64,000 nucleotides of DNA from assembly GCF_041146795.1 (NCBI RefSeq), contig NC_135174.1, positions 5,705,878 through 5,769,877 of the forward strand. The letters run 5' to 3'. The position numbers and the translations under genes were made by a program. This DNA is from Maylandia zebra (lineage: Eukaryota > Chordata > Actinopteri > Cichliformes > Cichlidae). The notes below the pieces were generated by a model that had not been told where the DNA came from, ran no database searches, and worked only from the letters and a program-made list of their open reading frames with translations. This document shows, piece by piece, positions 1-64,000 of this stretch; the first letter of the stretch is position 1; each line of letters opens with the position of its first letter.

Positions 1-55
1 TTAGGTGGGTTTATGTGCAAAAACACACATGTGCAAGCGCTTGCTGTTGACTTAC

Positions 56-182
56 CTGATTGTAGATGGTGATGGAGCGTAGTCGATGCAGGAAGAGCAG
101 CAGCGAAGGGTGCACGTCATGAAACAGGTTCCTGGTCTGATGGCTCTCAGTCCGGAGAGGAAGGCTGATCTTAGTGGTCCAG
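56..182 (-). CDS. Coding exon 21: end of in-window ATPase region
   Basis: 127 nt, phase 0 at the donor (AATCAG|GTAAGT). Encodes KISLPLRTE and DVHPSLLLFLHRLRSI, which follow the ATP lid in NO VEIN proteins. The gene continues left of the window, where a DUF3883-like C-terminus would be expected if homology holds. Confidence 0.8.
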
Positions 183-3100
183 CTGAAAAGAGAAGAAGAC
201 AAAAAATTAGACCATGGGTCTAATGTGAGCAGCAGACTGCTAATAAAGTTAAACAGATGTTTTGGCTTCCCCATAACCAAACTAAATTACCCATATTATA
301 ACAATAAACAAGGAATACAACTATTTATACTAGAGTGGGGACATAAACAAAGAGGGTCAGACTCTGACGCAGGGCAAATTATCGTGAGACCACGCTTGCA
401 AAAAGCAGAGGAACGTTTAGCAGCTGACCTACAAACAATGTGCCAATTTATGCACACAGACACAGTCAGCGTTTCAGCGATCCACTGAGAGCCCCACAGA
501 TTACAGGGCAACAAATGAGCAGACCTGAGCAAGAAGCTGACAATGCAGATGCCGTTTGTTACTTTGGATCTCACAAACATGAAGTATGTAGGGAGATGAC
601 GGTAAAGATGGGTTTTAGCTGCACTCTGTAGTGTAGTTTATCACAACTGTGTAATATTGAACTCCAAAGTTAAAATAAGAGGTTTGTTTTTAGAAACAGC
701 TCCAAGAAAAGCACTGGTGTAAATACTGAAACTGGTAACAGATCAATTCAATTTAGCTGATCGACTCTCAGGGTACTGGGATCAATAAGTCATCTGACCT
801 GTGCTGATTTATGTCCCTCAGCTGTGGATCCAGAGGCCTCGTATCTTCAGTCCAGTGGGGGAGGATGTATCCCATGGGGCCACAGTTCTTGTCAAAGTGC
901 AAGTGGAAGCCATTGGAATGAATCTCAGGACAGTCTGTGACCTTAAACACTGACTTGAAGCCAATGCCCTTCTGTCCTGTACGAAGTAAAACAGGAGAAC
1001 GTCATTTGTCTATGTGGTTTTAAGTTCTCCAACACTACACACAAAAAATTTAAATTCCTTTACACAGTTGTAACGGTGGAAGAACGAAAGAGTTACCAAT
1101 GTATCCATATTTGTGTTTTCCCTTAGTGCTGCGGCCTACATCACAAATAGCCCGAATGTTCTTCTCCTGGAAGCCGGTTTCATTGTTGAGGACAGTGATA
1201 CAGTCTCGCTCCACCATAAAAGCCAGCGCTGGAACAACACCAGGCTCTGCCGGGTAACTGTTGTCGTCGGCATTCTGAAAGAAAGGAATACAAAGAGTTC
1301 GGAGGATATTGGACAAAATTCAAATCAAAATACTAAAGCAAAGAAGTTTCCTTTCATAGAATTTTAGACCCACAATCAAACTGCTGTTTTTTGTTTTACA
1401 GATCTTTGAAAACTATTTTTATCCTTCCTGATTTCTTATTTTTCCTTATTTGTCACACCGGCCACGTTTCGGTTCATCAGACAATTTTTAAGATCCACCA
1501 AATTTACCCACTCTTAACAGTATTGCTTTAATTTCCAAACATTAAGCTCATGTCAAAGCATCTCAATCGGATTTAACTCAGGACTTTAACTAGGCAACGC
1601 TAAAACCTTCATTTTGGCCTTTTTTAGCCAATCAGAGGTGGACTTGCAGGTGTGTTTCAGATGATTTCCATACTGTATTACCCAAGTGCGACAAGACAAG
1701 TGAGGCCTGCACTTCTTTAGAAGTTGTTCTGGGTTTTTATGATCTATAATCTTGATTTAAAAACTGCATATTGTATTAACTCGGGTTATCTTCGTATAAT
1801 CTTAAAATACGTTTGATGATATGAAACCTGAGAGTGTGACAAATATAAAAAATCTAAGAAATCAGGATGGAGAAACTCCTGGAAGCTTCTGATAAACACG
1901 TTCAGATTTCTACCTGAATGAGCTCCAGGACAAAGTGTGTGTCCTTGCTGTAGAGTTCAGTGGAGAGGCGGTCTAAGCTGCGGCCCAGTCGCTCCTGGTG
2001 GACCTGCATCAGTTTCTGGCCTTCAGCTGTCAGTTTCACTCCGATGCCAAACTCACTTTTCCTGTCAGAGAGAAAGAGGAGACCAAAAAAGAGTGACAGA
2101 GCAGCCACAACCAAATCATGACACTTAAACGGACAGAGCAGTTATGGATAAAGGTGACAAACCTGATGTCTTCAATGACGGCTCTCTGGATTGTGTCCTC
2201 GGACTCACAGCTGTCACCCTCCTTTTCATCTCCGTCAGACATTTTGAGCTGTTCCTCGCCCTGGCCTCCTTCAGCGTCGCTGCTGACGTCTGATATCTCT
2301 CCGTTAGGCACCGAGGCCAACTCATACAGCTGCTCTTCATCCTCTTCCTCCTCCTCAGCCTCTATGTCTTGCTCATCGTTGACTTAAAGAACACATTTGG
2401 TAAAAGATGTCAAAAATGGAAGCAGATTATAATTTGTCACAGTATGAAAACAGTAATAAAGTTCAAAATCCTGCAGTGGAGAGCCACTTTCAATCACCTT
2501 GGTGTGGGCTGTGGTACAGCTGGGAGGATTCAAAGCTGTTGTCCATGATGTTATCCTCAAGAAAGTCATCTTCACTCATGTTGAGAGCTGACAGACTGCT
2601 GCACTCAGAATCTGTCAAATTAGACTGAAGACATAAGAAAGGTAAGAAGAATAAGTTAATAACAGAAATATGCTGCTGAGCAACAGTGTGCAACATTACA
2701 ACTAGTAGACAACATTGTTGAGCATTTCTTCACATTTCTGTATTTTTACTGCTTTGTACTTTCCACACAATTCAAATAATTAATTAATAAATTTACTGTG
2801 CTGTCACTGACCAATCAATCTGATCAATGTGACTTAATGGCACCTCATTGGTTAGCGCTGTTTCCTCACAGCAAAATGGATCTGTGAGGAGCTCCACATT
2901 TGTATACTGCATGATTCAAAGTTCAAAATAAACCTTAGTAATTTAATAGTGGGCCTTTGTGTAGCCGTCCAGTTAATCCACTGTCTGAAACAAGCTGATT
3001 TCCCTTTAATTGTACATTTTCTAATTACCCTCTGCAGAATTTTAATAAAACCACCAGGAGGCTGCTCACGTGCAAACAGCCAGAGTTGCGTGCCTAAAAT

Positions 3101-6100
3101 GACTTGCATCAGGAATATCACTGAAATCTACGAACAAGTATTTGGGCCGTGTTAAGAAAAAAAATTATTATCGACCTTTTTGAGAATAAGGTCGAAATTG
3201 TATTTCGAAAAAAAAAAAAAAGTAGAAATGTGGAGATTACAGTTGTTGTCTCAATACAAACTGCCACAGCTGCCCTGGGAGTAAAATCAAACTTCAGAAT
3301 CGTTTTCAGTAACAAGGAAGGAAATGATTTCTCTTCAGAACGTAAACATATTGTGTGATGAGAATAAGGATGCAGAAAAACAGAAAAACACACGAATGTG
3401 GGAGAGTGGATTTGTACAAAATGAACAGCCTGGTAATGGACAGATGCAGTTATGATAGTTATGGATGTGCAACCAAGACGATGTATGTACAAGTTGGCTG
3501 ATCAGTTTGTTTAACAGTGCATTTTGTAGAGGGTTATATGTAGATGCAGTAATCTCCACATTTCAACCTTTTTCTCTAAATACATTTTAGTGTTTAATCT
3601 GGAATTTCAAATTCATTTTGAAAATGATTAACTAATTTTTTTTTCTTGACGTGACTCTGTCCTAGAAATCATACAAGAGTCAAGAGTGGAGAAAAAATGT
3701 CTAGAAATCCAGGTTTTTGGCTCACGGGACCTATTTTATATACATTCTATTCAAACGTTAGCTATCCAGCAGTTTACATCTGCCCTTTAAGAAGTCTCTG
3801 ATGCAGAAGAAAATATAGATATCTCCTATATCTAGTGATAATAAGTCTCAATTCTGAACCTCAAGAGTTCCTTTTGCACAATAAAAATGTTTAAACATTG
3901 CTGCTTTGTCGTGGCAGCAGGTCTTTGGCATTATACCCTTAAAAAAAGCAGACTTTCCACTAGAACCAGTTCTTATATGTTGCTTTTTTCCCCTTTTTTG
4001 TGTTTTTCTCTTACTATTACTGCTTACTTTACAACTCAGCTATCATATACCGCATGCCATTTTTTATGTTATTTGAGCAGCAGTGAGATTCCAGTATACT
4101 CTAAATACATAGTCCATAACTTTGTGGATTGATGTTGTGCTGATATATGTCACTGACAAAAAGGACTCTTCAATTCCAGTGCAATGTATAAGCTACATTT
4201 ATAGATTCCCTCGCTTGTGTTCTGACCTTGGCTTGGTCCACAGGTGCTGAGTATGTGTTACAGCTCTGGCTTTGAGGTGGGTTCAGCTTTTTCTCGTAGT
4301 CTTTGATCCAGTCTGGGATGCCTAGAAGGATGCCCAAACGATGCAGACAGTTCATGTACCTCGGCTCCGACTGAGCCACGGTCATCAGGACCCGTTTAGA
4401 TTTGGCCTGGCCCAGGACACGGGAGAAGGGCTCCAAAAACACCTGGAAGAACATAAATGCCAGAATTTTAAATGCACATGACATGTTTGATTACACATAT
4501 TTGTTATGTACATTGTATTGTACAAATTGTTGCAAAGCAAAAAGAGACAAGATGTTGCAGACAACTTGAGAGAGCTTTAGCTCTGAGATGTCCAACAAGC
4601 CATCTAAGTCTGTGGTTGGCATGACAACTGAATAACAGCCTCCTCTTCAGCGATTTAGCTGAACAAACTAAATTCAGAGGCTAAAGCTGCCCACTCATGT
4701 GTTCCAGGACACACTGAAATGTTGTCACATGTTCCCTTTTTGTTGGTTGAAAGCTGTTTACTGGAATCATCAACACATAGTGCCAGCATCGATGTCCAAT
4801 AACACTAAATATGATCAAGGGTTTATGTTGTGCCAAAGAGCACAAACTAATCAAAACATCAACTAGATTTCAGTTGGATATAAATATATAACATATCAGA
4901 TGTTGAATTTCTAGCCTTCTGCAGAAGACATGAGATGCATTTTTCAGCATCCACTCCTGACCTGCAGCAGAAGAGCCTGACAGGTTCTGGTGGGGATTCG
5001 TGTGAAACACTCCAGGAGGAACTTGGCAACTTTGTCGTAACATGACACATCCTCCTCAGCCATGGACAAATCTAAACGACACAAATTCTGTTAGTCCAGT
5101 TGTGCTTTACTCTTTTCTATGGAGCAAAATGATTTTCCATCATCTATCCTGTTAAATACCTACCTTCTTTAGCCACAGCTGCTGCCAGAGAGCTTTGCAT
5201 GTGGTTGCTCAGGAGGGCTATGGGAGCATTAACTATTCCGTCAGCTACCACCATGGACACAAGGTGGCCAGCTGTTCCCACAGGATCGAGGGCCGTAGTG
5301 GCACTAGAGAAGTGCTTGTCTCCTGTGTCTGTGGTGACCCTAAACAGCACACCGGGGGTGACCTCTAATGCTGCTAGGCCTGTATTACCTGTGCAGTAAG
5401 TAAAACATGAAATCACCCATTAGTTGTTGATGCCTTTGTATTACTGCTAATTGCTCAAGAGGACACATCAAATTTAATTATCAAAGCCTGAATACCCAAA
5501 TGATGCAGACAGCTTATGTGTCTCGGTATGGAAGAGGATTACGGCAACTAGGAAAAATACAAATGGGCACGTCTTCTTTTTCTTTTCCGCAATCAACTTC
5601 TGTTGTTTTTAATTCAAATTCTGAATTATTTTTTTCTCAGAATTCGGAATTCTGAAATATTTCTCTTCTGTGTTTTTCAACTTCTGTTGTTTTTATTCAG
5701 CTTCTGTTTTTTTTAAATTCAACTCATCCCATTTTCATTCAAATTCTGAAATGAAAACATCATGAAAAGATGATGTAATCAAATTAGTACTCAGTTATCT
5801 AAAATTTGCTTTCGAGGTTGCTGGCTTTTTTAACTGTTCCAACACTAAACAATAAAAGAGACACTAGATTCTATATGTCTTAAGAAATGTGATTTAGTTA
5901 ACTAAAAATAACTGCGAACCAAAACTAGAAAAGCATTTTTATTAACTAAAATAAAACAAAGTAGCAAAGTAACTAACAGTAATGGTTTTGCAAAGTCCTT
6001 GTTAATTTGGTAAATACTTTATCACAGCTCTTCTGATGAGGCTGTAACGGACGTGCTTATTGAGACTTTGGATGTCTGAATGAATGTGAGTCAATTGCTT

Positions 6101-9100
6101 TCATAATGTTCTCTTTTTTTTATTCTAATATCCATACTGATCTCTGGCATTTATTCTCCATATAATAACACTACAAATGTCTAATAAAAATTAACAACTG
6201 ACTAAACTACAATTAAACATCTTCAAAAGCTAAAGTGGAAAAACCAAACCAAAAGGTGAAAGGATAAATGTTTCTCTGTGCAATGTGAGACACAGTGGTG
6301 GTCATCCTGTCCTTTAATGTTAAAACTTAGAATATGCAAACTAAGGCCTTCAACAAATAAGGTTATATTTATCTTAGTAAGAGCTTGCAGGAGCTCAAAG
6401 TGCAGGACCCAACTGCAGCACAGCCGTAAAAGTGGGAGCAGCTGTGTGTGGCACTGCTGCAGTTTTCAGCTACACTTGTTGTTGCAGTCACAGCAGTGCT
6501 CACTCTGTGTCTTCCACATTTATTTTAAAGTATGTAACTTAATCTAATCATCTTTTATTTTACAGTGTGTAGTCATGTTTATGTTGAAATGAGTGCACTG
6601 GTACGGTTAGTTACGTCTCACCTTGTATCGACTGCCCTCTTGTGGACTTAATGTGATAATCAAACATGATTTCTACACACGTTTGGCACTTTTTGACAGC
6701 AGAAACAAACATTTTTTATTTATATCTTTAAATCGAAACAAGGCTTTGTTTGTGCATAATTAGCTGAACTGAATGGCAGAAGGTAAAAATAATGCACTCT
6801 ATATTACCAAGGATTCATTCTGGATTCAGTCTACACATATACCGTATCACTGAACGACGTACCGTTTTATCAACTCATTTTACGCCGATCACTGGTTTAT
6901 GGGAAATGGGACACCTTGTATATGGTTAAGTTACATTTAAGCACTCAAAGTGCTTTCTACAACATGCCTGAGTTAGCTGACTCAGGAATACGGTATGCTG
7001 TAGCTCAGCAAGTATGACCTGCTATATCTCCTGAGCTACAGCCACCCCATACATCACATTTAGTTGAGTTTAAAAAGTCTAAAAATGGTCATGTTCAAAG
7101 CAATATGCCTCGTGCCTACCTGCATTTTTTTCAATGAATTCCTTGAGGGAGCCGTGAAGGGGTTTAAAGATCAGCTCCCACTGGCTCCACTCACTTAAAT
7201 CCTCCAGCAGAGGGCAGGAGAGCAAGCTGGCCAGGGCCTGATCCTTGGACATTTCACCAAGCCGACCCACTGACTCAAATCCACCTTCAGCACTGTTCAT
7301 GGATGTGAAAGACAGAAGAATAAAGGCAACTGACATGAAAACTGGACCTGTCAAATGATGGGGAGTTTATCTTTAAGTTATTCATCCTCCCATAAGGTTT
7401 TCTCATTTTAAAGGGGACCTAGCATGCTCACTTCCAGCTCTACATATTTATTGTTGGACTCTACATGTCCAGGCAGAGCGGCTTTGTTTGATTCAGAGTT
7501 CATAGCAATCCTTATTTATCTTAATACTAAGCCTTGGTACAGTGTGTCTGAATCAAGCCATTTCACCATGTCTCCATTTAAGGCTGCTGTCCCTTTTAGC
7601 TAACCTCTTCTAATTAGCTTCTCCTCACAAACAGAAGGTTTGAACAGCAGGTGGGTGGAGCCTCTCACTGACACACCGTGCCAGAAGTAAAAAAACAAAC
7701 AAAGCCTGAGTTTTTGCCTCCACCACTCTTACAGATATACAATAAACATAAGGAAAAGCATAACATTACAAATCCTTCCCATATACTGAGGTGCATTTCT
7801 GTCTGTCTGGTGATAGGCTTCTAACCTTGATTTGCCTTGTTTAGCAAACAGGGCTGATTCATAGCAGACTGGGCTCAGTCCTCCTCCACCCAGTGCTTTT
7901 TGGCGTTGGACCAGGTCAGCCAGTCTGTGCAGAGGACCATGCCCCAAGTCACGACTGTCCCGGACCCCATAGTGAGACCTCAGTGCTGACTCAATGTAGG
8001 AGAGCTGAGGAAACACAGTTGCAGTGTAGTTTTAGAACATCTACTGTGAAAAAAGGTTGCTGTATCTGTGTCTGTTTTTATGACTCACTTCATCTGGATC
8101 AGTGGAGGCTACGTCGCCGCACTGTTTGATGAACTCAAAAACATCTTGTTTGGAGGGTCTGAAGCCACTGCCGGCTCGCTCCATGCTGCTGCCCAGAATC
8201 AAGGTGGACCCCACTGTGTCCTGCAGCAGCTGCACACAACCAGATGAGAGACACTGAATTTGGATGATTTGGTGCAACTTGTTATCTCCTTATTATGACC
8301 GCAAATTCTTTTGCTTTGTTAATTTGGTCCCATACCTGTGATTTGCAGAGTTAAAGTAAATCAAAAATGAGAGAACTACCTGAATGTTGTTCACCAAAAA
8401 CTCCAGGAAGCTGCCTTTCTCTAAAGACAGGAAGTCTTTCACGTGGAAGTGTTCAGACAGTTTTTTCTCCAAGGAAGCAATGTGTGCCAAAGTGATAGCT
8501 GAGTTCTGAGCAGCCAGTTTGTCCCTTAGATACTGCTTCACTTTAGCTGAGAAATAGAGAGTAGAAATGTGCATTTGCCATTTAAAAATATAACAGATTC
8601 ATGTTTAGGATAGGATAAGCTAATATATGTGTAACATCTTGCGTTAGAAACCTTCGCTTGGGAGAGATTTGGTGGATTTGTCCTCTGGTTTAGTTTTTTC
8701 CGTGGGTTTGGAGGTCTTGTCTTTGGGCACTAGGTCGTGTGGAACAGCCAGGGATCCCCCACAGATGGCCAGCTGAAACAGAGCTGTTTCCAGCCGATTA
8801 CCTGACACCTGCAGCAGGAAGTTCTGGACGTGCTGGATCAGAAAACAAATAGAGCTTTGTGTCACAGGAGCGCAGAAATAAAACAGGCACACCTAGCTTC
8901 TCTGTTGCTTCTCTCTCTGCTCAGAGCAAACACAGACTTCAATCTCGTGTGTGCCATTACTGTGTGTGGATGCTGTTTATTATATCTAAGAACTGACTCT
9001 GAAAAAAACAAACAAACTAGAAAATCTTTTCCAAAAGTCTAGTTTTTCTGATAAATGTGTACGGTGTGAAATCTGAAACCTGCTTTGCTATTACCTGCCA

Positions 9101-12100
9101 ATTTGGACTAACACATTTCCAGCACAGTCTTGTCTTTGTTTTTGTTTTTCACTTGTCTGTTCTGGGGCAGAATGTGAGGTCTCGCTTGGTTTACAGCAAA
9201 TATAATAGAAACACAGGCATAGTTTGGGCACTGATGCTCAATGTAAGAATTGGTGTGTGTTTACTTTGAGTAACAATCCCACAACTCTGTGTTTTTTCCA
9301 TTCGTTTTTTCATATACAAGAGGTGAAAACCACCTTTTCCATGGAGTATGTGTCACTGATAATTCCTGTAAAATGATCCACAGTAGGTTGGTTTCTCTGA
9401 TGAAAACCGGCAAAAGCTGTTTTACATTTGTAAAACAGCGCATAATTACTATATATAGACAGCACTGCAGGCCAGTAGGCCAGTCTTTTACAGGCCTCAT
9501 GTATTATCTTACTGGTCTGCAGAAAAAACAAAACATCTACTAGTATTTTAAGTACTTTAGATGGCATCTTAATTTATAATCAAACAGCATTACTAATTAC
9601 TATACTTCTATCTTATATGAATAATCCAAATCTGTAAATTATATAGAAACTACATTCTTAAAATAACAAAATAATAGATCACTAATAGAAAGAGAGGGGA
9701 ATAGGTGCTCTCAGCAGGCAGCAAAGTGCACCTTCATATGTCATGTTATGTTTTTGAGTTTATGGACTTTTGTTTTGTTGGTGTAACTTTTTTTGGGCAT
9801 TTATTCAACGGTAGAGCAGTTAAGAAAGACAGAGAAATGGGGAAAAGACACACAGCAAAGGGCCCCGGGTCAGAAGCAGGGCACATCCCGGACAGGTCAC
9901 CAGCCTGCTGCAGGTCTTCTTCATGTATTTAGTTTCTAGTTCCTGGTTGTACTTGGGTTTAGTTCTACTCTTAGTGATTGTTTTTTCTTCCTCGTGTGTC
10001 ACTTCCCCTGTATTGTTCATTTGTGCATCTGTGTTTCCCTGTTCAGTTATCACTGCTCACTTCCTGTTTGATTTTGATAGATATTTGCTCCCTGTGCCTT
10101 GCTTTTAGTTTTATCTTCCAGTCTCTTGTATGTATGGACCGAGCTGGGATGTATCGTATAGACATACTAGAGACAGCTTTCATTTCTATTTGTTCTTAAT
10201 ACAAAACAGTGTTGGCCGCTTACTTTTCTTCATGTTTGAGCTTGTTGAACAGGAGTTTTTGTCATCACATAATATTATCCTGACTATATGAAGAAAACAA
10301 AGTGAGCATTCACCTCAGCCAGTTGGATTCACAGGTAACATATAAAAATAAACATATAAACCACATCTTACTAGTTATGTGCCGTCAGTCACATAACTCA
10401 AGTTACAGCCCTGCTATAACTCATTCACACCTAAATGCTTTAGTCTAGCTATTAAAGTTGTAACCAACTAACACACGCTCTCACTCAAACTTTGATGGAT
10501 GCTTTAGCGTCATTCTGTGACCCTCTTACTGGCGAATGACCCAGTCCAGATTCAGTAACACAAGACATCTGTCAGTGTGTGACACCCACCTTGGCCATCC
10601 TGGGGCTGAACACCTCCCCTGCATTTGTAAAGACCGCCAGCACGACCTCGGCCGCTGTCATTGAGGCATACTTCTTCGAGAGATCCGAGCTGCCCGCAGA
10701 GGAGAAGGAAGCTGCTCCTTTCAGCGGCTCCAAGATGCTCTTTTTGAGTTTCCTCAGCCGTTCGTATATCTCCTCCTCCAGCTCTTTCTGAATCACCTCC
10801 CTGGCACACTCCAAGATGGTGTGCTCGTTACGGCCTACCTTCGAGATTGTCTAGAGTAGACAAATGTGTTTGTGTTTAATATGAGAACAATGGCAAAGTA
10901 TAGCAGGTTAATCTTTACCCAAAATAAAAGTGAAGTCGTTTTTTTTGTTATAAGTTCACGAATGAGATTTCCACACATCTCACTGTTTGTCATAGTTAAT
11001 ACTTAACAACGCATGGACAGTGGGGTTCACAGAGAAGAAATCACAGCATTATTCATTAAATTTATCAGTTACTTGAAACTACCTTCAGCAAAAGAAATAA
11101 TCAGTGTGGTCCCAAGCGGACATAGGCTCTAGCTGAGACCACAGCCGGAAGCAGAATAAAACAATAATTCATGCTGGCACTTTAACTCGATCCCAAGCCT
11201 CCCTGTATGTTTGCCAAGAAGGTTCATCTGGGAGGATACCCAGGCTGTGCGGGGTGTGGCTGTGGATGCACATGCAGCTTGTGTAACCATAATATATCCC
11301 AGCAAATATGTCCCAAACCTCTGCTGATCATAACTCATCAGTAAACCGTCCTGGAATGTAGCAGAACATTGTGCTTTTTACCGATATGGGCAGGCCAAGA
11401 CCAGTTATCCTGATGCCCAGCTCGTATGGAGAGTCACAGTTATAGTGGTCAGCCAGATGCTTCATAAACTCAGCCAGGTCCACTTTTACCTTCGTCTGCT
11501 TCCTCCTAAAAACACGAAGTTGCTAAACAAAAGAATGGAAACGACATATATTTATGACATATACTGTAACTGTAAAACATAATTTAACAACAACAACAAC
11601 AAAATAAGCTCTTATAAACATTAAAGCTCAAGTGCAAAACAAAACTGAAGCCCTGTGAATGCACCTTTAAGATGTCTACAGTCTCGATCTGGTGGATATC
11701 GTCATCTTTCGTGTTGCTGTCAATCTTGAATATGCGGTGAATGAAGGGGAGCTTGCAAAGGGGGCCGAGGTTTAGCTCTTCGTAGCGCTTCTTGTCCTTG
11801 AGGCCAGCTAATGACTGGCCCAGCTCATACAGGGTACAGATGGATGTCACTGCTGAGGTGGTCTGGGAGAAAGAGGACAAAATAAAATTCAGTTTGGCAA
11901 CCTGACAGTGAGAAAACAGGTGAAAACTAATGCGTGCCAACCTCTATGAACATGTTGATCTCTCTAATGAGGTACTGAAGATCTTTTAGAGCTTTAAGAG
12001 GCAAGTGCTCTACCCCTCTTGGGTCCAAAGAAGGCACCAGCCTGCATACCCGGGATATCACCTGGAAGCAGGAATGAAAGGCAGTGAGAGGACAACAACA

Positions 12101-15100
12101 AAATCAAACGCAGCGAGTTAGTCCAAATGTAACAGAGTGAAACATGACTCATTGTGGGAAGCACAAGCCTAGCACACCCGTAGTGATGGTGCCAAGCCCA
12201 GATAAATGGGAAGGGCCAAATCAAATATCCTCTTGGAAACTTGACAGCAGATGAGAAACAAAGATGCAGCTGAAAAACAACTGGTGATAAACTAAAGGAA
12301 AAACAAGACGGAAGAAAACTGCAAGCGAGAAAACTGGCGTAAATAAATATGTGTGTAGAAGCCCAAATATATTGATGGTAACCTGGGTTAGAAACAGTGA
12401 GGCAAGCAGTGTAGTCTGTGAGAATAATTTAATGTTGCATAACAGACTAAATGATTAGGAAAATGATCAAATAGCATATTATGCACAGCTACACAGTAGA
12501 AAAAATAAGTATAGTTCGTCCTCACCTTCTTTGTGGTGACCAGCTCTCCATCCCCAGCGATTTCTCGTATGACACTCTCCATCAGAGTGTTGATCGTATC
12601 CTGATCCATGTCCCTGTTTCTCCACCTCCCATTGAAGTCCTCCTGGTCTGCTTCCATGGCCTCCACAGCTCGCATATTTTCTCCAAGGAGCTCCCTGAGC
12701 TGTGCATGATAACCTTTATTAAAGACAGGACCGCTGCCTTCTCTCGGGCTGGCATCCCTCACTTTGGTCTTCTGCTCTTTGGCCAAACTCCGATCTGCCC
12801 CCAGCACTGGAAAATCAGAGGCAGACAGGAAGCTAAGCCCACTGGCCTGTTCCTGTTCTTTTTCAGGTTTAGGACTCTGTGTTGCTGTGGGAGGATAATA
12901 CAAACTATTTAATTAATATGGACTATTGAGAATCTTTGCCTTTTATGCTTGAAATGGAATGTTTTGATGTTTGGCTACCTGCAGCGGTCTGCCACACCCC
13001 AGTCTTGGGATGAGTTGTTGGCTGAGACTGAGTGGGGAGCTTCTTGGCTTCCCAGTTGTCGTACAGTGACATGTACTGGGCAAGAGGAAACTTTTCACCA
13101 AACTTCTGAGAATAGCAGGTTTGAAGCTGTTCCATTGATGGAGCAGTTAGCTGGTACGTCCCCATCACCTGAAACACATCAATAAACTTTTACACACCAA
13201 CTGGTTTCCATAGGCAAATACCTGCTATAACACAGTGTACTGCAGAAGCCAAAGTTCAGTTTTAAGAGTACATTGGTAGAAGATGAGTTCATTAAGATAC
13301 AAGCTTGTAATGCATAAATGAAGAACTCTATTAAGAACTTCCACAAAGCTCTCTGTGTCTGGCAGTTTTTTGCATATTTCAACTGTTTTAATGTAAGACA
13401 ATCTCACAATACATTGAAGTGAGCAAAGCACGCTTTAAGTTTTCACATTCTTAGGTGAGAAAACTACTTACAGATGGCTTCAACCAAATTAAGTAGTGAG
13501 AGGGAAAACGAGCTGTCTCTAACTGCATCCTTCTATTTAGTTTACAAGCATGGGTGTGTTCCCACTATCAAATATAACTACATTAATGGGTTTATGGAAC
13601 TGGATAATGTACTTAAAGCAGTAAAAATGCTGATTGCTGAACTCCTCTATGTCTGTTTTCTGTCGACTGTTTTCTTCACTATATAAGTAATACTGAGTAA
13701 TATTACGTGTAGTCAGAGGTATGAGGAATGGAAAATGTTGTCAAAATCCAAATGAAATCGAATGCTGCAAATACAAATGCAAAACTCTGCATGGTCAATC
13801 TGGGACAACCTTGTCAAAATTTATGTACTAAAAAAAATGTACCGTATACACAGGTAGTGTGAGACATGTTTACGCTAAGTGGACTTTTTAATTCATTTAT
13901 CCTCCTGCAATGAAAACTCATTACTCTGTAAATTAAAATAACCCCACCAGGAATATTACCCCCCAACCTAAGCATGTCAGGGAACAATTTAGGCCTCTTT
14001 TTATATTTTCATCTTCGCGAGCTAACAGACACAGGACTGAGAACTATCTATAAGAGATGGTAGATGCTCAGCTGCTGACTGCATTCTAGTTTACTGTTTA
14101 GGCTAACCAGTAAACACATTTGAAAAAAAGCATTCTTTACTATCTTTACATTAAAAAAATTCAGTTTTTTATCTTGTGCTTTTGTTTTATTGTTCTTCAT
14201 TGTGTCATTGTTCTATTATGTGTTTTATCCTATTATACAGTGTCCTTGTGGGTCTTGAAAGGTGCTTTATATATAAAATGTAGTTTATTATTATTATTAT
14301 TAATAATAATAAATTATGATTCCTTTAATGTCTGTACCTTTTAACTTAAGAGGCAACTATTAGCCTCAAAAGTATTGCAGATTTTTAAGATGTCAAGATA
14401 GTCAGCATCAAACTGTAAAGATAAAAGATGCCTATATATATATATATCTATATATATATAGTATCAGAGTGCACAGCTAACCTCTAAGATCCTCTGGTAG
14501 AGCTGCTCTTGGGACAATTCCTCAGCTGGCTGGGGTACAGTAAGAAGGGGAATAACAGGAACATAATGGGAGGAAGATATGGAAGCAGTGGAAATCAAAG
14601 GAGATCCAAGAAGGTTCATTCTTGCCTGAGTGGGAGGAACAATCTGAGGACTGGCATCGCGCTGTGGTAGAGTACGAAGGGCAGGGCTACTGCTCCTGAT
14701 AAGCGAGTCAGGCGTACGTGGTGTTGTAGGTCTGCTGTTCTCTTTAGTCTTCGTGAACATCCCAGCCTGAGGCTGATTGTGAGGCCGGTGACTCTTATGG
14801 TACACCACATCCTCCACCACAACCAGATCTTCATTCAAAGAGTCTACCAGGCTGGAAACTGTTTTGAAGTCCATAGAGACTAAGGAGACGTCATGGCTGT
14901 ATTTCTGTTGATAGGCTGCAGTCAACAACTTCAGAGGGATCCCATCCGGATGTCCTTTCATCATTTTCACAATTCTCTTCAAAGTCTTACATCTTTTTTT
15001 CACTTCGGGAGCTGTTGCTGATTCCTTACTTTGAGCTGCAGCTCCACATTTGGCCCCAGCTGTCGCCTGGTTTCCCCCACGATGGTCCCTGTGAAACACC

Positions 15101-15288
15101 AGTTCTTCTTCTAGAACCAGATCCCTCTCCATCGAGGATACCAGGCTGGTCATGGAGTCAAAGCCCAGTTTGGATAAGGTCAAGTTCTTGTGATATGTCT
15201 GGCTATAGACGATAGCCAGCTTTTTAAGCGGGATCCCATCAGGGTGCTCCCTGACAATGGACACTAGCTCCGTCCGAACTTTTTCCAT
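56..15288 (-). CDS. LOTUS/OST-HTH domain + NO VEIN/sacsin-like GHKL ATPase protein (multi-exon, 3' end outside window)
   Basis: Twenty-one coding exons in minus-strand order: 14482-15288, 12979-13168, 12526-12884, 11942-12061, 11665-11862, 11382-11498, 10590-10850, 8652-8832, 8380-8546, 8089-8229, 7826-8004, 7120-7292, 5164-5388, 4962-5071, 4227-4442, 2498-2624, 2163-2382, 1914-2061, 1097-1274, 799-976, 56-182. All junctions are GT-AG with matching phase, giving 4,422 nt and 1,474 codons before the left edge. Residues ~1-69 and ~101-167 are two LOTUS/OST-HTH domains, each with HPDGIPLK. Residues ~1300-1385 hold a GHKL ATPase: ELIQNADDNSYP (N box) and GYIGQKGIGFKS (glycine-rich ATP lid), closely resembling plant NO VEIN and related to sacsin. 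LOTUS domains bind RNA in TDRD5, TDRD7, MARF1 and Oskar; GHKL modules are ATP-driven clamps. The start ATG at 15286-15288 has A at -3 and G at +4. The middle region is unrecognised. RNA-linked ATPase function is inference. Confidence 0.85.
799..976 (-). CDS. Coding exon 20: GHKL ATP-lid
   Basis: 178 nt, leaves in phase 2. Starts GQKGIGFKSVFKVTDCPEIH, the glycine-rich lid that contacts the ATP phosphates, then SNGFHLHFD and GYILPHW, all as in NO VEIN-type ATPases. Confidence 0.9.
1097..1274 (-). CDS. Coding exon 19: GHKL N box and G1 region
   Basis: 178 nt, leaves in phase 1. Starts NADDNSYP (Mg-ATP-binding Asn/Asp), then VERDCITVLNNETGF, NIRAICDVGRSTK and GYIG. This run closely matches the NO VEIN ATPase domain and is the most diagnostic sequence in the gene. 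Confidence 0.9.
1428..1867 (-). mobile_element. Internally deleted Tc1-like element (MITE) in intron 18
   Basis: The termini are inverted repeats: CCTGATTTCTTATTTTTCC at 1428 and its complement, imperfect, ending at 1867, each followed inward by TTTGTCACAC. The interior at 1560-1700 resembles the reverse complement of a Tc1 transposase catalytic region (the segment containing 'aggtggacttgcaggtgtgtt'-like sequence). It is a decayed, non-autonomous copy. Confidence 0.6.
1914..2061 (-). CDS. Coding exon 18: start of GHKL ATPase module
   Basis: 148 nt, ends phase 0 at ATTCAG|GTAGAA. Encodes the helix RLGRSLDRLSTELYSKDTHF followed by VLELIQ, whose glutamate is the expected GHKL catalytic base just before NADD in the next exon. 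Confidence 0.85.
2163..2382 (-). CDS. Coding exon 17: acidic stretch
   Basis: 220 nt, leaves in phase 2 (ATCAG|GTTTGT). Begins with a run of glutamates (IEAEEEEDEEQLYELA) and ends QRAVIEDIR, which leads into the ATPase domain. Confidence 0.75.
2498..2624 (-). CDS. Coding exon 16: acidic linker
   Basis: 127 nt, leaves in phase 1. Ser/Asp/Glu-rich (NMSEDDFLEDNIMDNSFESS). With exon 17 it forms an acidic, probably disordered tether just before the ATPase module. Confidence 0.75.
2625..4226. other. Intron 15 of the LOTUS-ATPase gene
   Basis: 1.6 kb of AT-rich sequence with an A-run at 3210-3222. I see no gene, RNA or clear transposon. Confidence 0.5.
4227..4442 (-). CDS. Coding exon 15
   Basis: 72 codons, phase 0 on both sides. 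Contains VLGQAKSKRVLMTVAQSEPR and GIPDWIKDYEKKL, still in the long conserved middle region. Confidence 0.75.
4962..5071 (-). CDS. Coding exon 14
   Basis: 110 nt, ends phase 0 at CTGCAG|GTCAGG. Encodes an alpha-helical segment with CYDKVAKFLLECFTRIPTR. Confidence 0.75.
5164..5388 (-). CDS. Coding exon 13
   Basis: 225 nt, phase 1 at both ends (donor GAAG|GTAGGT). Encodes TGLAALEVTPGVLFRVTT and an Ala/Val/Leu-rich helix, suggesting a compact globular part of the unnamed middle domain. Confidence 0.75.
5389..7119. other. Intron 12 of the LOTUS-ATPase gene, with repeats
   Basis: At 5,578-5,740 there is a low-complexity tract with three imperfect copies of CAACTTCTGTTGTTTTT separated by AATTC-rich sequence. 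At ~6,938-7,068 there is a diverged copy of a fish repeat also found near 33.2 and 52.0 kb. Nothing else is recognised. Confidence 0.5.
6938..7068 (+). repeat. Dispersed fish repeat, copy 1 (truncated)
   Basis: Shares GCACTCAAAGTGCTTTCTACAAC near its left end and GAGCTACAGCCACCCC at its right end with copies at 33,205-33,437 and ~52,020-52,262. The middle is missing or diverged. Confidence 0.5.
7120..7292 (-). CDS. Coding exon 12
   Basis: 173 nt, enters phase 2 and leaves phase 1 (GCAG|GTAGGC). Contains a tryptophan-rich SEWSQWELIFKPLHGSLKEF segment, probably part of a folded domain in the middle region. Confidence 0.75.
7826..8004 (-). CDS. Coding exon 11
   Basis: 179 nt, leaves in phase 2 at TCAAG|GTTAGA. 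Encodes LSYIESALRSHYGVRDSRDL and a glycine-rich turn. It joins exon 12 in frame through a split serine codon. Confidence 0.75.
8089..8229 (-). CDS. Coding exon 10
   Basis: 47 codons, phase 0 on both sides; donor GAA|GTGAGT. Contains QDVFEFIKQCGDV. The 5-base donor consensus supports the boundary. Confidence 0.75.
8380..8546 (-). CDS. Coding exon 9
   Basis: 167 nt, ends phase 0. Encodes KQYLRDKLAAQNS and a second helix with KDFLSLEKGSFLEFL. No motif recognised. Confidence 0.75.
8652..8832 (-). CDS. Coding exon 8
   Basis: 181 nt, leaves in phase 1. Starts HVQNFLLQVSGNRLETALFQL and ends in a Lys/Pro/Glu-rich, probably disordered tract. Confidence 0.75.
8833..10589. other. Intron 7 of the LOTUS-ATPase gene, with repeats
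   Basis: A segment at 9,790-9,910 (TATTCAACGGTAGAGCAGTT through CAGCAAAGGGCCCCGGGTCA) matches a repeat I recognise as common in teleosts. It is followed at 9,925-10,190 by a pyrimidine-rich repeat tail. No coding potential supported. Confidence 0.45.
10590..10850 (-). CDS. Coding exon 7
   Basis: 87 codons, phase 0 on both sides (ctctag acceptor, AAG|GTGGGT donor). Encodes a Glu/Lys-rich, probably helical or coiled-coil stretch (IQKELEEEIYERLRKLKK) followed by a small hydrophobic region. Confidence 0.75.
11382..11498 (-). CDS. Coding exon 6
   Basis: 39 codons. The acceptor is placed at aggaag|CAG because the tttttag 7 bases upstream would break the phase inherited from exon 5. Contains DLAEFMKHLADHYNCDSPYE, and the donor is TCG|GTAAAA. 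Confidence 0.65.
11665..11862 (-). CDS. Coding exon 5
   Basis: 66 codons, phase 0 on both sides. Contains LYELGQSLAGLKDKKRYEEL and then a KLPFIHRIFKI segment. This belongs to the conserved but unnamed middle region of the protein. Confidence 0.75.
11942..12061 (-). CDS. Coding exon 4
   Basis: Exactly 40 codons, phase 0 on both sides (ttccag acceptor, GAG|GTTGGC donor). Encodes a helical segment containing HLPLKALKDLQYLIREINMF. No family recognised. Confidence 0.75.
12526..12884 (-). CDS. Coding exon 3: charged linker and helix
   Basis: 359 nt, ends phase 0 at KK|GTGAGG. It encodes a polar Glu/Lys/Ser stretch followed by a helical segment rich in Arg, Glu and Asp (AQLRELLGENMRAVEAM). No known domain recognised. 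Confidence 0.75.
12979..13168 (-). CDS. Coding exon 2: possible third, diverged LOTUS-like segment
   Basis: 190 nt, enters in phase 0 and leaves in phase 1. The junction LYQRILE|VMGTYQLT followed by CYSQKFGEKFPLAQY has the helix spacing of a LOTUS domain but lacks the DGIPL core, so a degenerate third copy is possible. Confidence 0.75.
13169..14481. other. Intron 1 (coding) of the LOTUS-ATPase gene
   Basis: AT-rich, with an AT dinucleotide microsatellite at 14,431-14,460 directly beside the exon and a TTA/TAATAA tract at 14,285-14,315. No gene or transposon recognised. Confidence 0.5.
14431..14460. repeat. (TA)n microsatellite
   Basis: TA dinucleotide run interrupted once by TC, about 20 bases from the coding exon 1 donor. 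Confidence 0.8.
14482..15288 (-). CDS. Coding exon 1: tandem LOTUS domains
   Basis: 269 codons, phase 0 at the donor (GAG|GTTAGC). It holds both LOTUS domains; the second aligns with the first through HPDGIPLK, a tyrosine-rich helix and a final VVY/LVFH strand, so they look like an internal duplication. Residues ~171-262 are a Ser/Pro/Thr-rich linker, probably disordered. An in-frame GTG lies at 15298-15300, but the ATG at 15288 is the credible start. A splice acceptor (ctgatag) directly upstream implies a separate 5' noncoding exon. Confidence 0.85.
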
Positions 15289-15367
15289 CTTGAGTGACAC
15301 TATCAGGGAGAAAAGAGACCAGCATTAATGGACAATATGATTATCTGCTAGAAATATAGCTTGCTGT

Positions 15368-15790
15368 ATAGTAAGTAAATAAGTAAAACTTTATTTATAT
15401 AGCACCTTTCTAGATAAAAGACCACAAAGTGCTTCACGCAAGGATAACAAAGTATAAAATAAAACAGACACCACTTAACAAAATGCAATTCTAAAAAAAT
15501 GTGCTTTTAGTTGTTTTTTAAAGGAAGCTACTGAGTCCCGAGATCTTAAGCTCAGTGGGAGAGAGTTCCACAGTCTGGAAGCCACCGTGGCTAAAGCTCT
15601 GTCTCCCTTAGTTCTCAGCCTTGTATGATGAATGACAAGTAGGCCCTGATTACATGACCTAAGAGACCTGCTAGGGACATGGGGCTGTAGAAGTTCAATG
15701 ATGTAGGCAGGAGCATGTCGATGAAGAGCTCTATAAGTCAGAACCAGAATCTTGAAATGGACTAAATTCAATGGGGAGCCAGTGCAGCTG
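15368..15790 (-). mobile_element. LINE (L2-like) 3' end fragment
   Basis: The minus strand encodes a ~95-residue C-terminal piece (FKILVLTYRALHRHAPAYI, LRTKGDRALATVASRLWNSL, DSVASFKKQLKAH) typical of L2-clade LINE ORF2 ends. It is followed by a 3' tail that reads GGTGCTATATAAATAAAG and a short ACTT-type repeat. 5'-truncated. Confidence 0.65.
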
Positions 15791-16030
15791 TATTAGCAAC
15801 AGTGTCACATGTGAATACTTAGATGTTTTGGTCAGAAGTCTTGCTGCAGCGTTTTGAACCATCTGTAGACGCTCCAAGGAGTTTTTGTTTAAACATGTAA
15901 ACAGTGAATTACGGTAGTCCAGTCTTGATGAAATGAAAGCACCAATGACAATCTCCAGTTCAGTACGAGATACAATGGGGCTTAGTTTAGAAATGTTTCT
16001 TAAGTGAGAAAAGCAGGACCGAAGTTAGTG
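15791..16030. repeat. Interspersed repeat fragment next to the LINE tail
   Basis: Contains GTCTTGCTGCAGCGTTTTGA and GAATTACGGTAGTCCAGTCT, phrases I recognise as a common teleost interspersed repeat. It may be a further part of the LINE insertion. Confidence 0.4.
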
Positions 16031-18540
16031 TTACTGTGTATACTGTGTTTGGCAGTGTACTTAATGTGTTAACCAGCTATTAACCAGTTTCGAAATGGTG
16101 ACGCCACTGCTCTAAGTAATCGCTAATAAATTTATTTTTACAGCCAATTGTAAAAATGTCCAACTCACTGAGAGCATGTTCTTCATGTTGTGTGTTTATA
16201 CGGTGTTTAAAATTACTTACACATCAAGGTTAGAATCTGTCTCTAACACATATGCCCTGAAAGCTCCAGTGTAAATGTGGCTATAGTCAAATATAATTAT
16301 ATAATTAATTATTATATTATTTTGATGTATAGTTCAATGGCTTCTTATGTTCTCCAATACCATGTTTTAGATTGTATGATAAATGAATATGTAAATAAAG
16401 GCAGGTATTTGTTAACCCAGAGAATGACTCAACTTTACATGTTCACATTCCCAGCAGTCAGCTGTTTTATCATAAGGTTACAAAGCCATTGCCAAATACC
16501 TGCCTGGCATAACAAGACAGACAGCCAAAACTAACAGTTGCTGCAGATTGCCTGTTGCTGTTGAAGCTGGTGGCTGCCAGCTGATGCATGCATGAGGAAG
16601 GTGAGAAGGTAATTCATAGGTGAGGTGTCTTTTTACTAAGAAGGGTTTGCTTTACTTTCTTTCTTTTTTTTTTCTTTTTTTCTATCTCAGACTATTTTTT
16701 GGAGTATGACATATGAACATTCAGTATCTTGATTAGACATGCAAAAGTTATTGTATGACAAAAATTTACTGATTCTGAGGGTGTGACACTCACTAATTTT
16801 CCATAGAATGACTCATGAAAAGTTCTGGCACAGCTTCAGCTATTTCGAAGTTGCATAGAAGATGAAGAACAACTGAAACACATCGTGTATGTGAACTTTA
16901 CCATGTATATCCATCACCCACAACAGCACAACAAAAACATGGTCAGACATATGTGACAGATCAAAAGAGGAACCCAAAGAATTACTCCTATAAGTGTCAC
17001 TCCATTTAAAGCCACAGCAACAACAAAGTTAAAGAAATCAATAGTCACAATAATAATAAAATAAAAATATTAAGACAGATTCACCACAAACTAGTGTCCA
17101 CCAGTTCATCACAGAATCCGAGTACCAAGATGGTAGCAAGTAAAGCATGCATCTCATAGGCATTACAGCATTTAATTAAATACCTAAACAAGTCAGTATT
17201 GTTTTAGAGGCAAACTTAAACAAATTCTGATTTCTATCAGAATCAAAGTGGGAGATATTTCACGTTTTAAATTATATTTAGGGGGGGGGGGGGAGTGCTG
17301 AAATGTTGAACTTTTGTTGAGTGATGAAAGCAGCGCAGTATTCCTCAGTCCTCGGTGAACATCATCTTCACCAGGTCTGCTTTGAAACATTCCTCCTCCA
17401 CCTTAGGTTTGCTTTACTTTCTAAGATGCGTAGTGTATTTACTCAACACTGTGAGCTACTGTTTTGTTGCTTTGAGCATTTCATTGCATGTATCGCATGT
17501 CTGAACTTAACCGTTAAATACAACAATAAATATTCAATAGTGTGTGATTTAAGCTACAGCCCAAATTTAGCAAAAATTTAGCTTAGTTTGGAAAAAGAAA
17601 TGCCATAAATTCCTCCTGTGAAATTACGCTGCTGGTGTGAACGGCTGCATTAAGAAGAAGTGATTCCGAAAAAACATTTTTAATAGACCAAATATTCACA
17701 CAAATTTTACATGTCTGGTGTCTAAAGGTCTTTATTATTTATGATCACGCATGATCTGAAATGAAATCTATCACTCCCATCTCTGTAAATATAGATAGAT
17801 GCTTCCAATTAACAGCACATATACAGTTCCACAAGTCGTTGGACAATAAGACTGTTTATAATTTTGCCTCTGAACACAACCACGGTAGATTTGATTTTAA
17901 TCAAGCACCATGGTGTGAATGCAGTGCAGACTTTCAATTTAATTCAAATGATTTAACAAAAGTTAAATTAACTGTTAAGGAATTACAGCCATTTTTATAC
18001 ATACTCTCCCATTTCCAAGAGGCTGATCGCTAATGACTCTCACACCAGTATTAAAAACACTCCTTTATATTTAAAGTTAAGACGGTTGTTTGTCCAGTTA
18101 CTTTTGAGCTACTGGCTTTTCTTCTTCAAGGACTTTGTGTCAATGTGTTTTACTTAAATTAAACTAGCGAAATGTGCAGGTTTTAATGCTCAAATGTCCA
18201 AGATTAAATTAACACTAAATCAAACTGTTGTGGCTACTAATCCTGTGCACTAGTCAATGTTTTATCACTGGTGGCAAACACTAAATGTGCAGCACTGTGA
18301 ATAAAATGGCACTAGTTATATCAAAATAGCAATAAGTGAGAACATGTTAACCACAGAAGCAGATTATGTTTTATCCAAAAGAACCACAATGTGTTTGCTG
18401 ATGACTACCCTTTGTGAGTTTACACTGTTATCATCTATGAAAACCAAAAGGCTCTACAAACATATAGACTATATAATAGTTATATGTGTGCATAAAATAC
18501 AGCCAATAGTACAAAAGTGCTGGAATCAGAGCAATCTTAC
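16031..18540. other. Proposed first (noncoding-exon) intron of the LOTUS-ATPase gene
   Basis: AT-rich; includes a pyrimidine tract at 16,655-16,685 and a run of 14 G at 17,281-17,294. No gene or RNA recognised. Confidence 0.45.
17281..17294. repeat. Poly-G run
   Basis: Fourteen consecutive G (TTTAGGGG... AGTG). A length-unstable homopolymer. Confidence 0.9.
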
Positions 18541-18597
18541 CTGTTCCTTCAAATGATAAGATCTGCACTCATCTCTCCCTGAACAAAGACATGAACC
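18541..18597 (-). other. Candidate 5' noncoding first exon of the LOTUS-ATPase gene
   Basis: Reading minus, a strong donor AACAG|GTAAGA ends at 18541. The TATA-like box at 18617-18623 places a start site near 18,597. The exon would splice over ~3.2 kb to the acceptor near 15,301. It holds two short, closed upstream ORFs of 7 codons each. The exon is inferred only from the donor, the TATA-like box and the need for a leader exon. Other donor-like sites at 19,740, 19,820 and 20,264 could mark alternative first exons. Confidence 0.45.
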
Positions 18598-18616
18598 TGA
18601 AACATCCTGTTCAAGC

Positions 18617-18623
18617 TTAAATA
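18617..18623 (-). promoter_or_regulatory. TATA-like box (TATTTAA on minus strand)
   Basis: The minus strand reads AGTATTTAAG, 20-30 bases upstream of the proposed first exon and in the same orientation as the LOTUS-ATPase gene. Confidence 0.4.
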
Positions 18624-18679
18624 CTCTCCTCCTCCTCCCTTCCCTTCCACCCTGCTGTGTTTCGTTTCAAGCATGAAGA

Positions 18680-18695
18680 GAAATGAAACTGAAAC
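18680..18695. promoter_or_regulatory. ISRE-like interferon-response element
   Basis: The plus strand reads GAAATGAAACTGAAAC; the minus strand reads GTTTCAGTTTC, fitting the GTTTCNNTTTC core bound by IRF9/ISGF3 and other IRFs. It lies about 60 bases upstream of the TATA-like box. A related TTTCGTTTC sits at 18659-18667. Confidence 0.5.
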
Positions 18696-18995
18696 CAACA
18701 GCCATGCTCATGTATGCATGTATGTCATGTCTCTGTCCTTAATTGCGATGTACCCACACTCACATTTCCAGAAATGGTCAAAGCATTAATGAAGACTGAG
18801 AATTTATAAGACAACACAGTGTAAAGTAAGCAAAACTCTTCTCTGATTGGACACTGGAAATTGGGGAGAAAACAAAGAAGGCATGAGGCCTTAGGTTTCA
18901 CATTCCTGGCTTTTGCTTCAGCTGATTTGCATCAGCTGTTGGGTAATAAGCCATGTGACATGATTAGGCTCAAAACAATCCATTACACAAGGAAA

Positions 18996-19007
18996 GGAAA
19001 CAGAAAG
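18996..19007. promoter_or_regulatory. Second ISRE-like motif
   Basis: The plus strand contains GGAAACAGAAAG, a GAAANNGAAA core. Weak alone; its interest lies in clustering with the sites at 18,680 and 19,196. Confidence 0.3.
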
Positions 19008-19195
19008 TAATCACAGCTCTGTGTAGTTCTGGATACAAATGTACATACTTGTGCTGTGCATGTAATAATTACATCATAACTAACCAGAATATTTGGCTCG
19101 CACTGAAAAACTTACAGCACAGTAAGTTTTGATCTTACTAAACTCTGTCTGTTACATTACTTCCTGTCAACCTGTGGTGATATAATAAGGCGTGG

Positions 19196-19207
19196 GGAAA
19201 CAGAAAC
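19196..19207. promoter_or_regulatory. Third ISRE-like motif
   Basis: The plus strand contains GGGAAACAGAAAC, a perfect GAAANNGAAAC core, with TATAATAAGG a few bases before it. It could serve the LOTUS-ATPase gene or an alternative promoter. Confidence 0.3.
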
Positions 19208-21780
19208 ACACACAAGAAACTTCAGAGGCCTAAGATGTTCCTGCCAGTCACGTTTGGTTGCTCAACTCCTGTGACGTTCAAAACCCTCTTGAACTATAGA
19301 AGGGTAGCTCACAGTCCAAAAAAGTAATCAGTTATCTCAGCCACACCGTTTTCATCCAGTGTCTGAAACAAGTTCTTTTAGCTCTCTTTTCCTCACTTGA
19401 GATCCCTCACAAACCAACAACACAAACAGCAGGTGTGTCACTGAATATATACGGGCGATATTACCTTAATGACATCATGCTGAGCAAAGAGCAATAAAAG
19501 GTGAAACAGAGCAGTCTGAAACACACAGGGATTACTCGTACATACACTGACCTCATTATCTGAAACTCTTGATATGTTTAACATGAAATATCAAACTAAG
19601 GACAATTAAAACAGCTCCAATTTAACATGAAATATATTGGAAATTAGAGGCTGGATAGCTTTTAATATAGGCAAAAATGCGGGGCTATTTTACTGACACA
19701 GAATAGTATATATATGTATAGTCTGTCAGTGAGAACATACCTTACAGTGATCAGTGTGCTTCGATCTTCTCAGTGCATCACAATAAACCACGAAGAGTAA
19801 CAAGTCTTAACTAGTTTACCTCAGCAGAAGTAAAATAGTTATGAGAGTCCATGTGACTTTTGTCCCAGTCTTGTGATATATGATAATTACCCAGCTACCT
19901 GAAACAGAGGTCTCCAACCGCCCGTGCAGTTAGACAAGTAGTGTCAAGCAGACAGTATATCTGTATGTCCTCAGAGCTCTCTTTAATAAGAGCAGAAATG
20001 ACATGTTTATAACATTATCTAATCAAATGTAAAACTACAGGGTTTACAGTGTGTCATTTAGTACAGCGAAAGTGCTTTTGAGCCTTCGGAGAACAAGAAC
20101 AAAACATCCACTAAGAAACGACTACTTTACACTAATGTACCTCGTCATTGCATTGCAACTTTTATATTCATATATTCAAAATAATTATTTTGTTACGAAA
20201 TACTGTGGAAAAAGAAGCAACAACCTAGAACGAAATAACTAAGTGAAAATGCTGTCCATCTACCTGTTATTACGATAACAACCCTTTAGTTACAGTTGTG
20301 GGGCGTGTGTCTTAGCCTGCATTCAACATCTCTGTCCGGCAGGATATAAGCATGACAGATACTTATGATGGCTAGCAACGGCGCTATGCTGGCTAGCATT
20401 CGAAACTAACAGCAGAAATATTATGAAGTAATAATAATGACATTAGTCGGTCAATATAAAGAGTTACAGCGATTAATCGGGGCGGCACTTGTATTAGGGA
20501 ATCTTAACACTGTTAAAAAAGTCCAATTTAGTAGAAAATCTTAAATCGAAACTCATTGTGCATGCTAACATCTTGGCCGACTAGCTAGCTACTGCTAAGC
20601 TGCATTCACGTTGCTCGATAAAGGTGGTAAAAAACCGTTCTCTGCTTTAGAGGCGTTCATGTGCGAAAGCTACTCACAAATAGTATATCACTCACAATCA
20701 AATTTGTCACTATTTTGTTTCTAAGTTTGACATATAAAACCAAACAGACATATAAACAGTTTTCAGAGACGTGTGAATGTATATTCTGAGGTAGTGAGGT
20801 AGCCTTAGGGCAGCTTTTGTGTTAGACAGTGACATTATCAGCAACTGCTGATCTAGTGTCTGAAACAAGTTGTTTAAGATCCCGTTTCCTCCCCCTTTCC
20901 CCCTTTAACACTCCCTTTTCAGTGTGAGATTGATGAATACACGCTTTATATTTTGTGTAATCCCCAGTATCCTATTCTATAAATCATCTATTTGTAGTGG
21001 GTGTCTGTGAAGAACAAGTATGTCATAAAAAACAAAACAAAAACAGTTGTTTATGAGTTCAGAAACACATACAAACAACAACAACAAACAAAAAAAGTGT
21101 AAAGTTGAACTTAGGTTTTACCATTTCTTTGGTTGAATATTTAAAAATGCCGATGACAACACCCCAATAGACGTCAAACAAACTTTCTTAAAGGCTTAAC
21201 ATGTCTCAGCTTGGCATGCAGGTGTGTCACCTGATACTCAAGCCTCTTGGTAGTCAAAAGATCATTGCACTTACTGTAGGAATGTCGTTTGGTGCCTCAA
21301 CCAGTTCAACCACGTCTGACTCTGTGACTTCAATAAACGTGTTAAACTTTCACTCTTGTGCACTTGAGTCCTCTATTCCTGGAAGCATGTACAAGAAATT
21401 TTGAGTTTGAAAGTAAACTCTTGAGTTGATTAACTCTGAGATCAGCAACTCTGAGACCCCGTTTCCAGTGGATGGAGGAATTGTATGTTTGTGTCCGTGC
21501 TGACCATGATATTTAACTCACAAAACAGGAGAGAAAAAATAGGAGAGTCGTTTTAATCGGCTTGTTATTTTGTTACAGGCAAAATACAAGTGTGGCATAA
21601 AATATAAAATGTTTTGTAATGTGAATTTCCATTAGATGCACTAATTTTGCATTTAGTTTTTAAATCTAATTATTGAGCTGTGCCCCTGACAGGGCCAAGT
21701 GTAGGTCACAACAACTGAAGATAAACATCTGGAGAAACAGATCAGACGCAGACAGTTGTGAGATTAGTTGCCCAGATAGC
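19208..21780. other. Intergenic / possible alternative promoter region
   Basis: Contains two related ~40-bp blocks, GTGTCTGAAACAAGTT at ~19,359 and ~20,856, each followed by a polypyrimidine stretch ending TTTCCTC. Between 20,270 and 20,660 there are CTAGCTAGC-rich and CG-containing sequences. No ORF of note. Confidence 0.4.
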
Positions 21781-21789
21781 AACAGACTC

Positions 21790-22270
21790 TGGACAAATTC
21801 AGTTTCAGTTCAATTTATATAGCAGCAAACAGCAACAATAGTTCCCTCAAGGCAACTTTTACTGCAAGTTTAACACTGTTCAATAATAGACAATAACAGA
21901 CTCCAACAATCAAACAGCACCTCATGAGCCTTGGCAGTGGTGGGTAGGAAAAACTCCCCTTTAACAGAAAAAAGCCTCTGGGACACTCAGGGAGGGCCAG
22001 CCATAATATAATTAGGATAAAAAATAGGATAAAAGACAGAGTGGAAGAGAGCCAGAGATGAATAATAACTAATGATTAAACACAGACTGCTCTATAAACA
22101 CACAGTGCTTCTTGATGTCCCCAGCAGGGGGAGCTTCAGTGTCACCAGATCCAGCCCTAAATATATGCTTTAGCAAAAAGGAAAGTTTTAAGCCTTTTTT
22201 TGAAGATGAGAGGGTGCCTGTCTCCTGAACCAAAAGTGGGACCTGGTTCCACGGAAGAGGGATCTGACTT
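21790..22270 (+). repeat. Teleost interspersed repeat (SINE/LINE-tail-like)
   Basis: Includes TTTATATAGCAGCAAACAGC, GGTAGGAAAAACTCCCCTTT, CAGGGAGGGCCAGCC and GACCTGGTTCCACGGAAGAG, phrases of a very abundant fish interspersed repeat. Recognised from memory of its consensus. Confidence 0.55.
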
Positions 22271-23750
22271 CCCTCATTTTTTAATTAAATAAAATCTGTT
22301 TGTGCCCTAATTTGTGACCCTTTCGTTGTTTGGACAATTATTCAGTAAAATACTGAAATCATAAAGGGATGGCACAGCTGATCTTCTGCTCAGTCCTACA
22401 ATGATCTCTGGCTCAATTTTACGCAACTCAAGAATGCTGAAGTATTTCCACAACCGAATGCCAATTTTTTTGGGGGGGAAAAAACAAATGAAAAATATAT
22501 GAATTGCTTATAATTGTATTATTATACAATAAATTAAAAGAAAAGCTGCTCTAACTTTAACTAAGTTTGTGTTGGCTAATACAAAGTCTTAACAGTGGAA
22601 AACTTCTTTTACAATGCGGCACCAAGAAATCGCTAATGTTTTAAAATGTTAAATTGAAACAAATCAAACACTTTAAGCCTTTTACACTTCTGACAACACT
22701 CACTGCATGTTTGGGAAATGGAAACCACATCAGTGTCACCCTGAAACGCAAGCAGAATGTGTCATCAGGGACATTACACTGTAAAAACTGGTGTGACATA
22801 GAATGAGGCGCTAATTGGACAACTGTTCTTTGCAAAATAGCAAAAGGACTGTGTACTGCAGGACAAAGCACAGTAGTTTTCCTCTGACTTTAAGTGGAGC
22901 AGAGGAAAGATTTTGCAAGTGTGAGTAAACGGAAATACAAAAAATTAAGTCATTAAATAGTTACATATTTACAAAGATTGCAATCTGTTACATTTGAAAC
23001 AAGAAAAGAAAAGCGGTGGAAACTATGGGGGGGAAAGAGGCATTCCATAATCGTTACTTATGATTAGTTTAAGTAAATTCTTTCCCTACGCACCCACGTG
23101 AAAGAGCAAAGAGTTCACGTTTTGACAAAGAAAGAATTTTACAGATATAGATTTCTTTCTAAACTCCACCCTGCACTTAGTTATTAGAAAAAGGATTTGC
23201 AGTAGTGATTCAGACAACTACAAACAATTATGGAACAATCTTGCGTTCAGTTACAGCCAGCTTTTACAGCATGACCTTTCAAAGGCTGTCTGTTCAGAAC
23301 CACACACAAAAAAACCCTGGTTTATTGGTTTATGAGCCCAAATGACTTCATAATGATTGCTTAGTTAAGGTTTGCAGCTTGCTACTGAAGGTTAAATAGC
23401 AAGCTAAAGAAGCAGATCATTTTGGGTCTGCTAATTCTTTCTTGACAGTACCTTCTTTTCTGTGAGGCTCAGCAATCCCACTGCTGTGAAAGCAAACATG
23501 ATAATCAGTATGACACCATTAACCGTCACTGGTTTTATCTTCTCATACATTTTGTTTTACTCTGTGTCTTTATGGTCACTTCACAGCCCGTCATGGCAGA
23601 AGACTGAGTCCGGTTCTGCAAGATGTATTTTCATGCTTAAATAGTTCTTCCTTCCCACTCTCTCCAAGGGCTTTTTCATAAGGGATAGTCTGATTGTTGC
23701 TGTTTTCTGTCTTATACTGAATGATCTTTACCTTATAATCTAAAGTGCCT
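22271..23750. other. Intergenic, nothing recognised
   Basis: AT-rich sequence with short ORFs only. I see no gene, RNA or mobile element. Confidence 0.4.
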
Positions 23751-24299
23751 TGTTACATCCCCCAGGAGGATGTCTCTTCTCCCTACTAACCCTTTGTTTT
23801 GTCCAGGCTCCACCTCCTCTGTCCCGATTGGATGCTGCGCAGAGTCCGGCTAATTGGTAATCAGCAGAGCACTATTTAAGGTCTGTGGAGCTGTGCTTCT
23901 GTGCCTTCTGGCTATTTTGGTTGCCATACCTGTGCAGGCTTGCATGCCTTTGGATCTTGTATGAGCATTGTTGTTTTCATGTTCAGACGGCTTGTAGGGG
24001 AGAGCTGCCTTTTGTTTTGACAACCTGTTTTCTCCTGTTTATGTGTTGTTAGGTAGGTTATGGTTATAGGTTGTATATGTTGTTTCTTTGGAGTTAGGTA
24101 AGTTTCTTTTATTTCTACATCAGGGATGTTTTGTTTGTTATGTTGGCCTTGGCTCTCCCTGACGTTATACCTCAGTCTGACCCCAAATCCCATCACCAGT
24201 ATTAAATAAACCTTCTAAAATTACCATCTTGGCTCCTCCTTCTCTATCCACCTTTATGTTCGTCCCTTCAACCCCCTAGACTAGCCAGGGGACGTAACA
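23751..24299 (+). mobile_element. Solo LTR
   Basis: 549 bp, starting TGTTACATCC and ending GGACGTAACA, flanked by the 4-bp direct repeat GCCT (23,747-23,750 and 24,300-24,303). Contains a TATA-like CTATTTAAGG near 23,872 and AATAAA near 24,204, in plus-strand LTR order. No internal coding region adjoins it, so it is a solo LTR left by LTR-LTR recombination. Orientation rests on the TATA/AATAAA order; it is probably a gypsy-type LTR. Confidence 0.75.
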
Positions 24300-24303
24300 G
24301 CCT

Positions 24304-25289
24304 TCAGATGACTGGTGATGTAACATTGCATTGAACTCAATTATGATTTACACCACGTTATCATTGATGTCCCATACACTGCTAGCTTGTACATTCTTTC
24401 TAACAATATTGTACATGTAGTAACATTTAACAAACATGACTTAGGCAAGATTTTAGGGCTTTAATCTGGCATAGTGACCACTTTAACAGACAAGATGTAC
24501 GATCTGAGCTACAGAGGGTAGCATAACTCCTTGTGACACTTCAGAGCATTTGACCAGAAAAACACACAGCACAGGAAAACTTGCATACTTGTGCAGACCT
24601 GTGTGCGTATGCAAAAGTATTATATGTAAAGTGGCATTGCACCCAAATGTAAAAACTGTTTCATATTGAATAAAGGCATAAATCTACTTAAGTAATGGAA
24701 CAAATGTTTGAGCATTAGAATATACTTTAATTATGCAGAATATATGCACTATATTACTAGATCATAATTTTTGAATGTTTATATCACATGCTTTTAATTA
24801 CTTGTGCATCAGGGGGTAGCTTTATCTGTAACAATATAGCTTTTTATCACATTTTATGCTTTAAAATCTGTAGAATAAGCAACTTAAGAGTTAATATAAA
24901 TGGTATTGAGTTAAAAGTACATCATTTGAAAGTTTGGAAGCAGAAAACAAAATGGCATAGAACAAACAAATACATGTTACATTTTACTGGTCCTATTGCC
25001 ACTCTCATTCAGTGACATTGGATATTTTAAGTTTCACAGTTCTCTAGCCTAGTGGAAAATTATTTCGCGGACTCTTTCAACATCATCACTGACATCGACC
25101 CTGACAACTCCCTCACTCCACCAGGGTTTCACTTAAACAGAGCTGATTTTGGTTTTGCACCAATCAGAATGCTGTTACCAGTTTTATGTTGATAACTACG
25201 AAATTACGTCATGAATACATATCAACAAACCATTTAATGCTCTACTTTGTTTCTCTAATTCTATGATGAAATGACTTTCATTTAGTCTT
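24304..25289. other. Intergenic plus SULT2-like 3' flank
   Basis: AT-rich sequence. The 3' UTR of the sulfotransferase gene must start at 25,289 and run leftward; I did not find a convincing minus-strand AATAAA. Confidence 0.4.
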
Positions 25290-25399
25290 TTAATCCCAAA
25301 CAAATTTATATTTGACATCTTTCATTTTGTCTTTGTAAACAGCATCAAAGCATTCTGCTTCTGCCTCTGTTAGCTGATTCTTCCAGTCTCCAGCAATTC
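25290..25399 (-). CDS. sult2st1-like: Sulfotransferase exon 6 (stop codon)
   Basis: Residues 252-287, GIAGDWKNQLT to YKFVWD, then TAA at 25,290-25,292. Confidence 0.9.
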
Positions 25400-28300
25400 C
25401 TGAAACACAACACACAGAGAAGAATTAAACCTAAATTGAAGGAACTGTTGTGTCTATTATTTTAGGTTGTAAATGTAAAATTCTGTTACAGTTTTTCTCA
25501 GTTCCTTACGTACTATTACCAGGCTTATAAGCTAAAAATCCAAACCCTATCTCAGGTGATCATTTAGAAAGTTCTTGGTTCATTTCTAAAACCTAGGTAT
25601 CACGTCCAGGTGCAAACACAGAGTCAAAACTTTTTCTGCACCAATTAGAACCTTTAAAAGTCTGATAAAAGAGCGCTGGGTCGGTGATGCAAAGGAGGAA
25701 CACAAGGACAAAAAAAATTACCAATAATCCAAGGTACTCCAACATTTTCCTGCCTGCATACTTTCATTTTAAAACCTACATCCACATTCACCTCCTCCCA
25801 GAGTCCTGTTTAGACATGCCAGTCGAAGTTATAGGGGGGTGGATAAGAGATATAACTCATGCTATTTCACCATACAGTACAGCTTCAAAACCAACATACT
25901 TCGGGGGGGTTTGACGGGGGGAGAGGGGTTGGGTGCAGTAACCATTCTCAGTAGTATTACAAAAACACACCTTTCCTGAGGAATTCAGACTTGCTCTGGT
26001 CCATGATTTCTTTAGGAACAGCCGAGTAGTTCGACATGCTGTTTTTCTTCATGTTCTTGAACAAGCATCGGTCTGCTATCTTCTCTATTACTCCAGTATC
26101 CAGAGATTTCTCCATGAACTGAGCGATTCTGGCCACAGAGTCCTTCAGGTCCTGCACCGTGCAGACAAACACCGTTCAGCTCATGTTCTTACCACGAATC
26201 TCAGTGTTTGACTCTTTTTTTCGTGTTTAAATTATTTGGAAAGCATTTGCAGTTGTTCTCACCTTTAAAAGTTCTTCATAGGAGATGTACATGATGGACT
26301 CCTTATCTTTAGCATTGAGCCAACCCTTCACATGGTCAAACCAGGAACCAAATATAACTGAAAGAAAAAGAAAAGATTCCCTTTGAGTTATTATGAATAC
26401 AATAGCAAACGTCTCTGCATTAATGGTTCAACTTCATCAATCCTTATTCCTCTTGTTACCAGTTGTAAAATACAACTGAATAAAAGGCTAAATGTCACCT
26501 GCTGTTCTAATACAGAGTAAAAAAAAAGAACAACCTTCTCCATCTAGGAACTTCTGGAGGAACTCGCTCTGTGGGCCTGGTTTCACCAGGAACGAAGTTG
26601 ACCCGAAATAGTGAAAAGCAGACGTAAACACATCTTTGGGGTTCCTCATGACATAGATGACCTGGAGTAATGACAAATCATTACTTCACTTTAAACATTC
26701 AACATTTAAGTTTGTAGCTCTATGACCAAATAAAACTACAATGTATGTATTACACAGACAAAGCACTTTGAGTTCATAACCTGTCCTTCACATGCAATCA
26801 CAGACCTTCTCACTGGTGATTTTTTTTGTATGGTTGCTTACTTTGCCATGCCAGACACTTGGACACAGGCACAGCAGAATACAAACCCTGTATTTCTTAT
26901 AGGAACTACTAAGTAATAGCCTGAGGTCTCATAAGAAGCTGTCAGTGGTGAGTAATGACAAATCCTCTGTTCTTGTTGTTGTGTCTTTTAAATTGTGTTG
27001 TAATGTTCTTTCAGTTACTTCATTTTCTTTCCACATCAGTTTTCTGTGCGGAGGAAACCTGACAAAGACTTTCACATTTTTCTCTGACAAGTTGTATACT
27101 CAGTGTTTTATCAGGCTAATATTAGGGGCTGTTGGCTACATGTCTTCAGTGGCGTGTCTAGAAAATTTTTGTTGGGGGGGCCAGGTAGGGGCACAGATTT
27201 GGAGAAGGGTGGCAGATTTAATTGGCAGATAATGTTTAAAAAAAAAAATTCTACCAACCCTTAACCATAATTCAATAATCCTATAAACCTAATAACCAAA
27301 TGCACTTTTAACTCTTATTAGAATGAGATTTTAACCACTACGGTGCAAAGTTTTTAGATACTGCGTTGATAAAGTACAAGAGATACAATCAGTGCTTTGT
27401 CAGTGCTTACTCAGCATTCAAGGACAGCAATATTTGCATAGTATTTTTACATATAGTGCACATATGTTTTGGGCAAAAACATTTTTGAAAATTAAAATAC
27501 GAACATTTGTAACAAACAATTGACAAATTAGCCAATGCCAATGCAAAACTTTATCTGCCTGTTAAAAAAAGAAGATAATCTTCTCACAAACTGGTGTTTG
27601 ATTTTGAAACAGGAAAAAAGTGGGGAAACAAATGAAAAGACTAACATTTGAATAAAACCTGAAAGCAAGTAAATACTTTCTATGCTGCCTTATGGTAAAC
27701 TTTGGTAATATTGATAAAGAACAACACTGGCTGATGATAAAATACAGTCAGCTGGCATGGTGACACTGCCAGTATTAACCTGCAGGGCTGGACTGGGACA
27801 AAAAAATTGGGCATTTTTACTACAGACTGACCCACCAGGTATTAAAGCCATAAAGCCTTTGAATGAAAACAAATGCTGTTGTGACAGTGATGTACAGTCT
27901 TGTTGGTATATGTATGATTTCTATACATTTTACGTCAGATAAAAACTTTGGTTGTAAGATTTAGATAATTATTTAATAAAAGCTAGGTATTTTAAATGAG
28001 AATAAGAAAGAAAAGTATTTCTTTGTGCCCACCTTTCCCTGTTAATGCCCTACCTGGCCCCCTGGCAAAACTTTGCTAGACCCGCCCCTGCACAGTTACC
28101 AGCTGTCAGCTACATAAAAAAGGATCCTGGTGTTATTTATCTCTCAGAAACAGTTCATAACTTCAACTCATTCATGTCACCTAAAAGGTAAACCTGTTTC
28201 TCCATCACCTGTTCAGCTCTGATGATTCAGTAAGGACATCTCCTGGTTTCATCTTCATGTTTCCCTCTCACCACAAACAGACATCATGACCAGCAGCTTT

Positions 28301-31300
28301 ACAGCTGTGGCTCCAGCAAACATCAGCTGATACTAGAAATTAATATTAAATACATTCTAACAACAGCTGATCAAGCTTAAACGTGCTGCTGTTGTTTAGC
28401 GCAATATCCGCTGGTTTCCTCTTTCTGGCGCAAAGTGGGCGATAAACAAACAAGAGAGAAAAGCCGATCAGCTGATCATTGATCAGTTTCATGATTGAAG
28501 TAGAAACAGGAGAGGGAGGGGCAGAGAATGAGAGGAGAAGAGGCAGCTGTGCAGCGTAAGGACAGAATAAATCCAGCTTTGTGTCTTTTTTCCATTCTAG
28601 CTAAAGTCCGGGACAAACTGCGTCTCTTCTCAGCTCAATACGAAACGCGTAATATTTTCTCTGATTGAGGGACCATTCCATTTTTTAAGGAGCCGTTGGC
28701 AACTCTACTAACTAACCTTATGAATAAAATAAAGTTCACTATCAGTAACATCATAGCACCCACCCAGCTGTATAAAAACTCCGTCAAACTGGCTAGAACG
28801 CAGTATGAGTTATTGCAACTGACAGTAAAAAGTCAGCAACATGAAAATAAACTCCACCTAAACTTGGTTTATATCTGACCCAGAGAGACTGCAGGTCATA
28901 ACTTCTTACCTGAAGTTCAGTACACCTGACACTCGGACTGGCGGCTGCTTCGGGTCTCTTCTCCTGCCTCCCCTTCCCTCATCCACCTGTTGCCTCTGCG
29001 GAAGCCCCGTCATAGCCACCACCAAACAACGGATTATTTCTACACATCGACCTGCATCTGGCCAATCCACCACCTCTCATTGTTCATGCCATTACAAAAA
29101 AAATAAAAAATAAGTCACTGGGGATATGCCCGGTATGCCCGATGGCCAGTCCAGCTATGTTAACCTGCAACCAAATCTGCAGCTCCATACAGCAATGTTA
29201 CGACTTAGATTATATTTTATAACTCATAACTCTTATGTTAGCTGCCCTCAGTAGCATACTGTCTGAAATATTCGACGGCTGCAATAATTCTTTAAGTGTT
29301 ATTTTTTCCTTGGCATTCTAATTTCACCGAAGTTTACTAAACTCAACAAACTTGATATTACTTACCGGGACATTTATTCTGTCCTCATTTTCTTTCACCG
29401 AAAAATTGTTTCCTGCAGTGCCGTCTTTCGCGCTTGGCTCTCCTACCTTTGCTAACGTGATGCGCATAGCGCAGAAGCGATGCTGCATTCACTTACACTC
29501 GGATATCTGAGCGTCACCGTGAAAACATAATCGGACATTTGATATTTGATTGAATTTTATTGTTTTGCCTTTGGGGTGGCACCTGGGGTGGCCAGTCTGG
29601 TTTGGGGGGTGGCCTGTGCCCCCCCAGGCCACCCCGCTGGACACGCCATTGCATGTCTTTTACAAGTATTCTTATGTTGGCTGCCTGTGCTACATTCATG
29701 TTTTAAACCACTCAATTTAGATTATGCCTGGATGAATCCCAGCATATCTATGCCAATTATTTATTATTAAGGAGGAGAAGCTGCTACTCTATAGCAGGAA
29801 TTAAAGAGACCCATAAAACATCCCATTTCACATTTGAATTAACAGCTTTAATGACCCACAAACCAAACTATGTGGCAGACCTACCTTTGGTTTAACTTCA
29901 AAGAAGGATGGCGGCATCATGCTGTAGTGGAAGTGAGTTGTAAACATGCGTGGAGACGGCCTCTTTTCAAGGTTGAGGGTAAGGGCTCGATTCTCCTCCA
30001 GCCATGGAACACGGTCCCAGTTGTGGAGAGTCTCAACGGAGGCCGGATCCCCTCCGCTGATGATGAGAGGGAGCATCTCCTGCATCCATGTCGTACCTAC
30101 AAAAAAGAAACAATCTCATGTTTTGATTTAGCTTTTATTTGGGCCTCCCAATATTAGAGCTCAGCGGTTCGACTGAATTGAATTATCTTGATTAACATGT
30201 AGAGTGCAGAGGGTTTTTGCAACACGCTTACACATCATACTGGGCTGAGGGTGTCCGAACAGAATTTCCCAAACTTAAATAATAAATAGAATCAGTAGCA
30301 TAATATTAATAATCAAGGCTAGTCAGGGAGGCGTCTTCTGTTATTGCAGGAAGAGGAGCAGATACGAGGTGAGGTCAGACGAGGACGGAAAGAGGAGAAG
30401 ATCCGGCAGGGAGACAGCAGGACTGAAGAAGATAGTCATAATAATACATTTTATTGTTGTGGTATAAACTGTATGGTGCGACTTGAGGCAGGCAATGGCT
30501 GAGCGGGCTCATGTGAGCCTCCAGCTGAAACAGGAGGCTGCAGGGGCTCGGCTGAGGCGAAACAGGGCCAGCAGGTGCAGAAACCTCTGGCTGAAGCAGA
30601 GCTATCTGGAGCTGTGCAGGGCACACAGCTGGCTCAGGATGCAGCAGCTGGGGCTGCGCAGCCCATGCAATCTGATCGGGATGGCTGGCTGGATGAACTC
30701 GCCTAGCTCCCAGCTGACGGAGGAGGAGAAGAAGGCTGCACTGCCTCCAGGAGTGCAGAGCCAGCTGAGGTCACAGGCTCAGCCTCTGAGGGGAGTTTCA
30801 GTTTCTGAGGAGCCCAGTTTCACAGTCACGCAGTCTCAGAATAAACAATCTTTGGAATTATTATTCCAGACCAGGGAGGAGTGAGCACAGGGAGGAGTGG
30901 GAGTAACACAGTTCTTTAAGTCCTTAGAGCAGATGATTCTGTTTCTGAAAACACAGACTTTAAATTTCCAGGCTCAGGAGAAACGTAATCAAAGGTCGGA
31001 GAAAGTCCACTACAAAGAGGAAGCCGGAAACCAGGCTTTGTAGCCGGCTAGCTACAATCTTTATGACCACGACGGTATTCCTTATGAGTGAGAGGACCCA
31101 AACGCAAGCATTGGAGATGGAACAGAACTTGAACTGAAAGTGAGCCTTTGTTATGGCGGAGCAGAAGTCAAACAAAGCCAAATGTGACAATGACTAAATT
31201 AGCGAAACCTAAACTGGGAGAAACCTTAAAAACAAGTACAAAGAAACTAAAGACCTGAGCACCTGAGACATGGAAACCTGGAGAATGGGAAACGCGAGAC

Positions 31301-34300
31301 ATAGACACACAAGGGGAGATACGCAGATAATCCGGCAGCAAACAGAGGAAGACAAATGGCTTAAATACACAAAGGGATAATGAGGGAATGAGACACGGGA
31401 GGACAGCACAGCTGGGAGTACTCAAACATAACGAGACAGGGAGGAAGCAAACCTAAACACACTAAGCAAGCACTACACAAGGACCTATCAAAATAATCCA
31501 GGAAACATGAGACACAGACTAAGGCTACGTTCACACTGCAGGTCTTAATGCTCAATTCCGATTTTTTGATCAAATCCGATTTTTTTGTCTGCTTGTTGAC
31601 ACTACAAATAAAATGCGACAGCAAACGCGCTCTAGTGTGAACGCTCAAAGCGGCCCGCATGCGCAAAAGAAGACGTCACACACAACGCGCTCTGTTTAGA
31701 CCCAGAGCAAACTATTGTTTGACTGATGGCCCTTAATATAAATACTTCGGACTTCACGTTTCCCAATTTTGTTATTTCCATAATAATGTAAATAACCTAA
31801 TAATTATCCTTATTGCTGTTTTAGAGGAGCGTTGCTTCAAAGGATAGTTGCAGATTTCTGTCAGAATCTGCAGATTATACAGTACAAATAAAATGTTCAC
31901 GTTTCTCCAACGTTGTCTTCCCAGCAGTTTCACCGGATGGCCAGGAAGCATTCGCGATGTCTTATCGGGCGCTTCTCCGGCGCTGATAATTGGCGTCTGT
32001 CTTGTGTCAGTGACGTAAAAGACGGATTTAATGCGACTTGACCGTTCAAACAGCAGTCGCTTTCTGAAACATCGGATATGTATCGGATTCAGTACCACAT
32101 AAGTGACCCAGATCGGATTTGAAAATATCGGATTTGTGCCGTTCACACTGTCATAGCATGATCGGTGTGAACGTATGACGTGGATTTGACACTGAGACCA
32201 GGAGATATGACTGACTAGGGAGAAGGAGGGAACATAGTCTGGACAGAGGAGCTGCATGAACATAGAGAAAAGGGTGACTAGATATGAAATGTGGAATACA
32301 GCAAAGGCATAAACACAACCTAAATCATAGAAACTACAGAAAATAACTAAGAAACAAGAAATACAAAGACTATTACATGAATAACACTAAATCAAAGAAT
32401 ATTCAAAAACCAGAAAACATAAACCCTGCGTCCCCAGACCCAGAACCGTGACAATAACCAGGGTTTAGAAATGAGCGAGTTCCAGAATCTTTCACCTTAA
32501 TGTAGTAGACCAGATATATGTTTCACTTGTTTGCCTTACCTTGTGATTGTGCATAGTATGGTCCGGACAGTCTGTGGGCATTTTATGTTCTACTCACGAG
32601 TCTGTTACTAAAAGATCTTTCTGTACAAAGCGAGCTTAATGCAGTATTCAAATATTTACTATAGGCCCACAGTAGTCAGCAGAAACTCGCTCACCTCATT
32701 TCATGACACTGGCAAACTTGAGTGTCAAATTTAAAAAAGTTGATGTCAAACATTTGTGCTGGTTTGTGCTGCAAAAAGTTTCGTTTGTGCTGCTCAGATC
32801 TGTCCTGCCATTCTAGCAAAACTGAATGCTGGCTTGACAATGAACCAGTTGTACACAGTTCCCTAAATATGCATTCTTCTCTTGTAATAATGAGAAAGCT
32901 TAAACTAAAACTACAATAAGCCATCCATTTTCTTCAGTTAGCACTGTATTTATTTAACTTTTTTAATTTTATCCAAGCTAAAGTCCCTGTCTAAGACAGA
33001 GCTGATCTAGTCCACTTCCTGTCTGTCCTTTTAAATCCATCCATCGCCTGCTGATTGTTTTTGGTGTTCACAAATACTTTGTAGAAAATATGTCCAAACT
33101 CTAATAAAACTTCACTTGTATTCCTCTGTTTTTGCAAGTAAAAAACACCATTCTGGTACTGAACATCACATTTTAAGTTGTAAATACACTGATTCTTATA
33201 TCGTACTCCCCAAGAGTGCTCAAAGCACTCTATACAACATACTACATTCACCTATTCTCACAAGCACTCTAACTACATTCACACTGATGGACGCATCAGA
33301 GAGCAACTGGTTAGTTAGCAGGAGTTAACATCTTGCCTATGGATACTTGATATGCAGACTGGAGGAGCCGGGGATCAAACCACCAACCTTCTGATCATTA
33401 GGTGACCTGCTCTACTAGCTGAGCTACAGCCACCCCCAGCTGCTGGTAGAAAAGCTCTGCTGTCTGTGGCTTTATGACTAAAAATCAACCGGACGTGATT
33501 CATTGTGTTAAAAGGGCAAGTAGCATGTAAAGTCATATCTATTGTCACAGCACCTTTAACAAAAACATAAAGAAAAGTGCCAGAAGACATTTTTGAGCCT
33601 TAGTACCACACAGCACATTCATAGGGTATATAGGGTCCGTCTCTTCAGAAATACCAGCCAAAAAGTGGTTCTGTGATTTTTTTTTATGTTATTGCTCATC
33701 TTGATAAATAGAATGTACTGAAATTATTTTTACGAGGGGTTTGTACATAACATGAAGAAAGGATGCAGGTATAATGCACTAATACAGGTACAGCTGCTCT
33801 GTGCCACGGTAACTGTATTACACTGTTCCAAAAAATAGTAATGTCAAATTATTTTACTGTGTAGTTTACAGTTGTGTACTGTTTTTCTAGAACATCATTA
33901 CATTTACATAAGTAGACTGTGATCTGACATGTCAAATGTAAAATAACATAACATCACTGTAAATGTAATAAAACACAATTTACTTGTTTGTTAAATAAAG
34001 TTTTTTGTACATATGCATATTTAGATCGTAAAAATACATCCAGAAGTGTCTCCCATCATGCTTTGGGACATGTGCTGCTGTTTAGATGTTCTTGTTTCAT
34101 TGTTTATGGTTACGTTACTTTAAACTGTTATCTTGAATGTTGTGTTTACGCCGTGGTGCAGCGTCACTGACAGTTGTTTTGTAGAGAGAGTGCTGTACCA
34201 TGAGTGACTTCTGTTGTGCTGTTGTTGAACCTTGAGGCACATTGCACCACAAGTGTTTTAATAAAGAGCTCCCCTACCAGCTTGGGGTTAAGATTTCTCT

Positions 34301-35943
34301 GCATGCCACAATGTAAAACATTGCACGGACGCGCTGTGCTAATTATATATTTTGAAAAAGAAATGTAGAGGTAGGAATTGCAATTAATATAAATAACATG
34401 ACGCTAAGCATCGGCCAATGAATGTGAACTAACAACAAGGTCGCGGGTATGGCTGCGACCGTAGGAAAAAACCCTAATATGAAGGTATTTTACTGCATTT
34501 TACAGTAATGTTCTGTTCTTCTAGAACATCATTAAAGTTATGTAAATAGACTTTGACTTCACATTTTGAATGTAAATTAACGTTAAATCACTGTAATGTA
34601 ATACAACATAATTGTCATGATTATTAAATGTATCTGTCTGTGCATATGCATATTTAGATTGTTAAAATACATTCACAAATGTATCATGATCTCACAAATA
34701 TCTGTCCGTTATTTGAAAGATTGAACTGTTGAATTCAAATGTAATGCTATGGAAAAGTATATAACACGATCCCTATAAGCTTGTGTTTCATCACATAAGT
34801 ATTATTATCATTACTAGTTAGGGCGTTCGGGGCTCAAGAGTTGGCAGTTCGCCTTGTGATCAGAAGATTGCCGGTTCGCGCCCCGGCTCGGACACTCTCC
34901 GTCGTTGTGTCCGTGGTCAAGACTCTTCACCTACCGCCTACTAGTGATGGCAGCCTCGCCTCTGTCAGTCTGTCCCAGGGCATGCAATCAATTATTATTT
35001 AAACCAACTGTTAACTGTATATTTCTGTACATTTACGTATTATGATTCATATTTCCACATTCAGTGACCTTGTTTATAGGTAATTTCATTGTTTGATCAC
35101 GTAAAAATGTTCCTAATTTAATGTCTAAAAGCACTTGGAAAAGGCAGAATCCCATGTCAAATTAGCGCAACTAATTGTATTTTCATTACTGGAAATAACC
35201 GTATTTTTATGCGGGAGTTGTTTTCTGTAATTATACGGTCGTATTTTGGCGCCCCAGCTGCCGGAATATTACCATTTTTTCAAGATGCTTTTTCTAACAG
35301 TGTATAAAACAGGTAATTTATGTATTTTATAACCCTCATACATTGCTTCTATAGACTGTAGTCAACTCAAAGACATTAGGCATAAATATACATGGAAGCA
35401 TCGTCAATAACTTTGTGGCAGACGGTCACTGTGATCCAGAGAAATGAGGTTCTCAGGTTTGGAGTGAATTGCATTTAGACGCCGGGCATTGACAGACCTG
35501 TTTCTGCCGGAGACTCAACGGACAGTCGGGGATGAGAGCTTTCCAACAAGGTTCCCACATTTAAAATAAACCCCACAATGAAATTTAATGCTAAATACAT
35601 ACCATTAACGTGGTCGCATAAAATGGAAACTAAGAGCAATCCTTGTTTTAAACGACGTGTTAGACCAACGCCAGGACGATTATATAGTGTTATTGCTGCT
35701 TATAATAAGAAAACGACAGGTTGAAAAATCCTCTTCCAGCCTACTGAAACAAACCCCTCTTTAGCATAAAAGAAACCATTTGCAGTCGAACCGCGATCAC
35801 TCACCAGACTTGGGGTACGTTACAATAAGGATGTCATCCGGACGAAACGCAAACTCCTCGTAGTACCTGAGGCTCTCGGGCGGATGGAGACTTGAAGGCA
35901 CATAGACGCCTTTGTACAGCGTGTATAACTCTGTCTCAGTCAT
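25290..35943 (-). CDS. sult2st1-like: Cytosolic sulfotransferase, SULT2-like
   Basis: Six exons: 35805-35943, 29885-30096, 26535-26661, 26263-26357, 25971-26151, 25290-25399 (864 nt, 287 residues plus stop, normal for the family). Transfers sulfonate from PAPS to hydroxyl groups of small acceptors such as steroids, in the cytosol. TYPKSGTTW (42-50) is the 5'-phosphosulfate loop, His101 in TTHFHY the catalytic base, RNPKDVFTS (123-131) the 3'-phosphate site, and RKGIAGDWKN (250-259) the C-terminal PAPS motif. The last motif normally ends in Phe-Thr; here it is Leu-Thr. Exon number and phases fit the vertebrate SULT plan. The exact paralogue is uncertain; the sequence most resembles fish SULT2. 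Introns 1 and 2 are swollen by transposons. Confidence 0.9.
25971..26151 (-). CDS. sult2st1-like: Sulfotransferase exon 5
   Basis: Residues 192-251, beginning DLKDSVARIAQFMEKSL and ending SEFLRK before the GDWK motif. Confidence 0.9.
26263..26357 (-). CDS. sult2st1-like: Sulfotransferase exon 4
   Basis: Residues 160-191, containing FGSWFDHVKGW and IMYISYEELLK, both standard SULT motifs. Confidence 0.9.
26535..26661 (-). CDS. sult2st1-like: Sulfotransferase exon 3
   Basis: Residues 118-159. VIYVMRNPKDVFTSAFHYF supplies Arg123 and Ser131 for the PAPS 3'-phosphate. Confidence 0.9.
27147..29651. mobile_element. Non-autonomous hAT-like element (outer) in sulfotransferase intron 2
   Basis: 2.5 kb with termini CAGTGGCGTGTCTAG and CTGGACACGCCATTG (imperfect inverted repeats) and G/C-rich subterminal runs on both sides. 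It is flanked by an 8-bp direct repeat, CATGTCTT (27,139-27,146 and 29,652-29,659). The 8-bp duplication and CAGTGG ends are diagnostic of hAT. No transposase seen. Confidence 0.8.
27783..29159. mobile_element. Nested hAT-like element (inner)
   Basis: 1.38 kb inside the element above, with termini CAGGGCTGGACTGG and CCAGTCCAGCTATG, flanked by an 8-bp direct repeat TTAACCTG (27,775-27,782 and 29,160-29,167). It inserted after the outer element. Around 28,070-28,092 a CTAGACCCGCCCCTG end suggests a third, truncated hAT fragment. Confidence 0.75.
29885..30096 (-). CDS. sult2st1-like: Sulfotransferase exon 2
   Basis: Residues 47-117. Completes the TYPKSGTTW PAPS loop and carries the catalytic His101. 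The exon ends EVKPK|GTAGGT in phase 0. Confidence 0.9.
30300..31060. repeat. Probable retroposon-derived stretch in sulfotransferase intron 1
   Basis: Unusually G/A-rich on the plus strand, with an open frame at 30,483-30,884 (133 codons; Gln-, Arg- and Leu-rich). I recognise no domain and no splice context. It is most likely transposon-derived. Confidence 0.3.
31070..32452 (-). repeat. Interspersed repeat in sulfotransferase intron 1, carrying a nested MITE
   Basis: The minus strand begins near TGTCACGGTTCTGGGTCTGG (~32,452) and ends near GCGTTTGGGTCCTCTCAC (~31,110), phrases of an abundant fish repeat. A distinct element sits inside at 31,526-32,175. Confidence 0.45.
31526..32175. mobile_element. 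MITE with TACGTTCACAC inverted ends
   Basis: 650 bp starting TACGTTCACACTG and ending CGGTGTGAACGTA, with repeated AAATCCGAT motifs inside both arms (31,558-31,582; 32,115-32,145). Target duplication not resolved. Confidence 0.6.
33205..33437 (+). repeat. Dispersed fish repeat, copy 2
   Basis: Runs from CAAGAGTGCTCAAAGCACTC to CTGAGCTACAGCCACCCCC and includes GGAGGAGCCGGGGATCAAAC. It is the fullest of three related copies in the window. Confidence 0.6.
33819..35304. mobile_element. DNA transposon-like repeat with TACACTGTT / AACAGTGTA ends
   Basis: About 1.49 kb between inverted TACACTGTT and AACAGTGTA. Two direct ~170-bp copies lie inside (33,880-34,045 and 34,510-34,680), both with TCTAGAACATCATTA and ACATATGCATATTTAGAT or a close variant. 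A SINE is nested at ~34,820-34,985. Confidence 0.5.
34820..34985 (+). mobile_element. tRNA-derived SINE fragment
   Basis: CGCCTTGTGATCAGAAGATT then GCCGGTTCGCGCCCC, a Pol III B-box-like site, then GTCGTTGTGTCCGTGGTCAA and GGCAGCCTCGCCTCTGTCAG. These are recognisable phrases of a widespread teleost SINE. The A-box end is weak. Confidence 0.6.
35805..35943 (-). CDS. sult2st1-like: Sulfotransferase exon 1 (start codon)
   Basis: Residues 1-46 plus one base, starting MTETELYTLYKGVYVPSS. The ATG at 35,941-35,943 is the first in the exon. The donor CTG|GTGAGT splits the glycine codon of the PKSG loop, a conserved SULT intron position. Confidence 0.9.
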
Positions 35944-37130
35944 GCTTCAACAAGCAGAAGCAGCTCACTGAAAACAGCTCTGAGAGCTTCGAGCTGAAAA
36001 ACTGCTGGACTTTGTCTCAACTTAACGCACAATCACTGTTTTTGTAGCTCGAGACTGTAGCGCAACTCCCGCTTCTCCTGTGGTCTCGCGCTGGCTTCTG
36101 TTTGCGTCACTTTCCAACAAGTGTGCGATTCTTTGTCAAAGCTCAAGCATTCATGACCAAGTAATCATTGAACGATTCGTGTAAAATTTAAAATATCTTT
36201 ATAGATCTATTGTTATATTTCTGCTATCCTTTGGCCGGATCGGTCTTAAAAAATACATTTTTAATGTCAATCAGATGTTGTATGGGTTAAATAACGGATA
36301 TATTAAAGTCACTCTGTCAAAAAACTGATTGAGGCTTCTACCTTGTGACAGGAATGTTGTTTGTGGTTCAAGATAACTTGATATCATTCATGAGGGATAC
36401 ATTTAATGTACGTTTCACATATACATAGGCTTAAAAGTTATTTATAGCAGTTTAAATTCAATCAATGACTTTTTGGCGCTACAATGGCAACTAAAGTCCG
36501 CAAGGACTTATAGGTGGCATCTTATTCCCAGCCCTATACTAAGTAAGGAAGGGAACTAGCCTCCCCTCGTCACACTAGAACACCAGTCCCCTTTCTATCT
36601 ATCTTCGTCGCCTCATCTATGAATGCAAAACTACCATGTCTGTCAAATGCGTTTGTTAGGTTTTGTGAGGTCAAAACCTCACAAAACCTACAAAACCAAA
36701 AGAAATTAGCAACTAGGGCTAAAGAGTCAAACTAACATACTGACAACCCCCAAGAATATGCATAGCCCCCCATTTTCTGCTCTTCACTCCCATTACTATA
36801 CTCTTGCAAATCAGATCCCCCCCCTTAGTAATACAGAACCAAACTGATTTAGGTATAATGGAATATGATTTCCCTGTATACAGGGAAAAGTCTAACATGC
36901 AGTCATTCATTCAATCTAATAAGTGCCATTCAAAACAGAATAAAATCATTGATTTGATTGTGAAACCCTTTCTTTTTGCATTTTAAAATACCACTTTTGA
37001 TTTGGATGAAACTAAATATCTGTACAAAGGACACAACGCAAAGTTTTTGATTTCTCTCAAAACATATATTTCTTTTCATGTTGAACAGATAATATCTTTA
37101 ATTTGAGTCAAAGTGATTTGCACTTGAACA
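35944..37130. other. Region between the sulfotransferase gene and the SAMD3-like tail
   Basis: Contains the sulfotransferase promoter side (CG-containing sequence at 36,050-36,120, no clear TATA) and AT-rich spacer. A perfect 15-bp hairpin lies at 36,657-36,690. Confidence 0.4.
36657..36690. other. Perfect inverted repeat / hairpin
   Basis: AGGTTTTGTGAGGT at 36,658-36,671, a 4-base spacer CAAA, then its exact complement at 36,676-36,689, extended by one T-A pair outside. Confidence 0.8.
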
Positions 37131-37139
37131 CGCCCACCA

Positions 37140-38870
37140 GAAATAGACCGGGACCCATTTTTATTCTGCATGGCTGCTGGAAACATCGTGTCACATCTTT
37201 GATTAATTTCATCTGAAAATAAACGTAAGTAAAGCCAAGTGTGTTACAAAAGCTTTTATAATTTGTATTGCCAAAATTGCAGAAAATAACCCCATTTAAG
37301 CTGGGTCGACAGCCACCCCTAATTTTTGCATGATTGTAGCTGCTAGCTACAAGCTAGCTAGCTATCCGGCGCGACGTTAGAACTGGTTACCAGAAACCGA
37401 CCATCACAGTCAGGAATGCAAGTTAGGCAAAAAGCCGTTTTTTACCAGTATACTAACTAGCTAGCGTTACCACGATGCATCGGTGGTGGATACAGCTAGC
37501 TAGCATAAGTTCATAGTTCATAACATTCATAGTATAACTCCGTGCTCCGCTTCGTTTGAATTTTTCTGGTGAGCGCGCGGTTTCTAGACACAAGCTTGTG
37601 TTTGTGCGCGCACGTTTGTCTCTCTTCATATAAATATCTGTGTGTTATGTGTGTGTACACCGAGCGCAAAAGATAATTATTAATGTGCATGATTTAGAGA
37701 CAGAAATAACACGCCAGCATATAAGATCAATGACATAAGACTAATTCCTTCAATTGACTTTCAGGCGCGGCTCGGAAAAATGTGCATTTTCTGAAGAAAT
37801 TTTAATTTTAACAGCATTAAATTGACCCTATGCCAAACTTAGTCGCTAATGGCTGGTCTGTAGACTGTTTGGTAAACCTAAATCAAATTATAGTACTAGC
37901 TTTTTATAAGGATGTGTATGTCATGTTACGTATTTCTTGGTTTTTCTATGTTATGTGTTTTATAGAGAAGTAACATTATTCTTTTTTTTCTGTATGCTTT
38001 CAGAACCACAGATCGCTCCATCCATTCCATGGCTGAAGCATACATTTTCATTTAATCTGAACAGGTATCATTTTGCATTTACACTGCACATCCTTTTTAA
38101 ACATTTCATAATAATCTAGACCCTCCATCATTATCCTCTCATTCACCTTGCTGATGTGTTGAGGACTTGATAAAAGAATACATGGTATGTCCATATCTGT
38201 TCTGTCTCTACATGAGATGCAGTCTCTTGATGTAAATTTGACAACTCTGCTATTAAATGCAATGATTAATGTAGGACAGCAACGATTAATCAACTCATCA
38301 AGTTAATATCTTAGGGTTCTGTATTGTTTTCTTTTTTTTCTTGGGCTTTGTGGAACATTTATGAAAATTTTCCACCATTGATTTAATTTAATGATTATGC
38401 AATTCACAATCTGATTAGTCAAATAATTGTTCTAATAGTCTGTGACCAAACAACTATCAAAATAGTAGTTTATTATGGTCAAAGATTTATCAGGTGTGCC
38501 AGACTTCAGTTCTTCACTTGTACATTTTGTTCCATATTTTACCTCAAGATATCCCAGAAAGATGAAGCTGAGGAAGAGCTGCAGAGTAACCACCATGGCA
38601 CTCTTCATCTTCAGGGACAACTCAAGCCTCCTACATCAGCGTCGAGACATCGGGATAATCATTGATGGTGTGGAAGTCCTGAATGAGTTGCCTTCTGTGG
38701 CAGCTGGAGTGGCAATGGTCTTTGGACTCTGTTATGCTCTTAAAATGGAATATCCACGAGGATTCAGGTTCACCTTTGAGGCTCTTCAAAAGATTATGAT
38801 GGAGCTTGACTTTAACAAGATGACCTCTAAGATTCGCAAACTTAATTGTGAACTTAACACTGCACAGTAG
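37140..38870 (+). pseudogene. C-terminal fragment or short gene of a SAMD3-like uncharacterised fish family
   Basis: Coding sequence at 38,562-38,870 (103 codons from an in-frame ATG; the frame opens at 38,475). The core is DIGIIIDGVEVLNELPSV, YPRGFRFTFEALQKIMMELD and a final KIRKLNCEL. In my recollection this is the C-terminal signature of a large fish family annotated as SAMD3-like; its function is unknown to me. Two upstream noncoding exons are plausible: one ending AAAC|GTAAGT at 37,224, and 38,004-38,064 bounded by tttcag and ACAG|GTATCA. An acceptor at 38,557 would open another frame, so a frameshift is possible. The N-terminal part is absent, so I lean to a fragment. Confidence 0.45.
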
Positions 38871-38930
38871 TGTGTTTGCATGCATGTGTGGATGTGTATG
38901 TGCACATGCATGTGCATGTGTGCTTGGTTA
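38871..38930. repeat. TG/CATG-rich microsatellite
   Basis: Alternating TGTG, CATG and CACATG units just after the stop codon at 38,870. Confidence 0.7.
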
Positions 38931-39133
38931 TTTTCTTGGTTGGCCTGCAGTGGTATTCTACATTCAAAAATTATAAGAACACCCATTTGAAAGGGAGATT
39001 TAAGTTGATTTCATTGATACATGTGTAGATTTTTTTTTACATTGTACAGGCACAGTGCACATATAAACATTTTTGAGTACTTGCAAATTGGTTTAAAAAG
39101 AGTTTTTATAATGGTTTTATGCCAGTTTTAGAC

Positions 39134-39209
39134 AGGTTGCAGGTTTTATACTGGTTTTCAAAAGGTTGCAGGTTTTATAGTGGTTTTCAAAAGGTTGCAG
39201 GTTTTATAA
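39134..39209 (+). repeat. 29-bp tandem repeat
   Basis: Starts at 39,134, 39,163 and 39,192 share AGGTTGCAGGTTTTATA; about 2.6 copies. Confidence 0.8.
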
Positions 39210-39962
39210 AACAAACATTTCTCTAATCATTTCTGCCGTAGCACTAAATCTGTATATTACTAATCCTCTCTATTGATTATAGTTAAAATGGTTTGGAACA
39301 ATAAATAATTTTGAAATAATTGGTTGGCCAACTGTCTTGTTTTTTATAGGAAATGCAGAGCATTTTTGAACTGAAATAAAATGAAATGTAAAAAATATAG
39401 TTTGAATATATGTAAATCAATTACCTGGCTTCAACACAAACATATTAGTTCATGTTAATTTGGTTCGATGTGAATACATTAGGTTGGTTAAATTTCAATA
39501 TATTAGCTTGGTTCAATAATTAAAATATGGTTCTATGTAAAAAAAATCAATTTGGATCAATGCAAAATTTAAAGTTTCAGTCAAGTCTAGTAATATTGTT
39601 TATATCAACATAAAAGTATCAGGTCAAATCAAGTGACTCAATTTGGATTCTCTGAAGCCAAATATTTTGGATGTGACAATTGGACATCATTTTTTTTAAT
39701 TTGAATAGGGTTATTCTTTTTACAGTGTAATAACCAATACAAACCCACCTAATTTACCATCGATGCATTCAGAACCTTCTTTAGCACTTTCCAAGCCTCT
39801 GACAGATACTAAAAGGGTTGGGATGGACAGGTATTGGGCCCTATGCACGCCTCCTTTCCTGGAAATAAGGGCAATTTCACCATATGTGTGGACTACAGTC
39901 ACACTACCAAAACCCTTCTCCTGTTACTGGAACTAGCAGGCTGAGGGAGAAGAGTGGGAATA

Positions 39963-41695
39963 ACTGGGAATATGTCTGTGAAGGTTCTCAGTCATCCAGG
40001 TCATCGTAGTCTAAGGAGCTTGGAAAGAAAAGTAACAAGCAATGCTTCTGATTGTGCCAGAGCACATTTTGAACAACACCATGGGAATTTCAGATTTTAC
40101 ACAGGTGGTTGGATGTTACACTCTGGAAATGGAAGGAAGGTGAGTGTTATTAACCCTCTGTGGTCCACGCTGCACCTGCAAATCACATGACTGATGTAAG
40201 CTGACATAGCAACAAGCTGCAGCCACCCTGAGTCTCTATTTCAGCCCACATTGAAAGTTATGACTTTAAAGTTTTTAAATTTTAATTACAGGCCAGTAAA
40301 TCTAGAGTTGTGATAATATATATAAGGCACGCTTTTTTCTAAATACTGTCATCACGTTTTTGTGTGTGTGTGTTTAAAGCGTTTTCTAAGGAAAGCATGA
40401 AAACAGTAAAGAAACGTTTAGTGTGGAGTGGATTCTTAGTGTTGTGTTGTCTTGTGTAGTTGTTCTGTTGTGTAGTCGTTTTGTTTTGTGTGTCAGTGAG
40501 GGCACTAATGAATGTCACAAAGGCACATTTGCAATGTAAACACTGTCACTAAGTAGAAAACCAGCGGAGTGATACACCTCCTGTTGTCAGGCCTGCAGGT
40601 TCATCCCTGTGCTGTTCTCTGTCTTTTGGTGGACAAACTTTTTTTTTACTGGCACACATCATTTGTGGGGCATCTTATTGCAACACCTGATTGTTCTCTC
40701 ATTTTAGTTTTAGTAATATTTTTAAATGGTTGTAGAAAAAAAAACAGCAGGTGTATTGGCTGCATTTTTAGATAAATAGTTGTATATGTTTACAAAATGT
40801 ACAATTATTTTATATTTGCATTTCAAGTTATAAAAATTTACTCAAGATGTCTGTGGGGGTTTTTACAGTAAAAAAATACTACTAGGATTTTAAGTTCTTT
40901 GTGTGATTTCAGATCAGTAATAGTACTATTAATAGTAATAGTAGTACTAATGCAGTATGTCAGTGAAAAACAACTAAATTCAGTTGAGCTGAAAAGAATG
41001 ATACCAAACAAGGCAAGGGGGGGAAAAATTAAACAATCTGAGGGTGAAACACAAACGTAAACTCAAAAGGAGTCAAAAATGGCCGGTTTTATTTCAGACC
41101 TCAGTGGGTTAATCCAACAAATCATGAAAAATTAGGTTTACATTTTTGTTCATGACAGTGCAGATTTCTGACATTTTGTGTAATTTAAGCTGTAACAATG
41201 TGATTGTTTTCTAACAAAAAACAGTGTGAAACTTAAGTTAGACTTGTGTTTGTAAATGAACCGCCCCATGTTGTGTAGCTTTCTGGAGTTTATACTTATT
41301 GGGCTACATATTTATTTATTATACAGGCTATACAGTACATAACATCAAAACTCACATGTTTTATGTAACTAAAGTGTGTAATTATGTGGGCTACAGACAA
41401 TAATTAAGTTATAGACTATATATATATATATATATATATATGAAAAACGTGTATACTTACTGCATTTGAATCATTTTAACCATATATAACCACCTACATG
41501 TGTGTTTGGAGAAAAAAAAAGGCTTTGATTTTGCCACCCCATTTGATTTCTTTGCCACCCTCATGCCACCCTAAGAAAATTTCTCTAGATCCGCCCCTGC
41601 TTAGAACTGAAGAAGCTTCTCGGATGACAGGTGAAACGTCTTCAAGCAACTCAAAGAAGTCCAGACGCTTTTCTTTCCAAGCTCCTTAGACAACT
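39963..41695. mobile_element. 1.7-kb insertion with 9-bp target duplication
   Basis: Flanked by GTGGGAATA at 39,954-39,962 and 41,696-41,704. Near both ends lies the inverted pair CTAAGGAGCTTGGAAAGAAA (about 40,011) and its complement (about 41,670-41,690). The right end includes GGTGAAACGTCTTCAAGCAA, a phrase very common in fish genomes. A second end, CTAGATCCGCCCCTG at 41,587-41,601, suggests a further hAT fragment inside. No coding region. Confidence 0.55.
41411..41442. repeat. (TA)n microsatellite
   Basis: About 14 TA dinucleotides. Confidence 0.9.
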
Positions 41696-41991
41696 GTGGG
41701 AATAGAAGCAAAATGCGTGGGCTCCAATTTCAGGCACTGAACCGCTCTCCCTTCCACTACACCAAGTAAAACTTCCAGCTGCTCATCCCTCTTTGACTTT
41801 TGTTCTACAACTACATTACTATCCTGAGCCAAGTGGCCATTTTGCAAACCTCTAATAAGTTCCAATTCTGCAGTCAAATTTATTGCAGCCGCTAATGTTG
41901 CTGGTTTAGAACTGCTAAGAGTAACATGCAAAATCCTACATCCCACATGTGTAATAAAATGATCCCTTGCCAGCAAGTCTTGTGTCACATA

Positions 41992-43595
41992 CAGTGGGGC
42001 AAAAAAGTATTTAGTCAGCCACCGATTGTGCAAGTTCCCCCACTTAAAATGATGACAGAGGTCAGTAATTTGCACCAGAGGTACACTTCAACTGTGAGAG
42101 ACAGAATGTGAAAAAAAAAATCCATGAATCCACATGGTAGGATTTGTAAAGAATTTATTCGTAAATTAGGGTGGAAAATAAGTATTTGGTCAATAACAAA
42201 AATACAACTCAATACTTTGTAACATAACCTTTGTTGGCAATAACAGAGGTCAAACGTTTACTATAGGTCTTTACCAGGTTTGCACACACAGTAGCTGGTA
42301 TTTTGGCCCATTCCTCCATGCAGATCTTCTCGAGAGCAGTGATGTTTTGGGGCTGTCGCCGAGCAACACGGACTTTCAACTCCCGCCACAGATTTTCTAT
42401 GGGGTTGAGGTCTGGAGACTGGCTAGGCCACTCCAGGACTTTCAAATGCTTCTTACGGAGCCACTCCTTTGTTGCCCGGGCGGTGTGTTTTGGATCATTG
42501 TCATGTTGGAAGACCCAGCCTCGTTTCATCTTCAGAGTTCTCACTGATGGAAGGAGGTTTTGGCTCAAAATCTCATGATACATGGCCCCATTCATTCTGT
42601 CCTTAACACGGATCAGTCGTCCTGTCCCCTTGGCAGAAAAACAGCCCCATAGCATGATGTTTCCACCCCCATGCTTCACAGTAGGTATGGTGTTCTTGGG
42701 ATGCAACTCAGTATTCTTCTTCCTCCAAACACGACGAGTTGAGTTTATACCAAAAAGTTCTACTTTGGTTCCATCTGACCACATGACATTCTCCCAATCC
42801 TCTGCTGTATCATCCATGTGCTCTCTGGCAAACTTCAGACGGGCCTGGACATGCACTGGCTTCAGCAGCGGAACACGTCTGGCACTGCGGGATTTGATTC
42901 CCTGCCGTTGTAGTGTGTTACTGATGGTGACCTTTGTTACTTTGGTCCCAGCTCTCTGCAGGTCATTCACCAGGTCCCCCCGTGTGGTTCTGGGATCTTT
43001 GCTCACCGTTCTCATGATCATTTTGACCCCACGGGATGAGATCTTGCGTGGAGCCCCAGATCGAGGGAGATTATCAGTGGTCTTGTATGTCTTCCATTTT
43101 CTGATGATTGCTCCCACAGTTGATTTTTTCACACCGAGCTGCTTGCCTATTGTAGATTCACTCTTCCCAGTCTGGTGCAGGTCTACAATACTTTTCCTGG
43201 TGTCCTTCGAAAGCTCTTTGGTCTTGGCCATGGCGGCGTTTGGAGTCTGACTGTTTGAGGCTGTGGACAGGTGTCTTTTATACAGATGATGAGTTCAAAC
43301 AGGTGCCATTCATACAGGTAACGAGTGGGGGACAGAAAAGCTTCTTACAGAAGACGTTACAGGTCTGTGAGAGCCAGAGATTTTCCTTGTTTGAGGTGAC
43401 CAAATACTTATTTTCCACCCTAATTTACGAATAAATTCTTTACAAATCCTACCATGTGAATTCATGGATTTTTTTTTCACATTCTGTCTCTCACAGTTGA
43501 AGTGTACCTCTGGTGCAAATTACTGACCTCTGTCATCATTTTAAGTGGGGAACTTGCACAATCGGTGGCTGACTAAATACTTTTTTGCCCCACTG
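41992..43595 (-). mobile_element. Complete Tc1/mariner (Tc1-like) transposon
   Basis: 1,604 bp beginning CAGTGGGGCAAAAAAGTATT and ending with its complement, flanked by the TA target duplication (41,990-41,991 and 43,596-43,597). Terminal inverted repeats are ~200 bp (41,992-42,192 and 43,397-43,595), nearly identical to each other. One uninterrupted transposase gene lies between them. Near-identity of the repeats and the open frame indicate a young insertion. Confidence 0.95.
42209..43231 (-). CDS. Tc1-like transposase, DD34E, intact
   Basis: 340 residues, [18 protein letters not shown] to the stop. The N-terminal paired-like DNA-binding region holds two helix-turn-helix modules (about 1-60 and 65-115); a GRPR-like hook is represented by [11 protein letters not shown]. 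The DDE catalytic domain has [13 protein letters not shown] (first Asp), [11 protein letters not shown] (second Asp) and [11 protein letters not shown] (Glu), with exactly 34 residues between the second Asp and the Glu. Binds the inverted repeats and catalyses cut-and-paste at TA. Full length for the family, with no stop or frameshift. It lies inside the 200-bp inverted repeats. Confidence 0.95.
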
Positions 43596-44199
43596 TATGT
43601 GTATCATTATCAGTAGAAGTGTACTCTCTACATACCAGCCTATGTGAGGCAATGCAAAATTCCTGGACTGTTTCATTATGTAACTTCCTCCATGTAGAAT
43701 AATTCACACAGTTGCAATCTTCACTATCACAAGGATCCAAACACCTCCTCATAGCATCTTTCAGGAGAGTATAATTAGTTTTAGATTAAGCGGACAAACC
43801 ACTATAAACTTCATGAGCCTGTTCCAATTTTAACTTCTTCACATCTTCCCATACGTTAATGCAACATCTGCATGCATGTCCATTTCATGTTTCAGAGAGT
43901 TAAAATGTGAAATTGACACGGTGGATGCGATGGACTTGGCGTGTCTATTATACGTTTTGCTGTGATATACATCCTACAGGATTTTCAATAAAATGTTTTT
44001 GTTCACAGTAAAAAATATTTCAAATTGTTGCTTAACACTCGAAGAACATTCCTGAAGGATGACTACACACGCATTCCTATTGGTGGAAAACACTGAGCTG
44101 AACAGATCTGTTTCGTTTGTGTGTTTGCCTGTCTTAATACGTGTGCCTGTATTTACATTGATGTTGCTGTGCATAGTATAGACAGGATATAGTCTGTGG

Positions 44200-46960
44200 C
44201 AATTTTATTTGTTTATTTATTTACTTTACTGATAGGTACTTTGACTTTATTGGGTATTCAAATATTTACTAAAGGTATTCAGTAGTCATCAGAAGGTCCT
44301 TAGTTTTCGGTCAAAGTACCCTGTCCCCATATACCTCATTTCAGGGTTACTGGCAACTCTGTTGACCCTTGTCCTTTGCTCTTTTCAGCTTCATCTGTGC
44401 CTTCTTTATTAAGTTTCCATCTCTTCAAGTGCTCTCTGAAATTCCATTAATTCCCTCTTTGCACAGATGAATACATATACAGTGTTAGGGATGTCGCTGA
44501 TGAACTAAACAGAAGCATTTGTTTTACAGTAGCCACAGCATTCCACACATTTCTCTTGCAGTGCACTGACAAAACTTTTCAGTAGAGCGTACAGCCCGAT
44601 TCGATCCGGTGGGGGGATGCCAGATCAGGCGCCCCCATCCGGCTCTCCTCTCTCCTGTCTTGTCAGTTGTCTTACTTCTCTCTATTACCTTTTCTATCCC
44701 TTTGAAGAAGTGAGGCTCCTTAAATATTAAAGGGTAAGTATTAATTTTCATTTCGAACTGATAGAAGAAAAAAAATTGTAGTTAACTAAATAGAAGAAAG
44801 TAGAAGAGAAATAACAATCTAACGTAAACCAGTGACACACTCTTGGGCCTGATCAACCTTGGCAGGGCCTTCCTGGATGGTGTCTAGTGATAATGGCTGA
44901 AACGCCCAATGAATCCAAGGTCCACTACTGATGATGTGTCCCAAATTTAATATTATAATAAGTGCTGTCAGCGTTAATCTCGTTAAAATGACGTTAACGG
45001 CATAACTGCATTAACATGGCATATCTCTGTTAGCGAGTTAGCACAGATCGCCCCGTGTGTGGGGCTGCATGGCGCTAACGCGTTAACGAGCTAACCGCGC
45101 TAACGCCTTCACACCTGCACAGACTATCGACAGTAAGGCTATACCTGAGCAGAAAAGTGTGTCAAAGTGTGTGGACCGTGTGTCAAAATGACAAATGCTA
45201 CACTGGTTTACAAAGGAATTCCAAGTTTACGTTTAATTTCGTAATTCTTATGTTTTGCGTGACTAGCAATCTCCGTACAGGTGTTCAGAATGTATTCTCC
45301 TGGATAAGACTTTTGATAATCTGCAACCATTTTTTATTAAACTATGTGAGGTCAAAAGTATTGCTTGGCGACTGTCAACATGTTCTCTAAATGAGTACCT
45401 TTTTTCTTCTAGCAAACAAGATGCAGGTTGTAAGGAAAAGTGAGGGGTAAAAATCGCCCTCCTCCAACAAGACAAGCTCCAAGTAAGTGAAGTACAGAGT
45501 GAGACTTTGTGTCGCCCACAAGGGATCAACAATGAACGCAGAGATTCATTTAAGCAACCAGGCTGATGTTGCCTGAAAGGTTCAGTGTGGGGTTTTTTTG
45601 GTTATGGTGGTGTACTTATGTGGATTTTTAGCATGTGTACAAATGATTACACAACTCTCCAAATATCAGAAATACTAGAAAATATATATATATGTATATA
45701 TGTACATGTAAGGAAGAGGACTCCCTTACTATATTTATTTATATTATATTATCTGTATAGCACTTTAGAGCACACCTTTCACTTTATTAAAAGCACCTTA
45801 TCAAACACTTTATTTAGCATTGCACTTTAAGCATGGATTTGCACACAAGAAGTTTAAATATTTATTGACTATTGTTATGGTTCAAAAATATTGGGGATGG
45901 ACACCAGAGGAAAAACCCACAATAACAACACTGGTCCGGTCGGGTTGAGTCAAACGATGATTTAATGATCACACACGTGGGAGATGGACACTGTATGCAG
46001 ACAGTCTCAGATCTCATCTCATCTCAAAAAACACATCTCCATAGTTTTATGAAATCAGGGTATTAGAACGCCCCCTCATGCGTAGTGACAGGTGTAATAC
46101 AATCAATGTTGACAATTTTATTTAACACAAAGAATAACATTGTCTCCTTCCCGAGGGCAGACGCTAACTGCCCCCCGCCTCCTGGAACCATCTGTACCCT
46201 GCTGAGACACAACATGGCAACTACAAGGACTCTTTCATTTATTAAGACCATCAGTGTGTATTGCTCTAAATCAAGTATATAATATTAAATGAATATTGCT
46301 GGATCAGCTACTTCTACTTAAAACATATTAAAACATGACTAAGCACAAAATCACCAAGAATGACATCTTATAAGTGCTGTGTAAGCGCGTGCGGCCTTCC
46401 AAGCTCAAAGCCTTTGCCCTCCATAGATCAGCCAGACTCGCACTGGCTGTAGCTTTTAACCTTTAATTACCTTGAGCACAACTCTAGAATGAGCAACAAA
46501 CTGCAATGTGTGTGGAATGATCATGGTTACATCTGCAATGGAAAATCATGTTATTATTCTGGTACCTGTAAAAAAGATCAAACTAAAGTTATCACCATCA
46601 CTGTAATGCAAAGAATAATGTAAGATCAAAAACTTCAATTTATGCTTAATGCAAAGCTGGTTATATACTTCTAATGAACTAATAATGGCATATTAAAATA
46701 TTAAATGATAATGAGAAAAACATCCCCTCCTTATTCTACACTATTTATTGGGAATTTTAAAATCAGTTGGTAGCCTTATTTCAGATCCTGCACAGCTGCT
46801 CCTCATCAAGGAATGTGGTGGTTGTCTGTCAGGAGAAAAGAATGGTGATTGAGATTTTGATTAAGGTTTACCAGTAAGGAAAACTAATGCAAGTGTGTGT
46901 GTGAAATCTAGGGATAAAAGTGGTGCAAATAAGTGTTTGTAAGATAATGATTACTCACCT
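44200..46960. other. Intergenic with transposon scraps
   Basis: At ~44,965-45,110 a GTTAATCTCGTTAAAATGAC and GCGCTAACGCGTTAACGAGC stretch resembles the end of a common hAT-type fish repeat. At ~45,690-45,705 there is a TA tract. The segment 45,900-46,250 is repeat-like. No gene recognised. Confidence 0.4.
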
Positions 46961-47111
46961 TTCTTGCCTGTGTCCTCTTCAAGGTGTTTGGGCAAATGTT
47001 TCCCCTGGGGTCCAGACACCATTTAAAGGTTCCGGGAGAGACCATTGGTAAAGAGAGTGTGGTGAATCTTGTTGTGCTTGGGTTTCTGGGTTTTTATAAC
47101 ATTGGGTTTGG

Positions 47112-47441
47112 TGTAACATTAAAGTGTGAAATATTTATTAATATGTAAATGTGAAAATGTATTTATGTATTTATTTATTCTTATTGATATATTGGATATT
47201 GTGGTGGAAGGTTGGGATTTAAGAATTTACCTGAGAGTGGAATAATGGTTTAGTCTGTGACAGCTGAACATATTTAAGGCTGCCAGTTGTCATTAGAGTG
47301 TGGTTTTTTGTGCTGTGAAGAAGCTTGACAAATTAATTGTTGTAAGGGGAGCTGTATAGGAAATAAATGCTTTTTTGTTCCACTACACTTGCCTTGGTCC
47401 ATCTCACTGTGTTTCCAGCTGCTAAGGGCTGCCCTGTTACA
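47112..47441 (+). repeat. 5' LTR of the Gmr1-like element
   Basis: 330 bp, TGTAACA...TGTTACA perfect terminal inverted repeat. Contains AATAAA at ~47,361. It is followed by GTGGTGTCAGAAGTG, a plausible primer-binding site. Confidence 0.8.
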
Positions 47442-47481
47442 AGTGGTGTCAGAAGTGTGTCACTCATGGCACAGTGAGAAG

Positions 47482-48613
47482 ATGATGACAAGAGGTGGAA
47501 GAAAGCCAGGCCAAGAGGAGCAGCCTGATGAAGGAGTTGGAGCTTCATCTGAGCTAGAGGCCATGGCAGCAACAAGCCCTGAGGACAAATTGGAGGAGTT
47601 GACAGGGTTGGTGAAATCTCTTATGCGGTCTCAAGCAGCCAGAGACCAAAAGTGGGAGAAGGATTTGTCACGTCAGGAGCAAAGGTGGAAAGGCATGCAG
47701 CATCAATTTCAGCAAATCCAGCTACAAGTTAACGCTGTAATTGATAAGCCTGATCCACCAGAGGCGCCAGCACCCCCTACAACATCTGAAGAACAAGAAC
47801 TTGGATTCAAAGGTGAAGACATTCCAGTGGCCAGTGGGTCCAAGTCTTTAAGTGAACCAAAACTATTTCCTCTGTCTACAGAAGATGACATTGAACATTT
47901 TCTGACTACGTTTGAAAGAATGGCAAACGTGTGTCGATGGCCCAGAGATGAGTGGGCTATTCGTCTGGTTCCCTGTTGGCAGGTAAAGCCCGCACAGCCT
48001 ACATTCTTATGGATTTAACAGACTCTGAGAATTATGATAAGGTGAAAGAGGCAATTCTGGTAAAATATGAGATCACTGCTGACACCTACAGATGCCGCTT
48101 CAGATCTCTGAAAGTTGAACCAGGTGAGACGCCACGTGAACTTTATGTAAGATTGAAAGACCCGTTTTCAAGATGGATTAAACCTGAAAAATCAACTGTA
48201 GAAAAAATATCTGAGCAGATAATTCTGGAGCAGTTTTTGAGAATGGTTAGCCCAGAGCTGGAGATCTGGATACGCGAGCATGATCCGAAGACAGCAAAGG
48301 AAGCAGCTAGCCTCGCAGAGGTTTTCACTTCAGCCAGAAAAGGAAGCAAGAGCACCTACTTCAGCCGGGAGACCCACTACACCCAACCAAGTAAGTCCAT
48401 TGGGGGTGAACAGGGTTCTGGTCAAGTTCAGGCTAGAAATCTTTCTAGTTCTAGGCAGCTCCCTTCTCATAGACCTCACAATGTGAAGAAATCCTTTAAG
48501 TCTTCAGTTCAGGATATTAAATGTATCACTGTCATAACTTTGGCCATACACAACAATTTTGCCCTGCCCTTAAGTCAAAACCATCTCTTTTGTGTGCAGT
48601 TCCAAGACCAGCC
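47482..48613 (+). pseudogene. Gag of the Gmr1-like element, frameshifted
   Basis: Starts MMTRGGRKPGQEE and includes a coiled Gln/Lys-rich segment. It continues after a frameshift near 47,960-47,980 with LLAGKARTAYILMDL and a capsid-like helix set (ISEQIILEQFLRMVSPEL). A zinc knuckle near 48,517-48,560 reads CxxC-HNFGH-TQQFC, but the first Cys is in another frame, so one base is missing. Assembles the retrotransposon particle when intact. Confidence 0.7.
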
Positions 48614-48970
48614 ACAGAGCCGGTAGGAAAGGAAGCTTGTACTGTCCCTGTTTTAATTAATGGGCGTAAAGAGGAAGCTTTGCTTGACTCTGGGTGCTTC
48701 CAAACTCTTGTACATTCTAGCATAATTTCAGGAGAAAAGCTAAGTGGGGTTGGGGCTACAATAAGTTGTGTGCATGGAGACGAACACAGGTGCCCCACTG
48801 CTGAGGTTTACCTGACAGTGGGAGGTCAAACCCACTTGTTAGTGGTAGCTGTGGTTCCCAGTTTGCCATATTCAGTGATACTTGGTAATGACATCCCCAC
48901 TCTTTTTGATCTAATACATCAGTCAGATTATGACCCTCAAGTGAGTGCTGAGAAAGACATTCAAGGCTAA
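48521..48970 (+). pseudogene. Zinc knuckle end and aspartic protease of the Gmr1-like element
   Basis: About 150 codons. EEALLDSGCFQTLV holds the DSG catalytic motif and YSVILGNDIPTL the second hydrophobic motif of a retropepsin. It ends at a TAA at 48,968; the following 370 bases contain several stops. Confidence 0.75.
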
Positions 48971-49343
48971 GGTGATGAATCTGGAAGCTCCCTTCCTCTA
49001 GATATGACAGTTGAGCCATTTAAACCCTGTCATGTAGTCACAAGGGCACAAAGTGCAAAGGAAATGATGAAAGAGCTACCCTTTTTTTGAGGAGTCTCTC
49101 GAAACAGAGCCAGGGAAGATTAGGAAGTCTAGGGCTCAGAAAAGAAGAGAAAAGTTCAAAGGCTCAGGGGAAAAGGGTACAGCATTGTTCCCTAAGCCAA
49201 ATAACCAACTTGAGTTTGATGTTCCCTCAGATTTAGGTGCACTCCAAAGAAGCGACCCTACTCTAAAACCCTGGTTTGAGAAGGTAACATAGGTAGAGGG
49301 GGCTAGTCAAGGTCAGGTAAGCTGTCTTGCGGACACTGTTTAC

Positions 49344-50798
49344 TTGATTAAAGGAGGCATCTTGTACCAGAGAAAGGGGAAGTGTGAAGCTGTAGCACTC
49401 CCACAACAGTTAAGAAACAAAGTTATGGATTTGGGTCATTCAATTCCATGGGCAGGTCATATAGCTTTTCACAAAACACTGAATAGGATCAGTAGCCGTT
49501 TTTTTTGGGCAGGGATGTATGTCCAAGTTTCTGAGTTTTGCTGTTCCTGTGAAAATTGTCAGTTGACCTCAGGCAAAGGAGTAGCACGAGCCCAGTTGCA
49601 ACCACTGCCAATTATTGAAACACCGTTTGAGAGGCTAGGCATGGATATCGTGGGCCCTTTAGAGAGGAGATCCACAGGTCATCGCTACATATTAGTCATA
49701 TGTGACTATGCGACACGGTTTCCTGAGGCCTTCCCACTCAGATCAATTAAAGCCCGTCACGTCGCTAATTGTCTTCTGCAGCTTTTTTCTAGGGTAGGCA
49801 TACCAAGAGAAATTCTGACGGATTGTGGACCGAATTTTCTATCCAAGTTGTTGCAGCAGGTTTATAAGTTGTTAGGGATAAAGGGACTTAAGACCACCCT
49901 GTATCACCCCCAAACGGACGGGCTAGTGGAGAGATACAACCAGACTCTCAAAAGTATGCTGCGTAAGTTTGTCTCTGACACAGGTGCTGACTGGGATCAA
50001 TGGCTGCCATACCTTCTGTTCGCCTACCGGGAGGTCCCGCAGGTTTCCACTGGCTTCTCGCCTTTTGAACTTTTATATGGTCGCCAAGTGAGAGGCCCCC
50101 TGGATCTGCTTAAGGACTGCTGGGAGGAATCCAAAGCAGAGGGCGAACACATCGCAGCCTACGTCATCACCATGAGAGAGAGGTTGGAGAAAATGGCATC
50201 ATTGATGCAAGACAACATGAAAGCTGCACAAAAACATCAAAAGACATGGTACGATCAGAAGGCCAGGGATAGGGTCTTCCTTCCAGGTCAGAAAGTACTG
50301 TTATTGCTTCCCACCAGCGATAACAAGCTGCTGACAAAATGGCATGGACCATACGAGATCGTCAGACAAGTGAGTAAAGTCACTTATGAACTGAATATGC
50401 CAGAAAGAGTTAAAAAATATCAGACATTTCACATGAACTTGTTGAAGGAATTCCACAGCCGACAAGAGCCGGTCTATCAGTTACTGGTGCGTTCAGTTAA
50501 GGATGAGGAGGTGACTGAGAAGTTCTTTCCAACTAACATTCAAGTTTGTGCTTCAGTTGACCTTTCTCATTTGTCTCCTACTGAGCAGGCTGATATAAAA
50601 CCACTCGTGGACCCACAGCTCTTTCGAGAAACACCAGGCTTCACATCACTGGTTCAGCACAAGATACGGGTGAAGGAGGATGCACCCGTTCGACAAAAGA
50701 GCTACAGAATTTCAGAACGGTTGGTGCCAGTGCTGCAGAAAGAAATAAAACTGATGTTGGACCTGGGAATCATTGAGGTGTCAAGTAGTGAGTGGTGA
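49344..50798 (+). pseudogene. Integrase of the Gmr1-like element, running into the start of the RT domain
   Basis: 484 codons. HHCC zinc domain (GHSIPWAGHIAFHKTL, CCSCENCQL), then the DDE core: LGMDIVGPL (Asp), LTDCGPNFL (Asp), GLVERYNQTLK (Glu), then a C-terminal WHGPYEIVRQVSKVTYEL region of the gypsy type. From about residue 410 the frame continues into the pre-RT segment (LFRETPGFTSL, HKIRVKEDAPVRQKSYR). A one-base loss near 50,797 shifts the frame into the RT that follows. Integrates retroelement cDNA when functional. Confidence 0.8.
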
Positions 50799-51323
50799 GC
50801 CCGATTGTTTTGGTACCAAAGAAAGATGACACCCTGAGATTCTGTATTGATTTCAGATATTTGAATGCAGTATCCAAGTTTGATCCCTACCCAATGCCCA
50901 GGGTGGATGACCTGCTGGAGAGAGTTGGATCAGCAAGGTACATTACAACACTCGATCTGTGTAAAGGATACTGGCAAGTGGCTTTGGCACCAGAAGCGAG
51001 AGAGCTGACAGCCTTCAAAACTCCTTTTGGTATGTACCAATTTAAAGTCATGCCATTTGGGCTTCAAGGTGCGCCAGCGACATTCCAACGATTAATGGAC
51101 CATGTACTGAGAGATGTGTCAGCATTCTCTGCAGCATATCTGGATGATGTGGTGGTGTACAGCGAGTCCTGGGAAGAGCATGTCATTCACCTACAGAAGG
51201 TCCTACACTCCATTAGAATGGCTGGACTGACTATCAATCCCAAGAAGTGCTCCATAGCCAAGAGAGAAGTGGAGTACTTGGGCTTCGTGGTTGGCTCTGG
51301 GAAGATAAAGCCGCTAAGGGCCG
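50792..51323 (+). pseudogene. Reverse transcriptase of the Gmr1-like element, RNase H lost
   Basis: Open frame from 50,792. SPIVLVPKKDD, RFCIDFRYLNA, TLDLCKGYWQ, FGLQGAPATFQ and the catalytic AYLDDVVVYS, then LNPKKC-type and EYLGFVVG motifs, as in gypsy RT. The sequence stops matching after GKIKP, where it runs straight into the LTR-end remnant; RNase H is absent. Confidence 0.8.
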
Positions 51324-51333
51324 CCCTGTTACA
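51313..51333 (+). repeat. Remnant of the 3' LTR end
   Basis: Twenty-one bases ending GGCCGCCCTGTTACA match positions 47,421-47,441 of the 5' LTR at 20 of 21. Fused directly to RT coding sequence, so a deletion removed RNase H and most of the 3' LTR. Confidence 0.7.
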
Positions 51334-51344
51334 GTACATAACGT

Positions 51345-51432
51345 CAATGAAAATAAGCCTGGCATAAATCTCCTTCAGTTCCAGATGGGTCAGGGTTGTG
51401 TAGAGTGCTGTGGCTATGGGATCCCCTGTCAA
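51345..51432 (-). mobile_element. LINE reverse-transcriptase fragment
   Basis: The minus strand reads IATALYTTLTHLE and IYARLIFID, matching the IATALY...FIDYSSAF region of fish non-LTR RTs. Only ~30 codons remain; it abuts the gypsy remnant. Confidence 0.5.
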
Positions 51433-51462
51433 CTGGTTATCCCTTGTAATGGAAAATTTTAG

Positions 51463-53767
51463 CTCGGAATGTCAATTAACCTCAAGTCCTTTGTTTATGA
51501 AGTCGTGCTTTGCCTCGTGTTCTACATGTCAACAGTATAACCTCCTTATAACTTTTGCCCTTAAAGAGACCAGGATGTAATGCAGAACACGTCATAACAT
51601 AACATGATTAACATGTATCTGCTGACTGTGAGGGGCAATGAACAGAGCACGCTCCTGGCACACAACCACCTACTGTTTCATAGATAATGCAAAAGTGGCT
51701 CATCTCATTGTGAGCATAGTGTGCTATGAGTGCGTCATGATACCATAGCGATAGAGCTTATGTGAGATGTTTGTGTGATGCTATAAAAGAGGTGCATGAC
51801 TATGCAACCATCGTGTTGGCTGTCTGTTTGCTTTCCCATCCGCATGGTAACAAAAGTATTGATTGCAACTGACTGTGTCTGCAGACTTTGTTAACAGAAA
51901 ACAGGCAAACCAGTGTGGGTAAAATGTGGGTGGAATTCTTTAAATGATGTGTGATGTTACAAGTTTCTCAACTATAACATAACTAGCAAATCAGCAACAT
52001 GTAACTGGACTAGTTCTTATATAGCGCTTTTCTACCGTATCCTGAGCACTCAAAGCATTTTACACAACTTGTACATTCACCCATTCGCACAAGCATGTTT
52101 TTCTACTGTTTCTAAGTGCTTCCTACCTAACATTCATACTCCGATGGATGCATCGGAGAGCAACATGGGTTTACTATCTTGCCTAGGGATACTTTGCATG
52201 CAGACTGGACCAGACTGGGATCAAGCCACCAACCTTCCAGTTAGTAGGTGACCTGTTCTACCAATTTATCCAATTCAGAGTATCAGTTGGGCTGGAGCAT
52301 ATCCCCACTGTGGCCATGTAGCCAATTACCAAAGGGATAAGAGAGAGACAACCCTTCACACTGACATTTGTACCTTTAGCCAATTTGGAGTTACCACTTA
52401 CACTAATGTCATGTCTTTGGATTACACAGTTGGAGTACACAGAAATGAGGGAATCTTGTAAATTTGATTTTGACTTGCTTTGAGGTGATGGCTCAAAATG
52501 TTTAATTACAATGAGGGCTCGCGGATCTTTGGGACCAGGACTCGGTCTGCTCTGGCTGGCCGGCTGCCTGCATGGTCATCGCTGAAGGCCCACTGTGGCT
52601 GCTGGGTGACTCCTGTCTGGGGCTCTCCTCAGCTCTTTTCTAGGTGCCCCTGTGGTGGTCCCCCTTTGGGCTCTCGTGCTCTGGGGGGCCTCTGGATGGC
52701 TATGGCCTGGATCTCCTCCATGTCTGCTTCATGTCCGGGGGGGCAGGACTATGGCTCCCCACATGTACTATTAGACACTTACATGGAGAAACCTTTTGAA
52801 TACAAACACGCTCACAAGCACAGCTGTGCCCATGGTTCCTCACAGACACACACTGTCTGGGTTGGCTGCTGCCTCTAAACATATCGTGCATTATTAGTAC
52901 TGTGTGCTGCTCGGCAACATGCAGTATTTATTATTTAGTGTTACTTATGCATATGTTGGTTGTTGCTATGATTACAGCGTCTTTTCTCTCTCTATCCCTC
53001 TTCTCTATTTTTCTTTTCCCTCTCCTTCTGTAAACTCACTTCCCAGCTTCTCTTTCCTTCTTTCTCTTTCCTGTCTCTTGGTTCTGTCCATTCTCATTTA
53101 AAAATTAAAAAAAGTATATATAAACATGTGAAGGAGAAATTTCCAATTATGATTGAAGAAAAATAAACAACTTTCTCTTAAGTTGAGTTTGATCTTTCTT
53201 TTTACAAGTTATTGATATGCAGCCATAGACAATATTAAAAAATACAGTCTGAAAAAGTGAAGGCACTGCATAAGTGGCTTTTAATCTGCATATTTTATTT
53301 TTAAAAAAGGGGTTTTCTGCTTTTGTTTTTTTTTTCTCCACTTTTGCTGCAGTGATATAATCCTAACTGTTTATAGACACGTTAGCCAGTAAGAAACCTA
53401 CAAACATTAACACAATTTGTCATCAAAAAGGTGTACAACTTTGACATTGCGTGACAAAATCTTTGTTTTTCTTGTCCATATATAAATGCAAAAAAAAAAA
53501 AACGTCTGAAAATCTAAACACTGACATGTGAATGAAGGGCCAAGACACATACAATTAGAAAAAACCCTTTGTTTTTCAAAGTATTCAGGACTTGTTCATG
53601 GTAAGAAATCCAGACCATCCAGTAACACATTGTTTTAGATGGTCTTATTTCAGATGTTCTCTTGACTGAAGTTTTGTCCATTTTCAGAGCCTTCTCTTTG
53701 ACATGTACAATAAGAACAACTGAATCCACATCCTACATCTTCACTTAGTCGATATGCTTATATGTGC
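51463..53767. other. Intergenic with repeats
   Basis: Holds copy 3 of the dispersed repeat (52,020-52,262), a G/C-rich, probably retroposon-derived block at 52,515-52,880 and a pyrimidine-rich tract at ~52,985-53,095. No gene recognised. Confidence 0.4.
52020..52262 (+). repeat. Dispersed fish repeat, copy 3
   Basis: TATAGCGCTTTTCTACCGTA, CACTCAAAGCATTTTACACA and GCAGACTGGACCAGACTGGG match the order of the copy at 33,205-33,437. It is more diverged. Confidence 0.55.
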
Positions 53768-53773
53768 TTTATT
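53768..53773 (-). promoter_or_regulatory. Candidate polyadenylation signal of the PDZ gene
   Basis: AATAAA on the minus strand, about 680 bases after the PDZ stop codon. Other sites are possible. Confidence 0.35.
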
Positions 53774-54448
53774 GTCATAAGTAGCAGATGATCATATGTC
53801 AAGAAGCCTCCAAACATTGCTGGAAGACAGATTTCTGTCTTCATTTACCTTTACAGTTGTTGCAGTGGTCTACATGTTAATTTTTTGTTTGTTGTTGTTT
53901 TTAAAAATATATTTGAATCAGAGTATGGTATATCAACATGTCAACAAGCTAACTTACTTACTTCTGGATGTCTGAATGTTAAATGATATTGCAAAACTTC
54001 GGAGAACAGCCACGCTTTTTACTCCCAGTAGTGCCTCAGGGCTCGTCTGCTTCTTTTGAAGTGAAGAAATACTTGGACCCAGAAATGTCTAATGACTAAA
54101 CAAGAGAGTTGAACTTAAATAACACTGTGAAAAATGTTCCATGTGTGTTATTGCATCAGCTTTCTTGTTCTTGTGGTGATGGTCTTGTAGTTGGAGAGAG
54201 CATGGAGAGAAAAGGTCTTGTCTTCTACCAATGGAAATGATAACGCTAATGTAACCTTGACCATACACAAAAAAGGACTATGATGCCACTGTGATGTAAA
54301 TTAAAAAGCTGCAAAACATCTAAAACCTGATAGAAGATTGAAGATTTTCTTTAAATTGTCCATATCCTTTAACTTGAAAGTTCCAAAAGCTCTCAGAATC
54401 ATCTTTAAGTGCTGATGGTGTGTCACAAGTCTCTCAGCAAATGTAGCG

Positions 54449-54758
54449 TCAGCACTCATTCTGTATAATCTTAGCCATCCAGTCTGATCTGGACACGAGT
54501 AACCTCAGTCTGGCCCCTGACGACTGGATCAGCTCCCTCCCGCTGAAACAGGGAAAGATATGAAAACAAAGTTGCTCGTGCCAAATTCTTTAAATATGAG
54601 ATATGATAGATTTCTTACTTTTGGTAGTCCAGTCCAAGAAGGCTGATTCCATTAACAGCCAAGATCCTGTCTCCTGGTAACAGCTTCTCACACCGGGCAG
54701 CTGGAGAGTCTGGGACCACTGCACGAATGAAGATGCCCTTCGCCTTCAAAGAAGTGTC
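54449..54758 (-). CDS. C-terminal exons of a PDZ-domain protein (RADIL-like candidate)
   Basis: Two exons: 54,619-54,758 (enters phase 0, donor CCAAAA|GTAAGA) and 54,449-54,542 (acceptor tttcag, TGA stop). They join in phase and encode ~77 residues. GIFIRAVVPDSPAARCE and LLPGDRILAVNGISLLGLDYQ are the carboxylate-binding loop region and beta strands of a PDZ domain. It ends RELIQSSGARLRLLVS, then a short tail finishing KIIQNEC. PDZ domains bind C-terminal peptides. Sequence style and C-terminal position resemble RADIL, a Rap1 effector, but I am not sure. The rest of the gene is to the right, beyond or between the repeats. Confidence 0.7.
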
Positions 54759-56460
54759 CTGAAACATGAGGTGTCGAGTTCTCGATTAAAGCAAAGATTT
54801 CACAGTTTCTGACTGTGAGGTTTTCAAAATGGTCCTTATTTTTACCTGCATTATATTTTTTTATATATAAATGGCATGAAGTAATATAATTCATGCCACA
54901 ATACATAATAATATATAGTTATTATGTATTATGTATTATAGATATATTTTTAGTGTTACGCATCTGCTGTTAACAACTCAAGTACAGTTGTCACACAGTG
55001 GAACTTTGTATTTATCTTTTATATTGGTTTTATTTTGATTTTAGCGTTTATTTGCGAGTGTAGTTTTTATTGCATGATTTTATTCTAATGTTCGTATTGC
55101 ATGGTTTTTAGCGTTTTATTCTACATTGTTTTAATCCACTGTGGATTGGCTGGGCATGGGACAATTAGCTGATAGGGACAGACTCCGGTGCAAAATGCGA
55201 GGTGGGCTGGGATGTGACGGGTCCAGTGAAGGGACGAGAGGGGGACAGGAGGCTCCTCCTCGTCATTCTGGGATGAGGCTGGCGTGGAGCCCGCTCTGGA
55301 GAAGGAATTTCTGGCCTGCTGGTGGACCCATAATGAGCATTCATCTGGGGTTGTGGGACAATTACACCAGTGGATTTTAGTGCAAGTAGAAAATGGTATT
55401 TTTATGGGTTTTAGAATTGTTTTATCTAGTCTCCGTGGGAATTTTAGCATATGGAGAACATTTTATTGTATACTTTTTTCTTTTCTTTTTTTTTTTTTTT
55501 TTGCCTGTCCCATTTGGTGGCCACGGAGCAGAAGCCAGAGGGGGCTGCAGTGGCGTGCCCGCCGGCTCTGCCGGCGGCCAGCTGTGCCAGAGTGAACCGA
55601 GCCCCAGGCCCAGAGGCCGGAGGCCCGAGGGCCCCCTTTGCTCCGGAAGAGGCCTGACCGAGCAACAGGCACCAGGCCCCGCCAAGTAGTCACTGGGAGT
55701 GAGCTGGTACATACCTGAGCGCCCAGCCCCGGACACCAAGAACCACCAACGCACCAACCCCTGAGGGCATCAGTTACCGGCAGGGAGTGTGGTGAGGGGA
55801 GATAGGCCTTTGGTGTATACTTTTTTCTTAGTATTTGGGTTGTTTTATTTCTACTGCCTCGGGAAATAAACTGTTGCTGATCAGACCTGCTTCATCTTTG
55901 TGCCCTTGGTATCTGACTCGCTTGCTCCCCCATGTATTTAAGGAATCGTTCGTATGACATTCTGGCGCATCAGCTTTAGTGTCTGCGTTACACAGTACTG
56001 TACTCTGCTTCAAAGAAGCCAAACTTTAAGTGTTTTTGAGTAATAGCTGTCCAGACTTTCAGAAGCTCTTTCAAAGTTTTTCAGAGGATATCGGGCACAT
56101 TTTCATACCTAGCAAAGAGTCATTTTAAATTGTATTTTTAGGCACTTCATTATTAGGTTGGTTGGTGGCTCAATGCTTACTCAAACCTTATTTCTTTTTC
56201 TTTTCATTGTAATAGCTGTAAAAGTTTACAGCTATGTTAGCAGAGATAAGATAAGATAAACCTTTATTCCCACATCTCGGAAATTAGTTGTGTCACAGCA
56301 GAAAGTGGACTGTGCAAAGTAACAACAGCAAAAAGAAAAATAATGGAATAGAATAAGATAAGAGAATAACATTTTTTTATTTAAATGGTAAAACACAGTT
56401 TTTAAATAATTATAATGTTGCAAATATTTAAACAAGTTTAACATATTACTAATAAAAAGA
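54759..56460. other. Intron of the PDZ gene or intergenic, with GC-rich block
   Basis: Includes a 15-T run at ~55,488-55,502 and an unusually GC-rich block at 55,505-55,760. The block is followed by AATAAA (~55,864) and GGTATCTGACTCG, which could be part of an LTR-type or other retroelement. No exon of the PDZ gene recognised. Confidence 0.35.
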
Positions 56461-57304
56461 AAAACAAAACATACTTTTCTTTTCTCTTTAATTCAAACCA
56501 CTTTACAGAAAGTACAATTGTTTACAATGAACAAAGGAGTAGGTAGGTTTCCAATGCTTAATTAGTGTGTAAGAATATTGCAGAATCTGCTGTGCTGTGT
56601 ACTTTGGAAAAACCATGAGAAGGGCTGGCTGGCTGAAGAAGAAATGATAAATGTCCTTTTTTTTCAAGCCTTCTCTCGGCCTGGCTTGGGGGGCGGGGAG
56701 ACGTGCACTCGCCTTTCCTTTTTGCTTTTTCCTGCTCTTGCCAAGTCCTCTGCCGGCTCTACATCTCTCCTATTAGCTTTTATTAGGCTTGCACTCATGC
56801 CTTTGCCTTTCACCACTTCAAAAGTGCGCCTACTTGAATATTACCTTGGTAGGCTCTCTTTGTTTTTGGCCTTCCTCACTACACCGTGAAGAGATGTTGA
56901 ATAAAAAAAAGCAAAGAAAAGATGGTTTTGTTTTGTGTTTTATTGAAAGCACTTTCCAGAAAGTGTAATTGTTTAGAATGAAGACAGAAGTAGGTAGGTA
57001 GGTTTCCATGTGTAATTGATGTGTAAGAATATTGCAGAATCTGCTGTGTTGTGTACTTTGTAAAAACCATGAGAAGGGCTGGCTGGCTGGCTGTGTACTC
57101 ACTCTTGCTAAGTACATGTGAACAGATCTTGAAGAAAAAAAACAAAACAAAACATACTTTTCTTTTCTCTTTAATTCAAACCACTTTACAGAAAGTACAA
57201 TTGTTTACAATGAACAAAGGAGTAGGTAGGTTTCCATGTGTAATTGATGTGTAAGAATATTGCAGAATCTGCTGTGCTGTGTACTTTGTAAAAACCATGA
57301 GAAG

Positions 57305-57338
<34 letters not shown>

Positions 57339-60300
57339 AGAAGAAATGATAAATGTCCTTTTTTTTAACCATTCTCTTGGCCGGCCGTTTGGCGTATGAT
57401 GTGTGGCAGAGCACTCTGGTACAGAGCGCCGCCAGTTCGAACCCCCACGATCTCGCTGCCACGGCCCTAGCTTGGGGGGCGGGGATGCGCATTCGCGTTT
57501 CCCCTTTTGCCTTTTCCTGCTCCAGCCAAGTCCTCCGCCTGCTCGACATCTCTCCTATTACCTTTTATTACGCTTGCACTCATGCCTTTGCCTTTCACCA
57601 CTTCAAAACTGCGCCTACTTCAATATTACCTTCATATGCTCTCTTTGCTTTTCGCCTTCCTCACTACACTAAGTACCATTTTTTAACGCTGTGTACTCAC
57701 TCTTGCTAAGTACATGTGAACAGATCTTGAAGAAAAAAAACAAAACAAAACATTCTTTTCTTTTCTCTTTAATTCAAACCACTTTACAGAAAGTACAATT
57801 GTTTACAATGAACAAAGGAGTAGGTAGGTTTCCAATGCTTAATTAGTGTGTAAGAATATTGCAGAATCTGCTGTGCTGTGTACTTTGGAAAAACCATGAG
57901 AAGGGCTGGCTGGCTGAAGAAGAAATGATAAATGTCCTTTTTTTTCAAGCCTTCTCTCGGCCTGGCTTGGGGGGCGGGGAGACGTGCACTCGCCTTTCCT
58001 TTTTGCTTTTTCCTGCTCTTGCCAAGTCCTCTGCCGGCTCTACATCTCTCCTATTAGCTTTTATTAGGCTTGCACTCATGCCTTTGCCTTTCACCACTTC
58101 AAAAGTGCGCCTACTTGAATATTACCTTGATAGGCTCTCTTTGTTTTTGGCCTTCCTCACTACACCGTGAAGAGATGTTGAATAAAAAAAAGCAAAGAAA
58201 AGATGGTTTTGTTTTGTGTTTTATTGAAAGCACTTTCCAGAAAGTGTAATTGTTTAGAATGAAGACAGAAGTAGGTAGGTAGGTTTCCATGTGTAATTGA
58301 TGTGTAAGAATATTGCAGAATCTGCTGTGCTGTGTACTTTGTAAAAACCATGAGAAGGGCTGGCTGGCTGGCTGGCTGGCTGGCTGGAGAAGAAATGATA
58401 AATGTCCTTTTTTTTAACCATTCTCTCGGCCGGCCGTTTGGCGTATGATGTGTGGCAGAGCACTCTGGTACAGAGCGCCGCCAGTTCGAAGCCCCACGAT
58501 CTCGCTGCCACGGCCCTAGCTTGGGGGGCGGGGATACGCATTCGCGTTTCCCCCTTTGCCTTTTCCTGCTCCAGCCAAGTCCTCCGCCTGCTCGACATCT
58601 CTCCTATTACCTTTTATTACGCTTGCACTCATGCCTTTGCCTTTCACCACTTCAAAACTGCGCCTACTTCAATATTACCTTCATATGCTCTCTTTGCTTT
58701 TCGCCTTCCTCACTACACTAAGTACCATTTTTTAACGCTGTGTACTCACTCTTGCTAAGTACATGTGAACAGATCTTGAAGAAAAAAAACAAAACAAAAC
58801 ATTCTTTTCTTTTCTCTTTAATTCAAACCACTTTACAGAAAGTACAATTGTTTACAATGAACAAAGGAGTAGGTAGGTTTCCAATGCTTAATTAGTGTGT
58901 AAGAATATTGCAGAATCTGCTGTGCTGTGTACTTTGGAAAAACCATGAGAAGGGCTGGCTGGCTGAAGAAGAAATGATAAATGTCCTTTTTTTTCAAGCC
59001 TTCTCTCGGCCTGGCTTGGGGGGCGGGGAGACGTGCACTCGCCTTTCCTTTTTGCTTTTTCCTGCTCTTGCCAAGTCCTCTGCCGGCTCTACATCTCTCC
59101 TATTAGCTTTTATTAGGCTTGCACTCATGCCTTTGCCTTTCACCACTTCAAAAGTGCGCCTACTTGAATATTACCTTGGTAGGCTCTCTTTGTTTTTGGC
59201 CTTCCTCACTATACCGTGAAGAGATGTTGAATAAAAAAAAGCAAAGAAAAGATGGTTTTGTTTTGTGTTTTATTGAAAGCACTTTCCAGAAAGTGTAATT
59301 GTTTAGAATGAAGACAGAAGTAGGTAGGTAGGTTTCCATGTGTAATTGATGTGTAAGAATATTGCAGAATCTGCTGTGTTGTGTACTTTGTAAAAACCAT
59401 GAGAAGGGCTGGCTGGCTGGCTGGCTGGCTGTGTACTCACTCTTGCTAAGTACATGTGAACAGATCTTGAAGAAAAAAAACAAAACAAAACATACTTTTC
59501 TTTTCTCTTTAATTCAAACCACTTTACAGAAAGTACAATTGTTTACAATGAACAAAGGAGTAGGTAGGTTTCCAATGCTTAATTAGTGTGTAAGAATATT
59601 GCAGAATCTGCTGTGCTGTGTACTTTGTAAAAACCATGAGAAGGGCTGGCTGGCTGGCTGGCTGGCTGGAGAAGAAATGATAAATGTCCTTTTTTTTAAC
59701 CATTCTCTCGGCCGGCCGTTTGGCGTATGATGTGTGGCAGAGCACTCTGGTACAGAGCGCCGCCAGTTCGAACCCCCACGATCTCGCTGCCACGGCCCTA
59801 GCTTGGGGGGCGGGGATGCGCATTCGCGTTTCCCCTTTTGCCTTTTCCTGCTCCAGCCAAGTCCTCCGCCTGCTCCAGCCAAGTCCTCCGCCTGCTCGAC
59901 ATCTCTCCTATTACCTTTTATTACGCTTGCACTCATGCCTTTGCCTTTCACCACTTCAAAACTGCGCCTACTTCAATATTACCTTCATATGCTCTCTTTG
60001 CTTTTCGCCTTCCTCACTACACTAAGTACCATTTTTTAACGCTGTGTACTCACTCTTGCTAAGTACATGTGAACAGATCTTGAAGAAAAAAAACAAAACA
60101 AAACATACTTTTCTTTTCTCTTTAATTCAAACCACTTTACAGAAAGTACAATTGTTTACAATGAACAAAGGAGTAGGTAGGTTTCCAATGCTTAATTAGT
60201 GTGTAAGAATATTGCAGAATCTGCTGTGCTGTGTACTTTGGAAAAACCATGAGAAGGGCTGGCTGGCTGAAGAAGAAATGATAAATGTCCTTTTTTTTCA

Positions 60301-63300
60301 AGCCTTCTCTCGGCCTGGCTTGGGGGGCGGGGAGACGTGCACTCGCCTTTCCTTTTTGCTTTTTCCTGCTCTTGCCAAGTCCTCTGCCGGCTCTACATCT
60401 CTCCTATTAGCTTTTATTAGGCTTGCACTCATGCCTTTGCCTTTCACCACTTCAAAAGTGCGCCTACTTGAATATTACCTTGGTAGGCTCTCTTTGTTTT
60501 TGGCCTTCCTCACTACACCGTGAAGAGATGTTGAATAAAAAAAAGCAAAGAAAAGATGGTTTTGTTTTGTGTTTTATTGAAAGCACTTTCCAGAAAGTGT
60601 AATTGTTTAGAATGAAGACAGAAGTAGGTAGGTAGGTTTCCATGTGTAATTGATGTGTAAGAATATTGCAGAATCTGCTGTGCTGTGTACTTTGTAAAAA
60701 CCATGAGAAGGGCTGGCTGGCTGGCTGGCTGGCTGGCTGGAGAAGAAATGATAAATGTCCTTTTTTTTAACCATTCTCTCGGCCGGCCGTTTGGCGTATG
60801 ATGTGTGGCAGAGCACTCTGGTACAGAGCGCCGCCAGTTCGAACCCCCACGATCTCGCTGCCACGGCCCTAGCTTGGGGGGCGGGGATGCGCATTCGCGT
60901 TTCCCCTTTTGCCTTTTCCTGCTCCAGCCAAGTCCTCCGCCTGCTCGACATCTCTCCTATTACCTTTTATTACGCTTGCACTCATGCCTTTGCCTTTCAC
61001 CACTTCAAAACTGCGCCTACTTCAATATTACCTTCATATGCTCTCTTTGCTTTTCGCCTTCCTCACTACACTAAGTACCATTTTTTAACGCTGTGTACTC
61101 ACTCTTGCTAAGTACATGTGAACAGATCTTGAAGAAAAAAAACAAAACAAAACATACTTTTCTTTTCTCTTTAATTCAAACCACTTTACAGAAAGTACAA
61201 TTGTTTACAATGAACAAAGGAGTAGGTAGGTTTCCAATGCTTAATTAGTGTGTAAGAATATTGCAGAATCTGCTGTGCTGTGTACTTTGGAAAAACCATG
61301 AGAAGGGCTGGCTGGCTGAAGAAGAAATGATAAATGTCCTTTTTTTTCAAGCCTTCTCTCGGCCTGGCTTGGGGGGCGGGGAGACGTGCACTCGCCTTTC
61401 CTTTTTGCTTTTTCCTGCTCTTGCCAAGTCCTCTGCCGGCTCTACATCTCTCCTATTAGCTTTTATTAGGCTTGCACTCATGCCTTTGCCTTTCACCACT
61501 TCAAAAGTGCGCCTACTTGAATATTACCTTGGTAGGCTCTCTTTGTTTTTGGCCTTCCTCACTATACCGTGAAGAGATGTTGAATAAAAAAAAGCAAAGA
61601 AAAGATGGTTTTGTTTTGTGTTTTATTGAAAGCACTTTCCAGAAAGTGTAATTGTTTAGAATGAAGACAGAAGTAGGTAGGTAGGTTTCCATGTGTAATT
61701 GATGTGTAAGAATATTGCAGAATCTGCTGTGCTGTGTACTTTGTAAAAACCATGAGAAGGGCTGGCTGGCTGGCTGGCTGGCTGTGTACTCACTCTTGCT
61801 AAGTACATGTGAACAGATCTTGAAGAAAAAAAACAAAACAAAACATACTTTTCTTTTCTCTTTAATTCAAACCACTTTACAGAAAGTACAATTGTTTACA
61901 ATGAACAAAGGAGTAGGTAGGTTTCCAATGCTTAATTAGTGTGTAAGAATATTGCAGAATCTGCTGTGCTGTGTACTTTGTAAAAACCATGAGAAGGGCT
62001 GGCTGGCTGGCTGGCTGGCTGGCTGGAGAAGAAATGATAAATGTCCTTTTTTTTAACCATTCTCTCGGCCGGCCGTTTGGCGTATGATGTGTGGCAGAGC
62101 ACTCTGGTACAGAGCGCCGCCAGTTCGAACCCCTACGATCTCGCTGCCACGGCCCTAGCTTGGGGGGCGGGGATGCGCATTCGCGTTTCCCCTTTTGCCT
62201 TTTCCTGCTCCAGCCAAGTCCTCCGCCTGCTCCAGCCAAGTCCTCCGCCTGCTCGACATCTCTCCTATTACCTTTTATTACGCTTGCACTCATGCCTTTG
62301 CCTTTCACCACTTCAAAACTGCGCCTACTTCAATATTACCTTCATATGCTCTCTTTGCTTTTCGCCTTCCTCACTACACTAAGTACCATTTTTTAACGCT
62401 GTGTACTCACTCTTGCTAAGTACATGTGAACAGATCTTGAAGAAAAAAAACAAAACAAAACATACTTTTCTTTTCTCTTTAATTCAAACCACTTTACAGA
62501 AAGTACAATTGTTTACAATGAACAAAGGAGTAGGTAGGTTTCCAATGCTTAATTAGTGTGTAAGAATATTGCAGAATCTGCTGTGCTGTGTACTTTGGAA
62601 AAACCATGAGAAGGGCTGGCTGGCTGAAGAAGAAATGATAAATGTCCTTTTTTTTTCAAGCCTTCTCTCGGCCTGGCTTGGGGGGCGGGGAGACGTGCAC
62701 TCGCCTTTCCTTTTTGCTTTTTCCTGCTCTTGCCAAGTCCTCTGCCGGCTCTACATCTCTCCTATTAGCTTTTATTAGGCTTGCACTCATGCCTTTGCCT
62801 TTCACCACTTCAAAAGTGCGCCTACTTGAATATTACCTTGGTAGGCTCTCTTTGTTTTTGGCCTTCCTCACTACACCGTGAAGAGATGTTGAATAAAAAA
62901 AAGCAAAGAAAAGATGGTTTTGTTTTGTGTTTTATTGAAAGCACTTTCCAGAAAGTGTAATTGTTTAGAATGAAGACAGAAGTAGGTAGGTAGGTTTCCA
63001 TGTGTAATTGATGTGTAAGAATATTGCAGAATCTGCTGTGCTGTGTACTTTGTAAAAACCATGAGAAGGGCTGGCTGGCTGGCTGGCTGGCTGGCTGGAG
63101 AAGAAATGATAAATGTCCTTTTTTTTAACCATTCTCTCGGCCGGCCGTTTGGCGTATGATGTGTGGCAGAGCACTCTGGTACAGAGCGCCGCCAGTTCGA
63201 ACCCCCACGATCTCGCTGCCACGGCCCTAGCTTGGGGGGCGGGGATGCGCATTCGCGTTTCCCCTTTTGCCTTTTCCTGCTCCAGCCAAGTCCTCCGCCT

Positions 63301-64000
63301 GCTCCAGCCAAGTCCTCCGCCTGCTCGACATCTCTCCTATTACCTTTTATTACGCTTGCACTCATGCCTTTGCCTTTCACCACTTCAAAACTGCGCCTAC
63401 TTCAATATTACCTTCATATGCTCTCTTTGCTTTTCGCCTTCCTCACTACACTAAGTACCATTTTTTAACGCTGTGTACTCACTCTTGCTAAGTACATGTG
63501 AACAGATCTTGAAGAAAAAAAACAAAACAAAACATTCTTTTCTTTTCTCTTTAATTCAAACCACTTTACAGAAAGTACAATTGTTTACAATGAACAAAGG
63601 AGTAGGTAGGTTTCCAATGCTTAATTAGTGTGTAAGAATATTGCAGAATCTGCTGTGCTGTGTACTTTGGAAAAACCATGAGAAGGGCTGGCTGGCTGAA
63701 GAAGAAATGATAAATGTCCTTTTTTTTCAAGCCTTCTCTCGGCCTGGCTTGGGGGGCGGGGAGACGTGCACTCGCCTTTCCTTTTTGCTTTTTCCTGCTC
63801 TTGCCAAGTCCTCTGCCGGCTCTACATCTCTCCTATTAGCTTTTATTAGGCTTGCACTCATGCCTTTGCCTTTCACCACTTCAAAAGTGCGCCTACTTGA
63901 ATATTACCTTGATAGGCTCTCTTTGTTTTTGGCCTTCCTCACTACACCGTGAAGAGATGTTGAATAAAAAAAAGCAAAGAAAAGATGGTTTTGTTTTGTG
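56461..64000. repeat. Satellite array with ~2.35-kb higher-order repeat, runs past the window end
   Basis: About 7.5 kb of near-identical tandem units. The landmark CAGAATCTGCTGTGCTGTGT followed by CTTTGGAAAAACC recurs at 56,578, 57,859, 58,908, 60,212, 61,261, 62,569 and 63,641, so spacings alternate 1,049 and ~1,281-1,308 (the last is 1,072). The full period is ~2,353-2,380. Units combine ~500-bp monomers of two types: A with CGGCCTGGCTTGGGG and B with GGCCGGCCGTTTGGCG plus a tRNA-like segment. Each monomer carries a variable (CTGG)n run of 2-7 units. Copies differ by a few bases only, implying recent homogenisation. Confidence 0.9.
57373..57475 (+). repeat. B-type satellite segment with tRNA-like fold (first copy)
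   Basis: About 100 bases from GGCCGGCCG to GGCCCTAG; other copies begin near 58,427, 59,709, 60,780, 62,066 and 63,138. It contains a GTGGCAG...CTGCCAC 7-bp outer stem, an inner CTCTG-GTA-CAGAG hairpin and AGTTCGAACCCC, which matches a Pol III B box (GTTCGAACC). A-type monomers lack this stretch. Confidence 0.5.

Follow-up and report, generated by a model that had tools for sequence, protein, structure and literature searches.

We found that a gene in a 64,000-nucleotide window from the cichlid fish Maylandia zebra (the window is the whole stretch of DNA that was analyzed) encodes a protein in three parts: an N-terminal pair of LOTUS domains, ~1,080 unnamed residues and a prokaryotic-type module that begins with a GHKL ATPase and ends with a NOV_C domain. 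This overall architecture of the gene and its domains is well supported. The gene is evidently a fish member of the uncharacterized wu:fj29h11/NO VEIN family, and is apparently single-copy. We tentatively propose that its product, which would descend from a defense protein, is an RNA-sensing, ATP-switched nuclease that controls foreign or selfish nucleic acids.

A first-pass annotation of the window had called a LOTUS/NO VEIN-type GHKL protein and interpreted it as an RNA-sensing ATPase. The call was right and the interpretation is reasonable, but about half of the protein, including the nuclease-type NOV_C domain, lies outside the window. Because this half carries a PD-(D/E)xK-type NOV_C and turns the last ~1,640 residues into a complete homolog of prokaryotic proteins filed by PADLOC as anti-phage TmtA, it points to an ATP-switched nuclease, and not to an ATPase alone.

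Gene structure

In a home-made exon-chain model (penalty -13), the gene runs on the minus strand from 15288 down to 56 as 21 phase-consistent coding exons with 1,479 residues, in close agreement with the 21 exons and ~1,474 residues annotated earlier. Exon edges are approximate, as they come from the gene model alone, and the exon count shifts by a few up or down at other settings (seven were run). The exon-chain score is 400 for the gene strand, compared with 33 for the opposite strand and no more than 2 across 10 dinucleotide shuffles; with a looser setting, the corresponding scores are 538, 102 and no more than 28. These comparisons rule out a chance mix of open reading frames. The window truncates the gene, which continues for ~25 kb to a stop codon at C8:5680833 (window -25044), so that the whole protein has ~2,900 residues.

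Exon 1 (14482..15288; all exons are on the minus strand) contains the start codon, both LOTUS domains and a serine/proline-rich tail. It is unsplit at two of the seven settings, and an in-frame intron (14625-14530) is removed from it at the other five. Exons 2 (12979..13168), 3 (12526..12884), 4 (11942..12061), 5 (11665..11862), 7 (10590..10850), 8 (8652..8832), 9 (8380..8546), 10 (8089..8229), 13 (5164..5388), 14 (4962..5071) and 15 (4227..4442) were obtained at all seven settings, and exon 6 (11382..11522) at six. Exons 11 (7890..8004) and 12 (7120..7347) also occur at all seven, with at least two phase-consistent parses: exon 11 has an alternative, phase-consistent 3′ edge at 7826 and exon 12 an alternative 5′ edge at 7292. 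The acidic exon 16 (2498..2624) and exon 17 (2163..2382), an acidic linker near whose end prokaryotic homology starts according to BLASTP boundaries, are likewise found at every setting. Exon 21 (56..182) is the last coding exon within the window, and the last exon of the gene, with NOV_C, lies at window -24631 to -25044.

The LOTUS, ATPase and NOV_C parts are probably carried on a single transcript. Two adjacent genes, or an internal promoter, would instead yield a stand-alone NO VEIN/Tiamat-like protein alongside a separate LOTUS protein, which we regard as quite improbable. Translation of the NO VEIN/Tiamat-like protein could begin at an in-frame ATG close to residue 1243, in exon 17, and the homology begins near the prokaryotic proteins' own N-terminus: in BLASTP alignments at 12 loci, fish residue 1251-1262 aligns at prokaryotic residue 3-8 (at the 80 loci analyzed below, the first start codon in each open frame was mechanically assigned as the protein start). 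The two-gene and one-gene parses also have nearly equal scores at two settings (547.8 versus 544.7 and 414.9 versus 410.2, respectively), with the extra start and stop uncharged. However, its break point varies by setting (10265/10020 versus 7729/7300), as free extra sites would give, and of the 14 exons that separate the LOTUS exon from the acidic exon 16, 13 keep their edges at all seven settings, which argues for one gene.

LOTUS domains

The LOTUS and GHKL motif sets are both present where they had been annotated, and a profile search agrees with the LOTUS assignment. The spliced protein matches Pfam OST-HTH in two stretches (E 3e-15, 56.3 bits versus a curated cut-off of 23.8), and exon 1 alone matches with E 9.6e-15; an OST-HTH hit to the exon has 36.7 bits. 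This match rules out a weak look-alike. LOTUS 1 covers residues 2-55 (~15285-15124) and LOTUS 2 approximately residues 100-160 (~14991-14809). The Ghxph motif is described as a mark of LOTUS/OST-HTH domains in the portion of the literature available to us (PMC2848206); GFDSM in LOTUS 1 fits it, and DFKTV in LOTUS 2 is without the G. Three stretches in the middle of the protein were tried for additional LOTUS domains, and none matches Pfam OST-HTH. A degenerate third LOTUS-like stretch that spans the exon 1/2 junction aligns with LOTUS without matching Pfam OST-HTH, which is suggestive only.

With regard to the winged-helix fold of LOTUS/OST-HTH domains, a single-sequence structural model of the LOTUS region has a mean pLDDT of 59, with block means of 70-85 in the LOTUS 1 part. 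Foldseek aligned LOTUS 1 with the TDRD7 LOTUS structure 2lh9 with probability 1.00 but E 0.04, and with 8wxs with probability 1.00 and E 0.11; the best E for the LOTUS model is a weak 0.018. Searching the PDB by sequence found no relative of the LOTUS region.

The nuclease of MARF1 and DNE1 has the NYN fold, not PD-(D/E)xK, and these proteins are not known to have a GHKL ATPase. It is improbable, in our estimation, that the fish protein is a germ-granule RNA-decay endonuclease like MARF1, in which LOTUS would select mRNA and NOV_C would cut it in place of NYN. Such a role would fit the pairing of LOTUS with a nuclease in MARF1 and DNE1 and the binding of G-rich RNA by MARF1 LOTUS, both as given in the accessible part of PMC10226599. 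It would also fit the lack, at low confidence, of a predicted C-terminal extension helix in the fish LOTUS pair: none is predicted right behind either wing, where residues 69-97 and 171-186 have pLDDT below 50. In extended, Vasa-binding LOTUS domains, this helix follows the wing and is suggested to form on Vasa binding, according to the available text of PMC5458760.

GHKL ATPase and NOV_C domains

The ATPase starts in exon 18 (1914..2061), which ends in HFVLELIQ, the first part of the N-box. The motifs that had been placed in exons 19 and 20 are indeed there: exon 19 (1274-1097) encodes NADDNSYP and the G1 box LNNETGF, and exon 20 (976-799) the G2 box GQKGIGFKSVF. The N-box ELIQNADD is thus assembled over the exon 18/19 junction, with ExxxN at E1315 and N1319, and the glycine box GQKGIGF is at residue 1378. 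Columns of both boxes are invariant between the fish protein and five prokaryotic proteins. After splicing, the ATPase part is matched by two sacsin profiles: Sacsin PF25794 from Pfam (SACS; 1e-15, 58.6 bits versus a cut-off of 32.8) and, from NCBIfam, the sacsin N-terminal ATP-binding-like domain (score 72.7 bits versus a cut-off of 50). HATPase_c_3, the profile proposed in the first-pass annotation, stays below threshold (14.4 bits versus 25). In a sequence search of the PDB, nothing was convincingly related to the ATPase, the best match being sacsin with E 0.081. The module may bind and hydrolyze ATP and, in our proposal, would gate the protein.

NOV_C, at the C-terminus, matches its Pfam profile with 2.1e-17 (63.4 bits versus a cut-off of 22.1); the Pfam scan covered the fish protein as five pieces, minus residues ~1154-1268, ~1799-1809 and 2583-2713. 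The D...ExK site is intact in the fish domain (D2820, E2837 and K2839), and among prokaryotic relatives D84 and K99 of this site are conserved without exception (20 of 20). A prokaryotic NOV_C domain, modeled in place of the fish one, folds like PD-(D/E)xK nucleases (SPARDA, Hjc), with a weak best Foldseek E of 0.009. By sequence, no convincing relative of NOV_C was found in the PDB (best E 0.85). The site and fold suggest that NOV_C may be a nuclease.

The intact site also bears on the possibility that the protein acts in development or on chromatin, as plant NO VEIN does and by analogy with MORC and SMCHD1. Here, GHKL would be an ATP-driven clamp, LOTUS would tether it to transcripts and NOV_C would bind without cutting. 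The available part of PMC12690905 reports that plant embryogenesis requires NO VEIN and that an acanthocephalan NOV transcript is female-biased and correlates with body size. However, a purely structural domain would need none of the D, E and K that fish NOV_C keeps, and we consider such a role unlikely.

Prokaryotic relatives

The last ~1,640 residues align, piece by piece, along the entire length of complete prokaryotic proteins, with at most 44% identity in the ATPase part. The C-terminal 1,635 residues match the PADLOC model PDLC03972 for TmtA, which we take to be the gene of the anti-phage system Tiamat, in three stretches (E 3.6e-143, 477 bits); in this model of length 1302, the ATPase piece covers 23-522 and the NOV_C piece 1156-1291. 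The PADLOC label TmtA is broad, because sacsin also matches TmtA models (PDLC03965, 361 bits).

Scanning viral contigs with the ATPase gave eight candidates and scanning genome contigs with the fish protein alone gave 46, none of which was confirmed in either case. With an alignment, at least 554 of at least 592 candidates in genome contigs were confirmed, and 80 were kept for analysis. Eight of these loci run off the contig and are outside the NOV_C count; among the 72 with a complete 3′ end, an iterated profile applied to the last 260 residues only found NOV_C in 38 and none in 34.

Neighboring genes were scanned for 15 of the 17 loci with open reading frames listed (19 genes, picked by size and closeness), and many of those tested are restriction or helicase genes. 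All nine in the first set match PADLOC at 1e-5, with the caveat that helicases cross-match many PADLOC models. Of ten neighbors of L025, L026, L027, L030, L038 and L047, four match, two of them weakly (6e-9 and 6e-6), and six have no match. Genomic context is mixed among the nearest relatives, which share a fork of the tree with the fish gene.

In a quick tree (91 of 94 rows, with short rows dropped), the fish ATPase branches inside the prokaryotic set (SH-aLRT 97) and apart from this genome's sacsin repeats. The tree neither dates nor directs a transfer, because its loci were picked by similarity to the fish ATPase and plants and other animals are absent. A sacsin-like protein-quality (chaperone) factor would account for the match to the Pfam sacsin domain, and the TmtA match is common to sacsin. 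The tree position, under query-biased sampling, argues against this explanation, as does the nuclease-type C-terminus, since sacsin ends in DnaJ and HEPN domains according to the available part of PMC3710099. We therefore judge it very unlikely.

Proposed function

In our preferred reading, an ATP-switched nuclease, the LOTUS domains would recognize one class of RNA, either transcripts that are G-rich or structured, or the RNA-DNA hybrids that belong to mobile elements or viruses. On RNA capture, the GHKL module would bind ATP and close, and closure would free or position the C-terminal nuclease, which would then cut the bound nucleic acid. The presumed role in controlling foreign or selfish nucleic acids is drawn by analogy with anti-phage Tiamat/TmtA. 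The conserved half in the PADLOC TmtA group, the intact nuclease-type site and the RNA-binding-type front end make this a concrete, testable hypothesis.

A broader scenario is possible, if somewhat doubtful. Fishes, and by extension other animals, could have kept an entire bacterial anti-phage protein of Tiamat type and fused LOTUS domains to it. The resulting nuclease, triggered by RNA and gated by ATP, would serve in innate immunity or keep transposons in check, and plant NO VEIN would be another form of this effector. According to the accessible text of a metagenome survey, the Tiamat calls in plant-associated samples were all on plant genome sequences (PMC12409356). The likeness of NO VEIN to TmtA may explain these calls, which would then be NO VEIN.

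Comparison with known systems

Like the fish protein, members of the NO VEIN family are very large and have a GHKL ATPase followed by a C-terminal NOV_C. Plant NO VEIN has a known developmental role, which speaks against our preferred reading, and the animal wu:fj29h11 family is presumably PANTHER PTHR32387. The N-terminal LOTUS pair is extra in fish, in a comparison that left the plant NO VEIN N-terminus aside. The available part of PMC12690905 states that no metazoan NO VEIN homolog had been characterized earlier. A link between NO VEIN and either LOTUS/OST-HTH or Tiamat was not found in the literature searched, which mostly excluded subscription papers, so it may already be published.

TmtA is homologous to the C-terminal part of the fish protein over the length of the TmtA model, and the LOTUS pair and ~1,080 residues are extra in fish. 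MARF1 and DNE1 resemble the fish protein in joining LOTUS and a nuclease-type domain in one protein. Sacsin belongs to the same GHKL subfamily (SACS, PF25794), and we know of no defense role for it. By contrast with the fish gene, sacsin has several ATPase repeats, a different C-terminus (as seen in the accessible part of PMC3710099) and a separate place in the tree. The germ-granule scaffolds TDRD5, TDRD7 and Oskar share a LOTUS domain of similar predicted fold, but the five Pfam pieces of the fish protein contain no Tudor match, and its LOTUS domains are joined to an enzyme-like module.

Gene structure

A six-frame listing of the window places the LOTUS exon in a minus-strand open frame of 286 codons; the ATPase motifs occur in open frames near the low end. 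We built a model of the wu:fj29h11/NO VEIN family gene with a home-made exon-chain program that uses generic vertebrate splice matrices and codon use; the exon edges are approximate. At the adopted penalty of -13, the model has 45 exons and 2,903 residues, with 21 exons and 1,479 residues inside the window. The phase-consistent chain from LOTUS exon to ATPase proposed in the first-pass annotation, with 21 exons inside the window, was thus recovered. Seven settings gave 42-64 exons and 2,795-3,182 residues, and 38 exons had identical edges at every setting. The chain score was 400 on the gene strand versus 33 on the opposite strand and at most 2 in ten shuffles; a looser setting gave 538 versus 102 and at most 28.

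The window (C8:5705878-5769877, C8 being its contig) cuts the gene. The C-terminal domain, NOV_C, has a single match in the host genome (962 Mb, 63 contigs), at C8:5680902-5681141 on the gene's strand. The reading frame stops at C8:5680833, beyond which the sequence resembles a 3′ untranslated region. When 423 residues of the middle region were compared with the genome, the sole match was the gene itself. A single gene spanning LOTUS to NOV_C is not proven, because a two-gene parse scores 547.8 versus 544.7 for one gene, and 414.9 versus 410.2.

Just 5′ of the gene, on the same strand, are what we take to be LINE-like coding fragments (window 15475-16024). A minus-strand open frame of 361 codons (42209-43294) resembles an intact Tc1/mariner-type transposase, and fragments at 47329-51367, with gag-like and pol-like open frames, are presumably from a Gypsy-like retroelement. 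Two minus-strand open frames with nearly identical starting residues (61877-62329 and 62871-63401), about 1 kb apart, form a duplicated unit.

Domains of the protein

Pfam searches of the spliced pieces matched OST-HTH (3e-15), SACS (1e-15) and NOV_C (2.1e-17), the first of which bears out the LOTUS identity originally read from sequence motifs. The pieces flanking the ATPase, of 461 residues on its N-terminal side and 773 on its C-terminal side, had no Pfam match. A single-sequence model of the first LOTUS repeat, of moderate confidence, resembles the LOTUS domains of TDRD7 and Tejas, and a PDB sequence search with LOTUS found no relative. In neither repeat does a helix directly follow the wing, in low-confidence stretches of the model. 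A helix at this position distinguishes the Vasa-binding extended class from the minimal class, according to PMC5458760, so the modelled repeats would fit the minimal class. RNA binding is a prediction for the fish domains, because the MARF1 LOTUS binds G-rich RNA (cited in PMC10226599), whereas RNA binding was not detected for the Oskar domain (PMC5458760).

Elsewhere in the host genome (G000), OST-HTH exons at two loci (L007 and L008; C17:39506427 and 40679592) lie 1.17 Mb apart, with equal score and identical residues in the compared stretch. Either the exon was duplicated recently or the assembly carries it twice.

Prokaryotic relatives

A tblastn search of plasmids with the fish ATPase gave 15 records (22.5-32.8% identity), eight of them with DUF3883 annotation. 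Seven of the 15 records were examined. On the Sulfuricurvum plasmid pSULKU01 (L014:8291-16826), qatABCD is immediately preceded by two genes, one NERD and one DUF3883/GHKL.

An alignment-based scan of genome_contigs kept 80 loci of at least 554 confirmed, with best segments at 26-55% identity. Proteins from several loci align with the fish protein from residue ~1262 onward, in one to three pieces. Six alignments (L025, L026, L027, L028, L038, L047) extend to fish residues 2885-2900, in NOV_C; others end at 2568 (L042) or 2686 (L030). For 12 of the 80 (L024-L028, L031, L033, L038, L042, L043, L045, L047), the alignment begins at prokaryotic residue 3-8, corresponding to fish residue 1251-1262. 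Judged from these alignments, the fish gene therefore resembles an entire prokaryotic-type protein extended at the N-terminus by ~1,260 residues.

A quick tree of loci chosen for similarity to the fish ATPase, with plants and other animals left out, places this ATPase in a set of 38 rows whose other members are 31 bacterial and 6 archaeal (SH-aLRT 97), apart from the sacsin repeats. Smaller forks around it have support of 87-91.

Genomic context of the relatives

Neighbour genes were compared with PADLOC models in two hand-picked sets (n=9 and n=10). Four neighbours in the set of nine (L036, L045, L049, L051) are HEPN_Swt1-SNF2 helicases, directly or closely upstream, whose best match is DrmD. 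The rest are a type III (L028) and a type IIG (L046) restriction enzyme, a NERD-type helicase (L029) and UvrD helicases (L031, L032). PADLOC matches were absent for six of the ten neighbours in the other set. Seven loci from the fish gene's own fork gave a mixed picture: the type III restriction enzyme of L028, the UvrD helicase of L031, which has a PD-(D/E)xK domain, and an RmuC-like match (L025), with two weak matches for L038 and none among the neighbours tested for L026, L027 and L047. For the family at large these neighbourhoods support a defence setting, but for the closest relatives of the fish gene the support is weak.

At L036, L045, L049 and L051, which come from Desulfobacterales, Terriglobia, a deltaproteobacterium/Myxococcota and Methanoculleus, the HEPN_Swt1-SNF2 helicase gene and the NO VEIN-type ATPase gene recur as a pair. 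The helicase gene comes first, and the two genes either touch or are separated by up to ~290 bases. The pair is a candidate two-gene defence unit.

Possible function

Domains, motifs, homology and the predicted fold of a prokaryotic NOV_C are direct results. Beyond them, we infer that the LOTUS domains would capture RNA, that ATP would drive closure of the GHKL module, and that the nuclease would become activated; the role may be action against foreign or mobile nucleic acid. Counting against this defence and nuclease reading are the match of sacsin to the same anti-phage TmtA models, the unproven single gene, and the developmental role of NO VEIN in plants (PMC12690905). The same paper equates the protein NO VEIN with Wu:fj29h11 and states that no metazoan homologue was characterised earlier. 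PMC12409356 reports that in plant-associated metagenomes 100% of Tiamat systems were on plant genome sequences, in passages that do not name the gene. In the paper that first described OST-HTH (PMC2848206), the main text contains none of the terms ATPase, HSP90 and GHKL. The literature searched yielded no link of NO VEIN with LOTUS, OST-HTH, Tiamat, DUF3883 or anti-phage.

Comparison with TmtA and sacsin

TmtA is the gene of the anti-phage system Tiamat. The fish ATPase part (530 residues) matches the PADLOC TmtA model PDLC03972 at 1.3e-89, the NOV_C piece matches the end of this model at 5e-23, and all 1,635 C-terminal residues together reach 477 bits (E 3.6e-143). In the same genome, four giant open frames of 3,668-3,711 codons resemble sacsin and cluster within ~100 kb (G000 C16:23331555-23430763), and C14 carries a separate sacsin frame of 3,858 codons. 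For comparison, a sacsin stretch of 3,058 residues from this genome also matches TmtA models, at 361 bits for the best, PDLC03965, and 170 bits for PDLC03972. The TmtA label therefore spans the wider sacsin/NO VEIN family, with the NO VEIN-type half closest to PDLC03972.
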